From contig JAFIGH010000053.1 in assembly GCA_020831525.1 (NCBI GenBank), positions 1 through 34,642 of the forward strand: a DNA stretch of 34,642 nt, in the 5' to 3' direction. Origin of the DNA: Opitutales bacterium (lineage in GTDB: Bacteria; Verrucomicrobiota; Verrucomicrobiia; Opitutales; Oceanipulchritudinaceae). Shown here in pieces: positions 1 to 34,642 of this stretch (within the stretch, counting starts at the first letter, position 1; every line of letters begins with the position of its first letter). A program made the translations under genes and the position numbers. The notes beneath the pieces were generated by a model. The model did no database searches. It worked only from the letters and a program-made list of their open reading frames with translations, and was not told the DNA's origin.

Positions 1-320
1 GCTACCGTTTGCTGATGCTGGGGAAGGGGGCGGCGTCGAAGCGCGACGGGACGGGGGCGCGGATTGACCCGGCGGCCTTGGCGGAGGCGGCGACTTCGGG
101 GGGCGAACTGGAGGCGCATGAACTGTTGCACCTGCGTGCGCGGTTTTTCACACGCGGCAAGGCGCTGGGGACGGAGTTTTGGCTGCGTGAGGGGGCGGGT
201 GCGGCGGCGTTGTCACGCCTGCGCAAGCCGCCCGGAGCGCGACCGGTGGAGGTTCTGCGGCACACCGAACTCGCGGTGGCGGGCAGGCGGGTCGGCATTG
301 AGGTGCCGGAATCGAGCTGA
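1..320 (+). CDS. C-terminal part of a RAYT-like (REP-associated tyrosine transposase) protein, 5' truncated by the window
   Basis: The reading frame is open from the window edge to a TGA at 318-320, so only about the last 105 residues are seen. The segment EAHELLHLRARFFTRGKALG is matched almost residue for residue by the partial gene at the other end of the window (EAHELLRLRLRFMTRGRALG), so the two are paralogues. The pattern R-x-R-[FY]-F-T-x-G-x-x-L-G, then an R-K-x-x-G-A-R-like stretch and a final L-R-x-x-x-L region, resembles the C-terminal tail of RAYT (Y1-type HUH) transposases. The HUH and catalytic Tyr region would lie outside the window, so the family call is provisional. It converges on cysE with a 16-nt gap. 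Alternative: a conserved lineage-specific protein unrelated to RAYTs. Confidence 0.5.
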   Translation, partial: YRLLMLGKGAASKRDGTGARIDPAALAEAATSGGELEAHELLHLRARFFTRGKALGTEFWLREGAGAAALSRLRKPPGARPVEVLRHTELAVAGRRVGIEVPESS

Positions 321-336
321 TTGCGGCGATGCGGCC

Positions 337-1104
337 TTAGATGTTGTGATCCATGACCTCGGCGGGAGTGTCGATACCCCGGCGCACTATCTTCGCTGGA
401 ACTCCCGCAACGGTGGCGTGTGGCGGGACGTCGCTGAGGACGACGCTTCCCGCGCCGACTTTGGCGCATTCACCGATTTCGACGTTGCCGAGGACTTTTG
501 CACCCGCGCTTAGTAGAACGCCGTGGCGGACCTTCGGGTGTCTGTCGCCCCGGTCTTTGCCTGTGCCGCCGAGGGTGACCTCGTGGAGGATAGAGACGTT
601 GTCCTCGATGACAGCGGTTTCTCCGATGACGATGCTAGTGGCGTGATCAATGAGAATGCCCGCGCCGATCCGCGCGGCCGGATGGATGTCGACGGAGAAG
701 ACTTGAGAGATGATGCTCTGGAGGTAGAGAGCGATCTCGGTGCGTCCGTGGTTCCATAGGTGGTGGGCCACGCGGTACGCAGTGAGGGCTTGGAAGCCCT
801 TGAAATAGAGGACGGGTGAGAGGTAGCCGCGGCTGGCGGGGTCGCGTTCGTCGACGGCGATTATGTCACGCCGGGCGGTAGCGCCAATGGACGGGTTCTC
901 GGCGAAGATTTCGACGAATAGTTCGTGCAGGTAGGGTTCGGAAACGGCGTGATGGCCGAGTTTGCGTGAAATGCGGTAGGCGAGGCAGTTTTCGAGGCCC
1001 GGTCGGTCGAGGATACCGCGGTGGAGAAGATCTGCGAGCACCGGTTCGTTTTCAGCCGCGCGGCGGGCCTCCGCGCACAGTTTTGTCCAGACGGGATCGT
1101 CCAT
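337..1104 (-). CDS. cysE: Serine O-acetyltransferase
   Basis: The enzyme transfers acetyl from acetyl-CoA to L-serine, making O-acetylserine for cysteine synthesis in the cytoplasm. The N-terminal helical domain (P-V-W...A-E-A-R near the start, R-D-P-A-S near residue 88) lines up with E. coli CysE. It is followed by Y-L-K-G-F-Q-A-L and Y-R-V-A-H-H-L-W, and then a left-handed beta-helix of hexapeptide repeats: D-I-H-P-A-A-R-I-G, D-H-A-T-S-I-V-I-G-E-T-A, L-G-G-T-G-K, G-A-K-V-L-G-N, G-A-G-S-V-V. The GVPAKIV end of the helix is complete. I chose the ATG at 1104 (255 aa) because it begins MDDPVW, close to the family N-terminus. An in-frame GTG at 1137 would add 11 residues. Neither start has a good Shine-Dalgarno. 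It is divergent from the redoxin gene and appears monocistronic. Confidence 0.95.
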   Translation of the reverse strand: MDDPVWTKLCAEARRAAENEPVLADLLHRGILDRPGLENCLAYRISRKLGHHAVSEPYLHELFVEIFAENPSIGATARRDIIAVDERDPASRGYLSPVLYFKGFQALTAYRVAHHLWNHGRTEIALYLQSIISQVFSVDIHPAARIGAGILIDHATSIVIGETAVIEDNVSILHEVTLGGTGKDRGDRHPKVRHGVLLSAGAKVLGNVEIGECAKVGAGSVVLSDVPPHATVAGVPAKIVRRGIDTPAEVMDHNI

Positions 1105-1268
1105 GATCGGTGAAGGTAAGTATTCGCCGCGTCGCACCGCAACACCCGCGAAATGGTTTTTCAGGTCGACGAAAATCGTTGAAATGAAAAAAAGGGGAAT
1201 CAGTTGCGGCTTCCGGTTCTCTTTCTAACCTGAGCTGTTGGTTTTTCACCTCAAACTGAACAAGTAAA

Positions 1269-1868
1269 ATGAAGAAAATAATCCGTCCGATAATCGTCGC
1301 AGCGCTCTTTGGCGCCTCTGCTTCAATGGCCGCTGTTTCCGTAGGAGACACGGCACCGAACTTCACTCTCCCCGATGCGCACGGCAGCGAGGTAAATTTG
1401 GCCGATTACCGCGGGCAGTTTGTCGTCCTTGAATGGGTCAATCCGGGCTGTCCCTTCGTTGTAAAGTTTTATGACCCCGGGGAAATGCAGCGACTACAGA
1501 ACAAGACCGTGGAAAAGGGAGTGAAATGGCTTGCGATCAATTCCTCCAATCCGAATCACCGCGATTACATGAGCCCTTCGGAAACCCGGCAGTATATGGA
1601 AGACAAGAAAGTCAAGGTGCCTTGGCTAATGGACGAAGATGGGACGGTCGGTCGTGCGTATGGCGCTGCCCGGACTCCGGAAATGTTCATCATCAACCCT
1701 GAGGGTGTGATTGTCTACCACGGAGCCATCGACAGCATTCCGTCGGCGAGTTCCGATGACATTGAGCGGGCTGAAAATTTTGTCATGGCCGCGTTGACAG
1801 CTTCCATCGCGGGGGAAGAGGTGTCCCGTCCTCAGACGCGGCCCTACGGGTGCACGATAAAGTATTGA
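1269..1868 (+). CDS. Secreted redoxin / thioredoxin-like AhpC-TSA family protein
   Basis: A 199-aa protein with an N-terminal signal peptide (MKKIIRPIIVAALFGASASMA) and a redoxin fold. V-G-D-T-A-P-N-F-T-L-P-D opens the domain, then W-V-N-P-G-C-P-F-V with Cys61, and a second Cys in the terminal P-Y-G-C-T-I-K-Y (Cys195). One Cys in the GCPF motif instead of CxxC, plus a C-terminal resolving-type Cys in PYGC, matches a widespread family of exported redoxin proteins. The protein is probably periplasmic and may act in peroxide reduction or thiol exchange; the substrate cannot be told from sequence. The ATG at 1269 sets up the signal peptide, so the start is secure. It is monocistronic, divergent from cysE, and has a terminator just downstream. 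Confidence 0.88.
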   Translation: MKKIIRPIIVAALFGASASMAAVSVGDTAPNFTLPDAHGSEVNLADYRGQFVVLEWVNPGCPFVVKFYDPGEMQRLQNKTVEKGVKWLAINSSNPNHRDYMSPSETRQYMEDKKVKVPWLMDEDGTVGRAYGAARTPEMFIINPEGVIVYHGAIDSIPSASSDDIERAENFVMAALTASIAGEEVSRPQTRPYGCTIKY

Positions 1869-1915
1869 GACTGCGCTAACTGCTAAACGTTTTTGGAAAG
1901 CAGCCAATTTCCCAA

Positions 1916-1946
1916 GGCTCCGGCACCTTCTGCCGGGGCCTTTTTG
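1916..1946 (+). terminator. Rho-independent terminator of the redoxin gene
   Basis: GGCTCCGGCA pairs with TGCCGGGGCC (one G-T pair) around the loop CCTTC, followed by TTTTTGTTG. It lies 47 nt after the redoxin stop. On the minus strand the hairpin has no T-run, so it is a one-way terminator. Confidence 0.88.
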
Positions 1947-1969
1947 TTGTCCGCCGTCCGCTGCCTTTC

Positions 1970-2767
1970 TTAGAGAGCGGCGAGACCGGCGGGCGTGATG
2001 ACTCGCACCGGCAAATCAAAGGCCTCCCGCTCCTCTGGCCCCGTATTGTCGGGAACGAAGAAGAAATTGCTGCCCATGGGATGGAGCACACGCAGGGCGC
2101 GGAACGGCTCAGGATCGAAAGACGCGGCATCGTCGGCCCCGAGGACAAAGGCGTGGACCCGACCGTTGTCGGCGGGACAGACGCAGGGAATACGCGCGCC
2201 CTTGCGTTCCCACCAGTATTGGAGCGGTTGCGGGCGAAGGACACGCAGGACGGTGACGGCGGCGTGCTCCCAAAGGACCGTGTGAGTGGGCGAATCAAGG
2301 CCGAGTGAAGCGCGGGCCGCAGTCACAAGCCCCGGATCGAGCAGGTAGGCGTAGTGGAACTGTGTCAGCTCGCGGGCGTGTCCGCCGTGAAACGCTTTAC
2401 TTATATGTATGACACCGGCTACGGCCAGGCTGTCGACGAGCTTCGTGACGGTGAGGCGGGTAACGCCGCCTTCCGCGGCGAGGCGGGTGAGTTGAATGGA
2501 CTCGCCGCTCCCGGCGAATAGGCGGCGCAGCGCTACCGCCATGCCTTCTTCTTTCGAGCGCTGAAACTGGCCGCGTATGTGGTTGTCGACGATACTTTCG
2601 AGCCACGCCTCGAAGGCCGGAGCGGAATCGGCGGAGGGCAGTGCTGTGCCCGCGCGCAGGAGACCGGCGCGCGCGGGGGAGGTGTGCGTTTTCAGGAGGG
2701 CGTTCACGAATGAACGGGCGAGGGCAGGCGGATTTGGGGAAGCGGTGCCGGGTGATGAGTCTTTCAT
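1970..2767 (-). CDS. DUF4143-like protein with winged-helix region, lacking the usual AAA+ ATPase
   Basis: A 265-aa protein of unknown function. Residues about 75-150 look like a winged helix (I-Q-L-T-R-L-A-A-E-G-G-V-T-R-L-T-V-T-K-L-V-D-S-L), followed by a Y-L-L-D-P-G-L segment. Residues about 170-255 (L-W-E-H-A-A-V, Y-W-W-E-R-K-G-A-R-I, then A-F-V-L-G-A-D) have the layout of the C-terminal DUF4143 module of archaeal-type AAA ATPases (E-N-x-V, Y-W-R-x-x-x-G-x-E-I-D-F, I-E-V-K). The Walker-containing N-terminus is missing, and the nuclease-like acidic and E-x-K residues are replaced (I-P-C-V; A-F-V-L). I infer a stand-alone, catalytically dead DNA-binding or partner protein. The ATG at 2767 is the only good start. 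The family match is by pattern only. Confidence 0.55.
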   Translation of the reverse strand: MKDSSPGTASPNPPALARSFVNALLKTHTSPARAGLLRAGTALPSADSAPAFEAWLESIVDNHIRGQFQRSKEEGMAVALRRLFAGSGESIQLTRLAAEGGVTRLTVTKLVDSLAVAGVIHISKAFHGGHARELTQFHYAYLLDPGLVTAARASLGLDSPTHTVLWEHAAVTVLRVLRPQPLQYWWERKGARIPCVCPADNGRVHAFVLGADDAASFDPEPFRALRVLHPMGSNFFFVPDNTGPEEREAFDLPVRVITPAGLAAL

Positions 2768-3291
2768 GGCGTTATGTTATCGGGACGGTGTTTGCGTGAG
2801 GCAAGCCAGCGGAACCGGGCTGCCTGGCGATTTATACGAGCCGGGGAAATTGAGATTCTTCAATCTAATTTCTCAGAGATAAAAAAGATTCCGGCGGCAG
2901 CCCATGTATAGTAAATGAGTCAGTTAGCGCATATTTTTTGGAGGCCGGGCTTGTATCTTTTCTTGATGTCGGCTTCAATTCTGATCGGAACGGAGGACCG
3001 TTGGCTCCTGTTGTGGAAATGGAGAAATTTTAAAATCTTAAAGATATAAGAATTTCTCAATGGAACTATGGAAAATTTAATGGGGTCCGATTGGCGGTTT
3101 CTATATTTAGGTGTCTTTGACCACTGCGTGGTTGGGATGCGTACGTCGGCGATTTTTGCTGCCGTTCCGCTCGGGGTGGTGGTGGCGGGTGCAGAATGAG
3201 CTTGCCCGCGGGACGCGTGTTGTGGCGCTGGCTGCGGCGCTCGACTCGATCCACGGTAGGGCTTTCGGTCGCGCGGGTGCGGGCGCGGAAC
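2768..3291. other. 524-nt region without a supported gene, containing an AT-rich island
   Basis: From about 2850 to 3110 the sequence is strongly AT-rich against a GC-rich background, with runs such as AAATTTTAAAATCTTAAAGA near 3025. A small perfect hairpin, ACCAC-TGC-GTGGT, lies at 3120-3132. The rest (3133-3291) is GC-rich and holds only unconvincing reading frames. It separates two minus-strand genes. The base shift and hairpin could mark an old insertion or a mobile-element end, but no terminal repeats or transposase remnant can be shown. Confidence 0.45.
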
Positions 3292-3645
3292 TTACGGGCT
3301 GTCGCCGGGGTTGCCCTTGAGCTGGTCTTTCCAGCCGAGGACGCGGGCGCGGGCGCCGTGGTGTTCGGCTTTCTCTTTGTCGCCGCGTTCCATCCAGATG
3401 CGGGAGAGGGTTGTGTGGATATGGACATCTTCGGGGGAGAGCGCGGCGGCGTGGTTGCCGGCTTCGAGGGCGTCGTCGAGTTCGCGCCGGTCGAAGTGGA
3501 TTTCGGCTTTGGCATGCCATGCGGCGAAGGAGTTGGGTTCCGCGGCGAGGGCTTCGGTGATTTTTGCGAGGGCCGCGTCGTGTCCGCCCATTGTGAACTC
3601 AAAGATCGCTTCCTCGACGAGGGCTTCAGCGCTGTCCTTATCCAT
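3292..3645 (-). CDS. Small tetratricopeptide-repeat protein
   Basis: A 117-aa soluble protein made of about three TPR units with the usual W/L-G-Y-A-F-A-P spacing: A-L-V-E-E-A-I-F-E-F-T-M-G-G-H-D-A-A-L-A, then A-W-H-A-K-A-E-I-H-F-D-R-R-E-L-D-D-A-L, then I-H-T-T-L-S-R-I-W-M-E-R-G-D-K-E-K-A. The A-x-x-P turn residues (A-A-E-P-N-S, A-L-S-P-E-D) precede units two and three. There is no signal peptide or membrane segment, so it is probably a cytoplasmic scaffold; the partner is unknown. It starts at an ATG at 3645, 88 nt from the divergent SET gene. The C-terminal tail is short and charged. Confidence 0.78.
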   Translation of the reverse strand: MDKDSAEALVEEAIFEFTMGGHDAALAKITEALAAEPNSFAAWHAKAEIHFDRRELDDALEAGNHAAALSPEDVHIHTTLSRIWMERGDKEKAEHHGARARVLGWKDQLKGNPGDSP

Positions 3646-3733
3646 CCGACTAGTCTGCGCGGGAAAAAAAGCGGGGCAAGCGCTGGATTTTGATTTGCTG
3701 AACCGCGCCGGCCTTTCCCTTTATCGGGGTGAC

Positions 3734-4288
3734 ATGCTTATTCCGCGCAAATCTGTCCAATCCAAGCGGGTCAATGCCTTTCTCGAGATACGCAACTCGC
3801 GCATCCACGGGCAGGGACTCTTCGCGCGCAGGCTGATCCGCAAGGGGGCCCGCCTGATTGAATACGTGGGGGAGCTTGTGACGAAGAAGGAGTCAAACCG
3901 GCGCGGGCTGGCCCTGCACGAGGAGTCGCAGCGCACGGGCGGGGCGTCGGTGTATATTTTTGAGCTGACGGACACCCACGACCTCGACGGCGACAAGCCC
4001 TACAACCATGCCCGGCTGGCGAACCATTCGTGCGATCCGAACTGCGAGTTTATCAACGAGGACGACCGCCTCTTCATGTATGCGCTGCGTGAGATCGAGA
4101 AGGGCGAGGAGATCACTTTTGATTACGGCTACGATATAGCGCACTTTCTTGACCATCCCTGCCGGTGCGGATCGGCAAACTGTGCCGGATATATCGTGCG
4201 CACGGACCAGCGCAAGAAGCTGCGCCGCCTGCTCGCCCGCAAGTCGGCGAAGAAGGTGGAGAAGGCGCTGCGGAAGGGAGAGGCATGA
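3734..4288 (+). CDS. SET-domain protein-lysine methyltransferase with post-SET motif
   Basis: A 184-aa compact SET protein expected to transfer methyl from S-adenosylmethionine to a lysine of a protein substrate. Motifs in order: G-Q-G-L-F-A at 26-31 (cofactor loop), E-Y-V-G-E at 43-47, N-H-S-C-D-P-N-C at 97-104, and G-E-E-I-T-F-D-Y-G-Y at 124-133. A Zn-type post-SET follows, with C143, C145 and C150 (C-R-C-G-S-A-N-C-A-G). The tail after residue 158 is Lys/Arg-rich and could bind nucleic acid. The ATG at 3734 fits the SET N-terminus; the frame stays open further upstream but has no family content there. The stop overlaps the start of exonuclease III (ATGA), so the two are co-translated. The substrate is unknown. 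Confidence 0.9.
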   Translation: MLIPRKSVQSKRVNAFLEIRNSRIHGQGLFARRLIRKGARLIEYVGELVTKKESNRRGLALHEESQRTGGASVYIFELTDTHDLDGDKPYNHARLANHSCDPNCEFINEDDRLFMYALREIEKGEEITFDYGYDIAHFLDHPCRCGSANCAGYIVRTDQRKKLRRLLARKSAKKVEKALRKGEA

Positions 4289-5046
4289 GGATTCTCTCGT
4301 GGAATGTGAACGGGCTGCGCGCTGTGCAGAAAAAGGGATTTGCGGCGTTCGTCCGGGACTGCGGTGCGGATCATGTGTGCCTGCAGGAGGTGAAAGCGAA
4401 GGCAGCGCAGGTGACGGGCGACTGGCCCGATGATTTCGCGCCGGTGTGGAATCCCGCCGAACGCGCGGGTTACTCGGGCACGCTTGTCCTCGCGCGGCGT
4501 GAGCCGTTGGAAGTAAGTCTTGGGATCGGCGAGCCGACAGGCGACGCGGAAGGGCGGGTGATCACCTGCACCTACAACGATTTCCACCTTGTCAACGTCT
4601 ACACGCCCAATGTGCGCGGCGACCTGTCGCGGCTCGATTTCCGCACAAATGTCTGGGATCCGGCCTTCCGCGAGCACTGTGTCCGGCTCGATGCAGCGAA
4701 GCCGGTGGTCATCTGCGGCGACCTCAATGTCGCCCACCGCGAGATCGATCTCGCCCGGCCCGCCGCCAACCGCGGCAACGCCGGGTTCACCGACGAGGAA
4801 CGCGCTGCTTTCCAAGAGCACCTTGACGCGGGATTTTTGGACAGTTTTCGCGCTTTCGAGCCGGGGCCGGGTCACTATTCTTGGTGGAGCTACCGCGGCG
4901 GCGCCCGTGCGCGCAACGTGGGATGGCGGATCGACTACGTTCTTGTCTCGAACCGTTTGAAGAAGCGGCTGCGGGCCGCCTTCATCCGGCCGGAGGTGGC
5001 GGGATCCGACCATTGCCCGGTGGGGATTGATCTGGAGTCGGGGTAG
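4285..5046 (+). CDS. xth: Exodeoxyribonuclease III (AP endonuclease)
   Basis: A 253-aa Mg-dependent nuclease of the exonuclease/endonuclease/phosphatase fold for base-excision repair. Visible catalytic motifs: W-N-V-N-G (6-10), L-Q-E-V-K-A with metal-binding Glu35, Y-T-P-N (107-110), G-D-L-N-V-A-H with Asp146/Asn148, R-I-D-Y near residue 225, and the final G-S-D-H-C-P-V with the catalytic Asp-His pair. The length matches the ExoIII family. The ATG at 4285 overlaps the SET gene stop by 4 nt and has a purine-rich GGGAGAGG just upstream, one of the few good ribosome sites here. The pairing with a methyltransferase gene is unusual. There is no obvious terminator downstream. Confidence 0.95.
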   Translation: MRILSWNVNGLRAVQKKGFAAFVRDCGADHVCLQEVKAKAAQVTGDWPDDFAPVWNPAERAGYSGTLVLARREPLEVSLGIGEPTGDAEGRVITCTYNDFHLVNVYTPNVRGDLSRLDFRTNVWDPAFREHCVRLDAAKPVVICGDLNVAHREIDLARPAANRGNAGFTDEERAAFQEHLDAGFLDSFRAFEPGPGHYSWWSYRGGARARNVGWRIDYVLVSNRLKKRLRAAFIRPEVAGSDHCPVGIDLESG

Positions 5047-5185
5047 AGAGGCCGTGCCACGGCACTCTGACGGCGCTTCGTTGACGCTGGGGGCGTAGGG
5101 GGTCGGGTGGAATCCGTACGCTATTATATTCCGCGTGGTCCGCTTCCTATTGCTTTTGCTGCGCCGCGGACTATTACCAGCGGGT

Positions 5186-5956
5186 ATGAGAAGCAAAGCT
5201 GAGATTGTGCGGAACTGGCTGCCGCGCTACACGGACACACCGCTGGACGCGTTCGGCGAGTATATTCTGCTGACCAACTTTGACGACTATGTAGCGAAGT
5301 TCGCGGATTGGCACGGTGTCGAGGTGAAGGGCGAGGGGCGTCCCATGCGGACGGCTACGGCTGGATTCCTGACGATCATTAACTTCGGTTTAGGCAGCGC
5401 GAACGCGGCGACCGTCATGGACCTGTTGACGGCGACGTCGCCTAAGGCGGTTCTCTTTCTCGGCAAGTGCGGGGGCCTGAAGAAGGTCAACCGGCTCGGC
5501 GATCTAATTCTCCCTATCGCGGCGATTCGGGGCGAGGGAACCTCGAATGACTATTTTCCGCCGGAGGTTCCGGCCCTTCCGGCGTTTGCCCTGCAAAAGA
5601 CCCTCTCATACGCCATCCGCGAGCACGCGCGCGACTACTGGACGGGGACCGTCTACACGACGAACCGCCGTGTCTGGGAGCACGACAACGACTTCAAGCT
5701 CTACCTCGAACGCAACCGCATTATGGGTATCGACATGGAGACGGCGACGATTTTCAGCGTGGGATTCCACAACCACCTGACGACGGGCGCGCTCCTTCTT
5801 GTCTCCGACCAGCCAATGGTGCCGGAGGGCGTGAAGACCGAGGTCTCCGACCGCACAGTGACGAAGAAATTCGTCGACGATCACCTGCGCATCGGCATCG
5901 ACGCGATGCGGCATCTCTATGAGAACGGTGAGACCGTGCGGCACCTGCAATTTTAA
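5186..5956 (+). CDS. amn: AMP nucleosidase (short form)
   Basis: It splits AMP into adenine and ribose 5-phosphate, tuning adenylate pools in the cytoplasm. The 256-aa protein is the short form lacking the N-terminal extension of E. coli Amn (484 aa). The start MRSKAEIVRNWLPRYT matches that family's N-terminus, so the ATG at 5186 is preferred over an upstream in-frame GTG at 5135 that would add a hydrophobic, non-family stretch. Motifs: G-E-Y-I-L-L-T-N-F (24-32), G-K-C-G-G-L-K (93-99), and the nucleoside phosphorylase signature G-I-D-M-E-T-A-T-I-F (181-190) with Glu185. It stands alone between exonuclease III and the nitrogen operon. Confidence 0.93.
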   Translation: MRSKAEIVRNWLPRYTDTPLDAFGEYILLTNFDDYVAKFADWHGVEVKGEGRPMRTATAGFLTIINFGLGSANAATVMDLLTATSPKAVLFLGKCGGLKKVNRLGDLILPIAAIRGEGTSNDYFPPEVPALPAFALQKTLSYAIREHARDYWTGTVYTTNRRVWEHDNDFKLYLERNRIMGIDMETATIFSVGFHNHLTTGALLLVSDQPMVPEGVKTEVSDRTVTKKFVDDHLRIGIDAMRHLYENGETVRHLQF

Positions 5957-5963
5957 GGTGCCG
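5939..5963 (+). terminator. Hairpin spanning the AMP nucleosidase stop codon
   Basis: Perfect 8-bp inverted repeat CGGCACCT / AGGTGCCG with a 9-nt spacer that contains most of the TAA stop. There is no T-run (GGGGCGGGG follows), so it may be a weak or Rho-type terminator, an mRNA stabiliser, or a protein-binding palindrome upstream of the amtB promoter. Its arm spacing does not fit the standard NtrC site. Confidence 0.4.
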
Positions 5964-6083
5964 GGGCGGGGTGATTGGATTGGCTCGTAATTCTTTGTGG
6001 TACAGGTACTTGTGTGTTTCCCGGGCAGAGGATGGACGGGTCGGCTGCCGCTGCGGATGATTTTCTGATCAATTTTCACGGTT

Positions 6084-6100
6084 TGGCACGGGGGGTGCTT
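6084..6100 (+). promoter_or_regulatory. Sigma-54 (-24/-12) promoter of amtB-PII
   Basis: TGGCACG at 6084-6090 and GTGCTT at 6095-6100 put GG (6085-6086) and GC (6097-6098) exactly 10 nt apart, the invariant spacing of sigma-54 promoters (TGGCAC-N5-TTGCW). The predicted transcript would start near 6110, giving a leader of about 59 nt before amtB. This agrees with nitrogen-starvation control through an NtrC-type activator, which is not in the window. Confidence 0.78.
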
Positions 6101-6168
6101 TCTCCGGTGTTCCGGAACTTCGACAGGTTCCATTCACCGATAGGCTAACCCAATAAGAAAAAACCATT

Positions 6169-7611
6169 ATGATCGGATTACTGAAGAAAACGCGCCTCTT
6201 TTGGCTCCTCCTCGCCGGGGTAGCCGGCCTGGGGCTGTTAAGCTCACCCGCGATGGCGTTGCAAAACGTCCCGTCCGCGGAGGAAGTGGCGGCACTGCTC
6301 GCCGCCGGCGAAATCAGCGAAGATGACGCCGGAATCTACGAAGAGTATGTCGAGATGGTCGAAGGCCACGGCTTCCATGCCTATGCCTTTGATTTCTTCG
6401 TCACCTCTATGCTGTGGACGGTGATCGCCGCCGCCATGGTCTTCATTATGCACCTCGGCTTCGCGATGCTGGAGACGGGCCTGACGCAGCAGAAGAACGC
6501 AGTGAACGTCATGTTCAAGAACGTGTTCATCATCTCGGCGGGCATCGTCACTTACGCTTTGGTCGGCTTCAACACGCACTATCCGGCCGACTGGATCATA
6601 CCGAACGTGCTCGGAATCGGCGGCTGGATCGGCGACCTGAACGAGGACGCCACCTTCGGTTACGGAGGCGTGGGTCTCGCCATGACGGCCTTCGGTGACT
6701 TTATTTTCCAAGCGATGTTCGCGGCCACGGGTGCGACCATCGTATCTGGTGCGGTGGCCGAGCGTGTGAAGCTGCCAAGCTTCATGGTCTTCGTCGTTGT
6801 CTTTGTGGCCATTGCCTATCCGGTGATCGGCTCGTGGCACTGGGGCGAGGGCTGGCTTGACGCGATGGGCTTTTATGACTTCGCCGGTTCGAGCGTCGTT
6901 CACGCTTTCGGCGGCTTCGGTGCCCTTGCCTGCGTCATGATCCTCGGACCCCGCGCCGGGAAGTACCTCCCCGGCGGGAAGATCCGCCCCATCCCGGCGC
7001 ACAACTTCGCGCTCGCCACCATCGGGGTGTTCCTCCTTTGGTTCGGTTGGTTCGGCTTCAACGGTGGTTCGGTCCTCTCGGCGGAGCCCGCCGATCTCGG
7101 TCTCGTCTTCACGACGACGGCTCTCGCGGCCAGCTCCGGTGCCCTCGTCTCCATCCTCGTCTCTTGGACGGTGATCAAGAAGCCCGACCTCTCCATGGCG
7201 CTCAACGGTGTCCTCGCCGGCCTTGTCGGCATCACTGCCGGGGCGGACGCGGTCGGCCCGGGCGCGGCCATCATTATGGGCGGTATCGCCGGTGCCATCG
7301 TCGTTGGCGCGATCCTCTTCTTCGACAAGATCAAGATCGACGATCCGGTCGGCGCCATCTCCGTGCACGGTGTGTGCGGGATCTGGGGAACCGTCGCCGT
7401 GGGTATCTTCAACAGCGAAGTGAGCTTCGTCGTGCAACTCATCGGAACGCTCGCCGTGAGCGCCGCCGCTTTTGTCTCGGCATTTGTCATCTTCAGCATT
7501 GTTAAGGTCGTGATGGGCGTCCGTGTGAGCGAAGACGAGGAAGCCGAAGGGCTTGACCTCGGCGAGCATGGTCAGGAAGCCTATGCGGACTACCAGATGA
7601 AGACCCGCTGA
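6169..7611 (+). CDS. amtB: Ammonium transporter, Amt/Rh family
   Basis: A 480-aa inner-membrane ammonium channel. An N-terminal signal-like hydrophobic segment (residues 10-30) is followed by a short acidic stretch and then about 11 transmembrane helices. Family motifs: G-F-A-M-L-E-T-G-L-T-Q-Q-K-N (97-110), the first pore histidine in S-S-V-V-H-A-F-G-G (His245), W-F-G-W-F-G-F-N-G-G (291-300), L-N-G-V-L-A-G-L-V-G-I-T-A-G (345-358), and the second pore histidine in S-V-H-G-V-C-G-I-W-G (His400). Both pore histidines are present. The acidic C-terminal tail (E-D-E-E-A-E-G-L) is where PII normally docks. There is no Shine-Dalgarno; an A-rich AATAAGAAAAAACC precedes the ATG. The PII gene follows after 50 nt, and a sigma-54 promoter lies upstream. 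Confidence 0.96.
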   Translation: MIGLLKKTRLFWLLLAGVAGLGLLSSPAMALQNVPSAEEVAALLAAGEISEDDAGIYEEYVEMVEGHGFHAYAFDFFVTSMLWTVIAAAMVFIMHLGFAMLETGLTQQKNAVNVMFKNVFIISAGIVTYALVGFNTHYPADWIIPNVLGIGGWIGDLNEDATFGYGGVGLAMTAFGDFIFQAMFAATGATIVSGAVAERVKLPSFMVFVVVFVAIAYPVIGSWHWGEGWLDAMGFYDFAGSSVVHAFGGFGALACVMILGPRAGKYLPGGKIRPIPAHNFALATIGVFLLWFGWFGFNGGSVLSAEPADLGLVFTTTALAASSGALVSILVSWTVIKKPDLSMALNGVLAGLVGITAGADAVGPGAAIIMGGIAGAIVVGAILFFDKIKIDDPVGAISVHGVCGIWGTVAVGIFNSEVSFVVQLIGTLAVSAAAFVSAFVIFSIVKVVMGVRVSEDEEAEGLDLGEHGQEAYADYQMKTR

Positions 7612-7655
7612 AATCAGGACTTGAAAACAAAATGCAACGCTAATAAGAAAGCTGA

Positions 7656-8000
<345 letters not shown>

Positions 8001-8031
8001 GTCCCTCCCCGGGCTAACCACCCGCGTTTTC

Positions 8032-8073
8032 AGCGCCCCTCTCCCGCATGCCGGTGGAGGGGCGCTTTTTTTT
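8032..8073 (+). terminator. Rho-independent terminator of amtB-PII
   Basis: Perfect 10-bp stem AGCGCCCCTC / GAGGGGCGCT around a 15-nt loop, running into TTTTTTTT. It starts 32 nt after the PII stop. Confidence 0.93.
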
Positions 8074-8215
8074 CTTTCCCTTACGTGCACCGATTGCGTG
8101 CTCGGCGGCTTCGGCCCGGTGCGGTCCGGAGGTGGACGATTTTGCGCAGGCTCGGCCGGAACGACCACGCAGCCTGTCTTGCTTGTCGAAATTCCGTATT
8201 GGGGCAGCTTTTCCG

Positions 8216-8244
8216 TTGACAGAGGGCGGCGAATCCGGTGCTTC
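8216..8244 (+). promoter_or_regulatory. Possible sigma-70-type promoter for rpsT
   Basis: A perfect TTGACA at 8216-8221 lies 50 nt before the rpsT start. With 17-nt spacing the -10 would be TGCTTC, a poor match, so only the -35 is persuasive. Confidence 0.4.
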
Positions 8245-8270
8245 TCTCCGTTTTCCTATTTTCAAGAACC

Positions 8271-8519
8271 ATGGCCAATCTCAAATCTTCCAAGAAAGAC
8301 ATCCGCAGAATCGCCCGGCGCACGGTGCGCAACCAAGGCGTTGTCAGCCGGTTGAAGACGCTCCGGCGCAGGGTCGTCGCGGATGCTTCGCCCGAGGCCA
8401 AAGCGGCGTATGCCTCCGCCCTCGACAAGGCGGTCAAGAACGGCGTCGTTCACCCCAACAAGGTGAGCCGCGAAAAGTCAAAGATGGCGGCGAGAGGTCT
8501 CGGCGCCAAGGCGCGCTGA
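8271..8519 (+). CDS. rpsT: 30S ribosomal protein S20
   Basis: An 82-aa basic, helical small-subunit protein that binds 16S rRNA. The N-terminus MANLKSSKKDIRR is the family hallmark and fixes the start at the ATG at 8271; the frame is open 11 codons further up but without family content. S-P-E-A-K-A-A-Y-A-S-A-L-D-K-A-V-K-N-G-V and the H-P-N-K-x-S-R-x-K-S-K-M motif complete the S20 pattern. It appears monocistronic, with a terminator 28 nt downstream. Confidence 0.96.
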   Translation: MANLKSSKKDIRRIARRTVRNQGVVSRLKTLRRRVVADASPEAKAAYASALDKAVKNGVVHPNKVSREKSKMAARGLGAKAR

Positions 8520-8546
8520 TCGCGCCGCGCTCCATCCGTTTTTCCA

Positions 8547-8583
8547 AGCTCTCTCCGCAATTTTGCGGATGAGGGCTTTTTTG
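8547..8583 (+). terminator. Terminator after rpsT
   Basis: The core stem TCCGCAA / TTGCGGA can be extended by an imperfect outer stem (AGCTCTC with GAGGGCT) and is followed by TTTTTT. It sits immediately before the next gene's start at 8588. Confidence 0.75.
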
Positions 8584-8587
8584 TCTC

Positions 8588-9412
8588 ATGTCGTCCGCGG
8601 AGAAAAACGCTTTCATCGGCTTCCCCGTTCCTCTGTTGGGGGAGCGGCCCGTGCGCCTACCCGTATTGTGGCACTCGCCGGAGGCGTCGGCCCTCGTCAT
8701 CGACAAGCCCGGCGGGGTCGCCGTCTTGCCGGACAACTGGTACGGGCGTGCGCCCGTTCTCACGTATGCACTCAACCACCAGGTCGAGGCGGGCAAGCCG
8801 GAGTTGCGGCGTATGGGACTTGCGCGAGAGCTGCTGGCGGTCCACTCCCTCGACCCGGAGCTGTCCGGGCCGGTGCTATTCACCTACGACCCGGAGCACC
8901 TCGATTTGCTGCGCAATGCCCTCGGCTCGGGGTTTTGGCGGTTCACTTTCCGTTTCGTTGCGACGGGCGGGGGCAATGCCGAGCACTTGCAGTGCTCGCT
9001 TCCGCTGGCGCGCCACCGTGGCGAGCCGCGGGTGGTCGTCTCGCACACAACGGGAAAGGCGGCGGCAACGGTTTTCCGCCGTGTCGCGACGATTGGCGGA
9101 CGCTACGCCGAATGGGAGGCGGAGACGGCGTATCCGCGCCTTCATCAGTTGTTTGTCCATGCCCGTGAGACCGGACTGTCGGTGTGCGGCGACTCCCGCT
9201 ACGGCAGCAGCGCGGTTCCTTCGGTCGCCGATTTGAAGCGGAACTACCGGCCGAGCCGCCGCTTCGAGGAAGCGCCGCCGGTCTACCCGGGCCCCTTCGC
9301 CCGGCTGGCCGCTTTGCGCTTCGGCGAGACGGAGGAGACGGTCCGGACCATCGAGGCGCTGCCGCCCGGAAAGTGGGCCTCCGGCCTCCGCCTGTTGCGG
9401 GAGCATGCCTGA
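8588..9412 (+). CDS. Divergent RluA-family pseudouridine synthase-like protein
   Basis: A 274-aa protein with the RluA fold order. V-I-D-K-P-G-G-V-A-V-L-P (37-48) corresponds to the usual xxxNKPxGxxxxP strand. H-S-L-D-P-E-L-S-G-P-V-L (86-97) replaces the canonical H-R-L-D-x-x-T-S-G but keeps the catalytic Asp (Asp89). R-L-H-Q-L-F-V-H-A-R...G-D-S-R-Y-G corresponds to the H-Q-I-R-x-H...G-D-x-x-Y-G end motif. If active, it would isomerise uridine in rRNA or tRNA. Loss of the motif Arg, which flips the target base in this family, raises the chance of altered or lost activity. The first in-frame ATG at 8588 is used. Confidence 0.72.
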   Translation: MSSAEKNAFIGFPVPLLGERPVRLPVLWHSPEASALVIDKPGGVAVLPDNWYGRAPVLTYALNHQVEAGKPELRRMGLARELLAVHSLDPELSGPVLFTYDPEHLDLLRNALGSGFWRFTFRFVATGGGNAEHLQCSLPLARHRGEPRVVVSHTTGKAAATVFRRVATIGGRYAEWEAETAYPRLHQLFVHARETGLSVCGDSRYGSSAVPSVADLKRNYRPSRRFEEAPPVYPGPFARLAALRFGETEETVRTIEALPPGKWASGLRLLREHA

Positions 9413-9514
9413 GCGCCGCCGGCGCTCCGGGAGGGGGCCGCAAATTTTTCTCATAACAGCCTTTACAGCGGCGGCGGATGGGTCCTTACTCGCGGGTTTT
9501 CATTTCATCGATTT

Positions 9515-9613
9515 ATGGGAAACCTTCGCAAGAAACGCCGCCGCAAGATCGCTCAACACAAACGCCGCAAACGTTCGCGGGCCAACCGCCACAAAAAGCG
9601 GACCTGGGGTTGA
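9515..9613 (+). CDS. 32-aa highly basic AURKAIP1/COX24-like (bS22-type) protein
   Basis: A short gene (ATG 9515, TGA 9611-9613) encoding [20 protein letters not shown] and a further 12 residues, [12 protein letters not shown]. About 60% of residues are Lys, Arg or His. The K-K-R-R-x-K-I-x-x-H-K-x-x-K-R...N-R-H-K-K pattern is that of the AURKAIP1/COX24 small-protein family, whose actinobacterial member is ribosomal protein bS22, bound near the decoding centre. A clean 10-bp terminator begins 51 nt after the stop, supporting a real gene. It is probably a ribosomal component; this is by pattern recognition. Confidence 0.8.
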
Positions 9614-9664
9614 GCGCCCTTGCATAGCGTCCGGCCGCCGCCGGAACGCACTCCACTTTTCCAT

Positions 9665-9695
9665 ACCGCCGGAAGCCTCTTCCGGCGGTCTTTTT
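9665..9695 (+). terminator. Rho-independent terminator after the 32-aa protein gene
   Basis: Perfect 10-bp stem ACCGCCGGAA / TTCCGGCGGT with a 5-nt loop, followed by CTTTTTG. Confidence 0.92.
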
Positions 9696-10013
9696 GTGTG
9701 CCTGCGGAGCGTTTTGCCGACGGGTTCGGAAGAGACGCGAAGGCTGTCTTTTCGGCCCTTTAAAAATCCTGTAAATTTACATTTGCCCGGAAGTCTGCGA
9801 ATCCTCGCCAGCCCGCTGTTTTCCGCGGTGTAGGACGGAATTGATAATACCGTTTTTACAGTTCGGCTGAGTTCGCGTCCGTGGCGCCGAAAGGCCTCGG
9901 TTTTTGCCTTGTAAAACGGACAACACCCCCGTTTTTTTACATTTACATTTTCACGGGAATGGTCTCCACACCGGGAGACCGCGACCGCGAAAGAAACGTG
10001 TTCAGAACAAACC
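9696..10013 (+). promoter_or_regulatory. Upstream region of the pil operon with a cluster of TTTACA/TGTAAA motifs
   Basis: This 318-nt gap has no gene. It contains a perfect 12-bp palindrome TGTAAATTTACA (9770-9781), another TTTACA at 9855-9860, TGTAAA at 9910-9915, and a tandem pair at 9936-9941 and 9942-9947. Six copies of a six-base AT-rich motif in 180 bp of GC-rich DNA suggest operator sites for a regulator of the pilus genes, or repeated -35-like elements. The regulator is unknown. Confidence 0.45.
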
Positions 10014-11072
10014 ATGTTGTCCCGCAAGGCCAAAGGTCTTTTCATCGAAGTCGGCGAGTTTTCGGTCCAAGTGGCGAAGACGACTTCGCTGACGCCGCCC
10101 TGTGCCGTGGAATCGGTGGAGAGTTTTTCGCTGAGCGGCGCGTGGGAGAGGCTCTCCCGGCTGACCGAGGAGATGTCGGGCACCGGTTCCGGGGGCAAAC
10201 TGGTGCAGGCGCACTGCGCGGTGTATCCGCCGTCGCGTTTTGTTCGCCGGCACACCGTGGAATCGGCGGCGAAGGCCAAGGATCCGGCCTACTTGGGCAA
10301 TGTCCTTTCCCAGCAGTTCAAGATCGACACGGCAACCAATGTCGCCGCGGTCCTCAACGCCGTGGACGGGAGCGAGTTCACGCTGGAGCGCTCTATTGCG
10401 CAGCAGAAGGAGTTGGTCTTCGCGGGTTCGGTCAAGGCGGAGTTCGACAAACTGCAGGAGAGTCTCACGGATGCGGATGTGTATCCGGTGTCGCTGCAGC
10501 TCGGCACTCTTTCGGTTCTCGGCGGGATATCCGACTACATCCGGTGGAAGCAGATTTCCGATCCGGTGATGGTTATCGAAATGAGCATGGGCCAGACCTG
10601 CACCTATATTGTGTCGCGCAACATGGTCGAACTGGCCCGCCCCCTCTCGAAAGGGCTGAGCACCATTGTTCCACGGATTCGCGAGGAACTCGGGCTCAAG
10701 GACGAGGCCTCTGCGGAAAAGCTTTTTCTCTCAAACACCTTTGATTTCACGGAGATGGGGCCCGCGCTCTTGCAGGGCCTGCTCAAGGAACTCCAGGCCG
10801 CGATCGGCTTCTTTGAAGTGCAGACGGGCATGACGATCGGGCATCTGCACCTTGGTTCTCTTCCGGAGAATCTCTCGTGGATTCCCTCGGTGATGTCGAA
10901 GAGCCTCGGTCTACGCCTGCTCCGCACGGAGTACGGAGAGTGGCTGCCGAGGGTCGACGTCCAGCCGCAGGAATCTGTTCTCGAACAGGTGGGCGGCCAT
11001 GCTTCGTGGTTCGGACTCTTTTCCATGATGGGAGCATTCAATTCCAAGGACAATGGCTCGAAAAAGAAATAA
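10014..11072 (+). CDS. pilM: PilM-like actin-fold pilus assembly ATPase
   Basis: A 352-aa cytoplasmic protein at the head of a five-gene pilMNOPQ-type operon. The start M-L-S-R-K-A-K-G-L-F-I-E-V-G-E-F-S-V-Q-V-A-K has the first strand pair of the actin-like fold. V-M-V-I-E-M-S-M-G-Q-T-C-T-Y-I-V-S near residues 184-200 is the phosphate-2-like motif, with S-M-G-Q in place of the usual D-I-G. R-P-L-S-K-G-L and a late G-x-L-P-E-N segment follow. PilM binds the PilN tail and couples the motor to the inner-membrane platform. The Asp in the D-I-G-like position is changed, so nucleotide hydrolysis may be weak. The last 20 nt overlap the next gene. Confidence 0.8.
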   Translation: MLSRKAKGLFIEVGEFSVQVAKTTSLTPPCAVESVESFSLSGAWERLSRLTEEMSGTGSGGKLVQAHCAVYPPSRFVRRHTVESAAKAKDPAYLGNVLSQQFKIDTATNVAAVLNAVDGSEFTLERSIAQQKELVFAGSVKAEFDKLQESLTDADVYPVSLQLGTLSVLGGISDYIRWKQISDPVMVIEMSMGQTCTYIVSRNMVELARPLSKGLSTIVPRIREELGLKDEASAEKLFLSNTFDFTEMGPALLQGLLKELQAAIGFFEVQTGMTIGHLHLGSLPENLSWIPSVMSKSLGLRLLRTEYGEWLPRVDVQPQESVLEQVGGHASWFGLFSMMGAFNSKDNGSKKK

Positions 11073-11706
11073 GCGGGTCAGTCATCCCCATTGGCGCCCG
11101 GATTTCCGCGATGTCGTATTGCTTCCCGACATCAAGGTGGTGCGTACGCAGTTTCTATCGGTGTTTCTCACTTTGACGATTGCCGTGGCACTGCTGGGAT
11201 GGCTGCTCTTCAACGAGTATGGTGTGCGGCTCGCCCAGTCCGAACTGGCGACAGTTCGGGCGGAGGTCGCGGCGTCACGGGCCGAGAACGCGGAACTTGT
11301 GCGGCTCTCCGGCGAGTTCACACGTGAAGCGCGCCATGTCGAGGAACTGCAATCCTTTCTCGATTTGCCCTATGATTACCACGAAATCCTCGTCGTACTT
11401 GCGGAGATCCGCCCCCGTGCCGTCACCTACAACCATGTCTCGGGCGGGATTTTCGCGGAGCGGCAGGGGCGCCGGGAGGTGCGGCGGTACCGCCTGCAGT
11501 TGCAGGGCACCGTACGGGAGTCGGCGGAAAACCCCGCACCCGCGACGATCAACCGTTTCCGCGACCGTCTCTCTGCAATCCCTGTGGTTGCGATGAAGCT
11601 GGAGGAGCAGCGCCTTTCGTCATTCTACCGCACGGACGATCCCACGGTCTTCAATTTTGTCATACAAATCGTCCTCGATCCGGACAAAGCAGGAGGCGGG
11701 TCATGA
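11053..11706 (+). CDS. pilN: PilN-like inner-membrane pilus assembly protein
   Basis: A 217-aa bitopic protein: a basic cytoplasmic N-terminus (1-30), one membrane helix at about 34-53 (F-L-S-V-F-L-T-L-T-I-A-V-A-L-L-G-W-L-L-F), a coiled coil at about 60-100, then a ferredoxin-like periplasmic domain. This is the PilN layout, but the N-terminal PilM-binding motif (I-N-L-L-P) is replaced by D-V-V-L-L-P-D near residue 20. The ATG overlaps pilM by 20 nt, showing tight translational coupling. The assignment rests mainly on topology and gene order. Confidence 0.72.
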   Translation: MARKRNKRVSHPHWRPDFRDVVLLPDIKVVRTQFLSVFLTLTIAVALLGWLLFNEYGVRLAQSELATVRAEVAASRAENAELVRLSGEFTREARHVEELQSFLDLPYDYHEILVVLAEIRPRAVTYNHVSGGIFAERQGRREVRRYRLQLQGTVRESAENPAPATINRFRDRLSAIPVVAMKLEEQRLSSFYRTDDPTVFNFVIQIVLDPDKAGGGS

Positions 11707-12275
11707 AGAAGGAGATGATTATCAGCATCCTGCGGCAGCACCGTGTTGCCATGGTTCTCTGCGCGTTCGCCGTCGTCTTTATCGCGCTCCTTGTCGTGCG
11801 AGTGCCGATGACGGGCGAGTTGGAGAGCGAGCTTGAGTCCGAGCGCATGACCCTGCGCCGAATGCAGCAGAACCTCGCGCAGGGCGAGGACCTCCGCGGG
11901 CACCTTGATACGATCAAGACACAGGTCGTGCAAATCGATGAACGTCTGATGGAGCGCCGCGAGGTAGCCGTAAACTACGACTACTTCTACCGCATGGAAG
12001 AGGCCGCCGGTGTGCGCATTCAGAATATCCAGCAGCAGGCGCAGGCCGCCGGTTCGGCGGTCACGCTCCCGCGGATCGAACTATACGACGTGATCGGCTA
12101 CTCCGTGACGGCGCAGGGCGGGTTTGAGGATATCGTCGATTTCATTCAACAACTGGAAAGCGGTCGCCATTTCGTCCGTATCCAGTCGGTCAATCTGAGT
12201 TCCGCCGGTCAAGCCGGGTCGGTCGGGCGGCTCAACGCGCAGATTGAACTCAACGTCCTCGGGAGGAAACCGTGA
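11703..12275 (+). CDS. pilO: PilO-like inner-membrane pilus assembly protein
   Basis: A 190-aa bitopic protein with a short cytoplasmic N-terminus, a membrane helix at about 15-35 (V-A-M-V-L-C-A-F-A-V-V-F-I-A-L-L-V-V), a coiled coil at about 40-85 (E-L-E-S-E-L-E-S-E-R-M-T-L-R-R-M), and a periplasmic domain. In that domain G-Y-S-V-T-A-Q-G-G-F-E-D-I-V-D-F-I-Q-Q-L-E resembles the PilO F-x-x-L-x-x-F-L-x-x-L-E helix. It is expected to pair with PilN and align the secretin with the inner-membrane platform. The start overlaps the pilN stop (ATGA), and the gene ends overlapping the next one. Confidence 0.74.
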   Translation: MKKEMIISILRQHRVAMVLCAFAVVFIALLVVRVPMTGELESELESERMTLRRMQQNLAQGEDLRGHLDTIKTQVVQIDERLMERREVAVNYDYFYRMEEAAGVRIQNIQQQAQAAGSAVTLPRIELYDVIGYSVTAQGGFEDIVDFIQQLESGRHFVRIQSVNLSSAGQAGSVGRLNAQIELNVLGRKP

Positions 12276-12826
12276 AAACCATCGTCGTATCCGCATTGCT
12301 GCTGGTTCTGCTGTCAGGAATCTCTGTCGCGCAAGGTATTGTGCGTCCGAAGGAGCAGCGTGAGGGCATCATAGGGCAGGGCAGCACCCTTCTCGTTCAA
12401 GAGCATACGCCCGTGCGGACCGCTTTGGCGGACCTGCAGAGCCCGTTCCAGCGTTGGGTGGATCCGACGCCGGCGGTGACGGATCCGGAGCCGACCGTCA
12501 CGCAGCGGCAACCGCGCAGCGAGCGCCTGCCCGACGCTGAGGCGCTCGAACTCATTGCCGAGCGTTTCCGCCCGACTGGAAGTATGATCGGCGCGGGGAC
12601 GGCTTTCCTCAATCTCCAGGGCGGCAACCGCCTCGAACTCGGGCAGGTCTTCTCCGCTACCGTCCGCGGCGAGTCCTACGATGTCATCGTCGAGCGAATC
12701 ACCAACCGCGCCTACACGCTGCGCGCGGGTGAGGCGACGCTTACCCGCGAATACCTGCAGGACCGCCTCGGCACCGGGACAATGACCCGACCGGGAGAAC
12801 GCGGGTCCGATGAGCCCCGCCGCTGA
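12272..12826 (+). CDS. Exported protein in the pilP position of the pilus operon
   Basis: A 184-aa protein starting at GTG 12272, which overlaps the pilO stop. It has a signal peptide (M-K-T-I-V-V-S-A-L-L-L-V-L-L-S-G-I-S-V-A-Q-G) with no lipobox Cys, so unlike classical PilP it is probably not a lipoprotein. The middle is Pro/Thr-rich and disordered. The C-terminal part (N-R-L-E-L-G-Q-V-F-S-A-T-V-R-G-E-S-Y-D-V-I-V) could be a small beta domain like PilP or GspC homology regions that contact the secretin. Function is inferred from position; no specific PilP motif is certain. Confidence 0.6.
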   Translation: MKTIVVSALLLVLLSGISVAQGIVRPKEQREGIIGQGSTLLVQEHTPVRTALADLQSPFQRWVDPTPAVTDPEPTVTQRQPRSERLPDAEALELIAERFRPTGSMIGAGTAFLNLQGGNRLELGQVFSATVRGESYDVIVERITNRAYTLRAGEATLTREYLQDRLGTGTMTRPGERGSDEPRR

Positions 12827-12858
12827 AGATTTTCTATTCTGTAACGAACCTTTGAATA

Positions 12859-12864
12859 TATAAT
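12859..12864 (+). promoter_or_regulatory. Possible -10 element ahead of the secretin gene
   Basis: A perfect TATAAT in an AT-rich gap of 60 nt between two genes of the operon, 23 nt before the secretin ATG. No matching -35 is seen, so it is only a hint of an internal promoter. Confidence 0.25.
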
Positions 12865-12886
12865 ATCAAACCACACAGGCAATGCT

Positions 12887-14779
12887 ATGAACTACCGGAC
12901 GTTTGTCACCCTCGCCGTCATCGGCATCACCCCTCTCCTCAACGGACAGGCGGATACGTCCTCTTCGACCGGGGAGGATGCGGGAACCACCCGCGATCTT
13001 GGATTGGAGCGCGCCCGCCAGACGATTGACGGCGCCGACCGCGAGGCGGAGCGCCGCCGAGAGGCAACGCTCGATCTCGCCGACTCGGCGGCACGCCGGG
13101 CAGGCAACCCCGGCACGGACGGCGACACCGACGCCGAGTTCATGGATGCGCCCGGCGAGCGTCCGGGTGCGGAAACACCGGCCGGACAGGAGACCGACGA
13201 CATCTTCATGGAATTGCCGGGCGAGTCGCAGGGTGATGACACCGTGGGCCGCGACGAGCGCATATCCGTGGACTTTCCCGATGAAGACGTGCGTAACATC
13301 ATCCGCAACGTGGCGGATCTTTACGGCCTGAATGTTGTTATCCCCGAGACGCTCGTGGGGCGCATCACCATCCGTCTGCGCGACGTCACATGGCAGCAGA
13401 TTTTCAATGTTGTCCTCGAGCCCATGAACTTCACGTGGATCGTCGACGACAACATCATCAAAATCCGCAGCCAGGACGAGCTGATGCGCGAACCGATGGA
13501 CACTCGGGTGTTTATCATCAACTTTGCCCAAGCCGGCGAGCTTCGTAATTCAGTCGGCAACCTCGTCGACACCGGCGCAGGCGGCCGCATCCAGGTGGAC
13601 ACCCGCAGCAACGCGCTCGTCATCACCGAGCGTCCGTCCCGCCTCAACAGCATCCAGCAGATCATTGAGACGCTCGACCGTCCGACCGAGCAGGTGATGA
13701 TCGAGTCCCGCTTTGTCGAAGTGACGCAGCGCGACGTGAAGAATCTTGGCGTGGACTGGCAGTCGCTCTCCGGCTACTCGATGCAGGCCGGTCCGTTCCA
13801 GCGCGAGTATGGTTTGGACCGCGAAAGCGGCCCGACGCGGTCGGACACGCGCACAGAGGGCTTCACTTTGAATCCCGACGGCTCTGTTGACATCATCAAC
13901 TCGCGCATACGGGAGTTCGACAACGATTTCAGCCGCATTCTGACGCACGAGGACACCGCGCTCTTCAGTGCTGACGCCTTCCAGGTCGTGCTTTCCGCCC
14001 TTGAGCAGAATACGGATTCGCGCCTCGTCTCCAATCCGACGATTGTCACGGTGAACAACACCAAGGCGCAGATCAACATCGGTGAGGAGTATCCGATCCC
14101 GCGCTACACGTACAATCAGGAGCGGGGCACCTTCGAGGTGAGTGGCTTCGATTTCAAGCCGATCGGGATTCTCCTCAACGTCCTGCCGCAGATCAACAGC
14201 GCCGGGTTCATCAGTCTAGACATCCGTCCGGAAATCAGCAGCCGTACAGGGCAGGTCGGTTTCGGGGGCGAGGGCGGCGCGCAGATCCCCATCATCACCA
14301 CCCGCCGCACGGAAAGCACGGTGACGCTCAAGAGCGGCTTCACGCTCGCTATCGGCGGTCTCATTGAGACCGTCACGAACAACGGCGAATCCCGCGTGCC
14401 CGTCCTCGGCAACATTCCCGGTGTCGGTCGCCTCTTCCGCAGCGAAAGCACGAGCGAAGACCAGCGCAACCTTATCGTCTTCATCACCGCCCGCATCCTG
14501 AGCGGAGACGGCGCGACCTACGAAGACGTCTTCTCTGACCGCCGTCTCTACGAGATGGGAATCCGCAAGCGTGATATTCCGGGCGAGGACGTCTCGCCGG
14601 AGGAAGATGCGTTGTTCTCCCGACTGCGCCGCGAGTCCGACGAAGTCACCGGCATTGAGGTGGAAGCCCGCCTGCGCCAGCAACTCCGCGCCCTCGAACA
14701 GGCCCGTGAAGAACAGCGCGCCCGCGCCGAGCAACTGCCCGTCGAAGAAGAACGCGTCATCCGCCGTCGTTACCAGTGA
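12887..14779 (+). CDS. pilQ: Secretin (PilQ/GspD family) outer-membrane channel
   Basis: A 630-aa outer-membrane secretin. A signal peptide (1-21) precedes a long Asp/Glu/Gly-rich linker (22-122), then an N0/STN-like domain (I-S-V-D-F-P-D-E-D-V-R-N-I-I-R-N-V-A, 125-195). A ring-forming N domain follows (A-N-A-L-V-I-T-E type, with R-L-N-S-I-Q-Q-I-I-E-T-L-D-R-P), then the beta-barrel. The barrel has V-E-V at about 283, L-E-Q-N-T-D-S-R-L-V-S-N-P-T, and the signature V-P-V-L-G-N-I-P-G-V-G-R-L-F at about 505. The last 70 residues are Glu/Arg-rich and probably coiled, an extension not typical of PilQ. No peptidoglycan-binding AMIN domain is visible. It forms the pore through which a type IV pilus or secreted substrate leaves the cell. 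Confidence 0.92.
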   Translation: MNYRTFVTLAVIGITPLLNGQADTSSSTGEDAGTTRDLGLERARQTIDGADREAERRREATLDLADSAARRAGNPGTDGDTDAEFMDAPGERPGAETPAGQETDDIFMELPGESQGDDTVGRDERISVDFPDEDVRNIIRNVADLYGLNVVIPETLVGRITIRLRDVTWQQIFNVVLEPMNFTWIVDDNIIKIRSQDELMREPMDTRVFIINFAQAGELRNSVGNLVDTGAGGRIQVDTRSNALVITERPSRLNSIQQIIETLDRPTEQVMIESRFVEVTQRDVKNLGVDWQSLSGYSMQAGPFQREYGLDRESGPTRSDTRTEGFTLNPDGSVDIINSRIREFDNDFSRILTHEDTALFSADAFQVVLSALEQNTDSRLVSNPTIVTVNNTKAQINIGEEYPIPRYTYNQERGTFEVSGFDFKPIGILLNVLPQINSAGFISLDIRPEISSRTGQVGFGGEGGAQIPIITTRRTESTVTLKSGFTLAIGGLIETVTNNGESRVPVLGNIPGVGRLFRSESTSEDQRNLIVFITARILSGDGATYEDVFSDRRLYEMGIRKRDIPGEDVSPEEDALFSRLRRESDEVTGIEVEARLRQQLRALEQAREEQRARAEQLPVEEERVIRRRYQ

Positions 14780-14834
14780 CCCCGCGAGAAAAAGCATCGG
14801 GCAGTCTACACCGTCCCGAGAGAATAGAGTTCTT

Positions 14835-14856
14835 ATTCTGATATTAGAATTTTTTA
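14835..14856 (+). terminator. Weak AT-rich hairpin with T-run between secretin and giant gene
   Basis: ATTCT / AGAAT around GATATT, followed by TTTTTT. The stem is short and AT-only at its base, so it could at most attenuate read-through from pilQ. It may equally be part of a promoter region for the giant gene. Confidence 0.3.
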
Positions 14857-14875
14857 CAACCAACCCTTGTTCACA

Positions 14876-17800
14876 ATGAAACGTACGCTTAAATTCGCTA
14901 AACGCTTTGCAGTAAAGTGTTCCCTCGCAGCGCTTGCTCTGACCCTTTTCCCGCCCGCCCTCGCGTACTCCCAATTAACGGAATACCCTTTCGGTGCGAG
15001 AGGAGCCGCTTTTCTTGACACGTGGTCTTGGGCGCATCCTGTTTCCGACGGAGAGCCGGCTTACAACGACCTCATCGAAGCAAACGGTAATGTGATAGCC
15101 GTTGGCGACGGTGGTCGAATTACCGTTTCAGTTGACGGAAACGAGTGGGCCTCTCCCGTTTTCCCTACGGCTGAAGACCTCTATGGCGTTACATTTGGTT
15201 CCAGTGAGGGTGCGTTTTACGCGGTAGGCGACGCGGGCACGGTTCTGCGAAGCACCGACATGGAGACTTGGGATGTTGTTCCCCCGAACGGGGACTTGAC
15301 CGTTGATATCGACCTGCGGGGGATCGCTTACCTTGGCGGTGGAGCCTACGCCGCGGTGGGTTTGAACGGTGTGATTCTGCACTCCACGGACGGAACAACA
15401 TGGATGGACGTCTCCGTGAGCGGCTTCACAGTTGATCTTGCTGCTGTTGCATCCGTCAGTCCGGGAGATCCGTATGTGGCAGTGGGAAGTGCGGGGACAA
15501 TTCTTTCTTCTGAAAACGGCACTGATTGGGATATTGTTCAGACCGGATTGGAGTTCGATCTCAATGCTGTTTACGCCCCACAAGGCGGGATGTATGGTTG
15601 GCAGTATTTTGCTGTCGGTGATTCGGGGATTATACTGTCTTCGGTTGATGGAACATCGTGGTCGACGCGCTTCTCGGAAACCACCTATGCTTTGACGGGA
15701 ATTCAATCGGGGAACGGCCTGCTCGTTGCCGTTGGTGACTCAGGACGATTGGTTATGTCCCGCGACGGTGAATTGTGGTTTGAGACGCTGACGCGATTTC
15801 CAGTCAATTTAAAGGCCGTCGTTTTTAATCAAGACGAATTTTATGCAGCCGGGGAGAATCACACCATTTTCCAAGGTCTTTCAGTTGATGGAAGTTGGTG
15901 GCCGGACTCGATTACTTGGACAGTTAGAGAAACCACAAGCAGCATTACACTTCACTCTGCTGCCAATGGTAACGGGTTGCGGGTCGCTGTCGGTGATGAC
16001 GGGTTGATTTTGACCTCATCCGATGGGGCCGCATGGAGCCCTGTGGAGGGCCTGCCGACTAGCGACGAGGATCTCTTTGGTGTCACCTTTGCGGACGGTC
16101 TGTTTATTGCTGTGGGTCAAGAGGGGACGATACTCCGGTCAATTGACGGCGAGAACTGGTCGTTTGCCGCCAGCGTTCCGACTGTGAACACTCTCAATGA
16201 CGTGCATTGGTCTGATGGGCAATTTGTAGCAGTCGGGGACAATTTCACTATCTTGACATCGGCTGATGGAGACAACTGGAGTCTTCGTACAACGGGAACC
16301 GGACAAAATCTTGTCAGTGTGGCACACGGGAATGATGTTTGGGTTGCGGTGGGCGACCAAGGGCTTGTGTTGACTTCTGAACACGGGACTTCGTGGCGCT
16401 CGCGTTTCAGCAACACGCAGAGCGATTTGAAGGGTGTTTCATTCGGTAGCGGAAAGTTTGTCGCAGTTGGAAGCGGCGGTACGGTTCTTACGTCGACATT
16501 CGCCAGTTCGTGGACCTATCGCGTATCCGGCACAACTTCGGATCTTCATAGTTCGGTTTTCGTTGACGGCGTGTTTTTGGCGGTTGGCAAGGATTTCACG
16601 TTTGCCACCTCGCTCAATGGCATAGACTGGTCCGCGCAGGAAAGCGGAATCGGGAATAGCTTGAACCACATCGATTATATGGACGGGCTGTTCGTGGCCG
16701 TTGGTGAGTTTGAGTCAATCCTCACAGCGAGCAGTGTGCTTCCTCCCGGGTTGGATCGCTGGCTTATCAGGAGCCCTCTCCCGAGTGGCCCTGCATTGGA
16801 AGAGGTGATCTATGCCGACGGAAAGTATGTCGCGGTTGGTGACGAGGGGGTGCTTCTTGTTTCGACAGACGGTCGTAACTGGAACATCAAGGACACAGGT
16901 GTCCAAGACAGCATTACCGGCGTGGCCTACGGGAACGGACGATTTGTTGCTGTTGGTGGACAGAACCTTCTCGTTTCTCCGGATGCCATCACATGGACCG
17001 TCCAGGAAACATGGATTGTTCCAATATACAAGGTGGCTTTCGGGAATGACCGGTTTGTTGCGGTCGGTGCTTCGTCTCACATTATCACGTCCCAAGATGG
17101 AATCATCTGGGCCGGAGGGCAGGTCAACGCGGATGGGCAGCAATTGCATGATGTTCGATACGAAGCCGACAGAAACCGCTTTATTGTTGTTGGTGCGCCG
17201 GCGGAAATGACAACTGTGTTCAATACGAGGGAACTGGTTCCTCAGGACCCGTTAATTGATCCGGATATTGTGTTTTCTTATCCGGAAACGAGTGTCACCC
17301 AAATTTACACATCGGCAAACGGTATCAATTGGGAGAGAGTTCAGCCGCCTCTCACTGTCACCCCGACGAGGCTCATACCGACTCAAGACGGCGTGGCTCC
17401 CGATCCTTTGCCGGAGTGGCTGTCGAGGACATTGAAGACGGTTAGTTACGGAAATGATTATTTCCTCGCCGCAGGCGAAGGCGTTGAGTTGATCGGAATC
17501 GATGTGCCTGCCTTTGACGATCCGTTTGGTCAGGCGCGTGAGGCGGGGCAAGGCCGTTCCTGGAGAATTCAGGCCCTTGGCGGAGTGACTGTGAATGGCT
17601 CAGTTTTTGGTGACGGCAGAGGCAATCCCCGGTTTGTTCTTGTGGGAGAAAACGGAGCTGTCTTTGCCCGCGATCCGGCTGGCATCAGTTTTCCTGGGAT
17701 CATCGAAAACCTCAACAGCGTTACCTACGGAGCGGGTCAATACGTTGCGGTGGGCGATAACTCGCGTATCCTCACGTCACCTGACGGCCAGTTTTGGCAA

Positions 17801-20800
17801 CTGCGCTCGCAGTCCGTGCTCGACTCCTTTAATGCGATCACCTCGATACCCGGACAGTATGTAGTCGTAGGAGACATGGGCCGTGTGTTTGTTTCCGGGA
17901 ATGCGGTGGATTGGGAGGAGGCCACAACTCCGACACAGTTGGGACTTCGGGCAATAGCGAGAAGCGGCTCGCGTTATATTGCTGTCGGCGATGCCGGGAT
18001 GATCCTCACCTCTCCAGACGGTAGCACGTGGCAGCAGAGGGTTTCGGGGACCTTGAGCACTTTGAATTCGATTGCGCGAAGTCCCACCGGAGTCGTTGTG
18101 GCTGTAGGTGCAAACGGTGAGGTCATTCGTTCGAACGACTCTTCGATCGGAAGCTGGACAATCGTTGAAAGCGGCATTTTGGCTGAACTGCATGAGGTTA
18201 TCTTCAGTGACCTTCTTGACATTTTTATTGCTGTCGGTGAGAGCGGGACCGTTCTTACTTCGGACGATTTAGGTGCTACATGGAACCTCAGTACAGATTT
18301 CGGAGGGATGCCTCTTTACGCTGTGTCCGAGTCCGAAGAGGTGCTTGTTGCAGTTGGAGAAGGCGGTCGGATTTTCACATCCGAAGACGGAATCCTCTGG
18401 GAGGCACGGTTCTCCGGAACCTCCAATGCGCTCAATGCTGTTTCGTATGGAGACGGAATTTTTCTCGCCACGGGTGCCGAGGGAATCGCGCTCTCGTCTA
18501 CTGACGATGGCCGGACTTGGTTCAGGCGTCATGCAAACACGGGGTATGCGCTCAACGGCATTGACTTCCGCAACGGTTTCTTTACCGCTGTAGGATCGTT
18601 TTCAACTATTATAACTTCCGGAGACACAGAGTCGAAGTTTGATCAGACCATCCAGTTCGCTCCGATTAGTGAAAAGACCATTGCGGACGGGTCGTTCGCG
18701 CTGAGCGCTCAATCGACGAGCGGCTTGCCGGTCTCGTTTGAGATTGTATCCGGACCTGCGACCGTTGATGAGAATATTGTCACTCTCACAGGTGAAGCAG
18801 GCAACGTTGTCATCCGTGCGATCCAGCCGGGTAACGCGAATTTTCGCCCTGCTCCGCCGGTAGAGCAGTCGTTCCGCGTTACGGTTGCGACCCAGGAAAT
18901 TACCTTTGCTCCGCTGGAGAACATTGTCTTCGGCAGTGGACCCGTAACTTTGGAGGCTACCTCCGACAGCGGATTGCCGGTGCGCTTTGAAGTTGAATCA
19001 GGCCCTGCCGCGCTGTCGGGAAACACTTTGTCCATCAACGGTACTGGAACGGTGACCGTGGTTGCCCGGCAGGACGGTGACGAGGAGTTCAGCGAAGCCG
19101 TTCCGGTGGCGCGCTCCTTCGAGGTTTTGCCCGCTCCGCAAACGATCACCTTCCAACAGCCGGGCGAATACACGCTTGGTGATCCGCCTGTGCCGCTAAT
19201 TGCTTCCGCAAGCTCCGGTCTTCCCGTTGAGTTCCGTGTTGCTTCGGGTCCAGGTGTGATCGACGGAACCAATCTTGTTATCGACGGTACGGGTGTGATC
19301 TTGGTCGAAGCCCGCCAACCGGGTAGCGACTTGTATGAGCCCGCCGTAACGGTGGTGCGTGAGGTTGTGGTTGGTCCCGCTTCAACAGGAAACTTTTGGA
19401 CAGCGATTCCGGCGCCGGTGCAAAGCGACCTTTTTGATGTTATCTTTGCGGGAACCGGCGCCGAACCGCGGTTTGTCGCCGTTGGTTCTCAGCAGACTGT
19501 CGTTTCCTCCGGAACGGGAACAGGTTGGTCGTTGCGTTCCTTCGGCAGCGCCAACCTCACAAGTATTGTGTTCGGGAACAATAGTTTCCTTGCCTCTGGG
19601 TTGGAGGGAACGCGCTTGCGTTCTTCCGATGGGCTGGACTGGAACCCGCTTTCTGCACCGCTGGTCGCCTCGGTCAATTCTATGGCTTACGGCAGAGGGC
19701 TTTATGTGGTTGCCGGGCAGAACGGTTTCATTGCAACCTCTCCGGATGGCTCGGATTGGACGACCCGTGACAGTGGGACGCCGAACAGCCTGTTTTCTGT
19801 GATTTACTCCGAAGGCGAGTTTCTCGCTGCCGGTGACGGTATCATTCTCCGCTCGGAGGACGGACGGAATTGGACGCCGGTCTTCACCGCGCAAGGCGAC
19901 GGCTTTCGTGGCTTGGCGAGAAACGGAGACCGTATTGTTGTCGTCGGCGAGAGTTCGATTGTGTGGAGTTCCGTGGACAACGGAGGGACATGGTCGCTCG
20001 GGCTCGGCGTCATGGGTAATCTCAACGCCGTCGCCCATGGTGCGGGCCGATTCGTTGCCGTCGGTGAAGATGGAGTCATCTTCACCTCCGCTGACGGGCG
20101 GGAGTGGACTCCGCGCGCGTCCAACACGGAAGTTACTCTTCGTAGCATTGCTTACACGCATAATGTCTTTGTGGTCGTCGGCGACGGAGGGACTATCCTG
20201 ACGACCGCCGAAAGCAGCACGGAAGTTTCCGCGAAGACGGCGCAGTCGATCAGCTTCGCGGCGCTGCCGGACGTGTCGTATGACACGGGGAGTGTGTCGC
20301 TCTCGGCAAGCGCGGAGAGCGGACTGCCTGTGCGCTTCGGCGTGTCTTCGGGCCCGGCGGTGCTGGAGAGCGACGGTGCGACGCTGACGCTTACGGGCGT
20401 CGGCGAGCTGGTCGTGCGCGCAAGCCAGCCCGGCGACTCGACGTATGCGCCCGCGGCGGAGGTGGAGCGGCGCTTCACGGTGAGTCCGGGAGCGAACGCC
20501 ATCGACTTCCCGGCGCTTGCGGACGCGGCCTTCGGGGACGCGCCGGTTGCGCTGGCGGCGAGTGCTTCGAGCAGTCTGCCTGTGAGCTTCGAACTGGTCT
20601 CGGGTCCGGCTGAGCTGGACGGCGACGTCCTGACGCTGACCGGAGCGGGTGAAGTGACGGTGCGCGCTCTGCAGGGCGGGGACGCGTTCCACGCTGCGGC
20701 CGCGCCTGTGGAGCGCAGCTTCACGGTGGCGCGGGCGGCGCAGACGATCAGTTTTGACGTGCCCGCGGCGGTGACGCTCGGCTCGGCTCCGCTGGAGCTG

Positions 20801-23800
20801 GAAGCGAGTGCTTCGAGCGGTCTGCCGGTGAGCCTCGCGCTGGTCTCGGGACCGGGCGAGCTGGACGGCGGCGTGCTGACCATCACGGGCTCGGGCAGCG
20901 TTGTCGTGGAAGCGTCGCAGTCCGGCGACGCGGACTGGGCCGCGGCCGCGGCGGTGACGCGCACGATCACGGTGACCAGCGTTGACGTGGGCGAGTTCTG
21001 GCGCGTGCTGGGCGTGCCTTCGTCGGCGGATCTTGAGGACGTGATCCACGCCAACGGGCGCTTTGTCGCGGTGGGCGCGGGCCAGACCGTGCTCGAATCG
21101 GCGGACGGGGAGACGTGGACGGGCCGCTCGAGCGGTTCGGTCGACCTCGGCGCGGTGGCCTTCGGAAACAACCGTTTCCTCGCTGCGGGCGATGCCGGCA
21201 CCCGGCTTGTTTCGTCGAGCGGGACGAGCTGGAGCCCGCTGTCGGGTCCGTTGAACGAGGCGGTTCGCTCGCTTGCCTACGGGCAGGGACTGTATGCCGC
21301 GGTCGGAGTGAACGGCGGGCTGCTGACCTCGCCTGACGGCGTCGGATGGACGGCGCGCGAGACGGGCACGGCGGACGATCTGCGCGCGGTGACCTATTTT
21401 GACGGCGTGTTTTACGCCGTGGGCGGCGGCTCCGTGCTGCGTTCGCGGGACGGCCGCGGGTGGACCCTGGCGCTGTTCTCGGCGCAGGACGACCTGCGCG
21501 GCGTGACGGTGCGTCCGGATGACGGGCGGATCGTCGTGGTGGGCGCGGACTCGACGGTGTGGCACAGCGACGACGGCGAGACGTGGACGCTGGGCGACGT
21601 GATCGAAGCGGACCTCAACACGGTCTCGTCGGGGGCGGGCGTGTTCCTCGCGGCGGGCGAGAACGGCGCGCTGTACCGCTCGGCGGACGGGCAGAGCTGG
21701 AACGCGGTGGCGAGCGGGACAAGCGCTTCGCTTCGCGGCTCGGCGTTCGTGGAGAACATGTTCGTTATCGTCGGCGAAAACGGCGTGGTTCTCACCAGCG
21801 CGGAGGCGGGGCAGAGCCCCGAGTCGAAGACGGCGCAGTCGATCAGCTTCGCGGCGCTGCCGGACGTGTCGTATGACACGGGGAGTGTGTCGCTCTCGGC
21901 AAGCGCGGAGAGCGGACTGCCTGTGCGCTTCGGCGTGTCTTCGGGCCCGGCGGTGCTGGAGAGCGACGGTGCGACGCTGACGCTCACGGGCGTCGGCGAG
22001 GTGGTCGTGCGCGCAAGCCAGCCCGGCGACTCGACGTATGCGCCCGCGGCGGAAGTGGAGCGGCGCTTCACGGTTCTCGGGCGTTCCCAGACGATTACGT
22101 TTGGTCCGATCCAGGACAAGGTCTTCGGCGGTTCGGACTTTTTCCTAACCGCGACGGCGACAAGCGGCTTGCCGGTGAGCTTCGAACTGATCTCCGGACC
22201 TGTCGAGTTGGACGGAGACCGTGTCTCGATCACGGCCGCGGGCGTTGTGATTATCCGTGCGGTGCAGGAAGGAAATGACATCTACTCACCTGCGGCACCG
22301 GTGGAGCAGTCGTTCACGGTCGCTCGTGCTTCACAGACGATCACGTTCGACACTGTTGCCACGATGGAGGAAAATGATCCTCCTGCGCAGCTCGAGGCTT
22401 CTTCCACGAGCGGTTTGCCGGTTGAGTTTGCGGTGTTGTCCGGCCCGGGCCGTGTTGTTGAGGGAAGCCGCCTCGAGGCTGAAGGGGTTGGAACGATTGT
22501 CGTTGAGGCTTCGCAGCCGGGGGACGACAATTACAGCGCCGCTGTGAGCGTATCCCGCGAGGTCGTGGTTCTTCCCGCTGGACCGGCCAGTGAATGGCTG
22601 CCTGCTGTCAGCGGAACTGCCGCGGATCTCTTCGGCGTTGGTTTCGCCGGACATCGTTTCTACGCGGTAGGTACGGACCTGCGTATCCTCGAGGGTTCCC
22701 GCAGCGGAGAAACTTGGACTGCCCGGACGTCGGGTTCGAGCACCTTGCGCGGTATCGCGTCCGGTGCGGGCCGGTATGTCGCAGTGGGTGACTCGGGCGT
22801 GGCGTTACGTTCGGATGATGGTGTATCATGGCAGCTCGCCGGCAGCGGCGCGAATGTGCCACTGAACGATGTCGTTTACGCGAACGGCCGCTTTGTTGCG
22901 GTCGGTGCCGGTGGCACTGTATATACTTCTCCTGACGGAGTTGTATGGTCTTCCGGTGTGTCCGGTGTCTCGCAGAACCTGCTGGGAGTCGCCTACGGGG
23001 GAGGAAGGTTTGTCGCTGTAGGCGGCAATGTCATTCTCACTTCGTTCGACGGTGCCTCATGGACAGTGTTTGAGAGCGGGCTACCGGTAACATTGCGTTC
23101 CGTCGCTTACGGAAACAACCGGTTTGTCGTCATCGGAGAAGACTTCACAACATGGACTTCGACGGACGGTTCGTCATGGTTCGTTGGACACAGAGGAGGT
23201 CCGGAGATGTTTGGTGTCGCCTACGGTGTCGACCGTTTCATAGCCGTTGGCGCTGAAGGCAGTGTGTTTACTTCTGTAGACGGGGCTTCGTGGATTGCTC
23301 GTTCGGCGGGGGTTGACGTGACTCTGCGTGACGTCGCGTTCGCTGACGAACAGTTCGTCATTGTCGGTGATGGTGGAACAATTCTTGTCTCCGGCACCCT
23401 GCTTGTTAAGTCGCCGCAGGTGATCGATTTTCCGGCGATTCCTGATCGCGCATATACCGACGGGCCTTTGATTCTCGAAGCCACCGCCAGCAGCGGACTT
23501 CCCGTGTCTTTCGCCGTTGTCTCCGGTCCGGCCGTAATCCAGTCAGACCGTCGGACGTTGGCATTTTCCGGTGCGGGCGAAGTCACGGTTCGGGCTATTC
23601 AGGGTGGAAACATTAATTACGAACCGGCGACGCAAGTAACGCGTACGTTCCAGGTACGGGGCCAAGCCGATGACGGCGATTTTGTCGCACAAACCTTCCG
23701 GGATCTATTGTATCGGGAAGCTACGACGGCGGAAGTTTCCACGTGGAAGACATACTTGCGGCACCGGTCGAGAGCAGAATTTGTCGAGTCCCTTCTGAAA

Positions 23801-24643
23801 GACAGTGAATACACCCACATCCGGTGGGCCTTAATGGCCCGGTCCTTGATGACCGGGAACTGGGGAGGTCCAGTTTCGTTGATCGATAATACCGAAATTC
23901 TTGATGAGTTCTCGCTGCGATTCCTCATGGAGACGCTGCTGCCCGACTTCGAAGAAGCGTTTCTTGGCGGCTTCACGGTTCCGCAATCGACAAGCGCCCG
24001 TCGCGAAGTGGACGAATTCCTTCGTGCCGTGTGGTTCGGGAAGTATGGTGTGTCGCACGAGCCTACGGCAAAGCAACTTGACGCATGGCGTGAGCGCTTT
24101 CTCCAAGTGCCCGTGGATGTGTTTCTTGCCATGGTCTTGCAGGATGTGACCGGGTTTGACGGCGGTTCCGTCGTCTTGGGAGTGCCGAACGTGCCAGACG
24201 ATTTACTGCGGAATCAATCCTATGCGGCCGGGCTCCTTGTAGGCCTGCTTCGCATACAGCCGCATGACCAAGAGGTAGTTCGCTTAGCGGAACTTTCGGT
24301 GCTTGAGCAAATTGAATCGGTGCTGAGTGACTCCCGATACCTTGACCGTTTCTTCGGTCCGTTGCAGGGCGAAATTGAGTACGAGGACGATCTGAGATAC
24401 TCGTCATGGCTTGGGTGGTATTCCGTGGACCGAAGCGGCTGGACCTACACCAGCAAGATCGGGTGGACGTGGATGCCCTCCGGCAGCACGGCGGGAGTAT
24501 GGATGTTCCATGCGAATGACGGCTGGGTCTGGACGACGCCCGGGTTGTTCTCGAGCCGCCCGATATTCTATCATTCTCAATCCGGCTCGTGGTCTCATCT
24601 AGAGCGTGGCGAAAATGGAAGAATGGAGTTCAAGGCATTCTGA
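14876..24643 (+). CDS. Giant secreted surface protein: seven 7-bladed beta-propellers, ten Ig-like domains, DUF4214-like region, W-rich C-terminus
   Basis: About 3255 aa, starting at ATG 14876 (an in-frame TTG lies 9 nt upstream). Signal peptide at 1-35 (A-L-A-L-T-L-F-P-P-A-L-A). The body is built from a roughly 42-residue blade motif, [FY]-x-A-V-G-x-x-G-x-I-L-x-S-x-D-G-x-x-W, similar to YCF48/BNR-type propellers. I count 28 copies up to about residue 1250, then three groups of seven at about 1506-1780, 2040-2310 and 2574-2840. Between them are Ig-like domains of 75-80 residues (Q-x-I-x-F-x-x-x-x-D, S-G-L-P-V-x-F, V-x-S-G-P-A, Y-x-P-A): three, three, three and one. Residues 2935-3165 carry two DUF4214-like segments. 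The end (3170-3255) repeats G-W-x-x and W-x-W. It is likely an adhesin on the cell surface; the ligand is unknown. No Ser/Thr protease or lipobox is seen. Confidence 0.85.
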   Translation: MKRTLKFAKRFAVKCSLAALALTLFPPALAYSQLTEYPFGARGAAFLDTWSWAHPVSDGEPAYNDLIEANGNVIAVGDGGRITVSVDGNEWASPVFPTAEDLYGVTFGSSEGAFYAVGDAGTVLRSTDMETWDVVPPNGDLTVDIDLRGIAYLGGGAYAAVGLNGVILHSTDGTTWMDVSVSGFTVDLAAVASVSPGDPYVAVGSAGTILSSENGTDWDIVQTGLEFDLNAVYAPQGGMYGWQYFAVGDSGIILSSVDGTSWSTRFSETTYALTGIQSGNGLLVAVGDSGRLVMSRDGELWFETLTRFPVNLKAVVFNQDEFYAAGENHTIFQGLSVDGSWWPDSITWTVRETTSSITLHSAANGNGLRVAVGDDGLILTSSDGAAWSPVEGLPTSDEDLFGVTFADGLFIAVGQEGTILRSIDGENWSFAASVPTVNTLNDVHWSDGQFVAVGDNFTILTSADGDNWSLRTTGTGQNLVSVAHGNDVWVAVGDQGLVLTSEHGTSWRSRFSNTQSDLKGVSFGSGKFVAVGSGGTVLTSTFASSWTYRVSGTTSDLHSSVFVDGVFLAVGKDFTFATSLNGIDWSAQESGIGNSLNHIDYMDGLFVAVGEFESILTASSVLPPGLDRWLIRSPLPSGPALEEVIYADGKYVAVGDEGVLLVSTDGRNWNIKDTGVQDSITGVAYGNGRFVAVGGQNLLVSPDAITWTVQETWIVPIYKVAFGNDRFVAVGASSHIITSQDGIIWAGGQVNADGQQLHDVRYEADRNRFIVVGAPAEMTTVFNTRELVPQDPLIDPDIVFSYPETSVTQIYTSANGINWERVQPPLTVTPTRLIPTQDGVAPDPLPEWLSRTLKTVSYGNDYFLAAGEGVELIGIDVPAFDDPFGQAREAGQGRSWRIQALGGVTVNGSVFGDGRGNPRFVLVGENGAVFARDPAGISFPGIIENLNSVTYGAGQYVAVGDNSRILTSPDGQFWQLRSQSVLDSFNAITSIPGQYVVVGDMGRVFVSGNAVDWEEATTPTQLGLRAIARSGSRYIAVGDAGMILTSPDGSTWQQRVSGTLSTLNSIARSPTGVVVAVGANGEVIRSNDSSIGSWTIVESGILAELHEVIFSDLLDIFIAVGESGTVLTSDDLGATWNLSTDFGGMPLYAVSESEEVLVAVGEGGRIFTSEDGILWEARFSGTSNALNAVSYGDGIFLATGAEGIALSSTDDGRTWFRRHANTGYALNGIDFRNGFFTAVGSFSTIITSGDTESKFDQTIQFAPISEKTIADGSFALSAQSTSGLPVSFEIVSGPATVDENIVTLTGEAGNVVIRAIQPGNANFRPAPPVEQSFRVTVATQEITFAPLENIVFGSGPVTLEATSDSGLPVRFEVESGPAALSGNTLSINGTGTVTVVARQDGDEEFSEAVPVARSFEVLPAPQTITFQQPGEYTLGDPPVPLIASASSGLPVEFRVASGPGVIDGTNLVIDGTGVILVEARQPGSDLYEPAVTVVREVVVGPASTGNFWTAIPAPVQSDLFDVIFAGTGAEPRFVAVGSQQTVVSSGTGTGWSLRSFGSANLTSIVFGNNSFLASGLEGTRLRSSDGLDWNPLSAPLVASVNSMAYGRGLYVVAGQNGFIATSPDGSDWTTRDSGTPNSLFSVIYSEGEFLAAGDGIILRSEDGRNWTPVFTAQGDGFRGLARNGDRIVVVGESSIVWSSVDNGGTWSLGLGVMGNLNAVAHGAGRFVAVGEDGVIFTSADGREWTPRASNTEVTLRSIAYTHNVFVVVGDGGTILTTAESSTEVSAKTAQSISFAALPDVSYDTGSVSLSASAESGLPVRFGVSSGPAVLESDGATLTLTGVGELVVRASQPGDSTYAPAAEVERRFTVSPGANAIDFPALADAAFGDAPVALAASASSSLPVSFELVSGPAELDGDVLTLTGAGEVTVRALQGGDAFHAAAAPVERSFTVARAAQTISFDVPAAVTLGSAPLELEASASSGLPVSLALVSGPGELDGGVLTITGSGSVVVEASQSGDADWAAAAAVTRTITVTSVDVGEFWRVLGVPSSADLEDVIHANGRFVAVGAGQTVLESADGETWTGRSSGSVDLGAVAFGNNRFLAAGDAGTRLVSSSGTSWSPLSGPLNEAVRSLAYGQGLYAAVGVNGGLLTSPDGVGWTARETGTADDLRAVTYFDGVFYAVGGGSVLRSRDGRGWTLALFSAQDDLRGVTVRPDDGRIVVVGADSTVWHSDDGETWTLGDVIEADLNTVSSGAGVFLAAGENGALYRSADGQSWNAVASGTSASLRGSAFVENMFVIVGENGVVLTSAEAGQSPESKTAQSISFAALPDVSYDTGSVSLSASAESGLPVRFGVSSGPAVLESDGATLTLTGVGEVVVRASQPGDSTYAPAAEVERRFTVLGRSQTITFGPIQDKVFGGSDFFLTATATSGLPVSFELISGPVELDGDRVSITAAGVVIIRAVQEGNDIYSPAAPVEQSFTVARASQTITFDTVATMEENDPPAQLEASSTSGLPVEFAVLSGPGRVVEGSRLEAEGVGTIVVEASQPGDDNYSAAVSVSREVVVLPAGPASEWLPAVSGTAADLFGVGFAGHRFYAVGTDLRILEGSRSGETWTARTSGSSTLRGIASGAGRYVAVGDSGVALRSDDGVSWQLAGSGANVPLNDVVYANGRFVAVGAGGTVYTSPDGVVWSSGVSGVSQNLLGVAYGGGRFVAVGGNVILTSFDGASWTVFESGLPVTLRSVAYGNNRFVVIGEDFTTWTSTDGSSWFVGHRGGPEMFGVAYGVDRFIAVGAEGSVFTSVDGASWIARSAGVDVTLRDVAFADEQFVIVGDGGTILVSGTLLVKSPQVIDFPAIPDRAYTDGPLILEATASSGLPVSFAVVSGPAVIQSDRRTLAFSGAGEVTVRAIQGGNINYEPATQVTRTFQVRGQADDGDFVAQTFRDLLYREATTAEVSTWKTYLRHRSRAEFVESLLKDSEYTHIRWALMARSLMTGNWGGPVSLIDNTEILDEFSLRFLMETLLPDFEEAFLGGFTVPQSTSARREVDEFLRAVWFGKYGVSHEPTAKQLDAWRERFLQVPVDVFLAMVLQDVTGFDGGSVVLGVPNVPDDLLRNQSYAAGLLVGLLRIQPHDQEVVRLAELSVLEQIESVLSDSRYLDRFFGPLQGEIEYEDDLRYSSWLGWYSVDRSGWTYTSKIGWTWMPSGSTAGVWMFHANDGWVWTTPGLFSSRPIFYHSQSGSWSHLERGENGRMEFKAF
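20232..20481 (+). repeat. 250-bp near-identical direct repeat, copy A
   Basis: This segment encodes an Ig-like domain (A-Q-S-I-S-F-A-A-L-P-D-V-S-Y-D onwards). It matches 21825-22074 base for base except at three positions that I could find (a T/C in a Thr codon, C/G changing Leu to Val, and G/A in a Glu codon). The spacing between copies is 1593 nt, exactly 531 codons. It marks the left edge of a GC-rich block. Confidence 0.93.
21825..22074 (+). repeat. 250-bp near-identical direct repeat, copy B
   Basis: Second copy of the repeat at 20232-20481, in the same orientation and reading frame. It marks the right edge of the GC-rich block; the sequence just after it returns to lower GC and different codon choice. 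Confidence 0.93.
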
Positions 24644-24731
24644 ATTAGAGAATTCAAGTGTATGAAATTCTGATGCTATACTTCGCAGCTTTCGGGTATG
24701 TTTTGGGGTTGGAGAGTTAGCAGATCATAGC

Positions 24732-24765
24732 GCCCGTGTTGGAGGCGGGACAACCGCCTTCGGGC
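24732..24765. repeat. REP-like composite hairpin
   Basis: Inner stem AGGCGG / CCGCCT (24743-24748 and 24754-24759, loop GACAA) enclosed by outer arms GCCCG / CGGGC. Short GC-rich imperfect palindromes like this are typical of the REP elements mobilised by RAYT transposases, and RAYT-like gene ends lie at both window edges. Only one copy is seen here, so the repeat status is unproven. Confidence 0.35.
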
Positions 24766-24780
24766 CTATCATGTCAGTAT

Positions 24781-24807
24781 GGGGCCGCGGATCGTATCCG
24801 CGGCCCC
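24781..24807 (+). terminator. Strong hairpin, probable terminator of the giant gene
   Basis: Perfect 12-bp stem GGGGCCGCGGAT / ATCCGCGGCCCC with a 3-nt loop, about 138 nt after the giant gene's stop. It is followed by TCTGCT rather than a T-run, so it may end transcripts, stabilise the 3' end, or be part of a REP-type repeat. Confidence 0.6.
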
Positions 24808-25049
24808 TCTGCTATCATTGCCTGAAAGTATTGTGGTTACGAGGTGCGCCCGAAATCCTTGACATCCGCGGGGCGTTTCCTTAACGACGGAGTGTTCAGT
24901 CAAAAGTCAGGCATGCGCAGCTCAAAAGTGACGGGTGTATTCCGCCCGCGTGCATGTATTGGTCTCGGGTTCCGGTGTGTCTCCAGTGCCGCTGTGTGCG
25001 TACGCCACGCCGCCCGCCAACCTCATCCAACCGTCAACCGACAAAAGCT

Positions 25050-25436
25050 ATGAAGTTTGCAAAAGACGACATTCCCGCGCAAATCGACGTTCCGGGCGCA
25101 AAGGCCCGAATGATTCTCAACTTCGGAGACGCTACCAATTACGGAACGATGTCCGGAGAATATTTCTCGCTCAAAGAGGGCACGGATATCGCCCCGCTTC
25201 TCAAAGGGCTCAAGACCAACCTCTGCCAATCGCCGCATTGGGGATACATGATCGAAGGCGAGGTGACGGTGACGTACTCGGATGCGTCGGAGGAGACTGT
25301 CGTTGGCGGAGAGTTGTTTTTCTGGCCGCCCGGCCACTCGATCCGGGTGGGCGCCGATGCGGAGATCATTCTCTTCAGTCCGCAGGAGGAACATTGCTCC
25401 GTCGTGGAGCACCTGCGCAAGCAGCTCGCCGGTTGA
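25050..25436 (+). CDS. Single-domain cupin protein
   Basis: A 128-aa protein with one small beta-barrel cupin domain. C-Q-S-P-H-W-G-Y-M-I-E-G-E-V-T-V-T-Y carries the first cupin motif with a single His, and G-G-E-L-F-F-W-P-P-G-H-S carries the second motif region with its Pro-Gly-His. The metal-binding set looks incomplete compared with enzymatic cupins, so it may bind a small ligand rather than catalyse. The start ATG at 25050 (M-K-F-A-K-D-D-I-P-A) is chosen because the upstream extension is basic and unlike the family. There is no signal peptide. It converges on the ABC-F gene. The specific substrate is unknown. Confidence 0.8.
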   Translation: MKFAKDDIPAQIDVPGAKARMILNFGDATNYGTMSGEYFSLKEGTDIAPLLKGLKTNLCQSPHWGYMIEGEVTVTYSDASEETVVGGELFFWPPGHSIRVGADAEIILFSPQEEHCSVVEHLRKQLAG

Positions 25437-25485
25437 TAGAGCGTCGCGCGGGGTGCGCGTCCCGCCGGTCGCGACCGTTCTGCTC

Positions 25486-27105
<1,620 letters not shown>

Positions 27106-27210
27106 GATGCAAAACCCTCTAAAAAGCCGCGAATGCGGGGCGGGCGCGAGCGAAAAGCGCGGATCCCGCGTGGAGCGCGTGGGCCAAGGGGGCGCGTAAT
27201 GCGGTCCATG

Positions 27211-27238
27211 CCGGAGTCATGTTCAAGGTTGACTCCGG
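27211..27238 (+). promoter_or_regulatory. Inverted repeat overlapping a -35-like box upstream of the pdh operon
   Basis: Perfect 8-bp arms CCGGAGTC and GACTCCGG with a 12-nt spacer. The right arm overlaps TTGACT (27229-27234), a -35-like box, placing it well to act as an operator. No good -10 at 17 nt is seen (TCTGAT is 20 nt away). Confidence 0.4.
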
Positions 27239-27289
27239 AAGGGGGGTGGATTCGTCTGATTGTTTGAGAGTTGCGATCCTAAGAGCACC

Positions 27290-28486
27290 GTGAGCACAAA
27301 AACAGCGAAGAAAAAGACGGCGCGGAAAAGCGCCGCGAAGAAATCATCCGGTTCCGCCAAGAAGAGCGCGCCCGCCAAGAAGAGCGCGCCTTCCCACACG
27401 AGCGCGGCGGACCTCCGGCGCTACGCCGCCGCGCCGGTGAACAAGGCGATGAGCAAGAGCGACAAGCGCAAGGCGTATGTCGACATGGTCCGGATCCGGA
27501 AGTTCGAGCAGGCCGCCCTGCAGTCCTACCAGAAGGGCAAGATGGGCGGCTTCCTGCACCTATACATCGGGCAAGAGGCGACGGCGATCGGTACGTGCGC
27601 GCTGCTCGGTGAGCACGACCACATCATCACGGCCTACCGCGACCACGGGCATGCCCTCGCCGTCGGAATGACGATGAACGAGTGCATGGCGGAGCTCTTC
27701 GGGAAATACACGGGCTGCTCGAAAGGGAAGGGCGGTTCGATGCACTTTTTCGCCCCGGAGAAGCGCTACTGGGGCGGGCACGGAATTGTCGGCGGGCAGA
27801 CGCCGCTCGGCCTCGGCATTGCCTACGCCCTCAAATACAAGGGCCTCAAGGGCTGCTGCCTCTGCTTCCTCGGCGACGGTGCCGTCAATCAGGGCCCTTT
27901 CCACGAGTCGCTCAACCTCGCCGGTCTCTGGGACCTCCCGATGATCTACGTGATTGAGAACAACCGCTATTCCATGGGCACGAGCCAGGACCGCTCCAGC
28001 GTCTACCCGGACGGCGGTCTCGCCCAGCGCGCCGAAGGCTACCGCATCGACTGGGACACGGCCCACGGCGAAAATCTCTACGAAGTCCGCGCCAAGACCA
28101 TGGAGGCCATCGAGCGTGCGCACGAAAAGTCGCGGCCGACGGTCCTCGAAATCGCGACCTACCGCTACTACGGACACTCCATCGCCGACGCCAACCACCA
28201 GAAGTACCGCACCAAGGAGGAGATCCTCGAATACCAGCGCAACCGCGACCCGATCATGGTGTGGCAGCGCATACTCGAGGAGGAGGGTATCCTCACGGAA
28301 GACGAGGCAAAGGAGATCGAAAACGAGGCCCGCAACGAGGCCAAGGACGCCATTCGCTTCGCCGACGAGTCGCCCTTCCCGCCCGAGTCGGAGATTCTCA
28401 CCGACATATATCACTCCGTGGACAATCCCGGTTCCCACACCAACCAGGGGAAGATTTTCTTCAACGACCGCCTGCCCTGGGAGTGA
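27290..28486 (+). CDS. pdhA: Pyruvate dehydrogenase E1 component, alpha subunit, with Lys-rich N-terminal tail
   Basis: A 398-aa thiamine diphosphate-binding subunit that decarboxylates pyruvate in the cytoplasmic PDH complex. Family motifs: F-E-Q-A-A-L-Q-S-Y-Q-K-G-K-M-G-G-F-L-H-L-Y, G-Q-E-A, Y-R-D-H-G-H, G-K-G-G-S-M-H, and the ThDP motif G-D-G (195-197) to N-N (224-225). H-G-E and the Y-R-Y-Y-G-H-S segment with the phosphorylation-loop region are intact. The GTG at 27290 (M-S-T-K-T-A-K-K-K-T) is preferred; an upstream TTG at 27260 would add ten unrelated residues. Residues 1-45 are a Lys/Ala/Ser tail with a K-K-S-A-P-A-K-K-S-A-P repeat, not usual for this enzyme. Confidence 0.95.
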   Translation: MSTKTAKKKTARKSAAKKSSGSAKKSAPAKKSAPSHTSAADLRRYAAAPVNKAMSKSDKRKAYVDMVRIRKFEQAALQSYQKGKMGGFLHLYIGQEATAIGTCALLGEHDHIITAYRDHGHALAVGMTMNECMAELFGKYTGCSKGKGGSMHFFAPEKRYWGGHGIVGGQTPLGLGIAYALKYKGLKGCCLCFLGDGAVNQGPFHESLNLAGLWDLPMIYVIENNRYSMGTSQDRSSVYPDGGLAQRAEGYRIDWDTAHGENLYEVRAKTMEAIERAHEKSRPTVLEIATYRYYGHSIADANHQKYRTKEEILEYQRNRDPIMVWQRILEEEGILTEDEAKEIENEARNEAKDAIRFADESPFPPESEILTDIYHSVDNPGSHTNQGKIFFNDRLPWE

Positions 28487-28528
28487 GGCGCGCCGACCAT
28501 CGAAGCACAACTTTTCATCGTATCCAAA

Positions 28529-29518
28529 ATGGCATTGATCACTTACCGCCAAGCGCTCAAAGACGCGTTTTCCGAGGAAATCGAGCGCGACGAAAACGTA
28601 TTCATCATGGGCGAGGAAGTCGCCCAGTACAACGGTGCCTACAAAGTCACCGAAGGGCTGTGGGAAAAATACGGCGACAAGCGCCTTGTGGACGCTCCGA
28701 TCTCGGAGGCCGGCTTCATTGGCCTTGGTATCGGCGCGGCCATGATGGGCCTGCGCCCCGTCATTGAGATGATGTTTTTCAGCTTTGTCTATGTGGCGTG
28801 GGACCAAGCGGTAAACAACGCTTCGTCCCTGCGCTACATGTCCGGCGGGCTCCTCAACGTGCCGCTTGTCATCCGCGGCCCGGCCAACGGCGGCACCAAT
28901 GTGGGTGCCACCCACTCGCACACGCCGGAAAACCTCGTCGCCAATTTCCCCGGTCTCAAGTGTGTCGTCCCGGTGACCGCCGCCGACGCCAAGGGGCTGA
29001 TGAAAAGCGCCATCCGCGACAACGATCCCGTCTTCTTCATGGAGAGCACGATCCTTTACGGCGAGGAGAGCGAAGTCCCAGAGGATCCCGATTTTCTCAT
29101 TCCGCTCGGTAAGGCCGACGTCAAGCGCGAGGGCACGGACCTCTCCATCATCGCCCACGGGCGCAGCGTGCTCATGGCCCTCGCCGCCGCGAAGGAACTG
29201 AAGAAGAAGCACAATATCGACGCCGAGGTTGTCGACTTGCGGAGCATCCGCCCTCTCGATGAAGAGGCGATTCTCAAATCGGTGAAGAAGACCAACCGCG
29301 CGCTGCTCGTCGAGGAAAACAAACCCTACTGCGGCATCGGTTCGCAGATCTCGCACCTCATCCAGCGCCGCGCCTTCGACTACCTCGACGCGCCCGTCCA
29401 CCGCATCAGCGCCGTTGACGCCCCCGCCATCTACAGCCCGCCCCTCGAAAAGGCGCAGTTGCCCGAGACCAGGGTGATTGTGCGCGAAGCACTCGACATG
29501 CTCAACGTGAAAGCCTGA
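28529..29518 (+). CDS. pdhB: Pyruvate dehydrogenase E1 component, beta subunit
   Basis: A 329-aa partner of the alpha subunit; the heterotetramer transfers the acetyl unit to the lipoyl group of E2. The start M-A-L-I-T-Y-R-Q-A-L is typical. Conserved blocks are G-E-E-V-A-Q-Y-N-G-A-Y-K-V-T (28-41) with the Glu that activates ThDP, E-A-G-F-I-G-L-G-I-G-A-A, N-N-A-S-S-L-R-Y-M-S-G-G, H-S-H-T-P-E, and the C-terminal D-L-R-S-I-R-P-L-D and Y-C-G-I-G-S-Q-I. It is 42 nt downstream of pdhA and 64 nt upstream of E2, so one transcript is likely. Confidence 0.96.
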   Translation: MALITYRQALKDAFSEEIERDENVFIMGEEVAQYNGAYKVTEGLWEKYGDKRLVDAPISEAGFIGLGIGAAMMGLRPVIEMMFFSFVYVAWDQAVNNASSLRYMSGGLLNVPLVIRGPANGGTNVGATHSHTPENLVANFPGLKCVVPVTAADAKGLMKSAIRDNDPVFFMESTILYGEESEVPEDPDFLIPLGKADVKREGTDLSIIAHGRSVLMALAAAKELKKKHNIDAEVVDLRSIRPLDEEAILKSVKKTNRALLVEENKPYCGIGSQISHLIQRRAFDYLDAPVHRISAVDAPAIYSPPLEKAQLPETRVIVREALDMLNVKA

Positions 29519-29582
29519 GACCGCGTTACCGAATTCATCTCTCTCCATACCTGTTCCTGCGAACCGCATTCCATCCAAATCC

Positions 29583-31022
29583 ATGGCCGAAATTATCGAA
29601 ATGCCCAAACTGAGCGACACCATGACCACGGGGACGCTCGTCAACTGGCTCGTCAAAGAAGGCGACGAAGTCTCCTCCGGCACCATGATCGCCGAGGTCG
29701 AGACCGACAAGGCCACCATGGAGGTGGAAAACTTCGAAGACGGCGTCATCCTCAAGCTCTACGCCAAGGAGGGCGATTCCGTGGCCATCGGCGAGCCGAT
29801 CTGCGCCGTCGGTGAAAAGGGCGAAAAGGCTCCGGATGTGGCCAAGAAGAAGAAAGAGGCCAAGAAAGCCGCCGAGGAAGAAGAGTCCTCCGATGACGGG
29901 GACGAAGGTGGCGACGAAGGCGAAAGCGACGAAGGCGAAGAGGAAGAAAAGGGCGATAAGGACGAAGACGTTGGCAAAGAGGACTCCGGGGAAGCTGCGA
30001 AGGAATCAAAGAAGAAAGAATCTTCCGGAGAGGAAAAGGCGAAGGCTCCTGCCAAGGAAAATGAGAAGGAGGAGAAGCCGTCTTCGGAGGTCGACTCCGC
30101 GGAGAAAAGCGGCGACCGCGTCCGTTCCTCGCCCCTTGCCCGCAACCTCGCGAAAGAAAAGGGAATCGACATCGCCCTCGTAAAGGGTTCCGGCCCCGGC
30201 GGGCGCATCGTCAAGGCGGACGTCGAGAAAGCGGCCAAGGAAGGCACCGCCGCCAAAGGCGCCGCGCCGGCGAAGAAGGCCGCCGCGCCGACCGCCGCCG
30301 CTCCCGTGCAGGCGCTCGAAGCCAAGGAGCTTCCCGTTTCCAACATGCGCGCTGCCATCGCCCGTGCCCTCGTCTTGTCCAAGACGGAGGCCCCGCACTT
30401 TTATCTGCAGAGCGAGGTGGACGGCGCGCCGCTCGCCGCCCTGCGCAAGTCGCTCAACGACGGCCTCGCTGAACTGCCGTCGGAGCAGGGCGGCATCAAG
30501 TTCACCGTCAACGACCTTATCCTCAAGGCCGCCGCCGAAGCCGTGCGCCGCGTTCCAGCCATCAACCGTTCATGGAAGGGCGACAAGATCGTGCAGCACG
30601 GCGACGTGCACCTCGCCTTCGGCGTGGCCGTGGACGACGGGTTGGTCACGCCGGTCATCCGGGAGGCGCAGTCCAAGGGCCTGCGCCGAATCAGCGCGGA
30701 GGCCAAGGACCTCATCGGCAAGGCGCGCAACCGCAAGCTCAAGCCCGACGAAATGCAGGGCAGCACCCTCACGGTGACGAACCTCGGCATGTTCGGCATC
30801 ACCGATTTCTACGGCATCATCAATCCGCCCAACGCCGCCATCCTCAGCGTGGGCGCCACCGTGCAGACGCCGGTTGTCGGCAAGGACGGCCAGATCACCG
30901 TCGGCTACCGTATGAAGGTCGGCCTCAGCGGCGACCACCGCGTTATCGACGGCGCCGTCGGCGCCCAGTACCTCGCCGCCCTGCGCGAAATCCTTGAAAA
31001 CCCTGCCCTCATGCTGGTCTAG
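29583..31022 (+). CDS. pdhC: Dihydrolipoamide acetyltransferase, E2 of pyruvate dehydrogenase
   Basis: A 479-aa core enzyme of the complex, moving acetyl from lipoyl to CoA. Domains in order: one lipoyl domain (1-80) with Lys43 in E-T-D-K-A-T-M-E-V; a linker (about 85-175) very rich in Glu, Asp and Lys with a net acidic core; a peripheral-subunit-binding domain (S-S-P-L-A-R-N-L-A-K, 180-220); an Ala-rich linker; and the catalytic domain with active-site L-S-G-D-H-R-V-I-D-G (His452, Asp456). Standard PDH E2 linkers are Ala/Pro-rich, so the charged linker is odd. E3 (lipoamide dehydrogenase) is not in the window. No terminator is obvious after the stop. Confidence 0.95.
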   Translation: MAEIIEMPKLSDTMTTGTLVNWLVKEGDEVSSGTMIAEVETDKATMEVENFEDGVILKLYAKEGDSVAIGEPICAVGEKGEKAPDVAKKKKEAKKAAEEEESSDDGDEGGDEGESDEGEEEEKGDKDEDVGKEDSGEAAKESKKKESSGEEKAKAPAKENEKEEKPSSEVDSAEKSGDRVRSSPLARNLAKEKGIDIALVKGSGPGGRIVKADVEKAAKEGTAAKGAAPAKKAAAPTAAAPVQALEAKELPVSNMRAAIARALVLSKTEAPHFYLQSEVDGAPLAALRKSLNDGLAELPSEQGGIKFTVNDLILKAAAEAVRRVPAINRSWKGDKIVQHGDVHLAFGVAVDDGLVTPVIREAQSKGLRRISAEAKDLIGKARNRKLKPDEMQGSTLTVTNLGMFGITDFYGIINPPNAAILSVGATVQTPVVGKDGQITVGYRMKVGLSGDHRVIDGAVGAQYLAALREILENPALMLV

Positions 31023-31235
31023 TTTTGCATGCGTGAGTTGCTGTAGTCGGACCGGCTTGCCGTCTGACCGGAGTGGACTGCGTGCCTCCGGTTGGTCCGC
31101 GCGCCGTCGTGAACGCGCTACCCGCGCCGCACGCTGCACTGCCGGCGGTTACAACCGATTGGTATTTCAGCAAAGCAGAACTCGAAAGAGCGTTGCGGCT
31201 TCACATTGGGAGGTGCGCCACCATCATCGGGCGCG

Positions 31236-34200
31236 ATGATGAATGGCTTTCCGCTTCCCCCTTTCTGGGAAATCCCCGAGCTGACACAGGTCAACCGCCT
31301 GCCCGGGCGGGCATTTGGCTATCCTTACGCGGACGCTGCCTCCGCGTTCGCGCGTGATCCGGCGGCTTCTCCATGGGTGCGGTCGCTCGACGGCGAGTGG
31401 TCGTTTCACTTCCTCGGCTCGCCGCGCGAGGTCACGACGGAACATGTCGGCGCGGCGGAGGTCGCCGGGGGTGCGCCGATCCAAGTGCCGGGCAATTGGA
31501 CGATGCAGGGTTGGGACCGCCCGCACTACACCAACGTCGTCATGCCTTTCGAGAACGATCCGCCGCGCGTGCCAGAGGACAATCCCACCGGCGTCTATCG
31601 CCGCCGGTTCGCCCTGTCAGAGGACTGGGCGGGGCGGCGGGTGCGGCTCCGCGTGAACGGTGCGGAGAGCGTAGCGCTCGTGTATGTCGACGGTGCCTTC
31701 GCCGGGATGTCGTCCGACAGCCGTCTGCCCGCCGAGTTCGACCTCACGCCGTGGGTACGCCCGGACCGTGAGCACTCGCTCGCCATTGTTGTCATCCGTT
31801 ATAGCGCGTTCTCCTATGTCGAAGACCAGGACCACTGGTGGATGGCGGGGCTGCACCGCTCCGTCGAGTTGCTCTCCACCTCGGATGTATGGATCGACGA
31901 TATATTCGCCAAGACGGGTTTTCGCCCGGAAGACGGCACGGGCACGCTCGATTTGCGTGCGCGCGCGGGCTTCGCGGGCGCGCCGGGCCGCCGCGTTGCC
32001 TTCCGCCTCCGCCTCCTCGGGCCCGACGGCGCCGACATCTGGAAGCGGCCCAAGGTCCTCCGCGTCGACGGCACCGGCTACCGCGAAGACGGCTTTGAAG
32101 CGCGGCGGCGCGTGCGGGTGAAGGACGCCGCCCCGTGGTCGGCGGAGGAACCCGCCCTCTACACACTCCTCGCCACGATGGTCGATGCCGACGGGGGAGG
32201 GGAGATCGAGCACACCGCGCTTCGCGTCGGGTTCCGCTCCGTGCGTGTCGCGGGCGGGCAACTGCTCTTCAACGGACAGCCGGTAATTCTCAAAGGCGTC
32301 AACCGCCACGACCACGACCCCGACACCGGCAAGACCGTGGGCCGCGCCCGCATGGTGGAGGATCTCGAATGCCTCAAGCGGCACAATTTCAACGCCGTGC
32401 GCACCGCCCACTATCCGAACGATTCCCTCTGGCTCGACCTCTGCGACGAATACGGCATCTACGTCATCGACGAGGCCAACCAAGAGGCGCACGCCAACTA
32501 TTCCACTCTCGGGCACGACGCGCGCTGGGAGCGGGCGTTTGTCGAACGTGCGGAGCGCATGGTCCTGCGCGACCGCAACCATGCCTGCGTTTTCGCGTGG
32601 TCGCTTGGCAACGAGACCGGCTACGGGCGCAACCACGATGCCGCCGCCTGCGCCGTGCGCGCCGCCGACGATTCCCGCCTTCTCCTCAACGAGCCTGCCG
32701 TGCGCGTCGGCTGGGAGCAGCGCGGCAATACGATCACCCCCGGCGGCGAAGTTTCCAACGACATCAACGCGCCGATGTACCCGGATGTCCGCGGCGTCGT
32801 CGCCTTCGGAGAGAATCCCACGGACAAGCGTCCCATGATCCCGTGCGAGTACTCCCACGCCATGGGCAACAGCAACGGCTGCCTCAAAGAGTTTTGGGAT
32901 GCCGTCTACCGCTACCCGGTGCTACAGGGCGGCTTCATCTGGGACTGGGTGGAGCAGGGCCTGCGCGTCCGCACGCCGGACGGGGGCGACGAATACTGGG
33001 CCTACGGCGGCGACTTCGGTGACGAACCGAACGACGCCAACTTCAACTGCAACGGCCTCGTCATGCCCGACCGCGTGCCCAAGCCCGCCATGGAAGAGTG
33101 CCGCAAGCTTTTCCAGCCCCTGCACTTCGCGGCGCTCGAGGGCGGGCGCGTGCGCGTCGTCAACCGCGACTTCTTCCGCGGCGCGGAATGGCTCGAACTC
33201 GTTTGGACGGCGGAAGTCGACGGCGCCGCCGTCGCGCGGGGCGGTCCGCTGCCGCTGCGCGCCGCCCCCGGTGCGGAAGAGACCGTTGCGCTCGAAATGC
33301 CGCCGCCGGGCGAACTCCCGCCGGGCGAAGCGTTTGTGCGCCTGAGCGCGCGGACCCGGGAGGCGGGCCGCTGGCACCCGGCGGGATTCGAGATCGCGTG
33401 GGAGCAGTTTCCGCTCGGGATACGGTACGCGCCGCGGATTCAGTCTGCCACGGGAGCGGGCGCGCCGAGTGATTGGCTGCGCCAACAAGGGAGCCTCTTC
33501 GACGAGGCACCCCGCCTGCACGTCATCCGCGGCTTCACCGACAATGACGGCGTGAAAGCCAAGCGCGAGCATTGGGAGCGTCCGGAGAAACTGCTCGGCA
33601 AATGCCACGCCGCGGGACTCATGGATCTCCGGGTGACCGGGGCCGACGAGCAGGCCGTAGAAGGGGATGCCGCCATGGTGCGCGAAACGCGTTACGCCAC
33701 GCCCGCGCATCCGGATGCTTTCTTGCACCGAGAACGCTTCTCCTGCCATGCTGACGGCTGGCTGTGCATCGAGAACACGTTCATCGTGGATCCCGCGCTC
33801 ACCGACCTGCCGCGCCTCGGCGTGCGCGCCGCGCTCCCGGCGGCATTCGACACCGTCGAGTGGTTTGGCCGCGGGCCTGTCGAGACCTATGCCGACCGCA
33901 AGGCGGGCGGCTGGATCGGGCGTTTCCGTTGTACTGTCGACGAGGCGTACTTTCCCTACATCGCCCCGCAGGAAACCGGCAACCGCGAGGACCTGCGCTG
34001 GATCGGCGTGCGCGACGACGACGGCAACGGGCTTCTCGTCGCGGCGGAACATCCCTTCAGCGGATCGGTGCTGCCCTACAGCTCGGAGGAACTCATTGCC
34101 GCGGCACATCCCTACGAACTGCCGGAGCGAACCCGCACCCACATCAACATCGACCTGCGCCAGCGCGGTCTCGGCACCGCCAGTTGCGGCCCCGATACCC

Positions 34201-34325
34201 TCCCCGAATACAAGATTCCACCCGGAACCCACACCTTCACCTACTGGCTGCGCGCCCTCCGGCCAGGCGAAGATCCCGCTGCCGTCTGGCGCGCGCTCCT
34301 CCCGCCTCCCGCAAGCCGTGCGTAG
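31236..34325 (+). CDS. lacZ: Beta-galactosidase, GH2 family (LacZ type)
   Basis: A protein of about 1029 aa, matching E. coli LacZ in length, that hydrolyses beta-galactosides. No signal peptide is seen, so it is cytoplasmic. Domains: jelly-roll sugar-binding (V-P-G-N-W-T-M-Q-G-W-D-R-P-H-Y-T-N), Ig-like domain, and TIM barrel (K-G-V-N-R-H-D-H-D-P, R-T-A-H-Y-P-N). The acid/base is in S-L-G-N-E-T-G-Y-G (Glu460) and the nucleophile in C-E-Y-S-H-A-M-G-N-S (Glu538). The C-terminal small beta-chain domain contains F-G-R-G-P-V-E-T-Y-A-D-R and the Y-P-Y-I-A-P-Q-E type motif. There are two adjacent ATGs (31236 and 31239). It stands alone, with no permease or regulator next to it in the window, so the natural substrate may not be lactose. 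Confidence 0.95.
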   Translation: MMNGFPLPPFWEIPELTQVNRLPGRAFGYPYADAASAFARDPAASPWVRSLDGEWSFHFLGSPREVTTEHVGAAEVAGGAPIQVPGNWTMQGWDRPHYTNVVMPFENDPPRVPEDNPTGVYRRRFALSEDWAGRRVRLRVNGAESVALVYVDGAFAGMSSDSRLPAEFDLTPWVRPDREHSLAIVVIRYSAFSYVEDQDHWWMAGLHRSVELLSTSDVWIDDIFAKTGFRPEDGTGTLDLRARAGFAGAPGRRVAFRLRLLGPDGADIWKRPKVLRVDGTGYREDGFEARRRVRVKDAAPWSAEEPALYTLLATMVDADGGGEIEHTALRVGFRSVRVAGGQLLFNGQPVILKGVNRHDHDPDTGKTVGRARMVEDLECLKRHNFNAVRTAHYPNDSLWLDLCDEYGIYVIDEANQEAHANYSTLGHDARWERAFVERAERMVLRDRNHACVFAWSLGNETGYGRNHDAAACAVRAADDSRLLLNEPAVRVGWEQRGNTITPGGEVSNDINAPMYPDVRGVVAFGENPTDKRPMIPCEYSHAMGNSNGCLKEFWDAVYRYPVLQGGFIWDWVEQGLRVRTPDGGDEYWAYGGDFGDEPNDANFNCNGLVMPDRVPKPAMEECRKLFQPLHFAALEGGRVRVVNRDFFRGAEWLELVWTAEVDGAAVARGGPLPLRAAPGAEETVALEMPPPGELPPGEAFVRLSARTREAGRWHPAGFEIAWEQFPLGIRYAPRIQSATGAGAPSDWLRQQGSLFDEAPRLHVIRGFTDNDGVKAKREHWERPEKLLGKCHAAGLMDLRVTGADEQAVEGDAAMVRETRYATPAHPDAFLHRERFSCHADGWLCIENTFIVDPALTDLPRLGVRAALPAAFDTVEWFGRGPVETYADRKAGGWIGRFRCTVDEAYFPYIAPQETGNREDLRWIGVRDDDGNGLLVAAEHPFSGSVLPYSSEELIAAAHPYELPERTRTHINIDLRQRGLGTASCGPDTLPEYKIPPGTHTFTYWLRALRPGEDPAAVWRALLPPPASRA

Positions 34326-34424
34326 CCTCTCCCGGCACCCGCCGGCAGACACAGAATCAATGGAGCACGTCCATGCCGCGTGACGGTCCAAAAGAGGCGA
34401 GGCGGTTTCCCGTTTCCCTTGCCG

Positions 34425-34642
34425 TTACTTCGGTCCATCCATCCCGCCGCTGCGTGCGTGGCTCGGGTTGGCCAAGCAAATCTGCACGCCGCGCAGGCCT
34501 TCCACCGCCGCCGTCCCCGGCTGTTTCCGCAGCCCGCCCAGCGCCCGCGCGCCGCCGCCTTCCGTCAGCCACTCCTCCCGGCCCAATGCCCGGCCCCGCG
34601 TCATGAACCGCAGCCGCAGGCGCAGCAACTCGTGCGCCTCCA
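34425..34642 (-). CDS. C-terminal part of a second RAYT-like protein, 5' truncated by the window
   Basis: Read from the right edge the frame is E-A-H-E-L-L-R-L-R-L-R-F-M-T-R-G-R-A-L-G, closely matching the partial gene at positions 1-320. After W-L-T-E-G it keeps L-x-x-L-R-K-x-P-G, V-E-x-L-R and then ends with a different tail (G-G-M-D-G-P-K). The stop is TAA at 34425-34427 (minus strand). It is on the opposite strand to its paralogue and convergent with lacZ, with a 99-nt gap. The family identification (REP-associated tyrosine transposase tail) is provisional, as for its partner; the paralogy is clear. Confidence 0.5.
   Translation of the reverse strand, partial: EAHELLRLRLRFMTRGRALGREEWLTEGGGARALGGLRKQPGTAAVEGLRGVQICLANPSHARSGGMDGPK

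Follow-up and report, generated by a model that had tools for sequence, protein, structure and literature searches.

A giant protein of 49 propeller blades encoded behind a pilMNOPQ-type operon in an Opitutales bacterium, and its possible role as a pilus-linked adhesin

Proteins of the YCF48/PSII_BNR and DUF6242 families are single propellers, and the animal receptor LRP2 (megalin) has eight propellers. In other bacteria, PilY1 is a propeller adhesin with variable N-terminal domains at the tip of the type IV pilus, and the PilY1/PilC proteins are linked to these pili and defined by one seven-bladed propeller, with other domains varying (PMC13190605). The biofilm adhesins Bap1 and RbmC of Vibrio cholerae are secreted modular proteins whose Velcro-closed propeller binds matrix polysaccharide (PMC10102183). 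Our literature searches on Verrucomicrobia type IV pili, on giant secreted, YCF48-type or repetitive propellers and on the tail domain treated below gave no title describing such a locus among the matches listed, and nothing was found on RCC1 proteins with Verrucomicrobia type IV pili; most subscription journals lay outside the scope of these searches.

The window, that is, the whole stretch of 34,642 nucleotides analysed here (contig JAFIGH010000053.1 of assembly GCA_020831525.1, from an Opitutales bacterium), contains a giant gene that forms one unbroken frame of 3255 aa on the forward strand, from an ATG at 14876 to a stop at 24643; the program that lists open reading frames places the start of this frame at a TTG, at 14867. 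The parts of the gene and the operon upstream of it are collected in Table 1.

Table 1. Positions of the operon genes, the parts of the giant gene and the 3' element within the window
Feature	Position	Strand	Basis
PilM-position gene, 352 aa, first of pilMNOPQ-type operon	10014-11072	+	gene order kept in relatives
PilN-position gene, 217 aa	11053-11706	+	position and conservation
PilO-like gene, 190 aa	11703-12275	+	profile of 15 orthologs vs PDB
PilP-position gene, 184 aa, N-terminus looks signal-like	12272-12826	+	position and conservation
Secretin, closer to PilQ than the genome's other secretin is	12887-14779	+	Pfam Secretin 159.6 bits
Giant multi-propeller protein, 3255 aa	14876-24643	+	
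Signal-peptide-like N-terminus of giant	14876-14965	+	by eye
Propeller 1 (blades 1-7)	15005-15925	+	blade profile; model 1-287 on 7-bladed template, Z 28.9
Propeller 2 (blades 8-14)	15926-16771	+	blade profile; low-pLDDT breaks at either side
Propeller 3 (blades 15-21, or 15-20), insertions in blades 18 and 19	16772-17821	+	blade profile
Propeller 4 (blades 22-28, or 21-28)	17822-18637	+	model 931-1200 on 7-bladed 7bie, Z 30.5
Ig-like triplet 1	18638-19381	+	motif count
Propeller 5 (blades 29-35)	19382-20215	+	blade profile
Ig-like triplet 2	20216-20989	+	motif count
Propeller 6 (blades 36-42)	20990-21820	+	blade profile
Ig-like triplet 3	21821-22579	+	motif count
Propeller 7 (blades 43-49)	22580-23407	+	blade profile; AF2; structure comparison
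Single Ig-like domain	23408-23665	+	motif count
Helical region, DUF4214-like by eye only	23666-24370	+	helices in AF2 model, low confidence for the most part
Trp-rich C-terminal domain, candidate anchor or sorting domain	24371-24640	+	
Structured element, ~124 bp, terminator or RNA candidate, common to two congeners	24689-24811	+	

A self-built, iterated blade profile gave 51 rows on the giant. Of these, the row at aa 2033 (i-E 0.048) is noise, and an insertion divides one blade between two rows (aa 756-774 and 810-822), which leaves 49 blades in blocks of 28, 7, 7 and 7. The weakest blades are no. 18 (halves 0.0015 and 0.0011), no. 19 (9e-6) and no. 20 (4e-6), and the other 46 all lie below 1e-8. 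Since the profile was made from the protein that it scores and is circular, the independent checks were shuffles, reversal, curated Pfam models and structure prediction. No match at i-E<1e-3 occurred in 100 shuffles or in the reversed protein, which rules out a chance count of the motif, and Pfam identified DUF6242 (129.6 bits, cut-off 29) and PSII_BNR/YCF48 (PF14870, 57.1 bits, cut-off 27) but no RCC1 family and no PF05567 at E<=1. The count of 49 blades as 28+7+7+7, made in an earlier note from the letters, is thus confirmed, and its picture of a single chain of tandem YCF48-type propellers with Ig-like triplets is supported by the one frame, the signal-like start, Pfam and a motif count of 10 Ig-like domains arranged as 3+3+3+1. 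The sequence of propeller 7 gave no match in the PDB at E<=1. Phage records with a match numbered 18, none of them over 80% of the query, and the five listed are baseplate proteins of Synechococcus phages with 28-34% identity.

By eye, every block opens with an outer Trp strand, and the blades closing the blocks (28, 35, 42 and 49) have none, the pattern expected for Velcro closure. Within the 28-block, blades 7 and 14 are each followed by a longer linker. Blade 21 has no linker behind it, the Trp is missing from blade 20, and insertions interrupt blades 18-19; given the first two of these features, arrangements of 7+7 and of 6+8 both fit blades 15-28. AlphaFold2 modelling of the 28-block (aa 51-1250, four homologous rows) gave a pLDDT of 76.3 and a pTM of 0.44. 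The last unit of this model aligned with the 7-bladed structures 7bie (model 931-1200, Z 30.5, 2.5 Å, 266 aligned) and 7big (885-1200, Z 31.3, 2.6 Å, 274 aligned), and its first unit with 7oyc chain g2, which we take to be RACK1 (1-287, Z 28.9, 2.5 Å, 274 aligned). The model of propeller 7 likewise aligned with 7big (Z 30.7, 269 aligned). Confidence is low to either side of blade 21 (model 883-891 and 929-931), and the alignments of many 7-bladed templates begin near residue 885 and bridge a gap roughly one blade long, which makes the closing strand of propeller 4 uncertain. The C-terminal part was modelled with a pLDDT of 66, with values largely below 50 in its helical and Trp-rich regions.

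A seven-bladed fit is therefore given by structure comparison for propellers 1, 4 and 7 and by sequence alone for propellers 2, 5 and 6. Sevens are well supported for blades 1-14 and 29-49, as the block pattern, the linkers and the template fits make five propellers sound; the last propeller of the 28-block is backed by the model, and propeller 3 may be six- or seven-bladed. The proposal of seven 7-bladed propellers thus holds for most of the chain and is ambiguous between 7+7 and 6+8 for blades 15-28. A continuous beta-solenoid, against which the earlier note had named structure prediction as the check, is rejected, as both the AlphaFold2 model and the structure alignments give propellers. 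With 49 blades of the same family, the chain lends itself to the study of propeller growth and division.

The starts of Ig triplets 2 and 3 share a direct repeat of 250 bp with 99% identity (20232-20481 and 21825-22074), which falls largely within a stretch of ~70% GC and marks a recent duplication of a propeller plus Ig module. An ortholog of the giant is present in genome G006 (contig JAFIGE010000010.1) as a frame of 4675 aa in which the blade profile gave 71 rows at i-E<0.01. These can be read as two 28-blocks plus three 7-blocks. The frame ends with a matching helical and Trp-rich region; both the operon slot and the architecture are kept. The whole 28-blade block appears to have been duplicated in this ortholog (L071/L072). 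Genome G003 contains a 3.7-kb fragment of another copy of the giant (57% identity), and G037 and G018 contain related blade blocks located outside the slot. Altogether, the 28-block query at E<=1e-20 matched 8 of 55 genomes.

The helical region near the C-terminus had been called DUF4214-like, a resemblance visible by eye for which Pfam gave no such match at E<=1. The Trp-rich end, also pointed out from the letters, is real and recurs in the genome: a profile built from eight such tails matched 56 places in the bacterium's own genome at E<=0.01, six of which are seeds of the profile. In 28 of the 30 loci read (L226-L255), the Trp-rich window of 80 residues finishes at most 35 residues from the stop codon; in the two exceptions, the window picked a different Trp-rich stretch (L227) or 109 residues are left (L247). 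The pattern by eye is W-F-G ... PWIYH..GWLY ... W.YD..LGW.WT ... YP..Y ... W. A single locus in genome G010 has three more ORFs with this domain. The carriers seem unrelated by eye, one being phosphoesterase-like, and no Pfam or NCBIfam stretch listed for the giant covers its Trp-rich end. The domain looks like a candidate C-terminal anchor or sorting domain, and its presence at 56 places would indicate an anchoring or sorting route that is unnamed in the libraries used.

The profile of 15 orthologs of the PilO-position protein found PilO as the best row in the PDB (3jc8, E=1.1e-4), followed by further PilO structures (5uvr, 0.035; 2rjz, 0.052) with designed helical proteins interspersed among these rows, which is moderate support for a PilO homolog in the operon. 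Taken singly, the protein matched GspM/XpsM best in NCBIfam (34.9 bits, cut-off 60) and reached 19.6 bits with T2SSM_b (cut-off 21.7). At the PilM position, a single ortholog out of 16 matches PilM_2, with E=0.1; the PilM- and PilN-position profiles each found one chance-like row in the PDB, and the family-profile searches gave no convincing match for the PilN and PilP positions. The names PilM, PilN and PilP are accordingly positional. The secretin of the window scores almost equally with PilQ (245.7 bits, cut-off 284.35) and GspD (245.5 bits, cut-off 351.35), both under cut-off, whereas the genome's other secretin clearly prefers GspD (319 bits against 159.5 for PilQ). With the Amuc_1098 family of type IV pilus outer membrane proteins, the Akkermansia-type pilus secretins (NF042912, cut-off 750), the two secretins reach 121.7 and 60.3 bits, respectively, far short of membership. 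The Pfam scan of 20 ORFs of the window showed neither a pilin nor GspC, GspG or GspE. Elsewhere in the genome, one gene for a PilT-family ATPase clusters with genes resembling PilB/GspE and PilC/GspF, and PilT scores above cut-off in 45 of 55 genomes, this one included. The window further contains a family 2 glycoside hydrolase (31206-34325; LacZ-like, 1039 aa), downstream of a set of 2-oxoacid/pyruvate dehydrogenase-type genes.

Comparison with two congeners, G002 and G001, reveals an exchange within one genus. Their DNA is 85% and 81% identical to the window, respectively, from ~8190 to 14785 and 14782, so that homology stops a few bases beyond the stop codon of the secretin (14779). In both, the slot holds an RCC1 and CARDB giant in place of the YCF48-type giant, and after it comes a 382-aa protein that starts in a signal-like manner. 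When the G002 RCC1 giant was compared with G000, there was no close copy and only remote RCC1 proteins (44% over 168 residues for the best by E). Homology returns solely at 24689-24811 of the window (86% in G002 and 84% in G001), beyond which the sequences differ again. Each of the three genomes shows one match to this segment, and the RNA fold of 24680-24820 (-66.8 kcal/mol, z -5.1) was equalled by none of 200 shuffles. Rfam gave no match at E<=0.1 over 14700-25600, and the segment is a candidate terminator or small RNA.

The gene for the 382-aa protein lies directly after the RCC1 giant (L070:10667-11815 and L069:2191-3339) and its product has a Trp/Tyr-rich end; in the window, a Trp-rich domain belongs to the giant itself. 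The 382-aa protein was not counted as a member of the Trp-tail family, as the tail profile reached only E 0.054 and 0.066.

The slot, defined as the next gene after the secretin on the same strand, was surveyed in 67 secretin loci of relatives (52 at order level and 15, L192-L206, at class level), with giants defined as proteins of at least 900 aa and comparison genes as those of at least 150 aa. Removal of four order-level loci without a PilM hit (G003, G019, G037, G045) and two with less than 3 kb of room (G021, G028) left 46, which do not include the studied window. A slot giant occurs in 18 of these 46 loci, each of which has the PilM-position gene and 3 kb or more downstream, and in 14 of 31 genera, compared with 15 giants among the 602 other predicted genes of the same loci (odds ratio 25, Fisher p 3e-14, a statistic that ignores kinship). 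Of the 18, ten belong to the RCC1 type, that of G006 is the single YCF48-type giant, and the remaining seven fit neither type; RCC1 repeats were found by Pfam in the slot proteins of G002, G011, G309 and G284, and four scanned members of the last group (G029, G264, G050, G143) have Big_7 Ig repeats and no propeller family in Pfam. Some calls are to be read with care: the slot giant of G204 (1843 aa) overlaps the secretin by 121 bp and may be a shadow ORF, that of G004, of RCC1 type, is broken into successive frames of 428 and 1040 aa, and that of G001 has an overlong start as called. Giants directly next to the secretin are absent from 28 of the 46 loci and from all 15 class-level loci, three of which have less than 3 kb of room. 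A giant in the slot is thus frequent, not universal.

Outside the 46 loci, the slot giant of G003 (3035 aa) matches CARDB and Big_7 in Pfam and ends in the Trp-rich domain; its match to the PD40 propeller (35.4 bits) has no stretch passing alone. In family f14, 7 of 21 loci (L087, L171, L173, L176, L179, L183, L184) have a slot giant of 1148 to 4231 aa without an RCC1 match, and those scanned (L087, L171, L176, L179) are Big_7 Ig proteins.

A search for PilY1 (PF05567) gave no match in any of 55 genomes, this one included; among its controls, none of a first 14 matched, and 2 of 4 other genomes did. The giant would fill the role left vacant without PilY1. Its gene sits as if it were the last of the pilMNOPQ-type operon, starting 96 bp past the secretin on the same strand, and would be transcribed with it; seven propeller discs on Ig-like spacers would make its giant secreted product a long arm for multivalent binding. 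As an adhesin or scaffold, it would be deployed with the operon's type IV pilus-type machine, in the role of PilY1 with an unrelated kind of propeller, and the Trp-rich C-terminus would anchor or sort it. A slot that swaps kinds of giant (YCF48-, RCC1- and Ig-type) would change the binding specificity while the machine stays. That the giant is an adhesin or scaffold, as was suggested from the letters, stays our best guess.

We regard a pilus-linked adhesin, PilY1-like in role and not by descent, as the leading reading, with a probability that falls somewhat short of even and that we rank just above that of an anchored adhesin without a pilus link. It draws on the spacing in the operon, with no promoter-like or terminator-like match in the 96-bp gap, on the enrichment of giants in the slot, the conservation of the slot in G006 and the RCC1 swap in G002 and G001, and on the lack of PilY1 matches in the 55 genomes together with the frequency of PilT, the PilQ-leaning secretin and the PilO row in the PDB. 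Counted against it are the 28 order-level and 15 class-level loci lacking a slot giant, the seven slot giants that are neither RCC1- nor YCF48-type, the lack of a pilin among the 20 ORFs scanned, a secretin under both the PilQ and the Akkermansia-type cut-offs, a PilO-position protein that alone fits GspM best, and positional names for PilM, PilN and PilP.

Roughly one chance in three, in our estimate, goes to a giant adhesin or scaffold anchored at the surface without any physical link to a pilus, which would leave the cell by a general export route such as the GspD-like secretin, be held by its Trp-rich domain and owe its operon position to co-regulation of surface attachment only. The second secretin of the genome fits this explanation, as do the loci without a slot giant, and the spread of the Trp-rich tail over many other proteins, seemingly unrelated, argues for a general anchor over a pilus tip. 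Against it, giants are enriched in the slot (odds ratio 25), and the slot of the congeners holds another propeller giant.

It is improbable that the operon is instead a dedicated secretion system with the slot protein as its main exported substrate, released or surface-bound. Substrate genes beside secretion genes are a common layout, the PilQ and GspD models score the window's secretin equally, and GspM/XpsM is the best NCBIfam match of the PilO-position protein; however, PilO leads the profile search of the PDB, the genome's other secretin fits GspD better, and the 20 ORFs scanned in the window include no GspC, GspG or GspE. It is very improbable that the giant is a secreted glycoside hydrolase or a sialidase-like enzyme with the active site on propellers of the BNR, GH74 or F510_1955 kind. 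In favour of this, the NCBIfam model glycosyl_F510_1955 (NF045728) matches with 149.7 bits and GH74 structures occur among the fold matches; against it, that score lies below the cut-off of 175.

To return to the pilus-linked adhesin, its extension to the order is more doubtful still: Opitutales would lack PilY1, and in many the pilMNOPQ-type operon would instead end in a slot whose adhesin can be exchanged, where unrelated propeller giants (RCC1-type or YCF48-type) are swapped between the stop codon of the secretin and the short structured 3' element, giving each species its own pilus-linked binding arm. If the pilus link is true, a group of environmental bacteria uses giant modular propeller arms in place of a PilY1 tip adhesin, and the operon slot would be a ready guide to their surface specificity. 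Because the exchange took place within one genus, the link can be tested by simple gene removal.

Among known systems, PilY1 differs from the giant in having one propeller and not seven, and the giant has no PF05567 match; nor did the scan of 20 window ORFs show a pilin gene. Bap1 and RbmC differ in having one eight-bladed propeller plus beta-prism domains. The YCF48/PSII_BNR and DUF6242 propellers share the blade family of the giant above Pfam cut-offs, but the giant strings seven of them, together with Ig spacers and a tail rich in Trp, into one chain of 3255 aa. LRP2, which tops the rows of the fold searches, and 2ymu-type tandem propellers, with 2ymu also ranking high, resemble the giant in having several propellers per chain and differ in their blade families; LRP2 is an animal receptor, and 2ymu aligns over two propellers only, with an rmsd of 16.6 Å. 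With multi-propeller chains known in kind from LRP2, an ortholog in G006 and a fragment in G003, the earlier note's view of the architecture as undescribed was too strong. The RCC1 slot proteins of G001, G002 and relatives share with the giant the slot, the signal-like start, the giant size and the propeller repeats; several of them have CARDB. They are unlike it in blade family and C-terminus and in the extra 382-aa gene in G001 and G002. The giant is thus a variant on known themes, tandem propellers and giant surface adhesins; what gives it interest is that it lies behind a pilus-type operon and that the gene in this slot is exchanged.
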